NCBI RefSeq assembly: GCF_964355755.1
Contig: NC_092674.1
Coordinates: forward strand, 2,919,001-2,983,000
Length of the DNA stretch: 64,000 nucleotides
Direction: 5' to 3'
Source of the DNA: Antedon mediterranea
Taxonomy: Eukaryota > Echinodermata > Crinoidea > Comatulida > Antedonidae
Of this stretch, positions 1 to 64,000 are shown piece after piece (position 1 is the stretch's first letter; each line of letters starts with the position of its first letter). The position numbers and the translations under genes were made by a program. The notes beneath the pieces are model-generated. The model did not search any database. It was not told the DNA's origin and saw only the letters and a program-made list of their open reading frames with translations.

Positions 1-190
1 TTGCGGAAAAGGGAAACCTGCATGTAAAAATCCTGGCTCAGTCTTGGAGGACTCTACCCTACGGAATGAAAGGTCAACAAAGTTAGCAAGAGAAGACACC
101 AAGCTCATTCTGTTCATTACATCTAAAACACATTAAAGAATAATGCTGAACATGAGGCATGATTTAATAAAAAGTCTTTTATTAAATTTT
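1..190 (+). repeat. 3' flank of a zinc-finger gene lying left of the window
   Basis: The first 190 bases closely match the segments 4490-4690, 12895-13065 and 18290-18480, each of which lies downstream of a zinc-finger gene in this window (shared words such as ggaggactctaccct, tgaaaggtcaa and gaggcatg.ttaat). The match implies that another array member ends just left of base 1. Confidence 0.7.
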
Positions 191-2138
191 ATTGAAAAAT
201 AATAATTTGAATCATGACACAATGTTTTAGGAATCTTAACCCATCACCATGTCAAATTACTGTATATAAATTTAATAATTCAACTAATTTCCTAAGTAAT
301 AAATAAATGTATGCACAATCTTTGATTTTGTACTACTGCATCTTGTATCTAAAACTAGATATTTTCCTAAAACTCTTCTACAGTGTATTAAATTAATCTC
401 ATTCCCTGATCGCTCTCTCATCATAAGAATAAAGCCATCTGTTCACAATAGTTGCCATTTTAAATTATAAATCTCCTATTTTTCTGCTCAATTTACCATT
501 TTGGTAGAGTAACAATTAAAATACACTATTGATTTTGTAAAACTATCTTTTATTCATCCTAAAATTCTGTGGTTTTACATCATTAATTAGTGTCATTTGG
601 ATATTTTATTGTTCGTGTTATGCAATATTTGGTAAAATTGTTTGTGACGGTCACACTACTAAGAAAAAATTTATCAACTACATGCTAACATCATGTTAAA
701 TGCTATTTGGATATTTAATTTTTCGTTTTATGCAATTCATCTAGTAAAAACTGCCAAATACTAAAATAGGCATTTCACGTCAACTACCGGGCAACTTGTT
801 TTCACAAAGAATAGTTTATTAATATTTCAATATTTAACTTTTTTGTGGTAGAAGCATATTATTAATTAAATTTAGCATTGTAGCATATTAATAACATTAA
901 CTGTAAAGTAATTTATCGGAAACATTACTTGATTTAACAGGCGTAGATTTAGTAATACATTAGTACGCCGCAATAGAAAAGAATGAGCCATGCTGGTAAC
1001 GCATGATTGATTTTTGTTGTTGCTTAAACCTTTCTTTGTGAACTAATTTAGCATGGTGGTAAAATAATTTTTTTTTAACTGAATGTACAATAGTTTGTCA
1101 TTAAATATTTGTTATGAAATGTTATATAATTGCAAAATATATTATCATAATTCTATTTAAGGTGACAGTATAATATCTATTTAAATCAAGTCTTCTTTTG
1201 ATCTGTTTACATCCGCTCGTGTCAGGGCCGGCAGCCCACTTTTAAAGCGATATTAATTTCCAAAATCGCTATCGCTAGGCCTACTTCTCTTCCGATAACT
1301 GTATATCAAAGAACTTTGATGACAAGAATCTCCTGTTCGTCCGAAGTGTGTAACAATTTCGAAAGGCATTGTAGGCCCCTACTCTAGGATAGTCAGAAAG
1401 AAAATCTTTGGATCGAGTAGAGCTAATAGGTGGCGCCATTGTGAGTCATGGAGCAAAGCCATATAATATAATTTAAATTGAAAATTGTCTTTTCAAATTA
1501 TAACTTAAATTTAAATTGTTGAATTGATAAAGAGTTACGGCATTGCGTTCACGGATTTTAGAAAGTCACGTGGTAGGCTACATTACCGGCGATCTTTGTG
1601 TCCCAACCTAGAGTATGGAGTCGAGTCTTTGCTTTAAAAAATGTATAACAATTAACATTATAAAAGGTTTTAAATATCGAATTTAATATCAAAACAATCA
1701 ATTGTTTAAAGGTTTTTGTTAAGATAATAACGCAATTATAAATTTACCGTGAACATGATTTTAAACAACAAAATGTAAAAACAATGCATTACTGTAATAA
1801 TTATTATTATTACAGTATTATTAGACAATCGCTGTACGCGAGCGTGCATGAAGCGCACAGCCGGCCAGAGCAGGCCGTTCCGAAATTCAATGGATTAAAG
1901 CTATTTTTGTTGTTTAAAATCTTTTTCGCTGTAACTTTATAATTTTATTATTATTTTGATATTAAATTCGATACCTAGTTAGCCTTTTGAACGTAGTGAC
2001 AATGTTGCCTTTCTAGTTTGGAGAGGGCGCTGCTTCATGCTTTGAAACCTTTTAACCCGCTACTTTGTGTTATAAAGTTGTAGTACAGTATAAATGTTAC
2101 ATTCTTCGTCTTGCATAGGAAAAATTGAACCAAAAAAC
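191..2138. other. Intergenic sequence upstream of zinc-finger gene 1
   Basis: AT-rich, no coding signal seen. It differs from the sequence upstream of zinc-finger genes 2 and 3 until just before the start codon, where all three share a gaaaa-ttgaac segment directly preceded by atag. That abrupt start of homology after an AG is what a splice acceptor at about 2119 would give, so an unseen 5' non-coding exon is possible. Confidence 0.4.
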
Positions 2139-3863
2139 ATGAAATATAAATGTGAACACTGTGGAGATAAATTTGAGTTAAATGATTTAAAGATGCATTT
2201 ACGAATACATTCATCATCAGATGGACAACAAGAAGGCCTCTACATACGCGATGATTCTCAGTTAATAGGCCTAGAAGAAGACCGGGGATGGGGAATAGAC
2301 AGAGAGCTGAAAGGAGAAGAGACAACGACGTACGAACGTGGAGATTTGAAAGAATCGGAACATTGTGGGAAGATATGTTCGCCTAGGCCTAGCAACAGTT
2401 TAAAAACGCATTTGAGAATACACACAGAAGAGACACCATATGAATGTGAACATTGCGAGAGGAAATTTAAACAAAGTGGTAATTTAAAAACACATTTGAG
2501 AATACACACAGGAGAGACACCATATGAATGTGAACATTGTGGGAAGAAATTTAAACAAAGAGGATATTTGAAAAAACATTTGAGAATACACACAGGAGAG
2601 ACACCATATGAATGTGAACATTGTGGGAAGAAATTTGGAGAAAGTTATAATTTGAAAAGACATTTGAGAATACACACAGGAGGGAGACCATATGAATGTG
2701 AAAATTGTGGGAGCAAATTTAAAGAAAAGGGGGATTTAAAGAGACATTTGAGAATACACACAGGAGAGACGCCATATGAATGTAAACATTGTGGAAAGAA
2801 ATTTAAAGAAAATAGGAGTTTGAAAAACCATTTGAGAATACATACAGGAGAGAGACCATACGAATGTGAACATTGTGGGAAGAAATTTAAAGAAAATGAG
2901 AGTTTGAAAAAACATTTGAAAATACATACAGGAGAGAGACCATATAAATGCGAAAATTGTGGGAAGACATTTTCAGGGGGTAAAAGTTTAAAAAAACATT
3001 TGATAATACACACAGGAGAGACACCATATGTATGTGAATATTGTGGAAAGACATTTAAATGGAATGGGAGTTTGAAAATGCATTTGAGAATACACACAGG
3101 AGAGACACCATATGAATGTGAACATTGTGGAAAGAAATTTAAACAGAGTGGTAGTTTGAAAGCACATTTGAGAATACACACAGGAGAGACACCATATGAA
3201 TGTGAACATTGTGGGCGTATGTTTAAACAGCATGAGTCTTTAAAAAGACATTTAAGAACACACACAGACGATACACTGGAATGTGAACTATGTGGGAAAA
3301 CATTTAAAGAAAACGATAATTTAAAAAGACATATGAGAATACACACAGGAGAGACACCATATGAATGTGAACATTGTGGGAAGAGTTTTAAAGAAAGTGG
3401 GACTTTGAAAAGACATTTGAGAATACACACAGGAGAGACACCATATGAATGTGAACATTGTGGAAAGAAATTTGTAGAAAGTGGGGGTTTAAAAAGACAT
3501 TTGAGAACACATACAGGAGAGACACCATATGAATGTGAACATTGTGGGAAGAAATTTAGTGATAATAGGAGTTTGAACAAACATTTGGGAATACACACAG
3601 GAGAGACACCATATGAATGTGAACATTGTGGGAAGAAATTTAGGGATAAGTATAATTTAAAAAGACATATGAGAATACACACAGGAGAGACACCATATGA
3701 ATGTGAACATTGTGGGAAGAAATTTAAAGATAGTGGGAATTTAAAAACACATTTGAGAATACACACAGGAGAGACACCATACGAATGTGAACATTGTGGA
3801 AAGAAATTTTCAGTGAGAAAAAGTTTAAAAACACATTTGAGAATACATACAGGAGAGACATAG
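2139..3863 (+). CDS. C2H2 zinc-finger protein 1 (19 fingers)
   Basis: Encodes 574 residues, a probable nuclear DNA-binding protein; its target is unknown. Residues 1-24 hold a lone finger with C-x2-C-x11-H-x3-H spacing, one residue short of the usual x12. An acidic spacer of about 50 residues follows, then a degenerate finger whose first Cys is Ser (ESEHCG), then 17 canonical C-x2-C-x12-H-x3-H fingers joined by TGE(T/R)PY linkers. Variation is concentrated at helix positions -1, 2 and 3 (for example QSG, DNR, WNG), as in sequence-specific arrays. No KRAB, SCAN, BTB or ZAD domain is visible. I chose the ATG at 2139 because genes 2 and 3 start at the same residue with an in-frame stop upstream; an in-frame ATG at 2094 would add 15 residues. 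The ORF ends directly after a TGET linker, as in gene 2, and the flank beyond holds finger relics. Confidence 0.85.
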   Translation: MKYKCEHCGDKFELNDLKMHLRIHSSSDGQQEGLYIRDDSQLIGLEEDRGWGIDRELKGEETTTYERGDLKESEHCGKICSPRPSNSLKTHLRIHTEETPYECEHCERKFKQSGNLKTHLRIHTGETPYECEHCGKKFKQRGYLKKHLRIHTGETPYECEHCGKKFGESYNLKRHLRIHTGGRPYECENCGSKFKEKGDLKRHLRIHTGETPYECKHCGKKFKENRSLKNHLRIHTGERPYECEHCGKKFKENESLKKHLKIHTGERPYKCENCGKTFSGGKSLKKHLIIHTGETPYVCEYCGKTFKWNGSLKMHLRIHTGETPYECEHCGKKFKQSGSLKAHLRIHTGETPYECEHCGRMFKQHESLKRHLRTHTDDTLECELCGKTFKENDNLKRHMRIHTGETPYECEHCGKSFKESGTLKRHLRIHTGETPYECEHCGKKFVESGGLKRHLRTHTGETPYECEHCGKKFSDNRSLNKHLGIHTGETPYECEHCGKKFRDKYNLKRHMRIHTGETPYECEHCGKKFKDSGNLKTHLRIHTGETPYECEHCGKKFSVRKSLKTHLRIHTGET

Positions 3864-3884
3864 TATTAGTACAGTATATCAATA

Positions 3885-4035
3885 CAGTGTGTGGGAAGAA
3901 ATGAAAAACAAAGTAGGCACATGCAGGAGAGCAGCTCAGCTACCGGTGAGAAACTTGTCATGAATGTGAACATTTTGGTAAGCAATGTTAAAGACGCATA
4001 CAAGAATGGACCGTATGAATGTGAACATTATTAAC
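3885..4035 (+). pseudogene. Decayed zinc-finger repeats downstream of the stop
   Basis: Fragments typical of the finger unit persist out of frame: tgtgggaagaaat, then aacaaagtagg..acatgcagg, then tgaatgtgaacattttgg and gaatgtgaacatt. These correspond to CGKK, QS..H, YECEHFG and YECEH. The ancestral protein was therefore longer at its C-terminus. The same relics lie after genes 2 and 3. Confidence 0.75.
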
Positions 4036-4324
4036 TTGTTGCCAAGGATTTAGAGATGTGATGTTGGGAAACAGCTCTTTGGAAATCACGTTGTAGATGG
4101 AATTCAATACTGGAATAGATCATCCCTGTATCTCGTCATGAAGTAGGCCTAGTGTGGAATCATTTAAATAGGATGGAGGATCCAAACCCATAGCCATGGG
4201 GTAGTTGGTGTTTGCCCTGAAGTGCCCTGACTCAACTAGAGATTAGCAGTGGAAGAAAGCTAGCTTGTGATGATTTTTGCCTCCTTTTGTGGAAAAAGAA
4301 AACCTCCATAAACCCATAATCGGA

Positions 4325-4492
4325 TCTAGAAAACAAGACCTAAAATCAATTAGTTTTCTAGATATAGAAAACTAAGATATCTTAAGTCCTAGAAAACTAA
4401 GACCTATTTAAGATATCTTAGTTTTCTAGATTTAGAAAACTAAGATATCTTAGGTCTTAGTTTTTTCTAGATCTGAGTTTTCTAGACACCCA
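4325..4492. repeat. Nested palindromes built on ttttctagat / aaaactaagatatctt
   Basis: Alternating direct and inverted copies of aactaagatatcttag and ttttctagatttagaaaa form several perfect hairpins in about 165 bp. The block recurs at 12722-12888 in the 3' flank of gene 2 with one short internal deletion, so it predates the duplication. If transcribed it would fold into strong stem-loops; no function is shown. Confidence 0.75.
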
Positions 4493-5600
4493 AACGAAAC
4501 CTCTATGTAAAAATCCTGGCTACAGGCTTGGAGGACTCTACCCTAAGGATCGGAGTGAAAGGTCAATCAACAAGAGAAGACACCAACCTCATTCTGTTCA
4601 TTACTTACTAAAACACATTACAAAAGAATAATGCTGAACGTGAGGCATGATTTATTAAGAAGTCTTTAATTAAATTTTATTGAAAAATAGCATTTTTGAA
4701 TGACACAAAGTGTTATTATTATATAACCCATCACTATGTCAAATTATATAATTTAATAATTTCAACTAATTTCCTATACAATTACAGTATATCAATTGGT
4801 ATAGTAATAAATAAATATATGTATAGGCTTTGATCTTGTATTACTGTACTATATTGTATCTGAAACTAGATATTGTTTAACTCTTCTGCAGTGTATTAAA
4901 TTAATTTAAAACATTCAAAAGGTTGATTGATGAAATTAAGGTGCTTAGAGTACCCTGAAAACTGCATGCACTGCACAGCCCTTCTATCATCATAAGAATA
5001 ACCCATCTGTTCACCATGATTACCATTTTAAATTATATAAATTACCTATTTAACTACACAGTTGATAGACGGATTAATCGACTTGATGCATGCACCAAAT
5101 CATAAAAGAAGTGACGCCATTGCGACCAGATAAAAATCGAAAAAAGTCCCCTATTGTTGTATTGTACAAGCTTTGTGGGCGTCAATTAACAGAAGAACGT
5201 CGAATCAAATTATTACTAGTAAATAATGCAGAGAAGGCGTCCCATAACTCAAACACCCAAAGGTCAATTATAACCAATGGTATTACAGTATTATATAGCT
5301 GAAGGCTGGATCAAACTACAATGTTAACGCAGTTAAAAAAGTTATTCTCTGTGAAGAGGGAACTAACAAGATGGTGGCTACAATCGATCAATCAGATATG
5401 CCCTACGCACTACTAATACGCCGCGCCTGTGTGTTAGGCCGGCCGGCCGAGCGTGAGAACGATGAACGCGATCGCGTTGTCGTGGGTGTTGTCGTTTGTG
5501 GCTATGCAGAGCCATATATAGCTATATATGGCTATGGGGGATATCCCCCTCGTCGGGGAGCATATCCCCCTCGTCGGGGAGCATAGCCGAATAGTTTAAC

Positions 5601-7671
5601 ACGGTGGCCCACAACTGTCACGCACACTATAACACAGAATCACACAATTAAAGAAGGAATTACACAATTAAAGAAGGAATCACACAATTAAAGAAGAAAT
5701 CGCACAATTAAAGAAGAAATCGCATATAAACAAAAGAAAGCATGAAAATATAAAACGAAATGCACAAATAAAGAAGAAACGCGCAATTAAAGAAGAGCTA
5801 AGCACAATTAAAGAAGTCCGCAACAAATTCGAAAGCTCCTCGCACAATTAAAGAAGTCCGCAACAAATTCGAAAGCTCCTCGCACAATTAAAGAATTCTG
5901 CAACAAATTCGATCGAAAGTACTTCACACACAATTAAAGTACAGTACCGTAGTCCGTATGGAACGCCATTGCTGCCTCCGGCAGCAAATTTTAATTCTAT
6001 TCGGCTCTTTTACCATTACGTTCGGCTCTTTTAGCATTCGGCGCATTTCTATTCGGCCCATTTACCATTTCGTTCGGCTCTTTCAGCATTCGGCGCATTT
6101 CTATTTGGCCCATTTACCATTACGTTCGGCTCTTTCAGCATTCGGCTCTTTTTTATTCGGCCCATTTACCATTACGTTCGGCTCTTTTTAATTCGGCCCT
6201 TTTTTATTCGGCTCTTTCTGTATTACGTTCGGCTCTTTTTGATTTGGCCCTTTTTTATACGGCGCAATTCAATTCTAACCTTTTACATGGGATCAAATGG
6301 AAGAAAATCAACGGCTGGAAATGAGTCTATGAAAAGTTTACAAAACATATAGATGCAGCATGTAGATTGTTGGTTGAATTAAATGAATTTGAAGGCTATT
6401 TCAATATAACTAATCATTTTATTGACATGATTAATGTGTTAGTTAGAGAACTTGCAATTGTCCAACCTTATTGACCATTTTGAGAGAGAAAAGGTTTGAT
6501 TCATGGCCTAGGCTAGCTAGGCCTAGCCTAGTGTCAGCCTAACATTTAATAATAATAATTTACCCTTTCTCTCTAAAAATTTGTTAAAAGATGAATTAAT
6601 TTTAGGTTATTCAACACATCTTTAATCGGTTGGCTACTCATGGTTGGCGCCATGATGATCAAATGTTTGTAAACTTTTCATAGACTCATTTCCAGTCATT
6701 GATTTTCTTCCATTTGACCCCATGTCAAAGGTTAGATTTTAATTGCGCCATATAAAAAATGCCGATTTAAAAAGAGCCCAACGTAATGCAGAAAGAGCCG
6801 AATAAAAAAGGGCCGAATCAAAAAGAGCCGAACGTAATGTTAAATGGGCCGAATAAAAAAGAGCCGAATGCTGAAAGAGCCGAATGTAATGGTAAATGGG
6901 CCGAATAAAAATGCGCCGAATGCTGAAAGAGCCGAACGAAATGGTAAATGGGCCGAATAGAAATGCGCCGAATGCTGAAAGAGCCGAACGTAATGGTAAA
7001 AAGGCCGAATAGAAATGCGCCGAATGGTAAAAGAGCCGAACGTAATGGTAAAAGAGCTGAATAGAATTAGAGTTTGCTGCCGGAGGCAGCGATGGCGTTC
7101 CATACGGACTACGGTACTTTAATTGTGCGAGGTAGGGCCACAATGGAAATAAGTTTGACCTTTGGTTACTTTTTTGTGTTACCCTGAATTCATTCTTTGT
7201 ATTTTTTTTTATGTTGTGTTATTTTATGAATTCGAATAAAGAAAAAAAAAAGTACTTTCGAATTTGTTGCGGACTTCTTTAATTGTGTGAGGAGCTTTCG
7301 AATTTGTTGCGAACTTCTTTAATTGTGCGAGGTACTTTCGAATTTGTTGCGGACTTCTTTAATTGTGCGAGGAGCTTTTGATTTTGTTGCGAACTTCTTT
7401 AATTGTGGGAGGAGCTTTCGAATTTGTTGCGGACTTCTTTAATTGTGCGAGGAGCTTTCGAATTTGCTGCGGACTTCTTTAATTGTGCTTAGCTCTTCTT
7501 TAATTGCGCGTTTCTTCTTTATTTGTGCATTTCGTTTTATATTTTCATGCTTTCTTTTGTTTATATGCGATTCCTTCTTTAATTGTGTGATTTCTTCTTT
7601 AATTGTGTGATTTCTTCTTTAATTGTGTGAATATGATTTATATAGTGTGCGTGACAGTTGTGGGCCACCGT
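5601..7671. mobile_element. Foldback element FB1 (2.07 kb)
   Basis: The ends are perfect 31-bp inverted repeats (5601-5631 and 7641-7671, starting acggtggcccac). Inside each arm are tandem cacaattaaagaag units, then tandem cattcggctcttt / aaagagccgaa units, then a further inverted pair at about 6285-6345 and 6670-6730, leaving a loop of about 325 bp. No transposase ORF is seen, so it is non-autonomous. The paralogous site after gene 2 (about 14050) lacks the element and reads straight through, which fixes the insertion point. No target duplication is evident. Internal open frames (5958-6191, 6739-7143) are artefacts of the subrepeats. Confidence 0.85.
7135..7250 (+). mobile_element. Short retroposon 3' tail nested in FB1
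   Basis: About 115 bp ending in gaattcgaataaag followed by an A-run interrupts the right arm of FB1; the left arm has no counterpart. A polyadenylation-like word plus A tail suggests a 5'-truncated LINE or SINE copy inserted after the foldback arm formed. Family not identified. Confidence 0.5.
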
Positions 7672-9300
7672 AGGGGCCGCCTGCCTGCCCCATTGCGCTT
7701 TACGCGTGATATGTTCCACCCAGGGACCAGAATGTGACTGTAGTTTCCAAACGAAGTTTACCGAAGCGTTACTTCGTGTACTGTGTATCGACGTACACTA
7801 TACAGGAACAGGGTACGAATTGTGTTCGCGATTTGTTCGTATGTTCAATTTTGTAATTTACGATTAACCCTCTGTCTACCTGAAATAGACGTTTTACTGT
7901 AGGCTCGCCTAAATTAATAAACAAAAAACATGCCATTTTCGTTTAGCCAACATCTTATTATAGCTAAGTTATTTACATTTCCAATGTCCTGTAGTGTCAT
8001 GAATTGCTCATCGTACATCGAAACTGCTCATCGTACATCGAAAAAGTATCAGATTAACATCTGGGAAATAAACTGATTTGCACGACAGAAATGGTCTACG
8101 CTTGCGGACGCATTCCTCTCAAAATAAAAGGTAAAAAGGGTCTGAATTGTTTAAAGTATAGAGTGTAATTTTTTGAAGACCTGCAGCTCTATATATTTCA
8201 AAATTGTTTTAGCTCAACCGCCAATTATATAGAGCTGGTCATGGATACTTACATTTCGTTTCATAGTTCGATGTACAATATACAGTCAGTCAGTGCATTG
8301 TCTGGGAACCAGAGCTCTATTTTTTTTCAATTATTTTTTTTATATCCATGGTTGGTAGGGCTGGTTCTGGAGAGGTACCGGTATATATTTTGTTTTATGA
8401 TTCGAAGTATAATAAGTTAAATTTCCGGGACCTAGCAACTCTATTTTTCAAAATGTTCTTCTAGCTCCACCCCAACCATGGTGGACTGGATCTATAATTT
8501 CGTTTCATATTTCAATGTTTTTCAGGGACCTAGCAGCTCTATTTTTGACAATTAGTCTTAGCTCCACCCAACCATCCATGGCGGGCTAGCTCTGTAGACT
8601 TATAATTTCGTTTCATTTATCAATATGGGCCTATATAAGGGCAATTTGCAGGTACCTAGCAGGTCTAAAATGTTCTAACAGATCAGTCCATGGGTGTTAG
8701 TCTCGCGCATTTACAATTTTCGCACCCTCAGCAGATAGCAACCTGCCTACGCTTCTGCGATTATAACGATATACCTTTTGGCCCGTGGGTAGGTTTTTAC
8801 GTTCGCGTATATTTTTTATGATAAGCATATTGAACTTGAAAAACTTCATTTTTAAAATTGAAAGAATGGATTTACACCACCGTCATCGTATCGTAGCACC
8901 GGTGGAGCAGAGTGATATCATGGAGGAATATTTCCTCCATGGAGGAATATTTCCTCCATGGTGATATAAAATAGAAATAAGTCACTGAATTTTAATATCT
9001 TTTCGTATGTTAATACACTGTGCTCACGTGGACCCAATTTGGCGCGCGCCAGTGAGCACAGTGAAATAAAATAGAAAAAGTCACTAAATTTGAATATCGT
9101 TTCGTATGTTAATACACTGTGCTCAAGTGGACCCAATTTGACACCAGGGGAGCACAGGGAAATAATAGTCACATACAAAAACATCGAGAAAAAATACTTC
9201 TAGAATTAAAAAATATTTAAAACTTGGTATATGTTCAATATCGGTTACTCCATCCGTAAATCAAAAGAAAAATTTGTTCGAGATTACTGCTCTGAATATA
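7672..9300 (+). repeat. Zinc-finger array spacer, blocks A-F
   Basis: No gene seen. Blocks in order: A 7672-7880, B 7880-8080, C 8090-8720 (degenerate tandem units of roughly 100-130 bp around gacctagcagctctattttt and agctccaccca), D 8720-8900, E 8900-9190 (units of the 97-bp repeat also at 44165-45290) and F 9190-9300, followed by gene 2. A shortened version (A, part of C, E, F) lies between genes 2 and 3, and an inverted version at 42450-45290. A duplicated palindrome catggaggaatatttcctcc sits at 8918-8960. Confidence 0.75.
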
Positions 9301-9512
9301 CCTCCTGTTGGAATCACTTTTTCGTCTGGAGTACGCCCTCTAGCCTTCGGCTTTACCTCACTGTTAGTTTAGTCATAATGATGCATGCAGCAGACGTGTT
9401 TTTTTAGAGCAGCAAGATGTAAAATTGTAATAACACAACGCGGCCTGACTCCATCTTTCATAATACAGGTACTGTGCTGTAACTAATAGGAAAATTTGAA
9501 CAAAAAACCAAC

Positions 9513-12272
9513 ATGAAATATAAATGTGAACACTGTGGAGATAAATTTGAGTTAAATGATTTGAAGATACATTTACGAATACATACATCATCCGATAGAC
9601 ATCATGAAGAAGGCCTAGACCTATACATATACGATGATGATTCTGAGTTAGGCCTAGTTGTAGAAGATCGGGGATTAGGAATCGACAGAGAGCTGAAAGA
9701 AGAACAGACAACGTACGAACGTGAAGATTTGAAAGAGGAGTCATATGAATGTAAACATTGTGGGAAGAAATTTAAATCGAATGGGAATTTGAAAGCACAT
9801 TTGAGAATTCACACAGGAGAGAGACCATACGAATGTGAACATTGTGGAAAGAAATTTAAACAAAATGGTAGTTTGAAGATACATCTGAGAATACATACAG
9901 GAGAGAGACCATTTGAATGTACACATTGTGGAAAGAAATTTAAAGAGGGTTGGAGTTTAAAATCACATTTGAGAATACACACAAGAGAGACACCATATGA
10001 ATGTGAACATTGTGGGAAGAAGTTTTCACATAGTAATGGTTTAAGAATACATTTGAGAATACACACAGGAGAAATTTCACCATATCCTTATGAATGTGAG
10101 CATTGTGGAAAGAAATTTAGAGAAACTAGGAATTGGAAAACACATTTGAGAATACACACAGGAGAGACACCATATGAATGTGAACATTGTGGAAAAAAAT
10201 TTAGAGGAAGTAGGAACTTAAAAACACATATAAAAATACACACAGGAGACAGACCATATGAATGTGAACATTGTGGCAAAACATTTACAGAAAATTCTAA
10301 ATTGAATAAACATTTGAAAATACACACAGTAGAGACACCATATCAATGTGAAAATTGTGGGAAAGGTTTTAAAGAAAATTATAAATTGAAAACACATTTG
10401 AGAATACACACAGCAGAGACACCATACGAGTGTGAACATTGTGGAAAGAAATTTAAACAAAAGGAATATTTTAAACAACATTTGAGAATTCACACAGGAG
10501 AGACACCATATGAATGTGAACATTGCGGAAAGAAATTTATAAAGGGTGGGAGTTTGAAAACACATTTGAGAATACACACAGGAGAGACACCATACGAATG
10601 TGAACATTGTGGAAAGAAATTTAAATGGAATGGGAATTTAAAAACACATTTGAGAATACATACAGGAGAGAGACCATATGTATGTGAACATTGTGGGAAG
10701 AATTTTTCACATAGTAACAATTTAAAAACACATTTGAGAATACATACAGGAGAGACACCATATGAATGTGAACATTGTGAGAAGAAATTTAAACAAAGTA
10801 GGGATTTGAAAACGCATTTGAGAATACACACAGGAGAGACACCATATGAATGTGAACATAGTGGAAAGAAATTTGAAGAGGGTAGGCATTTAAAAAGACA
10901 TTTGAAAATACACACAGGAGAGAGAACATATGAATGTGAACATTGTGGGAAGAAATTTAAAGAAAGTGGGAATTTGAAAAGACATTTGAGAATACACACA
11001 GGAGAGAGACCATATGAATGTGAACATTGTGGAAAGACATTTAAACAAAGTGGGAGTTTGAAAACACATTTGAGAATACACACAGGAGAGACACCATATG
11101 AATGTGAACATTGTGGAAAGAAATTTAAACAAAGTGGGGAATTGAAAACACATTTTAGAATACATACAGGAGAGAGACCATATGTATGTGAACAATGTGG
11201 GAATAATTTTTCACATAGTAACAATTTAAAAACACATTTGAGAATACATACGGGAGAGACACCATATAAATGTGAACATTGTGGGAAGAATTTTTCACAT
11301 AGTAGCAGTTTAAAAACACATTTGAGAATACATACGGGAGAGAGACCATATGAATGTGAACATTGTGGGAAGAATTTTTCACGTAATAACAGTTTAAAAA
11401 CACATTTGAGAATACATACGGGAGAGACACCATATCAATGTGAACATTGTGGGAAGAAATTTTCAGAAAGTAAAAGTTTAAAAGCACACTTGAGAATACA
11501 CACAGGAGAAACACAACATGTATGTGAACATTGTGGAAAGACCTTTGAAGAGAGTTGGAATTTAAAAATACATTTAAGAATACATACAGGAGAGAGACCA
11601 TATGAATGTGAACATTGTGGAAAGAAATTTAAACAAAGTTGGGATTTGAAAACGCATTTGAGAATACATACAGGAGAGAGACCATATGCATGTGAACATT
11701 GTGGGAAGAATTTTTCACATAGTAAAAGTTTAAAAATACATTTGAGAATACATACAGGAGAGACACCATATGAATGTGAACTTTGTGGGAAGACATTTAA
11801 ACAGAATGGACAGTTGAAAATACATTTGAGAATACACACAGGAGAGACACCATATGAATGTGAACATTGTGAAAAGAAATTTAAAGATTGTGGGACTTTG
11901 AAAAGACATTTGAGAGTACACACAGGAGAGACACCATATCAATGTGAACATTGTGGGAAGAAATATCAGCAAAGTGGGGATTTAACAAGACATTTGAGAA
12001 TACACACAGGAGAGACACCATATGAATGTGAACATTGTGGGAAGAAATTTAGGGAAAAGTATGATTTAAAAAGACATATGAGAATACACACAGGAGAGAC
12101 ACCATATGAATGTGAACATTGTGGGAAGAAATTTAAAGATAGTGGGAATTTAAAAACACATTTGAGAATACACACAGGAGAGACACTATACGAATGTGAA
12201 CATTGTGGAAAGAAATTTTCAGTGAGAAAAAGTTTAAAAACACATTTGAGAATACATACAGGAGAGACATAG
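9513..12272 (+). CDS. C2H2 zinc-finger protein 2 (31 fingers)
   Basis: Encodes 919 residues. The ATG at 9513 is preceded by an in-frame TAA 33 bases upstream, fixing the start within this exon. Architecture as in gene 1: lone N-terminal finger with x11 spacing, acidic spacer of about 60 residues (runs such as DDDSELGL and KEEQTTYERED), then 30 fingers with TGE(T/R)PY linkers. Finger 6 is preceded by a lengthened TGEISPYP linker that gene 3 shares. Finger 15 has Ser for its second Cys (CEHSG), so it probably does not bind zinc. Several fingers share the helix HSNN or near variants. Its last three fingers nearly repeat those of gene 1, then TGET and stop. A nuclear DNA-binding role is inferred from family; no effector domain or target is visible. 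Confidence 0.87.
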   Translation: MKYKCEHCGDKFELNDLKIHLRIHTSSDRHHEEGLDLYIYDDDSELGLVVEDRGLGIDRELKEEQTTYEREDLKEESYECKHCGKKFKSNGNLKAHLRIHTGERPYECEHCGKKFKQNGSLKIHLRIHTGERPFECTHCGKKFKEGWSLKSHLRIHTRETPYECEHCGKKFSHSNGLRIHLRIHTGEISPYPYECEHCGKKFRETRNWKTHLRIHTGETPYECEHCGKKFRGSRNLKTHIKIHTGDRPYECEHCGKTFTENSKLNKHLKIHTVETPYQCENCGKGFKENYKLKTHLRIHTAETPYECEHCGKKFKQKEYFKQHLRIHTGETPYECEHCGKKFIKGGSLKTHLRIHTGETPYECEHCGKKFKWNGNLKTHLRIHTGERPYVCEHCGKNFSHSNNLKTHLRIHTGETPYECEHCEKKFKQSRDLKTHLRIHTGETPYECEHSGKKFEEGRHLKRHLKIHTGERTYECEHCGKKFKESGNLKRHLRIHTGERPYECEHCGKTFKQSGSLKTHLRIHTGETPYECEHCGKKFKQSGELKTHFRIHTGERPYVCEQCGNNFSHSNNLKTHLRIHTGETPYKCEHCGKNFSHSSSLKTHLRIHTGERPYECEHCGKNFSRNNSLKTHLRIHTGETPYQCEHCGKKFSESKSLKAHLRIHTGETQHVCEHCGKTFEESWNLKIHLRIHTGERPYECEHCGKKFKQSWDLKTHLRIHTGERPYACEHCGKNFSHSKSLKIHLRIHTGETPYECELCGKTFKQNGQLKIHLRIHTGETPYECEHCEKKFKDCGTLKRHLRVHTGETPYQCEHCGKKYQQSGDLTRHLRIHTGETPYECEHCGKKFREKYDLKRHMRIHTGETPYECEHCGKKFKDSGNLKTHLRIHTGETLYECEHCGKKFSVRKSLKTHLRIHTGET

Positions 12273-14055
12273 TATTAGTACAGTATATCAATACAGTGTG
12301 TGGGAAGAAATTAAAAACAAAGTAGGCACATGCAGGAGAGCAGCTCAGCTACCGGTGAGAAACTTGTCATGAATGTGAACATTTTGGTAAGCAATGTTAA
12401 AGACGCATACAAGAATGGACCGTATGAATGTGAACATTATTAACTTGTTGCCAAGGATTTAGAGATCTGATGTTGGGAAACAGCTGTTTGGAAATCACGT
12501 TGTAGATGGAATTCAATACTGGAATAGATCATCCCTGTATCTCGTCATGAAGTAGGCCTAGTGTGGAATCATTTAAATAGGATGGAGGATCCAAACCCAT
12601 AGCCATGGGGTGGTTGGTGTTTGCCCTGAAGTGCCCTGACTCAACTAGAGATTAGCAGTGGAAGAAAGCTAGCTTGTGATGATTTTTGCTTCCTTTTGTG
12701 GAAAAAGGAATAAACCCATAATCGGATCTAGAAAACAAGACCTAAAATCTCTTAGTTTTCTAGATATAGAAAACTAAGATATCTTAAGTCCTAGAAAACT
12801 AAGACCTAAGATATCTTAGTTTTCTAGATTTAGAAAACTAAGATATCTTAGGTCTTAGTTTTTTCTAGATCTGAGTTTTCTAGACACCCAAACGAAACCT
12901 CTATGTAAAAATCCTGGCTACAGGCTTGGAGGACTCTACCCTATGGATCGGAGTGAAAGGTCAATCAACCTCATTCTGTTCATTACTTACTAAAACACAA
13001 TACAAAAGAACAATGCTGAACGTGAGGCATGCTTTAATAAGAAGTCTTTAATTAAATTTTATTGAAAAATAACATTTTTGAATGACAGAAAGTGTTATTA
13101 TTATATAACCCATCACTATGTCAAATTATATAATTTAATAATTTCAACTAATTTCCTATACAATTACAGTATATACCAATTGGTATAGTAATAAATAAAT
13201 ATATGTATAGGCTTTGATCTTGTATTACTGTACTATATTGTATCTGAAACTAGATATTGGTTAACTCTTCTGCAGTGTATTAAATTAATTTAAACATTCA
13301 AAAGGTTGATTGATGAAATTAAGGTGCTTAGAGTACCCTCAAAACTGCATTCACTGCACAGCCCTTCTCTCATCATAAGAATAACCCATCTGTTCACCAT
13401 GATTACCATTTTAAATTATATAAATTACCTATTTAACTACACAGTTGATAGACGGATTAATCGACTTGATGCATGCACCAAATCATAAAAGAAGTGACGC
13501 CATTGCGACCAGATAAAAATCGAAAAAAGTCCCCTTTGTTGTATTGTACAAGCTTTGGGGGCGTCAATTAACAGAAGAACGTCGAATCAAATTATTACTA
13601 GTAAATAATGCAGAGAAGGCGTCCCATAACTCAAACACCCAAAGGTCAATTATAACCAATGGTATTATATAGCCGAAGGCTGGATGAAAATACAATGTTA
13701 ACGCAGTTCAAAAAGTTATTCTCTATGAAGAGGGAACTAACAAGATGGTGGCTACAATCGATCAATCAGATATGCCCTACGCACTACTAATACGCCGCGC
13801 CTGTGTGTTAGAGGCCGACCGAGCGTGAGAACGATGAACGCGAACGTATTCTGTATGATCCTCGTATACAACTAGAATGCCAAGAAATTATTAATTCCAT
13901 TGTGATTAACAATACTATACTGTATATTTAATTTTATAAAAACTTGGCTGGGGGAGGGGTGTCGTTTGTGGCTATGCAGAGCCATATATAGCTATATGGC
14001 TATGGGGGGATACCCCCCTCGTCGGGGAGCATATCCGAATACTAATAGCTTAACA
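12273..14055 (+). repeat. Duplicated 3' flank of zinc-finger gene 2
   Basis: Near-identical partner of 3864-5600, with the same finger relics (12300-12440) and palindrome block (12722-12888). It carries about 105 bp at 13845-13955 that the gene 1 copy lacks. At about 14050 it runs uninterrupted into block A, so this is the empty site for FB1. Confidence 0.85.
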
Positions 14056-15318
14056 TTGGGTCTGTCCGCCCCATTGCGGTTTACGCGTGATATCATGTTC
14101 CATCCAGGGACCAGAATGTGACTGTAGTTTCCAAACGAAGTTTACCGAAGCGTTACTTTGTGTACTGTGTATCGACGTACACTATACAGAAATTATTTTT
14201 TTTATATCCATGGTAGGGCTGGTTCTGGAGACGTACCGGTATAAATTTTGTTTTATAATTCGAAGTATAATAAGTTAAATTTCCGGGACCTAGCAACTCT
14301 ATTTTTCAAAATGTTCTTAAAGCAAAAAATACTTAAATTGTCTGTCAGACCATGGAGGTATAATACCTCCATGGTCAGACAATGGTTTTTGAGTTATAAT
14401 AAAAAGTTTCTTTTCTCTTAGTTATTTATATCCATTTACAGATGATCGTGCATTTGAAACAAGTGACTGTGTTTACAGCTGATTTCTATTTTCTTCTATT
14501 TTCAAAAAAATCTGAAAGCGGTATTTCCTTATTTTGTTCAACTTCAATTACCTGATGACCTTGATCTTGTACAGGTGAACGCATGCAACTGAATACCCTC
14601 TACAGACAACGTGACTTCTTCAAGTTGGCACAAGTGGAAATTCTTCCACAATCTGTTGATTGGCGTCAACCAATAAAAGGGCAAGAATCCAAAATCGTTC
14701 AACCGTGAGCACTCATATACTCTTTTCCAGACGTTTTTTGGATGCAACAGCTGGACCTATAAATTATAGTGGATGATCCTTTTTCACATTTATGTAACTC
14801 TCTCAGTACTAAACTTGCTGCAGCTTTATATCTGATTGCGTCATCTCTTGTGACATAGCGGGCTAGAGCAGCAGCGTGAAAAAAGTCACTAAATTTGAAT
14901 ATCTTTTCGCAAGTGGACCCAATTTGACACCAGGGGAGCACAGGGAAATAATAGTCACATACAAAAACATCGAGAAAAATTACTTCTAGAATTAAAAAAT
15001 ATTTCAAACTTGGTAAGTTGGTATATGTTCAATATATCGGTTACTCCATCCGTAAAGTCAAAAGAAAAATTTGTTCCGAGATTACTGCTCTGAATATACC
15101 TCCTGTTGGAATCACTTTTTCGTCTGGAGTACGCCCTCTAGCCTTCGGCTTTACCTCACTGTTAGTTTAGTCATAATGCATGATATGCAGCAGACGTGTT
15201 TTTTAGAGCAGCAAGATGTAAAATTGTAATATGATAACACAACGCGGCCTGACTCCATCTTTCATAATACAGGTACTCTGTGCTGTAACTAATAGGAAAA
15301 TTTGAACAAAAAACCAAC
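14056..15318 (+). repeat. Shortened spacer between zinc-finger genes 2 and 3
   Basis: Block A (to about 14190) jumps directly into part of block C, a loss of about 500 bp compared with 7800-8330. Then follow a dispersed repeat (14310-14880), a fragment of block E and block F, and the 5' region of gene 3, which matches that of gene 2. A perfect palindrome built on accatggaggtat lies near 14350-14377. Confidence 0.7.
14560..14880 (-). repeat. Dispersed repeat R1, copy 1
   Basis: Contains the reverse complements of gctgctctagcccgctac, gcagcagttatag-like and acccaaaaaacgtct-like words found at 29080-29265 (+) and 52165-52480 (+). Three copies in one window mark an interspersed element. No ORF of its own is recognisable. 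Confidence 0.65.
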
Positions 15319-17997
15319 ATGAAATATAAATGTGAACACTGTGGAGATAAATTTGAGTTAAATGATTTGAAGATACATTTACGAATACATACATCATCCG
15401 ATAGACATCATGAAGAAGGCCTAGACCTATACATATACGATGATGATTCTGAGTTAGGCCTAGAAGATCGGGGATTAGGAATCGACAGAGAGCTGAAAGA
15501 AGAACAGACAACGTACGATCAAGGTGAAGATTTGAAAGAGCTGTCATATGAATGTGAACATTGTGGGAAGAAATTTAAATCGAATGGTAATTTGAAAGCA
15601 CATTTGAGAATTCACACAGGAGAGAGACCATACGAATGTGAACATTGTGGGAAGAAATTTAAACAAAATGGTAGTTTGAAAACACATTTGAGAATACATA
15701 CAGGAGAGAGACCATATGAATGTGAACATTGTGGGAAGAAATTTAAACGGGGTTGGAGTTTGAAATCACATTTGAGAATACACACAGGAGAGACACCATA
15801 TGAATGTGAACATTGTGGGAAAAAATTTTCACAAAGTAACGGTTTAAGAATACATTTGAAAAGACACACAGGAGAAATTTCACCATATCCTTTTGAATGT
15901 GAGCATTGTGGAAAGAAATTTAGAGAAATTAGGAATTGGAGAACACATTTGAGAATACACACAGGAGAGACACCATATGAATGTGAACATTGTGGGAAAA
16001 AATTTAGAGGAAGTAGGAACTTAAAAACACATTTAAAAATACACACAGGAGACAGACCATATGAATGTGAACATTGTGGCAAAACATTTACAGAAAATTC
16101 TAAATTGAAAACACATTTGAGAATACACACAGGAGAGACACCATATGAATGTGAACATTGTGGGAAGAAATTTAAACAAAATGAATATTTGAAACAACAT
16201 TTGAGAATACACACAGGAGAGACACCATACGAATGTGAACATTGCGGAAAGAAATTTAATAATGGTGGGAGTTTGAAAATACATTTGAGAATACACACAG
16301 GAGAGACACCATATGAATGTGAACATTGTGGAAAGAAATTTAAGTGGAATGGGACTTTAAAAACACATTTGAGAATACACACAGGAGAGACACCATATGA
16401 ATGTGAACATTGTGGAAAGAAATTTAAGTGGAATGTGACTTTAAAAACACATTTGAGAATACACACAGGAGAGACACCATATGAATGTGAACATTGTGGG
16501 AAAAAATTTAAAGAGGGTAGGAGTTTGAAAAACCATTTGAGAATACATGGGGAGATTCCATATTTATGTGAACATTGTGGGAAGAATTTTTCACATAGTA
16601 ACAATTTAAAAACACATTTGAGAATACATACAGGAGAGACACCATACGAATGTGAACATTGTGGAAAGAAATTTAAGCGGAATGGGAATTTAAAAACACA
16701 TTTGAGAATACACACAGGAGAGACACCATACGAGTGTGAACATTGTGGAAAAAAATTTAAGCGGAATGGGAATTTAAAAACACATTTGAGAATACACACA
16801 GGAAACACACCATATGAATGTGAATATTGTACGATGAATTTTTCACAAAGTAACGGTTTAAAAACACATTTGAAAATACACACAGGAGAGACGCCATATG
16901 AATGTGAACATTGTGGGAAGACATTTAAACAAAGTGGGAATTTGAAAAAACATTTGAGAATACACACAGGAGAGACACCATATGAATGTGAACATTGTGG
17001 AAAGAAATTTAAACAAAATGAGGAATTGAAAACACATTTGAGAATACATACAGGAGAGAGACCATATGAATGTGAACATTGTGGGAAGAATTTTTCACAT
17101 AGTAACAATTTAAAAACACATTTGAGAATACATACGGGAGAGACACCATATGAATGTGAACATTGTGGGAAGAATTTTTCACATAGTAACAGTTTAAAAA
17201 CACATTTGAGAATACATACGGGAGAGAGACCATATGAATGTGAACATTGTGGGAAGAATTTTTCACATAGTAACAATTTAAAAACACATTTGAGAATACA
17301 TACGGCGGGAGAGACACCATATCAATGTGAACTTTGTGGGAAGAAATTTTCAGAAAGTAAAAGATTAAAAGCACATTTGAGAATACACACAGGAGAAACA
17401 CCACATTTATGTGAACATTGTGGAAAGAACTTTAAAGAGAGTTGGAATTTGAAAAGACATTTGAGAATACATACAGGAGAGAGGCCATATGAATGTGAAC
17501 ATTGTGGAAAGAAATTTAAACAAAGTGGGGATTTGAAAATACATTTGAGAATACATACAGGAGAGAAACCATATGAATGTGAACATTGTGGGAAGAATTT
17601 CTCGCATAGTAAAAGTATAAAAATACATTTGAGAACACACACAGAAGAGACACCATATGAATGTGAACATTGTGGGAAGAAATTTAAACAGGATGGACAG
17701 TTGAAAATACATTTGAGAATACACACCGGAGAGACACCATATGAATGTGAACATTGTGAAAAGAAATTTAAAGATTGGGGGACTTTGAAAAGACATTTGA
17801 GAGTACACACAGGAGAGACACCATATCAATGTGAACATTGTGGGAAGAAATATCAGCAAAGTGGGGATTTAACAAGACATTTGAGAATACACACAGGAGA
17901 GACACCATATGAATGTGAACATTGTGGGAAGAAATTTAAACGGAATGACTATTTGAACAAACATTTGAGAATACATACAAATATCCTATCAATATGA
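15319..17997 (+). CDS. C2H2 zinc-finger protein 3 (30 fingers)
   Basis: Encodes 892 residues; the start is fixed by the same upstream in-frame stop as in gene 2. Lone x11-spaced N-terminal finger, acidic spacer, then 29 fingers. Fingers 2-8 correspond one to one with gene 2, including the TGEISPYP linker; the middle differs by gain and loss of whole fingers. Fingers 11/12 and 15/16 are recent tandem duplicates, and fingers 14, 20 and 22 share the helix HSNNLKT. Two linkers are altered: HGEIPY (Thr lost) before finger 14, and TAGETPY before finger 23. The protein ends TNILSI where the frame runs into decayed finger sequence, so it lacks the terminal fingers shared by genes 1 and 2. Same inferred role as its paralogues. 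Confidence 0.87.
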   Translation: MKYKCEHCGDKFELNDLKIHLRIHTSSDRHHEEGLDLYIYDDDSELGLEDRGLGIDRELKEEQTTYDQGEDLKELSYECEHCGKKFKSNGNLKAHLRIHTGERPYECEHCGKKFKQNGSLKTHLRIHTGERPYECEHCGKKFKRGWSLKSHLRIHTGETPYECEHCGKKFSQSNGLRIHLKRHTGEISPYPFECEHCGKKFREIRNWRTHLRIHTGETPYECEHCGKKFRGSRNLKTHLKIHTGDRPYECEHCGKTFTENSKLKTHLRIHTGETPYECEHCGKKFKQNEYLKQHLRIHTGETPYECEHCGKKFNNGGSLKIHLRIHTGETPYECEHCGKKFKWNGTLKTHLRIHTGETPYECEHCGKKFKWNVTLKTHLRIHTGETPYECEHCGKKFKEGRSLKNHLRIHGEIPYLCEHCGKNFSHSNNLKTHLRIHTGETPYECEHCGKKFKRNGNLKTHLRIHTGETPYECEHCGKKFKRNGNLKTHLRIHTGNTPYECEYCTMNFSQSNGLKTHLKIHTGETPYECEHCGKTFKQSGNLKKHLRIHTGETPYECEHCGKKFKQNEELKTHLRIHTGERPYECEHCGKNFSHSNNLKTHLRIHTGETPYECEHCGKNFSHSNSLKTHLRIHTGERPYECEHCGKNFSHSNNLKTHLRIHTAGETPYQCELCGKKFSESKRLKAHLRIHTGETPHLCEHCGKNFKESWNLKRHLRIHTGERPYECEHCGKKFKQSGDLKIHLRIHTGEKPYECEHCGKNFSHSKSIKIHLRTHTEETPYECEHCGKKFKQDGQLKIHLRIHTGETPYECEHCEKKFKDWGTLKRHLRVHTGETPYQCEHCGKKYQQSGDLTRHLRIHTGETPYECEHCGKKFKRNDYLNKHLRIHTNILSI

Positions 17998-18700
17998 ACA
18001 TGTGGGAAGAAATTAACAAAGTGGAAATTTGAAGACACATACAGGAAAGCAGCTCAGCTACATGACAATGTGAACATATTGGCAAGCAATGTTAAAGACG
18101 CATGCAAGAATGCACCGTATGAATGAACATGAACATCATTAACTTGTCGCCAAGGATTCAGAGATGTTGGGAAAAAGCTCTTTGGAAGTCATGTTGTGGA
18201 TATAATTCAATACTGGAATAGATCATCTCTGTATCTAGTCATGAAGTAGGCCTAGTGTGAAATCATTTAAATAGGATGGAGGATCCAAACCTCTATGTAA
18301 AAATCCTGGCTACAGGCTTGGAGGACTCTACCCTAAGGATCGGAGTGAAAGGTCAATCAACAAGAGACGACACCAACCTCATTCTGTTCATTACTTACTA
18401 AAACACAATACAAAAGAATAATGCTGAACATGAGGCATGATTTAATAAGAAGTCTTTTATTAAACATTTTGAATGACATAATGTTTTTGAAGTATTGTGT
18501 ACTGCATAACCCATCACCATGTCAAATTATATTAATAAACTAATTTCCTATACAATTTACCAATTTTAAAAATAAAATTGGTATTAATAATAAATATATG
18601 TACAGGCTTTGATTTTGTATTATATTGTATATTATTTTTCCTCTATAGCTTTTTAACTCTTCTAGTTCTACAGTGTATTAAATTAATTTAAACCATTCAA
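17998..18700 (+). repeat. 3' flank of zinc-finger gene 3 with finger relic
   Basis: Directly after the stop, a decayed finger is legible in another frame (EHVGRN, stop, QSGNLKTHTG). Sequence matching the other 3' flanks follows, but the palindrome block and most of the distal flank are missing. This is the right end of the array: beyond 18700 no array sequence is seen. Confidence 0.75.
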
Positions 18701-18825
18701 AAGTATGACCGAATTGATTTTAATATTCAGGATTTTATCTAAGATAAACTGAATCAGTTATTTTTAAACACAAATATGCCAGTATGTATACATGTGTATG
18801 ACAAGAGATTCCTAATTATATAGAG

Positions 18826-19228
18826 AACATTTTTTATTTAGTTTTAACACATTTGTGACAGCTTTAAATTTTTGTACAGACTAACATTTTATGATTGTGA
18901 TTTTTTATATCCTATGTATTTTTATTGTTTTACTTGTATATGTTTGAAGTGCAGTATGGAGAGCTAATTTGATAGTGCTTAGCATGGCAATCCACCGTTG
19001 TCATGTATTTGAACACTCTTTATTTAGTTTTAACACATTTGTGACAGCTCTCCAATCTTGGTCAGCTTTAAATTTTTGTACAGACTAACATTTTATGATT
19101 GTGGTTTTTTATATCTATTCTTATGTATTTTTATTGTTTCACTTGTATGTTTGAAGTGCATTATGGAGAGCCAATTCGATAGTGCTTAGCATGGCAATCC
19201 AGAGGGTGCTGCACCGTTGTCATGTATT
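18826..19228. repeat. Tandem duplication of about 200 bp
   Basis: The block running from tttatttagttttaacacattt through tgcttagcatggcaatcca to gttgtcatgtattt occurs twice (about 18835-19010 and 19015-19228) with small indels. It lies in the intergenic gap between the zinc-finger array and the COG6 stop; no gene is seen. Confidence 0.75.
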
Positions 19229-19446
19229 TCATTTGTTGTTTCTGCCTGAAAATTGAATAAAATAAAATGTTGATTTTATGAAATTAAGGAGTACCCTGGA
19301 AACTGCATGCACTACAGAGCTGTGAACTGATATTAAAAACAAAATGAATACAAGGCAGGAAGAATGTAACAGGTGAAATAAACATCGGGTCACATTCTGT
19401 GGTTTAGTGTACATCTTTAGTACATGGTACAAACTGTAATGCACAT

Positions 19447-22400
19447 TCAGGATAATAGAGTGTGCACTTGATCTGGTGTTCTAATGATGATACTGTTCGG
19501 ATCAAAGTAACCGTTACTCGAGTCATTCACAGCTCTGTGTATCAGTTCGTATGCTGAACAAATCAAAATAACAGACTTCTTATGGATTTTCTCTCTGTAA
19601 TAATTGAATAGACAAATTAATAGGTACAGTATATAAAAATATTGTAGATAAATATTTTTTGATAAAATTTAAACTCTTGAATATTCATAAACTGCCTGCA
19701 ACTTACCTTAAACTTTGACCTTGAAGCAAGTTGCATTGCGGCATAATGAGACTATCTGGAGAGGCTAGGTAGGAATCAAATTTTGACTGTGAAAAAAAAT
19801 AATTATTTTAAAAATATGTAGCTGTATAGTCTGTTTTAAAACCATTTGTCCATTTCATGGTAGCAAATTCAAACTAATGTACTACCGTACTCTATTTTTA
19901 TATGTTACAATTGTTTAATAAATTACAATTTTTGAACACTACACTAACGTCAGTACATATTACGGTTTTAGTTTAACATAAAATGTTACCATAGCATGTT
20001 TTATGGCTCCTGCTTCCATTCCATGAACTGAAGACAAAGGACCCTAGAATTAAATAAAATGTGTAAGACGAAAATTGTGGTATGGTAGTTACTTTATCTC
20101 ACTTGGTTGATGCTGCTGAGCTACAGTATGCTGTAGATCTGTACAAGACTTACTTTAGCTAATGTGTAAGATGAAGATTGTGTTATGGTAGTTACTGTAC
20201 CTCACTTGGTTGATGCTGCTGAGCTATGCTGTAGATCTGTACAAGACTAAACTTTAGCTAATGTGTAAGATGAAGATTGTGGTATGGTAGTTACTTTATC
20301 TCACTTGGTTGATGCTGCTGAGCTATGCTGTAGATCTGTACAAGACTTACTTTAGCTAATGTGTAAGATGAAGATTGTGGTATGGTAGTTACTGTACCTC
20401 ACTTAAGCCCCTTTCTCACAGATGTGCCTGCAATATTACCGGTATCGTTACCGGCATATACCCATTCTCATCGGACTATCGTGCTGGAAATATAACCGGA
20501 ATATACCGGTTTTCTGTGAGAAAGGAGTCGGGCATATTCGGCCAATAAAAAGTCTCTGACAAAATAATTATTGAGGCCGTCCTTTATTGTTATTATTTTT
20601 GTCTAGCGATATATGGCGGCGAATTATAAGTCAGAGATTATTATCTTCGTTTATAGCATATTTATGCAATACATGCTATGTACAGTATATTGTGCATATA
20701 TTATATAGGTACAGCAATTAATTAGCCGTCATCAGCAATCTGTAAAACACCTTAGAAGGTTGTACAATTTACAAGGCAAGAAGGCGACGAAGGGTCAGGC
20801 ACCAACAAACAAAGAGCTATGAATGGCCTATGTCTATAGATTATGCTACAAATTTCTTCTTGTCCCCTTATTTTAAGCAGCTCTCTTTCTTATCTCACTA
20901 TTCCTCCAGTTCGAAATTATTATTGTTAATTGAATTGAATCGGCGCCAAAGTGATACACTTGACCGCGCAAGGTGTCAAAGCCTCGACGGGTATTAAATA
21001 TAACCCCGGAATATAACGGCGTTACGTTCTCACAGAATGCCCATCTGGCATTGCGGGGAATATCCCTCGAATATTACTAGGTCTAAAGCAGGTCATGTCA
21101 ATGCCGGTATGATGCCGGCATGATGCCAAGACGACCCGTTCTCACAGAAAACCATACCGGCATGGTAATGGTATATTCCCGCAATATTCCTGGCACACAA
21201 CTCTGTGAGAAAGGGACTTTAGTTAATGTTGCTGACCTATGCTGTAGATTTGTACAAGACTTACTTTAGCTAATGTGTAAGATGAAGATTGTTTTATGGT
21301 AGTTACTGTACCTCACTTGGTTGATGCTGCTGAGCTATGCTGTAGATTTGTACCAGACTAACTTTAGCTAATGTGTAAGATGTGTTTTATGCTATATTTG
21401 TTTTTATTGTGTTTTCTTGTTATTATGACGAGCAATGAATTTCCTTTTTGAGGATCAATAAAAGTTATCTTATCTTATCTTAAGATGAAGATTGTGGTAT
21501 GGTAGTTAACTTTACCTCACTTGGTTGATGCTGCTGAGCTATGCTGTAGATTTGTACCAGACTAACTTTAGCTAATGTGTAAGATGCCTGCTCATTTACT
21601 AGTGCATCTGTGTGGGCTTCAATCTAAAAAGAAGAGGAACCAGTTGATTTGTCACTTTCTAAACCACACAAGATTATTTTAGTTTTCTGTATTGGTGCTG
21701 CTTATTTGTTAACTGCTATGCTTAAATCATGAAGGAATTAACAAAATAATTCCTCCATGCTGGAATAAGCATAACATACTGTACAAGTAAAGGTTCAGGT
21801 TGCTGATGGCTTGAGATTTACCAATTGTGACCAAAGGCCAAATGATCTTCTTATTACTGTATTATAGTCCCATTTTGCTTGCTGTGGATTGGTGATTCAG
21901 CAGAATTTAGTGTTGAATAAAGATTGGGAATTGTGAAAAAGAATGAGATTTTTAGTATGTGGCATGAGAGTTTGAGGTTGGGTAAAAATGTGAGTCGCAT
22001 ACCAGATGTGCTAGACTTGGATTTAAGCACTAGTACTTTATTTACCTGAGCATCTAACATCTCAAGTCGCTCGTCTGTGAATTCGTAGAGTGCCAGCGTA
22101 GTCTGAATGGCGTAGATACAGTTTATCATGTACGTAGCCATATCTGCTGTGTTAAGCCTACTAGCTGATACTGCACACATCTGAAGCAGGGGATCTAAGA
22201 TGCACGATAACACCTGTAAGAAAGGTCAAACAGGGGAGAAAGGTCAGACAGGGGTAGAAAGGACAAAATCTATAAATAATTAAACAAAGATAAAAAAATA
22301 CTATAGTGTAGTACTGTGTATATAAATGAATTACTGTACATTCTATCTTAAAATATCATTACTTTGGCAAAGTCTGTTTGTCTCGCATCAATGGGCACCA

Positions 22401-25400
22401 CTGATGAATCATGGGAAGCCAGTACTTCCTGTAACAATGTCAAAGTTTGTGAGAGTGAAGTTGGTGGGCTAAGATCAGCCGGTGGGAGTTCAACCTTTTC
22501 AATGAGCCTTGTCGCATGGACATTGAGGGCGTTGAAGAACACCTTTTGAGAGAACAACTGCATCTCTTCAAGAGTTAGCAACAGGCTGGCTTCACCATCT
22601 AACATCAACCTAATAAGAGATAATAGGAAGAGAAATTTCAAGTCAAAATGGCAAACAACAGTAGTTTGTTTACAAGTGAAGAATCAAAATACTCACGCTA
22701 TTGTGTAGTGGTAGAATTTAATTAGATTATTGAGCTTGTACAAAATTACAGGTCCTGGTTCCGCAACTATTACTTGTTCTACACGAACCTTGAAAAAAAA
22801 AACCCAATAGTTGTCAATCATTAATGGTATTTACAATTAAATTAATTCATTAATTAGTTTTATTATCTTACCTTAAACGGTCTACATACTCCTTCTGTAA
22901 TGTGCCCTAAAATACTCTGAATTTCCTCCTCACGCTCTACAAATATAGAAATAAAAAGCACGGATAAAAACCTTTTTTCCTATAATCATCTATCTTTTAT
23001 ATTGTTCTAACTGGTCCTTTAAATTTCTTTTTCTCTCATAAATTCAATAAAACCTAAAATCTTTGATAGATAAATGATACAATACCACTGTTAGTAGCTA
23101 GCTTCACTAAACTCTGAAGCAATTCTTTCTCTGAAGCTGCTGTTTGATGTAACCATGCCAACATATCACCAGTGTACCGCAATGGATCATGGGAATGAAG
23201 TTCTATAGGTCTTGGAGTACCACCTGGACCTGAGATTTTTAAAAGCAGAATACAAACAAAAATAAAAAATAGCTAATCTATGAATCAACCACAGAAACAA
23301 AAACCTTTGTCTTTATATGGATATGAAGTCCGAAATAGTGAGAAATGAATTAATTACTTGACAGGCTTCCCAATAATAACGGTTTTCTCCTGATATCTCC
23401 GGTCATCTCCCGCTAAAATACAATATCTCTGAATATTTTGGAATTTACAGTTAAGAAAACAAACTAATATTGTTATGTATTGAAACCTTGTTAAAGTACC
23501 TTTGATAAATTTAATATAACAGAGTGCAATATACAGAGTCAAAGGTGTGTTTAAATGTCTTTGGAATACAAGTGACAAGATATACAGTAGTAATATGATT
23601 CTTAAAGCTACAAGGTTAAATGTTAAAGTAACACAGATTATAAATCAAGTAACACTTGTGGCTTATCAGTGCAGTTAGTAAAAGTGTAGTTGGTATATAA
23701 GTAACATGATATTTGATCTTGGTGCCAATCACAGAAATATGATATTTATAACATCAACATGGATTAATAGTGAGATATTGAGTTGGTACCTCATTTGGCA
23801 CAGCACGACATACCAACGTTTAAGATTATAAATGCCAATAATGCTCTATTGTTTAACAGTGCTCTTAATAGTTTGATTTAACTTTCAATATGCTATTATA
23901 GCGCCATCTATAAGAGACATGCTTTCATAAAGCCAAATATTTCATTTTCTTGAGTTAGGACGTTTTTTTTTAGATGGTTAATTGTATTGACATTATTATG
24001 CAAAACAGGAGCCGAAAACGTAAGTAAATGTTTCAGATATTATTATTAAAAAGAATAAAAAAAGTACCTCCTCTGGTTAATGCATCAATGAAACCACGCA
24101 CAACTGCAGTTCTTCTGGCTGTTCCATATTCATCCAATGAATATCTATCAAAATAGAAAATCATGTTGATAGAAATATCATAGAATAATCAAGTGAGGTG
24201 AGGGAAACAATATATAGACCCTATTTTGGGCACTTTTTTTGTCAAACTTGTTTGATAGTGTAGACAGAGATTAATAACTTACTGAAACAAAACTGGTCGA
24301 TCTTGAAGAGCCTGCATAGCTTTAGCAAGAAGGGATGTAACCTCTACAGAATCTGTGGTCATTGCACGACTCTCACCTGCACAGAATCATTCCGTTCAAA
24401 CAAATAAAACAATTGTTGTTTGTACATAATAAATTACTAAGTAAATATACATGCATATTTTATTTATAAATCTAAAGGCAAATTACTGAAAAAGACAATG
24501 ATGTGGGTATCAGTGGCTGGATCATCTCAATGGAGATACAAAAAGACAATGATGTGGGTATCAGTGGCTGGATCTCAATGGAGATACAAAAAGACAATGA
24601 TGTGGGTATCAGTGGCTGGATCTCAATGGAGATACAAAAAGACAATGCTGTGGCTATCAGTGGCTGGATCTCAATGGAGATACAAAAAAAACAATGCTGT
24701 GGCTATCAGTGGCTGGATCTCAATGGAGATACAAAAAGACAATGCTGTGGCTATCAGTGGCTGGATCTCAATGGAGATACAAAATGACAATGCTGTGGGT
24801 ATCAGTGGCTGGATCTCAATGGAGATACAAAAAGACAATGCTGTGGGTATCAGTGGCTGGATCTCAATGGAGATACAAAAAAGACAATGCTGTGGGTATC
24901 AGTGGCTGGATCTCAATGGAGATACAAAAAGACAATGCTGTGGGTATCAGTGGCTGGATCTCAATGGAGATACAAAAAGACAATGCTGTGGGTATCAGTG
25001 GCTGGATCTCAATGGAGATACAAAAAGACAATGCTGTGGTTGTCAGTGGCTGGATCTCAATGGAGATACAAAAAGACAATGCTGTGGGTATCAGTGGCTG
25101 GATCTCAATGGAGATACAAAAAGACAATGCTGTGGGTTTCAGTGGCTGGATCTCAATGGAGATACAAAAAGACAATGATGTGGGTATCAGTGGCTGGATC
25201 TCAATGGAGATACAAAATGACAATGCTGTGGGTATCAGTGGCTGGATCTCAATGGAGATACAAAAAGACAATGCTGTGGGTATCAGTGGCTGGATCTCAA
25301 TGGAGATACAAAAAGACAATGCTGTGGGTATCAGTGGCTGGATCTCAATGGAGATACAAAAAGACAATGCTGTGGGTTTCAGCGGCTGGATCTCAATGGA

Positions 25401-28400
25401 GATACAAAAAGACAATGCTGTGGGTTTCAGCGGCTGGATCTCAATGGAGATACAAAAAGACAATGCTGTGGGTTTCAGCGGCTGGATCTCAATGGAGATA
25501 CAAAAAGACAATGATGTGGGTATCAGTGGCTGGATCTCAATGGAGATACAAAAAGACAATGCTGTGGGTTTCAGTGGCTGGATCTCAATGGAGATACAAA
25601 AAGACAATGATGTGGGTATCAGTGGCTGGATCTCAATGGAGATACAAAAAGACAATGCTGTGGGTATCAGTGGCTGGATCTCAATGGAGATACAAAAACA
25701 CAATGCTGTGGGTATCAGTGGCTGGATCTCAATGGAGATACAAAAAGACAATGCTGTGGTTGTCAGTGGCTGGATCTCAATGGAGATACAAAAAGACAAT
25801 GCTGTGGGTATCAGTGGCTGGATCTCAATGGAGATACAAAAAGACAATGCTGTGGGTTTCAGTGGCTGGATCTCAATGGAGATACAAAAAGACAATGATG
25901 TGGGTATCAGTGGCTGGATCTCAATGGAGATACAAAATGACAATGCTGTGGGTATCAGTGGCTGGATCTCAATGGAGATACAAAAAGACAATGATGTGGG
26001 TATCAGTGGCTGGATCTCAATGGAGATACAAAAAGACAATGCTGTGGGTATCAGTGGCTGGATCTCAATGGAGATACAAAAAGACAATGCTGTGGGTTTC
26101 AGCGGCTGGATCTCAATGGAGATACAAAAAGACAATGCTGTGGGTTTCAGCGGCTGGATCTCAATGGAGATACAAAATGACAATGCTGTGGGTATCAGTG
26201 GCTGGATCTCAATGGAGATACAAAAAGACAATGCTGTGGGTTTCAGCGGCTGGATCTCAATGGAGATACAAAAAGACAATGATGTGGGTATCAGTGGCTG
26301 GATCTCAATGGAGATACAAAAAGACAATGCTGTGGGTTTCAGTGGCTGGATCTCAATGGAGATACAAAAAGACAATGATGTGGGTATCAGTGGCTGGATC
26401 TCAATGGAGATACAAAATGACAATGCTGTGGGTATCAGTGGCTGGATCTCAATGGAGATACAAAATGACAATGCTGTGGGAATCAGTGGCTGGATCTCAG
26501 TGGAGATACAAAAAGACAATGCTGTGGGTGTCAGTGGCTGGATCTCAATGGAGATACAAAAAGACAATGCTGCAAAAAAGCTAAACCAAAACAATAAAGT
26601 AATACAGCCGGAAAAATTAACAACACTAGTCCTTCATATTACATATATATATACTGTACATATTAAATATACAGCAATATACGGTACTGTGTACTGTAAA
26701 TATGTAATACAGTGTTATGCATATTATATGGTAATTATAATAACAACCCCATGTCCACCTGTAAATATAAATATGCATATACAGTACGCATGCATATTAT
26801 ACCATGGTTATAACAACTTTGTTTCCACCTGTAAATATGCATATTATACCATATTTATAATAACACAATGACCACCTGTAAATATGCATACATATGCATA
26901 TTATATCATAATTATAATAACAACCTTGTGTCCACCTGTAAAGACGTTCATACGTTGTCTCCAGATGAAGAGCCATTGCTTCCATAATTTCTAAACTGTG
27001 AAGAAAGAAGGACAAATTTCAAAAACTAATTACTGGACAATAATTCTTGTTTATTTTACATCCCTAACTTACTTATTATGATCACTTTATAAACTAAAAA
27101 ATGTCATAGGTAAGTGACAGAGTGATTGCTGACATACCCTGCTGTCTGTTGATTGGTTCTCAGTAAAATCTTACAGTCCTGGTGAATCTGTTTAACTCGT
27201 AAAAGTGCTTTGAAGAAATCTTCATGTAACCTACCATCTCGAGTTCCTCTTAGAATTTTCAGTTCTTCTGGTTTTAGTTGATATTTAGCGAGGAAACCAT
27301 CTGCGACCTTTGCCCTCATTTCTAACCTCTGACTTTAAAAATAGTTTTGAAAAAGAATTTATATTCAGTAGATTGATTAACATTATTTAAATCCATCATG
27401 TTAATTTATATTTATGAAAAAGTTATGCAAAATTTTCTAGTTATTACAGTTAATTCCAACTTTTTTTTCAAAATAGTCGTAACTGCTGTAGTACCTTTCT
27501 TTCTGCAATTCAGTAGTTTTACTTATAAGGTCAGATGTCTGACCTCTGGCGGCCTTTAACCTCTGTGTCATGTCATTACAGCAGGTGCTCATGGCTGACA
27601 CATCTTCATCAATAGAATCAAGTTGCTGGGAAAGAAGATGATAAAACAATAATGTGGCTCTTCAATTCAATTATAAATTTAAAAATTAATTATAATTTAT
27701 AATTATTTAAATTAAATTTTAGTTGTATAAAAATTAATTTCTTGCCTACCACTTTTACAGCTCGAAATGCTTCTGAAAATTCTTCGTTTATTGTCAAACT
27801 CCTCCGTTCAATATCTCCCCTTAAGTTGCGTCGAGTGCGCAAGTTATTTTCGCTAAAGAAACTTGACATAGCCTTGAGTGCCTCCAAAACATCCTTTAAA
27901 ATAGTTTTGCAGTATTGTCATAGTACTCATACCATCTATGAATTAGTTAACTATTCACATTTAATATATTTAATGCCATTCACGTTACCTAAACTGAAAG
28001 ATATACTCTGTTCCTCTGAACAAATAATTGCTTAACATTTAAATGTCACATAATCACATTTACTTTTCAATAAGCCTGTTTGTAAATTTTACGGTGAAAA
28101 ATTTAAAAACAATTTTGACCCCAACAATACATGCACGTGGATATCACGTTGCCAATGTTCCGTTGCAGGCATCAATACTTCAGTTGGCATGTTTGTATGT
28201 ATGCATTTTTGTTACTGTTGTGTATATTTTAAGGGAGGGGGGGGGGGGTGGGTGTGGATAGAGGTGCTTGTCATCTGTTCATCCTTTTCTTTTTGCTGCC
28301 TTTTTGTTGTTATGTGCAGTGATAAAGTTCAATAAATAAATAAAAAATAATAGTTATTTACTTTGACAAAAATTACCTGAAAAAATGAAAATAGTCAAAT

Positions 28401-29017
28401 TGTCTGTCAGAAATGTTTTTTTATTAAATTAAATTTTACCATTTATTTTGTCTTTTTTGAATAGTAGAAGTTAAATCAATATTTCTGTTTGTATTTTTTC
28501 CTACATTTTGCTATATAATAGGCCTAGACTAGGCCCCTAGCTAGGCTAGGCCTTTTAAATAGATAGAGTTTTACAGCAGATATATTAATAATTAAATTAT
28601 TAAAAAACAAAGACTACAATTAGTTTTATAAATGTGCATCATTGCAAAAGAGACAAATTGTCTCTGGGCTGAATATCATCCCGCTAGCTACAGGTAGGCC
28701 TCTCCCTAGATAGGCCTCCAGCTAGACCTATGCCTAGTACTACTAGAGAGGCACCCACTCTGCAGCAGCCCAGCCAGGCACCTTTCTTGACTGTCCTTAG
28801 TTAGTTAGGCCCTCTAGCCTAGCTAGGGCCTAGCCTAGGCCTAGCTAAAGCCGTGAAACACTAATTAATTTGTATCACGCTTAATAAAAACATGGTAATC
28901 AACCTTGTCGTTGTCTAATCGAGTTTCTAGAATTTTATTTAGCTTTCGAGAAAGAGGATTATTTGCATGTGACGTGTCCGCTCCTACTTCGCTGGTTATC
29001 GCCGTCGTCGCCGACAT
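19447..29017 (-). CDS. COG6: Conserved oligomeric Golgi complex subunit 6
   Basis: COG6 is part of lobe B (COG5-8) of the cytosolic tethering complex that captures retrograde vesicles at the Golgi and so maintains glycosyltransferase location. I assembled 16 coding exons whose phases all join: 28904-29017, 27750-27893, 27495-27625, 27138-27332, 26925-26995, 24283-24376, 24068-24144, 23086-23229, 22872-22936, 22697-22788, 22363-22609, 22046-22213, 21516-21623, 19990-20043, 19707-19786, 19447-19594. The product is 643 residues, close to the 657 I recall for human. Diagnostic stretches: [77 protein letters not shown] and the C-terminal [10 protein letters not shown]. Every intron checked is GT-AG. 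All key regions are present, so the gene looks functional. Introns 1, 5 and 13 are swollen by repeats listed separately. Confidence 0.96.
20406..21218. mobile_element. PIF/Harbinger-like non-autonomous element
   Basis: 813 bp with terminal inverted repeats agcccctttctcacag / agtccctttctcacag extended by imperfect pairing of ggtatatt..gcaatatt words. It is flanked by a 3-bp TTA duplication (20403-20405, 21219-21221), the TWA type used by PIF/Harbinger. No transposase ORF. It interrupts one unit of the exon-13-derived array. Confidence 0.75.
21383..21480 (+). mobile_element. LINE/SINE 3' tail
   Basis: About 98 bp ending in caataaaagttatc and a (ttatc)n tail, inserted in an exon-13-derived unit and bracketed by taagatg on both sides (target duplication). 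The tail type suggests a CR1/L2-like LINE or a dependent SINE, 5'-truncated. Confidence 0.6.
24227..24272. mobile_element. Fragment of the tctacactatcaaa MITE
   Basis: A short stretch, tgtcaaacttgtttgatagtg followed by tagacagag in part, matches the termini of the MITE family seen complete at 56231-56386 and 62563-62733. It lies in COG6 intron 6, 11 bp from exon 6. Confidence 0.55.
24497..26575. repeat. 48-bp minisatellite, about 43 copies, COG6 intron 5
   Basis: Unit: caatgctgtgggtatcagtg, gctggatctcaatggagata, caaaaaga. Variants are gatgtggg, gggtttcagcggc, ggttgtcag and aaaatgaca. Blocks starting at 25021 and 25741 match almost base for base for about 400 bp, so 15 units (720 bp) were duplicated as a higher-order unit. 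Each unit contains the inverted pair atctc-aatg-gagat. Because 48 is divisible by 3, long open frames exist on both strands; none resembles a protein. Confidence 0.92.
26740..26940 (-). repeat. Degenerate repeat copied from the COG6 exon 5 donor region
   Basis: The motif (a)taacaac.. ..ccacctgtaaa, which on the minus strand is the last codons of exon 5 plus its donor, occurs at the true exon end (26917-26946) and three more times in the intron (about 26741, 26812, 26862), followed each time by atatgcat-rich sequence. The donor is altered in the copies. Confidence 0.7.
28100..28350 (+). mobile_element. Probable LINE 3' end in COG6 intron 1
   Basis: Ends in ttgttgttatgtgcagtgataaag then (aataa)n, with a G-run upstream. 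This looks like a 5'-truncated non-LTR retroposon; no reverse transcriptase sequence is present. Family not identified. Confidence 0.4.
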
Positions 29018-30293
29018 TTTGAATGATTGCTATGGAAAGCCGTAAGTGTCTTCTGCAGATTTAGCCCAGTGGTGTTTTCTCACGCTGCTGCTCTAGCCCG
29101 CTACGTCAACGTCCCATTTAGGACTACTCAATCAGAAGCTAAAGCAAGCAGCAGTTATAGTTCTAAGGACAGACAGTTTTGTGAAAATGGAAACTCCACT
29201 ATGATTTATTGATTCCAGCTGCTACAGTAGACCCAAAAAACGTCTGGGAAAGAGTCTATTAGGACATGTCATGCTAAAATTACAAATCCCTAAGCATTTC
29301 TGGTATATTCACTGTCAGATATTCATTGAATTATAATCGAAACAGTCCATTAAAGTTTGTGTTTGTAATAGGATACTTCACAATTGAAATATCTAGGGTG
29401 ATGAAGTGACCCCCAGATTTGACCTTAGCAATAAAATTAACTAAAGTGACAGAAATTGAGTTTTCACTTCTGTAACAAAAAAATATTTATTCACATATAA
29501 AAAAAGAAAAGAAACCCAAAAACCATTGTCTGACAGACAATTTAAGTATTTGTTGCTTTAAATTACATTTTTTTCAGGTAAAATAACTATTATGTGACAA
29601 TAAAATGACACATTCAAAAACATTTGAAATAAAAAATATTTTTCAATAAGCGAGCAGCGTTTTTTGTAAGAAATATTTCTTGTTTACAATAGAAGCAAGC
29701 ATACTTATTTTATTTTCTTGATTTTCATCGGTTTCTTTCATCACATACGCTATTATTTATAACACATCTTAACATATTCTTGTCATTTTATTCGTTAATT
29801 GTGGGTCACATCATGCTATTTTATTAAAAAGACTATTAAACGATCGTGTGATAGTTCGTTAATTCAGTACTTAATCTTTCAACTCCTCATGAAATATTTT
29901 CCACCATCTAACTCATATAAACATTCATTGAAATATGAAAACGTTTATAATACAAATAATTTTTTAATAATATATATATAATTATAATCTTTTGTATAAT
30001 AATTGTTCATGAAATATTATCCAACTCATAACTTTCATTATTTATTTTTATATTAACTGTTCATCTAAAGCGTTGTACATGTACTACTTCTGCTGTGCTG
30101 CTTCCAATGAGCTAAAGATTAAGCAATTTATTGTGTGCTTCAATGCTAAAACTCTGAAGGCTAAATCGGCGCGCCATAGATTTGTTTTCTTTAAAAATTG
30201 TAGCTTCTAAGTTGATATCACGTTTTGGTGGCGCTATAACAGTGATTTCAATATTTTGTTTTATCAAAGCTGGAGTGGTAACCAAGAACCAAA
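29018..30293. promoter_or_regulatory. Shared intergenic region between COG6 and FBXO36-like gene
   Basis: COG6 (minus) and the F-box gene (plus) start head to head 1.28 kb apart. The gap contains dispersed repeat R1 (29080-29265) and AT-rich sequence. No TATA or CpG-island structure is obvious; a divergent promoter is inferred from gene orientation only. Confidence 0.35.
29080..29265 (+). repeat. Dispersed repeat R1, copy 2
   Basis: Shares gctgctctagcccgctac, actactcaatcagaagctaa-type and acccaaaaaacgtctggg-type words with 14560-14880 (inverted) and 52165-52480. It sits about 65 bp upstream of the COG6 start codon. Confidence 0.7.
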
Positions 30294-32591
30294 ATGTCGG
30301 AAGCGTTGTCGTTGTTACCGTCAAATGGAGTTTTAGTAGAGCTTAGTGGTCAGGCTCCATCACCATCAAAGGATTTTCACCAGTTTACTATATCAACAAG
30401 CAATGTATGACTAAATTATGTTATTTAAATGATACTGTTTTAATGATAATGAATGTTTTGGCCGAAGCTATGAGAGGCCAAGGTCGAAATAAGACTACTA
30501 ATAGTAAGAAGAGAGAAGGCAACTGTGCCGCCACACACACAACATCATCATGCAGCAAAGTCAGTGTCGTCACAACGTACCACCAGCTTACCTCAGCTCC
30601 TCCTAACTATACTAACTAGCCTAGGCTAGGAAGGCATATATTTGATTGTGGGGATTAAGTTATTCAAAAAAGGCCTACTTCGTATAACTAAAAAATTCCT
30701 ACAAAAAAAAAACACCCCAAAAAACAGGAAGTTGAAGGTTAATTTAGATGCAATTAAAATATTAATTAATCAAATTTTAATGTTGTCTGTGTTGTCTTGT
30801 AACAAATCCATGGTGATTTTTTTTCGTAGACCATTTGGAGAACATGGAATATTACTTTAAGGAATGACTACAGACGATTAAACCCGACAGAATCAAGACA
30901 ACCTGCTGAGGATTTTGCATATGATGAACGACTTCAATGTATATGTTATAAACAAAGCTAAATTTGATCTGCATAACATAGAGCTTTTAATGTGTTCTTT
31001 TGTAAACTAGCGCGCCTATATCTGATTTAAATTTAAAGTACAGTAATTCCTACTTAGAAAAATGTTGATGCCTATAAAAATGATAAAGAACTCTTACCTT
31101 TAATAAGTAGTAGTAAGTAAGAGGTCTAAGCCTAGTAGATCTAGCCTGTAATTATTAAAGATACATTTTTTGTCGCATATGGCGTTTTATAATGTATAAT
31201 ATAATACTGTACTTAATTTGAGAAAAAAAAAACATTTTGATTGGTGGAGTAACATAACTAAATAAAAGACTAAATACTGTATATACTTGTAGCAAGTCTA
31301 GATTACCAGCTTCTGCTACTATGATAAAAAATCATCATGATCATTTCCTTCATTATTTATTTTGTAGTTGCATGCTGACATGAAACCATATTTACCGAAA
31401 TATTTGTTTATTTATAGATGATGTGCGCCGTGTGTTTGGCAACAATACCTTGGAATATGTTAAGAATCTTTGTTTGGGACAGATAGACTATCTTGCGAGA
31501 CTTCCAACGCCTCTTCTCATATATTTAGTCTCGTTTCTCGAACTTGAAGATGTTGCTTCTTTGGCTCAAACTAGTAAACAGTTTTATGAGGTCATTAGCT
31601 TTTTTATTTATGAATAAAGTTTTGTTTTCATTTACTGTATTATCAATTAAATATGAATGATACTGTTGGTGGCAGCAGAACGTGACCGTGATCCGCATGT
31701 GCTATTTGAAAAGCAAAAAAAAATAGATGAGGTGGTGGAAGTTTGCCAAACTTCCTTTGAGCAGGGAGCGGTGGTGTTGCTGCTGACCACCTTTGTGTTT
31801 TTTTGTCGAACCACCATTGGCATAACGTAGTGGCATAACGTAGAGACATGAGGCCCTTGGTTTAGGAACCCTAAGTGGCCCTCCAACGCTAAAGGTGTTT
31901 TTAGCCTTTTTTTACATATTTTAATGCCTGTTTTTTCCTGGACACTGCTCAAGGGTGCCCATAAGCTCCGGGGCCCCTGGGTTTAGCCAGTGAACGCTCA
32001 TAGCCTTTACGCCACTGCTAGCCACTCGGTAACATTCAATGCATTTCTCCTCTCTTCCTCCTCCTCTTCTATTTTATCCAGCTCATATATTTTCTAGACC
32101 ATTTAAAAATATGATGTTTTTGCAGGTTTGCAACAATGACTCACTGTGGGAAAGGATATATGAAGTGCATTGTGACACAGTGACAGATGAGATGAGGAGT
32201 TTAGCAGAGCAGCTTGGCTGGAAGAAAATGTTCTTTACTAATAAGTTACAGTTACAGGTAATGGCACATTGTTGCAGATCAGAGTTTTACATAAAAGTTT
32301 CATATATTTTATAAGTACATAATAAAGGCCCTTTCACATTGTTCCAGTTTAAGGTTTCAGATGCATTAACATTATAATAATTAAGGCCGCCATTCCACAT
32401 AATTGTTCCATAGGCAGATAGCTGGCGTAAATCTGTTAAGAAAACTATTCTCAGTTGCAGCTGAAGTTCCCTACACACCGTTGCTGATACTAAATTACGT
32501 GTAATATTTGTTTTAGGTTCAGCTTCGCAGACAAAGAATAAAATCGCCAGATGGAGAAGGGCGTAATGGCGACACTTTTATCACTGATTAG
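30294..32591 (+). CDS. FBXO36: F-box only protein 36
   Basis: Five exons joined in frame: 30294-30404, 30830-30938, 31418-31590, 32126-32257, 32517-32591. Product 199 residues; the human protein I recall is 188. The F-box spans about residues 97-142 (DYLARLPTPLLIYLVSFLEL, EDVASLAQTSKQF, then NDSLWERI). Family-specific stretches before and after it match FBXO36: SKDFHQF and RNDYRRLNP near the N-terminus, and QLGWKKMFFTNKLQLQ followed by a basic tail RRQRIKS. F-box proteins recruit substrates to SCF ubiquitin ligases through Skp1; no substrate-binding repeat is present here, as in other FBXO36 proteins. The donor of exon 3 (gtcatt) is weak but GT. AATAAA-like signals lie near 32810-32880. Confidence 0.93.
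31816..32022. mobile_element. hAT-like MITE in FBXO36 intron 3
   Basis: The ends tagtggcataacgtag and, inverted, tagcagtggcgtaaaggc resemble the common cagtggcgtaa termini of hAT-type non-autonomous elements. Between them lie ggggcccc-type words. A clean target duplication was not found. Confidence 0.45.
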
Positions 32592-34646
32592 TTTCGTGAT
32601 TGTTTGTATAATTTTAAAAAAAACAGCAGATGTGCAGAAAAGAAGTTTGATACAGTGAACTTGGTTTGTTTCACATTCAATCAACCATCATGTTTTGACG
32701 ACAACATTGCAATATGGGATAGTTGATGACGTCATCAGTAGAATATTTTTGATGACATCGTCATTACTGTAAAGAAACAAGAATGACTTTTTTGCAGCTT
32801 AATGTAAAATAAAAGACTTTCTCTTGATCACATTCACAGCATCAAGATATGTCCTCAAACAACAACTTGTAAATAATAAATGTATTTAATTCTACAAATG
32901 CAAAAGAATGAATTTTGTAAAGACTTTGTATATATAAATAATAACGTCTGCAGTTGGTTGTTAGTTTTTGCAAATTGTTTTTCTAGGTTCAATTATATTC
33001 TTAGTATGTAAACATTCTATAGAATTAAGTGCTATTAAAATGCAAAAGACTCCAATGTTATGTATATATAAATATTTTATGATTCTTTTCTCGTGTTTTA
33101 TCGTTTATATGATACTAATACAACAGAATTTATATTGTAATTTGTATTATATACAAATAACATACATTAAAATTTGGAACTTAAGTTACCATATTGAGAA
33201 TAAACTTGTTTTGGATAAACCATGAATTTTTGTATTATTTATTAAATCACACTTGTGAAATACAAGAGCAGCAAATTCAGGATTATGAGTGAATATATAA
33301 AATAACAATTAAAAATAGACACAGATAAAAAACATCAAATAAAATAATTAACTACTTTGCAACAGACAATTACTACACCTTTTCTCTTTTACTGAGTAGA
33401 AGGAAAAACGTTTTATAATTTTCTAGACATTTATATTTATTTATCATTTTAGTTAAACACATATACATTGATAAGAGTGAGTGGATTTTCTTTTTCTAAG
33501 ATGTACAGTATTATTCCAACAAAACGTTTTTGTTGAATTTGCCATTTTAATGTCACCTTATTGTTACTCGCTTTGACCAGAAATTGGATCGAAAACAAAA
33601 TGTATTTAATTCAAATACTGTAATTTAAAGCAAAAAATAGTCAAATTGGCTGCCATTTATTTTGTCCACCAAAGTATGGAATCAGTGAAGCGTGAAATTA
33701 ATCATCCCTTATGTACTTACAGCTCAGTACTTCCTTATTGCATAATTCAATTAGGATCCGAATAAAATTGCCAAGGTTTGAAATTGTTCAAGTTAAAATA
33801 CAATTATTATTGATCGTAAAGTATTATTATTTCAATCGTTTTCCAATTTTATTTAAAAAAAGCCTCCAGAAATGGAGAGAGGGGCCTGCATACATTCACC
33901 ATGGAGGTACCTCCATGCATTCACTTAAAAAAAGCAAAACATTATACAACTGTATGCCATGTTTAATACATTACCAACAAACAGTCTGACCAAGGCAATT
34001 TAGTAACCCTTGACCAAGGCAATTTAGTAACCCTTGACCTGAGACAAAACAATTACTCGGATAGTGTAAGAAGGGAGTTGTAAAATAAGGGTGTAAGTTA
34101 ATATGTTGGAATGGAACACTGCGAAACTACTAGAGTTGCCTCCACTCCAATATGATTGATGTCGTTCCCAAGGCCGTAGCAAGAGAAGAGGCTAAATGCA
34201 ATTAATTATTAATATAATAAAATACGACGTGTGGTGTGTGGTGAAAACTGAACATTTCAGACGAGGCGCGCCTGTAGTCGTCTGCCTCGGTTCCAATAAT
34301 TGAGAACTTCAGATTACAGTTACAGGTCAAGGCTATTTCACCTTGTTGCAGATCAGAGTTTTGCATAAAAGCTCAAAATATTTCCTCAAACAATTCACTC
34401 CGAGTGTCTTAGCATAATATGCATATTATCGTATTTTTAATTCGTGACATGTTTCATAAAATAAGAACCTTTTCTATTTTATCTGTACGTGGATTTAAGT
34501 TTGGTTCCCATAACAACTTGTATTTTTTGTTCCTTGTAATTGTTTTTGACCAATAAACGGACGTTGTAGTGATAAATAAAGTGTTATTATCATATAATCT
34601 TTAGAAAATATCAAGAAAACACAAAAGGGTCGAACTTATTTCTATT
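32592..34646. other. Intergenic between FBXO36 and the sulfotransferase
   Basis: The 3' UTR of FBXO36 probably ends within 33.2 kb (aataaa words at about 32810, 32875 and 33200). Otherwise AT-rich, with a dispersed repeat (33550-33660), a small palindrome catggaggtacctccatg (33893-33910) and a 27-bp tandem duplication (33988-34040). No gene is seen. Confidence 0.5.
33550..33660 (+). repeat. Dispersed repeat R2, copy 1
   Basis: Matches 36415-36540: tgtcacc, ctttgacca-aaattggat and tagtcaaattggctgcca appear in the same order and spacing. The tail word also resembles the ends of sequences at 14320 and 28390 (caaattgtctgtcag). Confidence 0.6.
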
Positions 34647-37295
34647 TTAATTTATGCTAAATGGTATTTTATAGTCAAAAAGTGTAAAATCATATTTGAA
34701 TTTGTAATATAAATCAGCTAACATTGATACCGGTAAAGTGGAAAAGGCTTTAAATATCTTATCGTTATCTGAGCTATACGTAACATGCGATTTGGAAGGT
34801 TCTGGAAAACCTACACTTGTCACATTTGAAAGTGTTAAAATATATTTAGCATCGTTTGACATATCTTCAAAATGTCCTATGATGTCATAGTGGATATTGC
34901 ACGGACGACAGATCTTGTACATGTCGCTCCAATGGAGGTCCGTATACACATTCGAAACTACCAAATTAATAAAGTCAACAAATTCCACTTTTTCGGTTGC
35001 ATTTTCATCATACCGGTGAGCCTTGATTTTGTCTATAATTTTATCAGCCCCTCGTTGGTATTTTCCATCTTTCGTCTTCATTTTGTCAGTAAAGGCTGAT
35101 AAAAGTCGTGTGAACGGGTGTCTAACGAACATAAATTTAGTGTAGGTAGCCAAGATGTGTTTCTGTTTGCTCACTGGGAACGTGTACAGACTAGGTACAT
35201 GTTTCTTCCACGCATCGCTAACCTCTTCTGTGGTAAGATTCATTGCTTGTGTGTAGTTCATATATTCCGATAATACCAACATTATTCGGCACCAACTTGT
35301 ACTTCCGACTTTCGGAGTTTGACAGAATACAAGTTTGTGTTTTTCATTTACTAAGAGTCTTGGTTTTCCTTTCATTTTAGCCAGACGTTTTCCATGACGT
35401 GAACACATTTCGTTGGTATGCTTCGCTCGTTTTGCATGAATTAACGAATATCTCTTCATGAACTCCTCAAAACTTTCTAGTTGTTCTGTTGAATTAGCCT
35501 GATAAAAATAAAATGCTATACGTTCAAATAAATGTTTAACCTTTAACCTTTCCAGTATTTACAGAGCAACGACGTATATACGCGTAACTACATGAGTGAT
35601 TCATAATCGACTCATGATTGGTCAATTTACTTGCGCTGCCCTTATACGACATTGCGTTGGGTACGGACGCGTCCCTCTGATACGTTAAGAAACCAAGCTT
35701 TATATGCAGGCGTAAGTTTTACCCGGGGGTCACCGTAAGTTGGTTTGGTAAAAACCACGTACCGACCCGAGCATAAATACAAGCTTTCATTTCATTTCAT
35801 TTATTTATTTGACCAACAAAACATAATATACAATGTACAAAGATGAAATTGGTCAGGGACTGCTAAAGTAATACGATTACTGTGACTACAAGAGTCAGCA
35901 GTCCCATGAACTAAAATAAATATATAATTTTATAAACAAATAAAGTATAAAGCTGTGAGTATACAGAAAAAAAAAGAACAAATATGATATACAAAAACAT
36001 TAAATTAAAAAGAATAAAAGATAATTAACATGAAGGAAAGAGTCAAAAGATGATAAAAGATGAGGAAAAGATTCAGTAACAGCTAATTGGCGTAATGAGG
36101 AAGGTAACTGAGACCAAAGCTTAGGGAATTCCACTAGGAAGCAACGCATGGACGTAACTTTCGTTGCGTACGTGGGAACCAAGCTGACCTAACATGCGGG
36201 TTGCAATGTTCGTAGGCCTACGGTAATCTGGTTATAGGTCTACGGAGATACAAAAATATAGGATGAATTATCGATTCATAATATGAAACGACAATTATAG
36301 TATGGCTTATTATGTATTAAGTCTGTATATAGTTGAATACAATTAATTATTAGTTTAAAGATGTATTTTCTCCCTGAAAAATTAATTCTTTAATTTTTTT
36401 TTTTTTAATATTTCATTTTAATGTCACCAAATAGTTATCCACTTTGACCAAAAATTGGATAGAAAAAATAAGAATTTACCTAAAAAAATGTAATTTAAAC
36501 CAAAAAATAGTCAAATTGGCTGCCAGTCAATGGGTTTTTGGTTGAATTTAACCATTTGTTTTGTAACTTTATAAGTGAAAACATTAATTTTTCCATTTTT
36601 TCTACAGAAATGATTAACTTTATTAAAGCTACAAATTAATCTATTCAAAGTCTGATTTTATTAATCTTTATTTTTCATGTTGTTGGGGGACAATACATCT
36701 TTAAACTTTAACTTACCACTAAATGAGTGTTGTTACTTAAGTGTACGTGTTTCAGCTTCGTTTTCCTTGTAATCGCCAAATCTATAAAAACAGTAACAAC
36801 TAATTGGTTTATATGATTACTTAGATCATTTGGTGTGTGGTGGTGGTGTATGGCACGCTAAGCTGTCAAAGTTATGAAGCAATAGAGATATCTTATTTAA
36901 ATTGGCTTAAACAGCTTGTCGCGCCATAACGTAATGGCAATTTATGAACGTATGTTTAGTCGCGTGCAAACGCGACTCTACAGCTCACTATGTCGGTCGG
37001 TTGATCGGTTAACACTAATATAACTCAAATTTGAGCGCGCGACTGCAGCCATGTATATGCCTTGTTGCCTCATGGAGTCATGTTTATCATGGAAGAAATA
37101 GGTAAGCGATCGATAGGTAGATCGCGATTTCCGGGATCGATTATTGAATTAGTGTTGTGTTTAAAAAAAAAATATTGATTGTCACGTACCATAAACATCA
37201 GTAATATCCATGAAAAGAAAAATTAACATAAATCCGGCACAGATGAGGACAAACATGAAGATAAACCTTCTCACATTTGAGCCAGACGAAGCCAT
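34647..37295 (-). CDS. Golgi carbohydrate sulfotransferase (CHST8-14 family)
   Basis: Three exons, 37190-37295, 36717-36781 and 34647-35498, join in frame to give 340 residues. It is a type II membrane protein: short basic N-terminus, then a signal anchor at about residues 9-29 (RRFIFMFVLICAG...). The lumenal domain has the PAPS 5'-phosphosulfate loop PKVGSTSW (119-126), the 3'-phosphate motif FVRHPFTRLLSAF (181-193), the family motif YDIIGHFEDM and the C-terminal YYKFKYDFTLFDY. These place it with the HNK-1, chondroitin/dermatan 4-O and GalNAc-4 sulfotransferases, which move sulfate from PAPS to GalNAc or GlcA. The exact acceptor cannot be told from sequence. N-glycosylation sequons NST, NYT and NLT are present. 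All key motifs are intact. Confidence 0.92.
35788..36185 (-). mobile_element. 3' end of a non-LTR retrotransposon in sulfotransferase intron 2
   Basis: On the minus strand, 36000-36182 reads a C-terminal ORF2-like tail (RCFLVEFPKLWSQLPSSLRQ...FPHLLSSF), the F..WN.LP..LR pattern common after the reverse transcriptase of CR1/L2-type LINEs. After the stop come a 3' UTR and an (aaatg)n tail at 35788-35805. The copy is 5'-truncated. Confidence 0.65.
36415..36540 (+). repeat. Dispersed repeat R2, copy 2
   Basis: Partner of 33550-33660 (see there), lying in intron 2 of the sulfotransferase gene. No coding capacity. Confidence 0.6.
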
Positions 37296-38389
37296 TCTGA
37301 GCCGTAGTCAATCAGCAATCCGATTCCCCTGTTCATCGATTCTACAAATATATATTAAGTTGAATCAAAACAGCATGTTAAATCTTCTATCCCATGACAC
37401 AATTGTAATGATTGGATCATTGGAATTACAAAAATTAAAATGTATAGCTTATAATTGACCAATCACAATCGCGACGGCTTTCATTTGAGATTGTTAAGCG
37501 GGTATGTTCACTGTACAGTTAAAAACAACATAAAACATGTATTTAAAGGTTCAGTCGCAAGAAGTGTAGGTATGTGTGCCAGAAGCCGTCGGAAGTTATA
37601 CAGCTGCACTTTAAAAGGCTCTCTACAGATAGTCTAGGAAATGAACTAAACACATTATGCGGCCCCATCACCATTTAAAGATCCCCTCCCACTAAATTAA
37701 AGCTCAGGTACAGGTTAATTGTACATAAATAAGATATTTGTAATAGAAATCAAGACGAAAAACATGAATTTCCCTTAAAATGGTAAAATACAAAATTTAG
37801 CAAAATTCTGAAAACCTTTTTTCAGTAGTTAGGTAGTTTAACCTAATTTCCATGTCTGGTGACAGCCTATAAGGTGAAAAAAGATGGTGGATATACGGTG
37901 GATAATTTTTGCTAATAGCATATGAAAATAAAACACTGCAGTTGAATAAAACTAGAAGGTAAAATTGAAGTTATATACCTATATTTAGTCACCTGATAAC
38001 ATTTTTTACCACACCGTTTATTTTTCATAGTTTTTTAAACATGCCTCTCTATTTACAACATTTGTGTACGAAGGAATAGAGATTTATTTATTTTCAACAA
38101 GCTCGTGTAACACAAATAGAATCCCAAAAATTATGAAACATAGTGGAAACAATAGATCGATAATTATTGGAATGTATGATAAATAGAAATGTTTTGCCCG
38201 CACCTAGCCTTTAAGACACTCTGGGTGGAATTCGGATTGCCGTAGTAATACTTCTTGTTAAATGAGCAGTGGTACAATTACAAGTTACAATGTACCTGTT
38301 AAGAAATTCAAACGAATTAAACGCGCGGCGGCGACCAATGGTTCAAAAGAAGAACGCGACGTCCGACGGCCAATAATGATCAACACGCG
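37296..38389. other. Upstream region of the sulfotransferase; nothing recognisable
   Basis: AT-rich. Open frames at 37210-37458 and 37455-37637 have no recognisable protein features; the first overlaps the sulfotransferase first exon in antisense. Confidence 0.4.
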
Positions 38390-41300
38390 ATATAGTGTAG
38401 GCCACTATGTAATTTCGTGTCATTTTTTTGTTAAAAGCAAAATTCCAGCTCATTTAGTGTCTTTAGGATGTAAAGTAATGAAAAAAATATGTTGCCATTT
38501 TTTTTAAAAAGCTTAACGATGTCAAATCCAAGATGGCCGCCAATACGTAAAATATCCAATAATTGTACCATATTGGACAAAGTAACACCCATTATGAAAA
38601 ATATTTTAAGTTCATATGGGTTCTCTTCTATATAAGAATTATTATAAACCTATATTCATTACTATTCTGACATTTTGAATTTCAAAATGGCCGCCATTTT
38701 TTTAAAATAGATTAAATTTCTTATTAAAACATGTGCAAGTTATGACGTTGATTGAAATCACATAAAATGATAGGCCTATGACAACAACATTGGTGATTAA
38801 CACAAAATGGCGGCCATTTTGAATTTTAAAATGGCCGCCATTTTTAAAAAATGGGTTAAATTTCTTATTAAAACTTGTATAAGTTAAATAAAATTAGATT
38901 GAAATATACAAAATGATATGCTTATGACAACAACATGGTGATTAACACAAAATGTTGACCATCAGGAGGTCTACAGTACTGACAGAACACTTCTTCATAT
39001 TAAAACATCTCATAAACTTCTTCAGTTAAATTACAACTAACTCTGCCAAAGTCCTTCAATGAAATATTTCTAATCTTGAATGCGATACAGTAAGTTGACC
39101 TTCCTTCGTTCTCTACTACTGTATCCATCGAACTTCCACAGACTGATCTGCATTCCCAACAACCTTGTTCAGAAACAAATTGGCAAAATAACTGAAATAC
39201 CTCATTTCACCGGCAAATAATCTCTATAGGAGTCTTCTTTTACTTTGATAAGTTTGTCACCTGTATTCACCGTCATATATATTTTTTGCCAATATTTTTC
39301 TTTTTCTTAGGATTCCATATAGACAGTTTTCCTTCTACAAGACTTTTACCAATGCCTCAAACATTTTCTGTCCAATTTCATCATGCCATGGCCAACAAAC
39401 AGCTTTGTGCGAATTGCAGCATTCTTCATTAATCGGGATATCATCTCTCTTTAAATGTTAACTAGATTTGACAGCTCTGGTGAAATCATTAATTTGTGTT
39501 AATCCAATGATACCACGCTCAATGACCCTGATCAATTGATGTAAATCCAACAAGTCCCACACATACATGCCCTCTCATATACATATATAGGGATATAGTT
39601 TAACCACATCATTTAGATTTTGTCGACTCTCTGTATTCAAGTTAATATCTTTATGATCAGCCTCTTTCAAACAAACTGATACTTAACTTAGAATCTCTTT
39701 CTCTGTCTGCATTTGTAGAAGCAAGTTGTAGAGAGAAAGCAGAATTAGTGTGCTTTTGTCCTTTAGAGATGTTTTCCATTTAAGATATTTGTGTCACTGG
39801 TTGTATAGGTAATACAAGTTCACAAAAGCACTTGCCTCAACACTATTTTCACAATGCTACATGTCCAAAAGCCATATAGTTCACCGGGTCGACATAATAA
39901 TTGCTTTTTGATGTCATCTCTGTCCACCTCCACTCATCTCGGGCAAGAGTCATCACCAGGGATTCTTGTCTTTCCCTAGTACATGAGTTTTTATACCACA
40001 ACCATGTGCACTCATCAAACCAGTGTATAATGCTGGTCTGTCTGTAGGGGGTTCATATCTAATGAAATTGGTTGAGATTGTAGAAGATGAGAAGTAGGAG
40101 TTCATTCATTTACAAGGTTTTTTATAGGCAGAGCTGTATCTGTATTTTCTTCAAGCTTCTGCCAAAAGTTGACAGGTTGAAAACTTACCAACCATACTGG
40201 TGACTATGGCCCTGAAGGTTCAGACATTGAATTGCATAGCAATAACGCATTATTATTTACCATATTTATACAGGATTTCACAATAAGGTATAAATGCACT
40301 AGTTTTATATTGTGGTCCTGTCTCCTGTCAAGTTTCAGTTTCATGAAAAGAAATGAGATCTGTAATTTAGAATCTATATATAAATTATGGTTAATTCTGA
40401 CATAGGCGAGCACAATGGAAAAACTTAATTTCTGCCTTGGATACCTACCTGAACTATCTCAGGTGTACCGCAAAATGTAAAACAGTTTTCACTATTACGA
40501 TATTGTTCCATATTTCTATCTTAGGAATATATTATAAAGAGTTTTAAAACAAAATTTCTGATTCGGTAGATTTTCAACTCAATTTCAATTGTACGCAGTC
40601 AAAGTAATTTCCGAGTTCATGATGAGTTCACAGGTTCACCTTGCAACTACCTGGTTTCCGTTAAGGTGGTCGTTAGTGGCTATAGCTATTTTAGTTTTTT
40701 GTTTATTTTCGGATTGGACCGCGCGTGTGAAGGTACAGTAGTTAAAAAATAAAATCCCGATAGCCGAGTTTTATTGAGTAAGCTGGCAGGAATAACTGTA
40801 GGCTATCTGTGTCCCATTAGGGCCCATATTGCAAGCAGTCTAAAACATCTTCCTTCTTGGGCCGAAACGGCCTACACTGTCGCGGAAGTTAGTTTCAAAA
40901 GATGTTTAAATTAAATAATGTATTATGATGGTATTTATTTGAATAAACGCCTCCCCAATAAAACATCACTTTGAATAATAATCGCCTACACCCACCCCAC
41001 CCCCTACCTATCTAATAAACGCCCATCCACATTAATTATACACACAATATTGTATATACTATTTATAATAAAATTCATTACACTGTTAACTATAATTTAC
41101 CAAGCATTTGTTATAATTTTTTACCACTTTTCATATCTATTAAAGGATTTTATTTGATTATAAATGTTACGATATTATTAAAACTAAAAAATCCCTCGAA
41201 TAAGCATCTCCCTCAAATGAACTCTGCCTCCCCACCTCCGCCTTATAAAACAATAAACACTATACTTTAAAATGTTATTAATCATCTAAGACACTGTGAA

Positions 41301-42050
41301 ACAGAGTAGGTTTAGTTTTTCGAATGTCAAGCATTTTCAATAATGGTAACCGACAGAAAACGTACAAGGAGAACGTCCTTCTAACATCCTTTTTACCCGA
41401 GTCATTATCATTCCGAGAACCATCGTTTACATTTCCTAGAGGGGAGCGAGCAAACTAGAGATCTAACCCTCTAGTTAGACGTAATTGTTGTTGAATATTT
41501 GATATAAATTGTTAAGTTGTTCCATACTTTTGCAACTCCAACTTTGAACGATTATTTAATTTAATAGTCATAGTCATATTATCTGTTATATAGAGGACAT
41601 TGACAACTTTAGCCTTATATTTACAATTTACAATCCTGTGAGAAGTGACAATTTTAGAACATTGTGTACAAACAACAATTTATGCACACATATTTAAAAA
41701 AAATTATTTAAAGAATTTAATTTTTAGTGGCGGCCATTTTGAAAACCAAGATGGCTGACAGATTATCGCTTTACATAGTTAGGATTGTATAATGGGTACA
41801 GTAATACCATCAAAACGGACTTGTTCCACATTCATAATTTGTATTATTGGTGATATTCTGATTTTCAATAGGGTTATTTGAATGTTGGCGGCCATCTTGA
41901 ATTTGGTCCTTTAAATGTCTTTTGAAAAAATGGCAACATATTTTTTTTCATTCCTTATATTATCAAGATATGAAATAAAGTCAAAGTTTGCTTTTAACAA
42001 AAAATATACACGACATTCATATAAACGACATACCAGCCTACACTAATAGT
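38390..42050. mobile_element. 3.7-kb inverted-repeat transposon with broken ORF
   Basis: The ends 38390-38570 and 41890-42050 are inverted copies (words gtgtaggc, tttttgttaaaagcaaa, gaaaaaaatatgttgccatt, caagatggccgcc). Several aaaatggccgccatttt palindromes lie inside both arms. Between about 38970 and 40160 the minus strand shows scattered, frameshifted protein-like stretches, for example YEPPTDRPALYTGLMSAHGC, YYVDPVNYMAFGHVA, HQLIRVIERGIIGLTQINDF and AVCWPWHDEIGQKMFEALVK. They look like one decayed transposon protein, which I do not recognise. Confidence 0.65.
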
Positions 42051-42450
42051 TAATTTCCTTGTTATGCAGTATTAATTAAAACGAATTACCTGAATACGCA
42101 TTTACTCCTGTTGTGGACTGTATACCAAGTATATACTAGAGTCATGACAAGACAACATTCCTAAGAACCCAAAGCTATTATGACCTTATAGGTTATTACC
42201 ATGGAAACCTGCCCTCTCTCTCTTAGAAGATATGATAATTAGCTAAAGAAACCACACTTTACCTTATTACTGCAGCGGTGGCGCCAGGATCTTTCCGACG
42301 CGGGGGATAAATTCCCGACGGATAAATTCCCCGACGGAGGGGCTATACGAGCGAAGCCAGCCTCGCTAGGCTGGGGGAAAGGGGTCGCCAATGGCCCCCG
42401 GTGGGGTCCAGGGGCGACGCCCCCGGAAGCAACGCGTTATAGCGTAATTT
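42051..42450. other. GC-rich repeat-like segment
   Basis: From 42281 a GC-rich stretch (cagcggtggcgccagg ... ggggtccaggggcgacgccccc) has the look of a DNA-transposon terminus. No partner end was found. The open frame 42366-42920 (minus) runs across this and the repeat beyond and is not credible. Confidence 0.35.
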
Positions 42451-44110
42451 GAGGCCGTTTTAATTAGATTTAGGGTAGCCAACTTTTTCCATTTTGTAGG
42501 CCTATGGTATATAGATAAAATACTGTGCGAAAAACACATTGCACGAGATCCGATGCGATGACTGAAATCCACTCTTTCAATTTTAAAAATGATGTTCAAT
42601 ATGCCTATATCATAGAAAATATACGCGAACGTAAAAAAAATTTCCCACGGGCCAAGAGGTATATCGTTATAATCGCAGGCAGGTTGCTGTCTGGTGGGGG
42701 TGCGAAAATTGTAAATGCGCGAGACTAACACCCATGGGCTGATCTGTAGAACATTTTGAAAAATAGAGCTGCTAGGTCCCCGGAAATTATACATTGATAT
42801 ATGAAAAGAAATTACAAGTCTACCAGAGAACCAGCCCACCGAGGTTGAGATAGAGCTAAGAACATTCAAGTTTGTTATGCCCGGAAATCGGAATATAGTG
42901 TTTCGAAAAAAAAGAAACAAACTATATATACGTCTCGAGGACCAGCTACCATTAGGGTTGAGCTGCTAAGAAAATTGTGAAAAATAGAACTGCTAGGTAC
43001 CTGGAAATTGCACTTATATAGGCCCATATTAATAAATGAAACGAAATTATAAGTCTACAGGACCAGCCCGCCATAGATGGTTGGGTGGAGCTAAGAAAAT
43101 TTTGAAAAATAGAGCTGCTAGATCCCTGCAAAACATTGAAATATGGAACGAAATTATAGGTCTACAGGACCAGCCCACCATGGTTGGGGTGGAGCTAAGA
43201 ACATTTTGAAAAATAGAGTTGCTAGGTCCCGGAAATTTAACTTATTATACTTCGAAGCATAAAACAAAATAGATCGGTACGTCTCCATGGATACGGAAAA
43301 AAATTTGGAAAAAAGAGAGCTCTATGTTCCCAGACAATGCACTAACTGTATATTGTACATCAAAATATCAAACGAAATGTATAAGTATCCATGACCAGCT
43401 CTATAATTGGGGACGGTCTAAAGACAATTTTTGAAAACTAGAGCTGCAGGTCTTCAAAAACTACACTTATGACTTAAACAAATTCAGGCCTAAAGGCTTA
43501 AAAAAGTGACCATTTTTACCTTTTATTTGGAGGGGAATGCGTCCGCAAGCGTAGAACATTTTCATTCGGGGAAAATCAGTTTATTTCCCAGATGTGGAAT
43601 CTGGAATTTCGATGTATGATGTCGAGCAGTTCATGACATACAGGACATTGGAGGAAATGTAATAACTTAGCTATAGGCCTAATAAGATGTTGGAAAAATG
43701 TTTGTTTAGTGATGTAGGCAAGCCTACAGTGAAACGTCTATTTTAGGTACCCCACGGTAGGCCTACAGGGTTAATCGTAAACAAAACAAAAAAACGACAG
43801 ATCGCGAACATAATTCGTAACCTTTTGCTGTATAGCGTACGTCGATACACAGTACACAACGTAACCTTCAGTAAAGTTCGCCTGGAAACTACAGTACACA
43901 TTCTGGTCCCTGGATGGAACATGATACCACGCGTAAACCGCAATGGGCCGGGTTCAATGTTAAACGATTCGTACAAAGGGACACCGCCAGACAAGTGCGT
44001 ACCTATTGTTTATTAGATTGTCGGCCGCAATTTGGCGCGCCAATCTGACGTGGCTTGAAACTATTTTTTCTTTTGGTTTACGGATGGAGTAACCGATATT
44101 GAACAAATAT
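42450..44110 (-). repeat. Inverted copy of the zinc-finger spacer, blocks D-C-B-A
   Basis: On the minus strand, 43975 down to 42530 follows blocks A, B, C and D of 7672-8900: catgttccatccagggacca and ccattgcggtttacgcg (A), tgtacatcgaaa-type words (B), the gagctgctaggtcc/agctaagaacatttt tandem units (C), and gcgcatttacaattttcgca (D). About 100 bp at 43975-44060 separates it from block F. No zinc-finger sequence is present. Short open frames (43743-43994, 43825-44016) are by-products. Confidence 0.8.
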
Positions 44111-44164
44111 ACCAAGTTTGAAATATTTTTAAATTCCAGAAGTATTTTTTCTCGATGTTTTTGT

Positions 44165-45290
44165 ATGTGACTATTTCCCTGTGCTCCCATTGATGCCAAA
44201 TTGGGTCCACTTGAGCACAGTGTATTGAAATACGAAAAGATATTATAATTTAGTGACTTTTTTCTATAGTATATCACTTTGTGCTCACTGGCGCGCGCGC
44301 CAAATTGGGTCCACGTGAGCACAGTGTATTAACATACGAAAAGATATTAAAATTCAGTGACTTATTTCTATTTTATATCACTGTGCTCCACTGGCGCCAA
44401 ATTAGGTCCACTTGAGCACAGTGTATTAACATACGAAAATATATTAACATTCAGTAACTTATTTCTATTTTATATAACTGTGCTCCACTGGCTCCAAATT
44501 GGGTTGAGCACAGTGTATTAACATACGAAAAGATATTAAAATTCAGTGACTTATTTCTATTTTATATCAATGTGCTCCACTGGCTCCAAATTGGGTTCAC
44601 TTGAGCACAGTGTATTAACATACGAAAAGATATTAAAATTCAGTGACTTTTTTCTATTTTATATCACTGTGCTCCACTGGCTCCAAATTGGGTCCACTTG
44701 AGCAAAGTGTATTAACATACGAAAAGATATTAAAATTCAGTGACTTTTTTCTATTTTATATCACTGTGCTCCCCTGGCTCCAAATTGGGTCCACTTGAGC
44801 ACAGTGTATTAACATACGAAAAGATATTCAAATTCAGTGGCTTTTTTCTATTTTATATCACTGTGCTCCCCTGCCTCCAAATTGGGTCCACTTGAGCACA
44901 GTGTATTAACATACGAAAAGATACTAAAAAATCATTGACTTATTTCTATTTTATATCAATGTGCTCTCCTGGCTCCAAATTGGGTCCACTTGAGCACAGT
45001 GTATTAACATACGAAAAGATATTAAAATTCAGTGATTTATTTTTATTTTATATCATTGTGCTCCCATGGCTCCAAATTGGGTCCACTTGAGCACAGTGTT
45101 ATTAACATACGAAAAGATATTAAAATTCAGTGACTTATTTCTATTTCATATCACTGTGCTCCTCACTGGCGCCAAATTGTGTCCACTTGAGCACAGTGTA
45201 TTTAAATTACATACGAAAAGATATTAAAATTAGTGACTTATTTCTATTTTATATCACTGTGCTCCACCGGTGCTAAATTTGGTCCATTGG
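44165..45290. repeat. 97-bp tandem array, 11 copies (block E)
   Basis: The landmark gagcacagtgta occurs at about 44212, 44309, 44413, 44505, 44603, 44697, 44799, 44892, 44990, 45087 and 45187. Each unit contains gtgctc..ctgg..ccaaattgggtccacttgagcac, whose ends can pair into a hairpin. One to three units of the same repeat lie in block E at 8985-9165 and 14880-14945. Confidence 0.88.
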
Positions 45291-46836
45291 AGCAGGGAAG
45301 AGTTAATTTAACTCTTCCCTGATTGGAGCAGTTACTGTAGTACTATTTCTAATTCGGAAGTAAATAAAGGCATAAATGGCGCTCCGTAGAAGTAGAGAAT
45401 GCTCGATCGTCGAAATGACGCTCTGAATATACCTCCAATAACATTCGACCGAGTGGAGGCGCTGTATCGTCCAAAGAAATGTCAAATTTATAATCGCTTC
45501 AATCAACATTGTCTCAAAGCGCTTGAATAAAGAACAAAAAAGAGACTTTTTGACAGAAGGTGCATTTTGAATTGGATTAGGAAGATTGTTCCTCAGTTTA
45601 GAAGCTGCAGCAGTCCGTTGAAAAGTTAAAGATGTAGGCCTTTGTCTCCCAAAAACAAGAAAATGGAGATACTGTATATAAATAAGAGAAATAAGTCCCT
45701 ACTAGGAACTTCCTTCCTAACGCTGTGTGATTCGGCAAATAACTTGTGTTACGTTCTAGTGGGAACCAATCATAAGAGTTCAAGAATTAAGTTTACAGCA
45801 ATTCCAATTCTACAATTTTATTCAGCTATTAATAGCCATAGATTTATTATACAAATTTCAAATCTATGATATAAAAAAATATATTTAGAGGATAGATATT
45901 AAAACCTTTTCCGACTCTTGGATGGGCTTATTTTAAAATACTTAAAGGGGGTAGCGGCAGCTACTTTTCGAAATGAATGCTGTATTTTTAAAAATTTCTA
46001 TACGATTTTTTTTTTCGACAATAATAATTCCCTGCCATTTTTACATATTTTTCAATGATGATGACCCGAAAATATATTAAGATTCAATCAATGTGCCACT
46101 AGGAATAAACTGTATAATAAATATATGAGGCTTGATTTTTTAGTTAATTGAGGGTTGTAAGATTATTAATATACAGTATTGATATATATGATCAACAGGA
46201 TCATATATATTTCTATTTCTTTCATTTCTTGAAAAGAAGTCAGTTCTTTTCGAGATTACATTTACAAAACACAAAGAGCTTCATCTCAAAGTTTTGCAAT
46301 AATTTAAAAGCATGTACAAGAAGTAACCCCTGATGTTTATATTAACAGTAGAGGTGGCAGCAGTAGAAAGTGATATAGTATAATAATAGGCATTCATACA
46401 GTAGAACTTTCTGTAACTCATTAATTTAAATATCATATAAAAAATATGTGTTTTTACTTAAAAAAAAAAAACAAATTTAAAGTTAAAATTTTCAAAATAT
46501 TAAGTTATAAAACAGTTCAGTGGTTTTGACTCTCGACACGCAGATTTTATGACTGCTATACTGCAGAAACTGAACAAATAAAGTTGAGAATATCTTGTAA
46601 TCTGTAGTGTAATAACTGCAGTGGATTGGACTGTACCATTATTTGAGGTGGTATTATTTCTGGATCAGTACAATGACCAGAGGTTTATTCAATCTGGACT
46701 GTACCATTATTTTTGGTGGACTTATTTCATTAGTCTGGTAATGATGAGCAGAGTTTTAAAATTAATCAGCACTGGACTGTCCATTTTTTGTAGATGTATG
46801 CCATGCCTACGCACAAATATTTCTGCACAAGGATGT
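45291..46836. other. Intergenic, downstream of the MADF-BESS gene
   Basis: No gene seen. The word ggactgtaccattatt recurs at 46628, 46696 and (partly) 46774, and a further copy at 46857 lies inside the coding end of the MADF-BESS gene. Confidence 0.45.
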
Positions 46837-49800
46837 TCAATCGGTACTAGTAGACTGGACTGTACCATTATTCGCTGATGTGTGCCGACCCAGCGACATT
46901 TCCACAGACGGTCTATTGGTCGAGTTGCTTGGATTAGCAAGTGTTTGAGCTTCGTACAGAATATTTTGAATTTTCATTCGGGCCCATCGTTGGGCATCAA
47001 GTGTTGGCACCGATCGTAGCTCATTCGCTACGTGCTTACCAAACACGCTAAACTGGTCTTCAAGAGCAAGTCTACTGCTTACTCTTTCAATACATGACAC
47101 AGCTTGTGCAACTAAATGTCCTTCGCTCCAAGTATCAAATTCTTTATCATTCAACGATCTTTTAAAGGAATTCCTCACAGCTAATTTCTCTTTTTTATGT
47201 CGAGTCGTATCTGCTTTTCCTTTGTATTTTTCCACAACTCTTTTTACAGAATTTCCACGTAGCTGGCACAGTGTCCTTGGATTCCTTATCACATTTTGTT
47301 CATTTTGAAAGTTTGTGTTTCGAGCAACTGTCCTGACTTGGGAATAAATTTGTTGACTATCTGGATGGGATCCACTACTAGCAGATGCTAGATGTGACTC
47401 ACTTGATACCAATTTATTTCTTAATTGTGTTTTTATTGATGCGTTACTTAAAACAGACTTTGAGTGATGAACGGAGGTAGGATCATTCTGGACAAGTCCA
47501 TCTGTCAATGTATGTCTTGCTTGCTGCTCATTGGTTGATTCCACACTTCTCTGACACACCTGTTTATATCTACCTTTTTGACTTCTGTTATCCAACAAGT
47601 AATCATGTCTGAAAATACCAGTTGGATAATTTGAGATAAATTGTATCGGATTTTCTGCGGAAGAACAATCTTGCATCATCTCATCATCATCCTCCTTTAT
47701 TTTAACTTCCTCAAAATTGCTCAATTCAACATCCTGATGTCCCTCTTCTCCAGATATCTGGTTGCTCTCTTGTGAATCGTACTGGTGAACATCTTCAAAG
47801 CCTGATTGATCACTGATTGTGTTGTCCACCTGAAGAGCTGATTCATCAAGGTCTACAGGGCCTGCAAGGTATGCAACCCTACTGGTGTTTGTATCGCTAA
47901 AGTCGCTGGCCTGTATCAAATCTCTCTCAGATTCAGGAGATACTTCTATAGGTAAAGTCTGCCCATCTTCTGTCTGAAAGAAAACAGTAGATATATTTTA
48001 GATGCAAATACTGTACATACTATTTGTATTAAACTAATGATAATGTTAGAAGCCAAATTTGTTTTTGTTAAATAGATTTTACTTGCCGTTTGTTCGAACA
48101 TCTAAGATTTACCTTGATAATATTGAATACACTCCCTAATATACTTCAAGAGATGACTTTTTCTGGAATATCCGGTATTCTGAATGTGTTTTTATTGATT
48201 AAAAAAATTTGGTTACTTTTGACAAGTTTGGTTTTGGAATAGTTCATGGTTTTGAGAATCCTGTTATTGCAAGATTTGACTGTATTATTCAACTACTGTA
48301 AGTGCATTTTAAGCCCAACTGACTCAGACAGCGTCGTACGACGATTCGCAACAGGAAATCTCGTCGGAAGAAACATTAATGTTCTCCCGACGAAAAATGA
48401 GTCATACGATGCTATCAGAGTTGGCCTTTAGAGAAAGGTTTTCAAGCTACCTGCAAACCGCATGTGGATGGCTTAAGCACCAGGAAAGGTTCCAGAAACT
48501 GAAGGGAATCTTTAAGCCACCACTTTGTACGATCGTCTGTAGTTCCATTTAATTCTCTATCCTGCTCCTTCCATCTCTCACGCCACAGTTGAGAGCGAAT
48601 GTTCTTAATTTTACTGGTGATGCTATATTCTGTTGTCAAAATAAAAACACAAGGAAATCATTTCACAATTCAAGACCGAGGCCTAACTTTGTTGGCCCTC
48701 TCTAAAATTAATTAAAATACAACGAAAAAACAAAAAAAAACAGGCCTAGTTTAGGCCTAGTTACTTATACTTATAGACTTAGGCTCTAGTATAGTATGCT
48801 TAACTAACTAATCAGCAGTAACCTAAAAAGAACAGAAACTAAACAAGAAATATTGGCGCTAGTTCCGTTTCGCACCTGTTTTTATTTCGACTTCCTTTTG
48901 ACTCCAAATTGTTAAGCAGCTTATTGTGAATACTACACCTTAAAATTGGGCCTTATAAGTACTTTTATGAAGAAGAATCACATAAAAAGTAACAAATAAA
49001 ACCTTAAATTGATGATTTTACAGACATGTTTCTCGCGCATACCGTTCGCGAATTTAGCATACTCGAAGTTCAATATTTTCGTTTCTATGGAGCGCCAAAA
49101 GAGCAACAACAATAGATGGTTAAAATCTCAGTGGAATGCGTCTTCTTTTAATGCATTTATTATTGAAATACACGTTTAATTTTAATATATTTTGTCAATA
49201 AAATGCTGTAACATTTTACTGCTAATAATTTGCTGTTTTCAAATAGCAACCACCCCTAGCTAGGCCTAAGAGTAAGACTAACAGGAATATTATTTAGATC
49301 AGATATACCCCTACAGTACATGTAATATGATGATGAATTTGTCGATTTTCATTCCTAAAAGTTCCTGCAAAAACCATGTACAGTATCAACAGTAATATTT
49401 TTGTTGCATTGACATTGACAAAATATGATAAAATTGAACGTAATTTTCACCAATATATGCATTGATTTAAATAAAGATAATTGATAGATTTAAGATATTT
49501 TGATTGATTGATTTTCTCAGAATCTTTAGTTATTTATAATATATGATAGGATCTTGCTAACGCAAATACAATAGCCGGTATCATAATCCGATCAAAGATC
49601 CTTCTGCGTATATAATGTCATAAACCACATTTTGTGTTTTTAAATAAATTTCATTATAAATCATCTGTATAATCTATACACTAAGAAATACAATTGAACA
49701 AACAATACGGATAATAAAAAAAAATCTTATTTTGTTTCGTTTCCCAAGGTGAGACTCGAACTCGGTACCTTGAATGCTATAGACACGAGCAAAGACCACC

Positions 49801-51295
49801 GAGCCATACACAACTGACTAAAAAATGTGGAAATATTCCTCCGTGTATTTACTATGCAGTAACCACTTTGGTGCAGATAGATTATTACATACCGCAATGA
49901 ATTATAATGTTTTACTATGATGACATCTTTAAAGATTTTTAAAAATGATGCACTGTCAAACTATATACTTTTAACTTTAATATATGAACTTCTTAAGGAA
50001 GAAAGTTAATGTTAAGTTTGTTATTTCGGCCTAAGAAAATTTTATAATTTGTTTGATTGTCGAAATTAATTTTTGTAAATTTAATATGCCATTAATGATG
50101 ACTTAATCAACTTTTGTTCTTCTAATTTCATAATAAATCATACATATGATACATACACTTCAAGAAAATTAAATAAAAAATAGGTGTTCCCGAGCATTCT
50201 AACGATATATATTAATTTTAAAATTTAGCATATTTTCACCATTTTGTTAACTTACACGTGCCTAGCCTGTCACTTTTGACGTGCTCGTATAACGCTGTTT
50301 CGCATTGAAAAGTGAATAAAATATGATGATATTATTAAAGAAAGGTTATACAACAACGTTCAATTTTATCATATTTTGTCAATGTCAATGCAACAAAAAT
50401 ATTACTGTTGATACTGTACATGGTTTTTGCAGGAACTTTTAGGAATGAAAATCGACAAATTCATCATCATATTACATGTACTGTAGGGGTATATCTGATC
50501 TAAATAAAAATATTCCTGTTAGTCTTACTCTTAGGCCTAGCTAGGGGTGGTTGCTATTTGAAAACAGCAAATTATTAGCAGTAAAATGTTACAGCATTTT
50601 ATTGACAAAATATATTAAAATTAAACGTGTATTTCAATAATAAATGCATTAAAAGAAGACGCATTCCACTGAGATTTTAACCATCTATTGTTGTTGCTCT
50701 TTTGGCGCTCCATAGAAACGAAAATATTGAACTTCGAGTATGCTAAATTCGCGAACGGTATGCGCGAGAAACATGTCTGTAAAATCATCAATTTAAGGTT
50801 TTATTTGTTACTTTTTATATGATTATTCTTCATAAAAGTACTTATAAGTAAGGCCCAATTTTAAGGTGTAGTATTCACAATAAGCTGCTTAACAATTTGG
50901 AGTCAAAAGGAAGTCGAAATAAAAACAGGTGCGAAACGGAACTAGCGCCGAAATAAACGACAGGTGCGAAACGGAACTAGCGCCGAAATATTTTCATTAT
51001 CTGTATTTTTCTAGGCCAGGGTGTAGCAAGGCCAATCCTTAGTATCTAGAGTCATCATAGTCAGACGGGAACCTGCTGGTACGCCTCACATTACAAGTCT
51101 CCAGACGAGAGGCCTAGCCTTCACTCACCTACCTGTAGTTTGTAACACATCTGCAAAGTAAGAAATGGTTTTCTTCCTTTCACTTCTATCTCGGTATAAG
51201 TAATGTGACGGATCATAAAGACATTGGTTTTGCTGATAAAGCCTTACTAAAGCCTCTGTTTTTTCTTTGTTCCATTCATGATTTTTTAAAGACAT
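46837..51295 (-). CDS. MADF-BESS domain protein
   Basis: Three exons, 51133-51295, 48451-48629 and 46837-47973, join in frame to give 492 residues. The MADF (Myb/SANT-like) domain covers about residues 12-85: EALVRLYQQNQCLYDPSHY, YRDRSERKKTISYFADVLQ, then across the splice ITSKIKNIRSQLWRERWKEQ. The middle is low-complexity, acidic (EEVKIKEDDDEMMQD) and Ser/Gln-rich. A BESS-like motif lies at about 417-457 (ALEDQFSVFGKHV...ARMKIQNILYEAQ). MADF binds DNA and BESS mediates protein contacts in fly factors such as Adf-1, so this is probably a nuclear regulator; no target can be inferred. Domesticated-transposon origin is possible, since MADF domains also accompany some PIF/Harbinger elements. Intron 1 (2.5 kb) is almost wholly a foldback element. 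Confidence 0.87.
48855..50984. mobile_element. Foldback element FB2 (2.13 kb) with 8-bp target duplication
   Basis: Arms of about 590-610 bp (48855-49450 and 50355-50984) are near-perfect inverted repeats starting ggcgctagttccgtttcgca. The flanks are gaaatatt on both sides (48847-48854, 50985-50992), the 8-bp duplication typical of hAT elements. The right end carries a 34-bp tandem duplication of the terminus. The loop of about 900 bp has no transposase. The near identity of the arms suggests a recent origin or ongoing arm conversion. Confidence 0.85.
49741..49806 (-). other. tRNA-like sequence in the FB2 loop
   Basis: The minus strand reads tggctcggtggtc (A-box like) and, about 40 bp on, gagttcgagtctc (B-box like), ending ttggga. 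T-stem pairing is poor, so this is more likely a tRNA-derived relic or SINE head than a working tRNA. Confidence 0.35.
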
Positions 51296-51466
51296 TTTAG
51301 CGTTATGTTTTCATGTAGGATCGTAAGTAAGAGAATTAAAAGCGCAGCAGCAAAACAAACATGACTCTGCTGCCCTCAACGACTACAGAAGGTCCAGCAG
51401 AGACGTACGTGCTTTAGGTTGTGCGCATGCCCAGTCCGAGTTTCCAAATACACATTTTTAGTCGCA

Positions 51467-52150
51467 CATAGTTCACTATGTCGGTCGGTCTGTCTGTCTG
51501 TCTGTCGGTCCGGTATCACTATGCATGTTATCGCTTTCTGACCTTATCTTGATATCAGTTTAATCTAGCTAAGTCAATTTTTCACAGTATATTCCTTATG
51601 GCCAGGAATCGATGTGGTTATGTTTTCACGGTCCGCAATAAAAAATTACGCGGTCTACGCACGATTTAACGAAATCACGTTTGTAATCATATCTTCACAA
51701 CCATGAATCACAATTAAATAAAATTTGGTACTCATAAATTTCAGGGCATAAATCATCATATGGCAATACAATTACGTGCGTAGCGCATGTAACGCATGCG
51801 TATGCGCGCTTAAAATTTTCAAAATTTATTTTCGATGAAATAAGAGTACGTTTCAGGCAATTTTAAGCGTTTACAAAATTGCCACGAGTGCGCAGATTTT
51901 TGCGCGGGCACTGCGCGTTAAATGTTATTGCGCACTTTTTTGCCCGATTTCTGTTTTCTTGACTTACTCTTCAACTAGAAATTACGTTATACGAGCACGT
52001 CAAAAGTGACAGGCTACGCACGTGTAAATTAAAAAAATATAAATGTTTTTAAACATTTCAACATTTTTAAACATGTTCAGTAATTTCGATCAGTATAGTT
52101 CACTATGTCGGTCGGTCTGTCTGTCGGTCCGGTATCACTATGCATTGTAG
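51467..52150. repeat. Direct repeats around 570 bp of repeat-like DNA
   Basis: gttcactatgtcggtcggtc plus tgtctgtcggtccggtatcactatgcat occurs at 51470-51530 and 52098-52146; a shorter relative lies at 36985-37010. The enclosed segment ends with a 50-bp stretch (about 51980-52035) that is the inverted match of 50245-50295 inside FB2. Confidence 0.65.
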
Positions 52151-52164
52151 CACGCAACTTAATG

Positions 52165-52480
52165 GCTGTTGGCCTTGTTTCGTCCCATTAGGACTACTCA
52201 TTCATAAGCTAAAGCAAGCAGCAGTTATAGTATGTAGGGCTGACAGTTTTGCGACTTTGCAAACTCAACTATAATTTATAGATCCCAGTTGCTGGACCCA
52301 AAAAACGTCTAAGAAAAGACGCGAGGGCTCAAGGTTGAACGATTTTGGATTCTCTCCCTTTGATATTGGTTGAAGCGAATCAACAGACTGGGAAGAATTT
52401 TCTTATTACTTGTACCACCTGAATTAAGTCACGTTGTCTCTAGAGGGTATTCAGTTGCATACCTACAGTACAGGTTGAGG
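52165..52480 (+). repeat. Dispersed repeat R1, copy 3
   Basis: The fullest copy. It runs from actactcattcataagctaa through acccaaaaaacgtct and ggattctctccctttgat to cacgttgtctctagagggta; the reverse complement of the same series fills 14560-14860. Confidence 0.7.
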
Positions 52481-53011
52481 TCACACACACACAGCACATT
52501 AAAGTTCAAATTTTACCATTTTTAAATGGGCATGTGATTAATAATTAAAGAACAATCTTTAATTTGTATGTTTTTTTGCGATTAAAGGACATATTTTTAA
52601 TAATTTATCAAATCTGAAGAAAGAACAATGATTAATTTTCAAATGTCGAGCAGCGTTTTTTGTAATATTTCTTGTTCAGCCTTGAATATAACTGCCTAAA
52701 AGAGCGCCGCGAACAGACAATACAGACTTGAGACAAGTCTATTGTATTATGCAAATGAATAATACAACATAAAACAGATGATATACTTATCAAGAAATTT
52801 ATTTATATAAATTTGGCAGGACATCTTTTATCGTAAATAATCAATAGACACAGAGGAAAATTAAGTGGATTAATACACTCAAGGATATTGTTTAAAATAT
52901 AGTTTAAAAGATATCATACCACTGTTATTATTCAACCTAAAAAACACAACCTAAATAACGATTTAATTATGCTCTATATTTCCCACAAATCTACATATAT
53001 AAATATGTGTA

Positions 53012-53273
53012 CACGCAGACCGTGGCTCAGGTCATGTGACACAGAATGGCCCAATGGGGCATCAAATGAAACAACCTATTCATTTATGTAGATTTATTCA
53101 AATTTTCACATGTTACCACTGGTCATATTGTAACAAAGAATTCTACAGCAGTGTTCATTTACACTATGGTTATATTATATTACAAAATAGTCTACAAAAT
53201 GTATGTAATTTTAACACATTTTCATGTATAATAGCCACTAATGTATAAAGTAGCCTGAGCCACGGATTGCGTG
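53012..53273. mobile_element. 262-bp MITE with TA duplication
   Basis: Inverted ends cacgcagaccgtggctcagg and cacgcaatccgtggctcagg are flanked by TA on both sides (53010-53011, 53274-53275), as for Tc1/mariner-type elements. The 70-codon open frame inside is incidental. Confidence 0.75.
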
Positions 53274-53407
53274 TATTGGATCATAAATAAATAATTATAA
53301 ATCAAAAATAATTTATTAGTAGACTGTAGACATAATATTTTGCCTTTTAATCACATTAGCTTTCCCCCTAAACAGAACATAAATTCTGCTTTAAAAATAT
53401 ATAGTTT

Positions 53408-54330
53408 AATGATGAAGTTGATGCAGATCTTGATATAGGTAATAAAAGAAAAGTTGGTGCAGATCTTGATAGAAATGATCACATTTGATGCAGATCTTGA
53501 TAGAAATGATGAAAGTGGATACCAGTCTTCATACAGGTAATCAAAGTTGATGCAGATCTTGATTGAAATGATCAGAGTTGATGCAGATCTTGATAGAAAA
53601 GATCAAAGTTGATGCAGATCATGATAGAAATGATGAAAGTTGATACCAATCTTGATACAGATAATCAAAGTTGATGCAGATCTTGATAGAAATTATCACA
53701 GTTGACGCAGATCTTGATAGAAATGATTAAAGTTGATACGAATCTTGATACAGGTGATCAAAGTTGATGCAGATCTTGATAGAAATGATTAAAGTTGATA
53801 CCAATCTTGATACAGGTAATCAAAGTTGATGCAGATCTTGATAGAAATGATTAAAGTTGATACCAATCTTAATACAAGTGACCAAAGGCGATGCAGATCT
53901 TGATAGAAATGACCAAAGTTGATGAAGATCTTGATACAGGTGATCAAAGTTGATGTAGATCTTGATAAAAATGATTAAAGTTGATATCTATCTTGATACA
54001 GGTGATCAAAGTTGATGAAGATCTTGATACAAGTGACCAAAGTTGATGCAGATCTTGATAGAAATGATTAAAGTTGATATCTATCTTGATACAGGTAATC
54101 AAAGTTGATGTAGATATTGATAGAAATGATCAAAGTTGATACCAATCTTGATACAAGTGACCAAAGTTGATGCAGATCTTGATAGAAATGATTAAAGTTG
54201 ATGCAGATCTTGATAGAAATGATCAAAGTTGATACCAATCTTGATACAGGTGATCAAAGTTGATGCAGATCTTGATAGAAATGATCATCAAACTTGATAC
54301 CAATCTTGATATAGATGGTGATGCATGATC
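53408..54330. repeat. 31-bp minisatellite, about 30 copies
   Basis: Two unit types intermingle: gttgatgcagatcttgatag plus aaatgatcaaa, and gttgataccaatcttgatac plus aggtgatcaaa. It lies about 1.1 kb downstream of the FARP stop. Since 31 is not a multiple of 3, no frame stays open. Confidence 0.88.
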
Positions 54331-55429
54331 TTGATATCACAGGATCAGGAGATAAGAAATTAAAATGTGCATTTTTAATCATAAAAACATTTAAAAAACG
54401 GTGGCATTCTCTCTTGGTCCATTGAACAAATCTGCATTTCTGGGTAATTGCAGTAAGCATTTAGGTGATATACCTTTCCTGTTGTTTACTGCTGAAATGA
54501 TATACAGTACAGAATTGAATTATGTTTAGAATGTCACATACTCCATATAATAGTAATTATCGAATAATAATAAGCATACAACATTGATAATCTCAGACAG
54601 ATGATGATGAATACAGTGATTTAAATGCAAAATATAACATGCCCTATCAGTTATCCATGATACCATAACACCACTTGGATGATCAACTACTCAGCACCAA
54701 TGGTCATCATATTTCATACTAAATCTGTTATTTATACAAAAATCCTACTAATTCCCATAACATGTTACACAGTATTTAGTTTAGTACCATGGAGCAATTA
54801 AATTCTTACATGTTTGTACCAGCTTAAGTCTAAACTTAAGTTTAAGTAGTTGATTAATTGGAATTTACCCATTTAAATCAAAAATAGTTAAAAAAAAAAA
54901 GGATCTAATTGGGGAACAATTAAAACATGATATTCTGCTTGTTGTCTTATTATGATAGAAAGTTGAAAATCATTTGTTTATTTACATATAAAGTTTGTGA
55001 AAAATCAGATATCACACAATTCAAGAGCTTTAAAACAGCATTCAGATAAAAACTACATTTTACAGATTCTGATTTTCAACAGCATTCTGGTCACTAAATA
55101 TAACTAACACAGATTTCCACGAATTTCCTGGCAACATTTTAGTAATCATGAATTTCCTGGCAACCTTATTGTTGATATTTCTTGGTTTACAATCATTTTT
55201 TAAATAACTTTATTCAATTCGTGACTCTTGGAAAATTGTTTTCTTCAAGAAATATGAATACAATTATAAAAAGTAAGCAGAATAAGGCTGTATAGCATTA
55301 TACTGTACAAGAATATTTCATGAAAGTTTTATAAATTCCATGCAGTCTTTTTCTTCAAATGGTTCATGCAGCAGATTTCTTCATGTGATTATCACTCTTC
55401 CTCACAATCTTACAGTATGCTTGTTAAAT
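54331..55429 (-). other. Probable FARP 3' UTR and downstream sequence
   Basis: AT-rich; no other gene or clear element is seen. The polyadenylation site was not located with confidence. Confidence 0.35.
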
Positions 55430-58400
55430 TTACACTTTGCTGCTAAATGTTGCACTTCCAAGTACCTCAATCCATCTGATTAGATAAAAAAAGAATGTTT
55501 AGGAATTATACTATAATGCTCAGCTCTTAAAAAAATGTGCTATAAAGGCTTTTAAAAATGTGTGCCATAAAGGCTTTTAAAAATGTGTGCCATAAGGGCT
55601 TTTAAAAATGTGTGCCAAAAAGGCTTTTAAACTGTGTGGCATAAAGGTTTTAAAAATGTGTGTCATAAAGGCCTTCAAACAGTAGAGTTTACTCTCTCAA
55701 TTATACATTATTGGGATATAACATGCTGTTAAATAATGAAAAATATTGTTGTTACCGTCCATAAGTGTATTCACTCTCTGCTCTAAAGAAGTAAACATGA
55801 GTTTTAAACTGAAGTTTGAATACGTAGTCTTTCTTAATATCATCGCTCTCAGCTGGTTGTTCCACGGTGTAGCCCAACAATGGCAGACTTGCCAACGGAT
55901 AATCATCCTATATTAGACAAAAACAAATCAAGACAATAAATATTATTTGTGGACACATTGGAAGTTATAATCTATTTAAAATCTTATCTTACTGTATATT
56001 AAATACTAATTTTTAAAAAACCACCTACCTGGTAACTTTTATAAAAGAATAAACAAAAATTGGTGAAAACCACCCAGAGTTTTTGCCAACCATTGCTATT
56101 TTTGAACTTCCTTAACAAGTAACCACTCAATTGATTCTGGGAATAAAACAAAAGACACATTGTTTGTGTTAAGAATCAAAGGCCTTGATTTCCTGATGAT
56201 ACAAACTAAAATTATGAGAATTGAAAAACTCTGTCTACACTATCAAACTTTTTGTGAAAAAAATATGATGTACCCAAATATGGACATGATGATGTTATAT
56301 CACTACCATATTTGGGCATATCACTACCATATTTGTGCATATCACACTTTATTTGTCACATAAAGTTTGATAGTGTAGACAGAGCGATAAGAAGCGATAG
56401 AATCTAACCTCAACTGCCCTTTGATGGTCGGCCATACTGACACTAGTGTTTCGATGCCAGCATACGTGAACGGTGGTGTTTGCGCGGTGATGAGCGATGC
56501 GGTCTAGTGAACCTCGCGGTGACGAGTGCTCTTCCTCTGATTCATCAAATACATTGTCTGGGTCAATTGAACCTAGAAAATGAATAACAAGAATATTAAA
56601 ATGCACCAGTTTGTATCAAATTTCAAAATTCATTTGTTATTTTAAATAAAACCCTCAATTAAAAAACTATTATTTAGTTATAAATAAATTATAAAGCTAT
56701 TATCAAACTTTATGTGACAACAAAATGTGATGTGGCCATATATATATCACTACCATATTTGAGCATATCACTACCATATTTGGGCACATCACACTTTTTG
56801 ATAGTGCTTAAGAGTAGGCATGTTGTACATCAGGCTTTTTAAATATGAAATCAACACTTACCAACTTGTACTGGTTTATCTCCTCTTTCTGAAATCATAA
56901 TACCAGTATTGATGTCCTAATAACAAAATAAAATCAGAACATTTTACTATACATTTTTTTTGAAAATATTCAATTTTTTAAACATGAATAAAGTGTATCT
57001 TCTTTTTGTGCAAACTATTGACATGAATGTGCTGCTTTCCACAGCATTTATCTGTCCAATGTAACATCAGAAATTTTCAATTAGATCAAGAAGCAGAGAC
57101 CTTTTTAGATTTCTTTTGAAAATATCAGTGGTTTAGGAATCTAAAAGTTCCTATTTGTGGGTACAGTCAACTCTGCAAATACTGGACACCTTTGGACTGG
57201 CCAAATATGTCTGGTTTTCTGGAAAGTCTGGGATTCGCAATGTGTTTCTAATGGTAAAAATGAATTTGGGACTGTTTAGATTTCAAGATATGTATGGTAT
57301 TGGGGGAGTATGTTTGTTGATATATATAGGCAAATTGCCACGGATAACCATAAGCGAATCCATCACTACCCTTCTTAAAGGTGGCAATCCTGTTCACAAG
57401 ACAAACATATACAAGATGCTCTACATAAACAAAGTCTTATTACTAGTCTTCGGGAGTGGAGTTGACTGTAATGATCCAATAATGCATGATCTCTGGAAAG
57501 AGGCACTTAGACAACTTACAGACATCCATCTTTGCTTTTCTTCTGGTGTGCTCGCTGCTATGACAACCGGTTTATTGCTCCCCGTGATGGTGAAACAATT
57601 TGTCATTTGACGATTCTGCTCATCTTCAACCTAAAAAGTTAAAAATATCATGCAATTTAAATATGATAAACCTTTTGTAAATTAAATTGTTTTATTCTTT
57701 ATCATGCTGAATGAAATAATAATAAAAGATAATGAATTGAATGTAATCAATAAAATGAATGCATTATATTTATATATACATTTCTAAGTTCTAAGAAGGG
57801 TCTTTACGCAGACAAGCTGTAACAGTAATAGAATCTGGTTTTTATTTATGACCATTTACACAAAACGTGTAGCGAACAGGTGGTTTGCACTCAAGATAAA
57901 GACATTTCTAAGTTCTAAGAAGGGTCCAGTTATTAACAACTAAATAAATGTGTGAAGAATGAATGAATGAACACATTTAGGTACAAAAACTTTTTGCTTC
58001 TACAGACTTGTAATCCAAACATTAAAGCAACTATCGGACTATGGCTTTGTTCACACTGAGCAATCGATATGGTGGCTGGAGAAAACTCAAGGATGTTTTC
58101 AATCACACATATGTTTTGAGTGTGAACTAACACTAAACCCATTTTCCCATGATTTTTTTTATCTGGCCATCGGGCCGGAATCTAGACTCAGTGTGAGTTA
58201 TTCTTATTTTAAAACATTAAACTCATTTTTCCATGATTTTTTATCTGGCCATTGGGCCGGAATCCAGGTTGAGTGTGAATGCTTATAACTACCTTAATTC
58301 CTTTGAGCGGTATTTGGCCGTGAACTTTAAACTGATTGGTGGGTGTGATTCCTTTACTGGAGTACATCAAGGTATCAGTAAACAAAAAGAACATTCTCTG

Positions 58401-61400
58401 TTGATATCCCTTCCGTGATAACTTGTGAAGGCATCCTTCTCGAAGAAATTCCTGAAATAAACACAAATTCTAAACTTTACTAATTTGTATTCAGTCAGGG
58501 GAAAATAGCAAAAGGCTTCCAACTTTCTATGAGTTTTATGTAGTTAAGTTAAGTTGTAGTTGACAACTCACTTTGTAACATGACAACAGCCATTTTCCCT
58601 TTAACTATATTTGTTTAGATATGGAAATATACTATGCTACACTAACAGCAAAATTTAAAAAAATCGTTGCCAAGGTGCATGGACTGATTAAGCGGTGTTG
58701 AACAACTAGCAAAAGCTTCAAAATAAGATTAATGTATTTATTACATTTTTTTCAGTGTATGCCGGACGCAAAATCCAGTTTCCTAAAACCGGCAGCGTAG
58801 TAACTTACCCTTCCTGGCGCAACTAAGTTATCAATTCCAACAAGGTCTCGTCTAAGCTCTGTCAACTTCTGGAAATTTTCAATTCTTTGCATGTTTTCTT
58901 TAACATCTCCTGATAGCTCTGATATCTCTGCTAGTGCAGCTGTGTAGCAAAGCACAGACATATACATAAATCTATAAAGTCTACACTATCAAACTTGTTT
59001 GACAAAAAAGTGTGATGTGCCCAAATATGGTAGTGATATGATTTCATCGTTTCCATACATAGGCGCATTTTGTTGTCACATAAAGTGTGATAGTGTAAAT
59101 CAAATTGATACACTTTCAAATTGATAATTCAGAATCAGATTGGAGAGATTCATAAAATGTAAACAGGATTTTATTTGGATACCATCAATAAAAAAACCAC
59201 ATATATGCAATCAAGCATACAGTTTACAAGAACAAGCACAGACAATCCCCTAACGCCTGTGGGTGATGTTTCACTTGACTCCTTGGTTATGAATATTGAT
59301 TTTTTTTAGACCAGATGCCTGGATATGACTCTTCTTTAAAACTTTCAAAATCATTGAATGTTACTGTTTGTTACTAATACTCTTCTGTTTTTTTCTTCAA
59401 TAAATAAAATGTAAATTAATACAAAATCATAGTTACCTTTGCAGTCCTTGAAATCTGGGTGATTCTGGGGATAATGTTTCACAAGCCCTAAACAATAAGA
59501 AGTATATATATCATTAAATATAAATCAAAAGGCAAATTACTGTGACTGGATCTCAATGAAGATATAAAGTATAATATATAATATAAATATACACAATGGA
59601 AATAAAATAAGCAGAAAGCTAAAATGATAAAGTAAAAAGGCCAGGAAGAAATTACAAACCTATTGGGCAACATTAGCCATTCCTCAGTTTGAAGAACCTT
59701 TATATTGAATATAAAGTTATTACATCTAATATAACCTTCAGACACATGTTTGATTAGATGGACCAACTGACAAACTGACACTTACGTTCTAGTATCACTC
59801 TGTAATGTAGTAACCTTTGAACCGGTTTCAGCAGGAATGTGTTGAACGGCAGATAACATACTTTCTGTAGTTCAAAATCCTTGTAGAAATGTTCAAACTT
59901 CTTGTTCTTCTTTGTAGCGACCTCTAGTTCCGTAATGACCTGTTCAATCTTCTCTATGTAGCTTGTGTATAACTGTTTAAACATAGACAAAAAGAGAATA
60001 AATAAAAAATATATATATTTCGTGAGGTAATTTCCCAAAAGATCGTAATCAAAACGGTACTGGGTTTGGTCTACTAGTGTTCCTGCTTCCAACTAGTCAT
60101 CCATTCATAAAAGCATTTAAACATAGACAAAAAGAGCATAAATATATATTTCTAATGACAATGTTTTTGTAGTTTAAAAGCCTGTTAGTTCCCCTTTTAC
60201 ATCAACTAGAAAAACTCCGGAGGTCACACACAAACAGGGGCACATACCACATACTATGACAAGATAAATACACAGTACATTTTTCATACAGAAAATTAGA
60301 AAAGTTTTCATTTTAGAACTAAAGGATAAACACTTGAATCTTTAACAAAAATAACATTTTCACAAATCCACTCAAATGACATCAATCAAATTCATACGAT
60401 AGCATGATTATATTGTTTTTATCATGTCATGTCATGTCATGTCATTTTATTGGACTTTTTACATGCAAGACAATATAAGTGGTTTCCCTATAAAAAAAAT
60501 ATTTACATTATTTTTCATATAGAATGAAAACTTGTTGAGTAAATATAGGTATTTATCTATTTATTATCGATCGTTATTGTCAATTTAAAAATGTAAACCC
60601 AATAAGAAATAATTTAAAACCTTCTTTTAATATCCATAATTAATAATAGGAAACAATTTCAGAATTATATATTTGTCTTCTAAATGATAATTATAGAGAG
60701 ATAATAACTTTGCAACGTTATTAAAAGCAATAAAAACTATTTTAAGAACATGATTACGTCAACCGTGATAAATTTAAAATTTACATTACTGCTTAAAATT
60801 CAGGTGTTTTTAAATGATTGATGTAAAAAAGGGTAATAAAGCATGACTCACCTTCAGATTTTGAATGTTTTTCAACATAACATCACCGATTCGTTGATAA
60901 TTTCCTTTGAGATGGGCATTTGATCTTCCCTCCCTTTAATCAAACATTTAAATGATTGTAAGGTAATACAATTTTGACACTTTTGATTTATAGATCACAT
61001 TATTGGATAGATTCAATTTCTTGTCTCATAATATTACATACATGAAATTTGTTTTCCTGAGCTTAGAAACATAATACAATAATAATAATAATACCCAAAC
61101 AATACAATTTTAAAACACAATATAAAAACATAACACCTTAACTAATTATCTCTTGAGAAATGTACATTATATAGATGACAAGCATATGTAATATTACATT
61201 ATAATGTTAAATTGTAGATTGTGTATAATGCTGGAATATTATTTCATAGCTAGTATTTATAAGTTGTTCATAGTGGGTGTATTCATTCATTTCTTATCCA
61301 TACAAAAAGAGAGAGAGAAAAAAGTTTTTTTATGTTAAATTGTAGATTGAGCATAATGCTGTATTATTATTTCACAGCTGGTATTTCAGATGTGAGTAGT

Positions 61401-63134
61401 GTTGTTCATAGTAGGTATATTCATTAATTTATATATATATATATCCATAGAAAAAGAAAGGAAAACAATTCTATATACACAACCAAAATAAATGTATTCT
61501 GAGAGGTATCAGAACATCATATATGATCCAGAATAAATGGTATTGATAGTTATGAACTAGTATATATTGTACATGCGAGTCATGATTTAATGATAACAAT
61601 GATTGTATTCTGAGAGGTATCAGAACATCATATATGATCCAGAATAAATGGTATTGATAGTTATGAACTAGTATATATTGTACATGCGAGTCATGATTTA
61701 ATGATAACAATGATTGTATTCTGAGAGGTATCAGAACATCATATATGATCCAGAATAAATGGTATTGATAGTTATGAACTAGTATATTGTACATGCGAGT
61801 CATGATTTAATGATAACAATGATTGTATTCTGAGAGGTATCAGAACATCACATATGATCCAGAATAAATGGTATTAATAGTTATGAACTAGTATATTGTA
61901 CATGCGAGTCATGATTTAATGATAACAATGATTGTATTCTGAGAGGTATCAGAACATCATATATGATCCAGAATAAATGGTATTGATAGTTATGAACTAG
62001 TATATTGTACATGCGAGTCATGATTTAATGATAACAATGATTGTATTCTGAGAGGTATCAGAACATCATATATGATCCAGAATAAATGGTATTGATAGTT
62101 ATGAACTAGTATATATTGTACATGCGAGTCATGATTTAATGATAACAATGATTGTATTCTGAGAGGTATCAGAACATCATATATGATCCAGAATAAATGG
62201 TATTGATAGTTATGAACTAGTATATATTGTACATGCGAGTCATGATTTAATGATAACAATGATTGTATTCTGAGAGGTATCAGAACATCATATATGATCC
62301 AGAATAAATGGTATTGATAGTTATGAACTAGTATATATTGTACATGCGAGTCATGATTTAATGATAACAATGATTGTATTCTGAGAGGTATCAGAACATC
62401 ATATATGATCCAGAATAAATGGTATTGATAGTTATGAACTAGTATATATTGTACATGCGAGTCATGATTTAATGATAACAATGATTGTGATGATATTAAT
62501 AATGATTATGACGACTAATAGAACACAATGATAATAATATTGATGTTACTGATTATAAAGCTCTGTCTACACTATCAAATTTTATGTGACAAAAAATGAA
62601 TGTGATGTGACCATATATGGACATGATGATGATGTCATATCACTACCATATTTGAGCATATCACTACCATATTTGGGCACATCAAACTTTTTTTACACAT
62701 AAAGTTTTAAAGTGTAGACAGAGCTTAAGATGATGAAGATCGTAGCAATGATGATATACATGTAAAAATATAAATAATGTTGCCAATGATAATAATATTA
62801 TAGTCAACTTTCCCAATACTGGACACCTTTGGGTTTACCAAATATGTTTTCCGGAAAATCTGGTACTGGGAATTTGTTTTTAATGGTAAAAAAGAATATG
62901 GTATTTTTTAGAAAGTCTGGTAATGTATTGGGAGAGTTTCCAGTATTGACAATAATTAACAATAAGGAAGATTATAACAAGTTGAAAAGTGTTGTCTCCT
63001 TACCATGTGGCTAATCTTTGTTCAACCTCCTTGAGGAACTTACAATGGAACTCATAGATTGGATCAAGATTATTAAACAACACGTCAAGTATTTCAGGTA
63101 AGTTGCTTTCATTTGTCACAGCTTTCCTGAACCA
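55430..63134 (-). CDS. FARP: FARP-type Rho guanine nucleotide exchange factor, 3' half
   Basis: The C-terminal 458 residues of a FERM-RhoGEF-pleckstrin protein; the 5' exons (FERM region, start of the DH domain) lie beyond the right edge. Twelve exons join in phase: 63004-63134, 60852-60933, 59786-59972, 59437-59487, 58809-58939, 58293-58451, 57520-57630, 56862-56916, 56409-56572, 56029-56136, 55756-55907, 55430-55475. Order: DH domain (WFRKAV..DPIYEFH, FELQKVCYLPFNTFLLKPVQ, RRDLVGIDNLVAPGR), first PH (REGCLHKLSRKG.QQRMFFLF, VVIAASTPEEKQRWM), linker with HHRANTTVHVCWHRNTSVS, which is diagnostic for FARP1/2, then second PH (NQLSGYLLRKFKNSNGWQKL, DYVFKLQFKTHVYFFRAES). FARPs act at the plasma membrane as Rho-family GEFs downstream of plexin and adhesion receptors in neurite and synapse growth. 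The short C-terminus after WIEVL is normal in kind. FARP1 and FARP2 cannot be told apart here. Confidence 0.94.
55528..55680. repeat. 25-bp tandem repeat, about 6 copies, last FARP intron
   Basis: Units of cttttaaaaatgtgtgccataaagg with point changes, between the last two FARP exons. No other content. Confidence 0.8.
56231..56386. mobile_element. MITE M1, copy 1
   Basis: Inverted ends ctctgtctacactatcaaac; the core repeats atatcactaccatatttgggc. It lies 23 bp from FARP exon 56409-56572. A degraded relative is at 56698-56803. Confidence 0.75.
56698..56803. mobile_element. MITE M1, partial copy
   Basis: Contains tatcaaactttatgtgacaa, the tatcactaccatatttgagc repeats and cacatcacactttttgatag, but lacks the outer tctgtctac ends. 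It lies in the FARP intron next to copy 1. Confidence 0.65.
57164..57468. mobile_element. 305-bp mariner/pogo-like MITE
   Basis: Ends cagtcaactctgca and cagtcaactccact (inverted), flanked by TA at 57162-57163 and 57469-57470. A partial relative (caatactggacacctttgg, ttctggaaagtctgg-type words) is at 62801-62960. The 151-codon open frame 57155-57610 is the MITE plus antisense of a FARP exon, not a gene. Confidence 0.75.
58130..58292. repeat. 81-bp tandem duplication at a FARP donor site
   Basis: aacccattttcccatgattt..atctggccatcgggccggaatc..gtgtga occurs twice (about 58135-58198 and 58212-58280). The second copy ends about 12 bp from the donor of exon 58293-58451. Confidence 0.7.
58976..59100. 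mobile_element. MITE M1, diverged copy
   Basis: gtctacactatcaaacttg at one end and inverted cacactttatgtgacaac at the other, with a shorter core than copies 1 and 3. Lies in the FARP intron after exon 58809-58939. Confidence 0.65.
59520..59580. repeat. Single relative of the COG6 48-bp repeat unit
   Basis: caaaggcaaattactgtgac-type start followed by tggatctcaatgaagatata. The junction aaaggcaaattactg plus ggatctcaatg.agata also opens the 48-bp array at 24474-24545. Lies in a FARP intron. Confidence 0.55.
60420..60490 (-). mobile_element. LINE tail remnant in FARP intron
   Basis: On the minus strand: a 3' UTR-like stretch (cttgcatgtaaaaagtccaa) then aataaaatgac and (atgac)n. Resembles the pentamer-tailed 3' ends of CR1/L2-like LINEs; very short. 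Confidence 0.5.
61490..62487. repeat. 111-bp tandem array, 9 copies, FARP intron
   Basis: Landmark gagaggtatcagaacatc at about 61501, 61612, 61723, 61832, 61941, 62050, 62161, 62272 and 62383. Units differ mainly by atata versus ata (111 or 109 bp). Very little divergence, so recent. Minus-strand open frames of 110 and 163 codons are read-throughs of this repeat. Confidence 0.92.
62563..62733. mobile_element. MITE M1, copy 3 (most complete)
   Basis: Starts agctctgtctacactatcaa and ends with its inverse, flanked by TAA on both sides, which fits a PIF/Harbinger-type 3-bp duplication. The core contains two tatcactaccatattt repeats. No ORF. Confidence 0.75.
62801..62960. mobile_element. Partial copy of the 57164 MITE
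   Basis: Shares agtcaactttcccaatactg, gacacctttgg, ccaaatatg and taatggtaaaa..gaat with 57164-57300; the distal half is missing. Lies just downstream (in gene sense) of FARP exon 63004-63134. Confidence 0.65.
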
Positions 63135-63763
63135 CTGTTGAGATAAAACAATAGGGACAACGTCAAATTTTTCTACTGCAGTTACTGCAGTAACTACATT
63201 TTGTTTGTTCTATAACCTGTTTATTCCTTTTTGTGTATAATATTTTCAGAATTATTATATTCTTTTTCGATTGTTTTTTTGCAAGAAAAGACAACAACAC
63301 ACCGTGACTACCTCATAATCTTTAAGATTGAAACAACAACATCATACATTATTGAAGTAAAATTTATTGTTGCTGAAAATAAAACTGAAAAAATTACTGA
63401 AATCAATCAATCAGTTAAATATTATTTTTTCTTTATTGTTCAACATTTTAGTAACATATCTTTTAGCAAGTGTTAATAAGCTTGGCGAGATTAAGGTACT
63501 AAAATGTGGAGCATTGACTTTTTGCATTACAACAAACAAACTTTCAAAAGAGTTGTGTGAATAAGATAAGGAATTAGACTTGGATCTCCTCCAAGTTTAA
63601 AATTAATCATTGAAGTACGGATAACATCAGAAAAAGGAAGAACCCTTCAATTGAAACGACAGCTAAATACACATCACAGACACACAACATGAATACTAAA
63701 CCGGTGATATACTGAAAATTAATTAATTTGAAAGGATAAAGATCTGTGAGAATGAGAAAAAGT
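63135..63763 (-). other. FARP intron sequence, no further exon
   Basis: I looked for the preceding DH exon (a sequence like TERTYLKDLEVIT) on the minus strand and saw none, so it lies beyond 64000. Open frames here are AT-rich and featureless. Confidence 0.45.
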
Positions 63764-63839
63764 CTCCCAAATCGAGATTTGAACCCAGGAATCTTCTGCT
63801 TGATATGCAGATGTCCTAACCATTAGACCACCAGGGCTT
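63764..63839 (-). other. tRNA-like sequence (pseudogene or SINE head)
   Basis: The minus strand reads ggtggtctaatggttaggac (D-arm/A-box), a tctgc-7 nt-gcaga anticodon stem with loop atatcaa, and gggttcaaatctcg (T-arm/B-box). It resembles Glu/Asp tRNAs, but the 5' acceptor strand does not pair with tttggga and the T stem is imperfect. Confidence 0.5.
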
Positions 63840-63849
63840 TCATTGTATT

Positions 63850-64000
63850 GTTCAAATTTGATTGGATAGTGACTCTTTAACACAGATTAATACAAAGATA
63901 TTGTGTAGTGTAGTATTTTGTACTGTTAGTGTTAGTTAGTGTGTAAGTGGATTTGATTGGATAGTGACTCTTTAACACAGATTAATACAAAGATATTGTG
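63850..64000. repeat. Direct repeat running into the window end
   Basis: gattggatagtgactcttta plus acacagattaatacaaagatattgtg occurs at about 63858-63904 and 63955-64000, spacing about 97 bp. It may be the start of a tandem array cut by the window edge. Confidence 0.65.

Follow-up and report, generated by a model that had tools for sequence, protein, structure and literature searches.

Tandem copies of a COG6 splice junction in an echinoderm genome, a probable neutral mirage

What becomes of a gene when the end of one of its exons, together with the 5' splice site, is repeated several times over in the intron that follows? The question is raised by COG6, a single-copy gene on the minus strand of the window analyzed here (the whole stretch of DNA, 64 kb), where five extra copies of such a segment occupy the intron after the exon at 21623-21516 and the exon itself is the sixth member. 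Tandem repeats across exon-intron boundaries have been named mirages in amphioxus, where they are described in Adh3, troponin C, the globins BflGb6 and BflGb9, and PGBD5; they are found at either boundary, keep the AG or GT in many copies and differ in copy number between haplotypes, and the Adh3 data together with globin RT-PCR suggest that their host genes are spliced regularly (PMC3087553, PMC3902484). We consider it highly probable (about 0.88) that the COG6 array is a neutral mirage, that is, a tandem duplication removed together with its intron.

The host exon and the anatomy of the array

Spliced without the array, the COG6 exons encode a 185-aa C-terminus that matches positions 279-462 of Pfam COG6_C without a gap (E=1e-49), and this match supports the exon model; a search of the PDB by sequence found no relative of the C-terminal part. 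The features of the locus, with the basis of each in brackets, are:

21516..21623, minus strand: functional COG6 exon, 108 nt, donor GAG/GTAAAG (reading frame and Pfam COG6_C)
21488..21586, minus strand: unit E0, exon part 21586-21516 plus donor and 5' end of the intron (unit alignment)
~21383..21480, plus strand: 3' end of a retroelement, 98 bp, between E0 and U1, target-site duplication TAAGATG, tail (TTATC)n (genomic matches and target-site duplication)
21285..21382, minus strand: unit U1, 98 bp, donor GAG/GTACAG at 21312/21311 (unit alignment)
21217..21284, minus strand: 5' half of unit U2, with an internal GTAAGT (unit alignment)
20406..21218, no strand assigned: TIR element, 813 bp, target-site duplication TTA, splitting U2 (genomic copies and target-site duplications)
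20371..20405, minus strand: 3' half of unit U2, donor GTACAG, first intron base 20397 (unit alignment)
20273..20370, minus strand: unit U3, 98 bp, donor now ATAAAG, internal GTAAGT (unit alignment)
20174..20272, minus strand: unit U4, 99 bp, donor GTACAG (20201/20200), 1-nt insertion (unit alignment)
20257-20201, minus strand: possible in-frame cassette within U4, 57 nt (frame test)
20071..20173, minus strand: unit U5, 103 bp, donor ATAAAG, 5-nt insertion (unit alignment)
20058..20070, minus strand: terminal partial unit, 13 bp, CGTCTTACACATT, followed by the remaining intron (unit alignment)
19990..20043, minus strand: COG6 exon after the array-bearing intron (reading frame and Pfam COG6_C)

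The array starts with the final 71 nt of the exon (71/108 nt, or 66%), and the unit runs on through the 5' splice site into about 27 nt of intron, while the acceptor of the exon is absent from all extra units. U1 and U3-U5 are 96-97% identical to the exon unit, and both halves of U2 are 88-91% identical to it, which excludes chance likeness; no further occurrence of the unit was found in the 354-Mb genome. Alignment of the units agrees with the preliminary description as to the place of the array, its minus-strand match to the exon, the real exon as sixth member and the share of about two thirds of the exon. Several copies had also been said to keep a GT donor and all to lack the acceptor; GT is indeed retained in three of the five copy donors (21311, 20397 and 20200), and the other two have AT (20299 and 20097). 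The count of five extra copies likewise stands, but the uniform unit of 101 bp attributed to them does not, as the copies measure 98, about 104, 98, 99 and 103 bp, followed by the 13-bp partial.

The two insertions date the array relative to the transposons. The 813-bp TIR element, which severs the exonic part of the 3' half of U2 and leaves its donor in place, has 257 first-look candidates genome-wide, with copies that are 88-93% identical and, elsewhere in the genome, flanked by duplications of TTA, TAA or CTA. We take these duplications to be the PIF/Harbinger pattern, and on that basis the element is a PIF/Harbinger-like MITE. For the 98-bp retroelement end there are 271 first-look candidates genome-wide. 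Since both insertions lie inside the array with target-site duplications of their own, the array came first and the transposons later.

The units also differ in ways that bear on their history. The AT donor common to U3 and U5, and the GTACAG common to U2 and U4, suggest that a block of two units was duplicated within the array. Between U1 (21382-21285) and the exon unit (21586-21488) there are no differences over the 71 exonic nt, whereas 4 of 25 intronic columns differ, a contrast for which our own post hoc calculation gives a chance of about 0.004. This hints that U1 recently exchanged sequence with the exon, possibly by gene conversion over a tract that stops at the splice site, and constraint on U1 could be an alternative source of the exonic identity. 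The exonic parts of the exon and U3 differ at three sites, all synonymous, as expected under constraint on the exon; the insertions in U4 and U5 break the frame.

Junction-spanning arrays elsewhere in the genome

A second, unrelated array in COG6 has the same relation to a splice junction:

26716..26943, minus strand: end of the ERLYRWTQ exon, donor AAG/GTTGTT and intron start, with about three extra diverged copies of 47-60 bp each

To this case we can add three from a survey of 60 exon-centered loci, 30 of them myosin-head and 30 kinesin, which by position represent about 31 genes; the three are a myosin family and two kinesins, one with the array at a donor and one at an acceptor. For this genome, the earlier view that minisatellites seldom include a live junction is contradicted by the second COG6 array and by the three found at the sampled loci. 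A further myosin array beside a donor (L031) was rejected as a junction-spanning case, being purely intronic.

In the myosin family, on C3, the unit of 83 bp comprises the last 65 nt of the ...SIFALMNQ exon, a GTAAGT donor and 17 intronic nt; the paralogs carry at that junction one copy, one copy plus the first 27 bp, two, three or eight copies. In three of these paralogs the donor and 17 intronic nt are directly followed by a 27-bp exon copy, equivalent to 1.3 units in all, so that the birth stage of an array is visible in the series; the COG6 array also ends in a partial unit (13 bp). Expansion between such short direct repeats (the 27-bp myosin and 13-bp COG6 partials), by slippage or unequal exchange, is a likely route to the full arrays. 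The paralogs with their one, 1 + 27 bp, two, three and eight copies at a single junction are a ready series for the study of array birth, and could show whether arrays of this kind ever give rise to new exons or introns. Some 20 unconventional myosin genes, closely related to one another, share a single chromosome arm (G000:C3:19.6-25.2 Mb, L044-L058), with 1 to 8 copies of the 83-bp unit at this exon end. Elsewhere among the myosins, two neighboring exons (G000:C1:19159516-19159821) both align to positions 107-152 of the myosin head and are possibly a mutually exclusive pair.

One kinesin (L059) has a 61-bp duplication, in two copies, that begins four exon bases before the donor. In another (L066:92-1526), a 70-bp unit across the acceptor TTGTAG/GGTTCTGAGAGGCAGTCAAA is present about 20 times, and the last of these copies is the functional one; this array is the acceptor-side counterpart of the COG6 donor array. 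The working copy is thus the first in the donor arrays and the last in the acceptor array, a rule that fits neutral tolerance because all remaining copies then fall within the intron. Tandem repeats with a period of 20 or more make up 8.0% of the sampled sequence, and set against this cover, three arrays per roughly 90 non-redundant junctions (the junction number being our own estimate) represent no excess at junctions.

Splice signals and the competing explanations

Donors were scored with a weight matrix built from 12 donors of COG6 itself. The authentic donor of the exon reaches 9.2 bits (7.4 if it is itself excluded from the matrix) and is the top-scoring donor of the six members; the GT copies, at 7.3 bits, fall within the range of authentic COG6 donors, and the AT copies score 3.0 bits. 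The corresponding energies of pairing with U1 snRNA are -6.9, -5.7 and -0.6 kcal/mol. An internal GTAAGT (8.9 bits) occurs in units U2, U3 and U5 where the exon and unit U1 have GTTAGT (5.9 bits), the change being synonymous. The sole scored acceptor-like site of the unit, TTAG/CTA, reaches -1.6 bits, which is below all 12 authentic COG6 acceptors (-0.7 to 10.3 bits).

In a frame test, splicing at any downstream donor of the array leads to the same stop, 11 codons past the exon, so the predicted product would lack the last 93 residues, and the mRNA would probably be degraded. The expectation that such splicing would change the C-terminal half of COG6 goes too far, given this one common stop and the only 93 residues that are encoded downstream of the exon.

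We infer that COG6 is spliced normally, that the array is neutral, and that it originated by slippage or unequal exchange. On this account, a segment across the 3' end of the exon and its 5' splice site would have been tandemly duplicated into the downstream intron, after which the array would have grown to six units. Because the acceptor lies outside the unit, only the first copy would form an exon; under exon definition, the upstream acceptor would pair with the donor that is closest and strongest, and the rest of the array would leave as intron. With all copies removed in this way, the extra ones would be close to neutral, and would be expected to decay (GT to AT, indels) and to accept transposons.

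Three copies whose GT donors are still usable, with scores in the authentic range, and three internal GTAAGT sites count against the neutral reading, and they lend some weight to the idea that the copies are decoy 5' splice sites which compete for U1 snRNA or for cross-exon contacts and so tune the level of COG6, by way of less productive splicing or intron retention. Such use would lower COG6, since a lengthened exon stops at once. However, the authentic donor is both the strongest and the nearest to the acceptor, GT has been lost in two of the five copies, unrelated genes bear similar arrays with no excess over background, and amphioxus mirages seem to splice normally (PMC3087553), so that we regard a decoy role as improbable. 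A repeat misassembly that inflated the copy number would have a precedent in one amphioxus mirage that seemed aberrantly assembled in a genome draft (PMC3087553), but it is hardly credible here, where substitutions and indels distinguish the units and the array contains two different transposons, each flanked by target-site duplications of its own.

It is very unlikely that the array represents an exon or intron gain in progress, in which a unit would serve as a cassette exon through the cryptic acceptor TTAG/CTA. For amphioxus globins, intron gain from such repeats has been put forward (PMC3087553), and potato offers a demonstrated case (PMC4974935); in the frame test the U4 cassette of 57 nt is open and in frame, adding 19 residues. 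Against this, the cryptic acceptor is weaker than every authentic acceptor, inclusion of unit U1 as a cassette leads to a stop, and the frame of U4 depends on its 1-nt insertion. We see only a slim chance that U4 already acts as a low-level cassette exon that duplicates 19 COG6 residues; if it does, a mirage is here giving rise to a new exon.

Known systems and other repeats in the window

By its sequence features the COG6 array is a mirage, and regular splicing is predicted from the ranking of its donors and the gap-free protein match. As in amphioxus, the unit spans a boundary of a working gene, the splice signal is kept in some copies (GT in 3/5) and not in all, the functional copy stands at the edge of the array, and both kinds of boundary are hit in this genome (donors in COG6 twice, myosin and the L059 kinesin; an acceptor in the L066 kinesin). 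Copy number varies between haplotypes in the amphioxus mirages, whereas here the variation is seen among myosin paralogs (1 to 8). Unlike the amphioxus examples, the COG6 array is split by two transposons. The host also differs, being an echinoderm where the reported mirages come from cephalochordates, and host group is no part of the definition. The literature that we searched, with incomplete coverage, contained no report of mirages outside cephalochordates.

As to the host genome, its GC content is 34%, and its tektin-4 and tektin-1 exons are closest to PDB 8snb, a structure of the sea urchin sperm axoneme, with 211 and 175 bits against 135 and 136 bits for the next tektins; tektin-3 gave no informative match. 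A search of the genome for the GFP family gave no match, which does not prove absence. These findings speak against amphioxus, a candidate host because of the mirage literature, and the tektins make an echinoderm likely.

Internal tandem repeats at exon-intron boundaries, sometimes with novel introns, have also been described in human segmental-duplication genes (De Grassi and Ciccarelli, 2009, PMC2812944). These resemble the present arrays in being of minisatellite size, boundary-spanning and variable among recent paralogs (PMC2812944), but they came to light through transcripts that showed altered splicing and novel introns, while COG6 is single-copy and is probably spliced normally. In potato, a tandem duplication has yielded a gained intron (PMC4974935). 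Similarly to COG6, and as in the Rogers model, the duplicated segment extends over an exon-intron boundary and includes splice signals; in potato, however, the new intron is spliced (PMC4974935), whereas the COG6 copies sit inside an existing intron. Taken together, the five independent cases from this limited sample of an echinoderm genome, under a name that the literature searched uses for amphioxus only, suggest that mirages arise generally as a by-product of genomes rich in minisatellites.

Several other repeats were observed in the window. Another COG6 intron contains an array of 43 copies of a 48-bp unit (24489-26572, 96% matches). As 48 is divisible by 3, several of its frames, on either strand, stay open over about 590-760 codons; the presence of a related unit within a kinesin intron (L069:795-1058) marks the repeat as a dispersed minisatellite. 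The unit of a 97-bp array with 11 copies (44196-45294) is seemingly common to an ORF-coding stretch at 8918-9199 (minus strand), and seems to be another dispersed minisatellite. Short tandem arrays with units of 20, 40 and 52 bp form a large inverted repeat at 5541-7649, centered near 6.5 kb. Additionally, three neighboring C2H2 zinc-finger genes (2094-3863, 9483-12272 and 15289-17997) each amount to little more than a single long ORF made up of 84-bp finger repeats.
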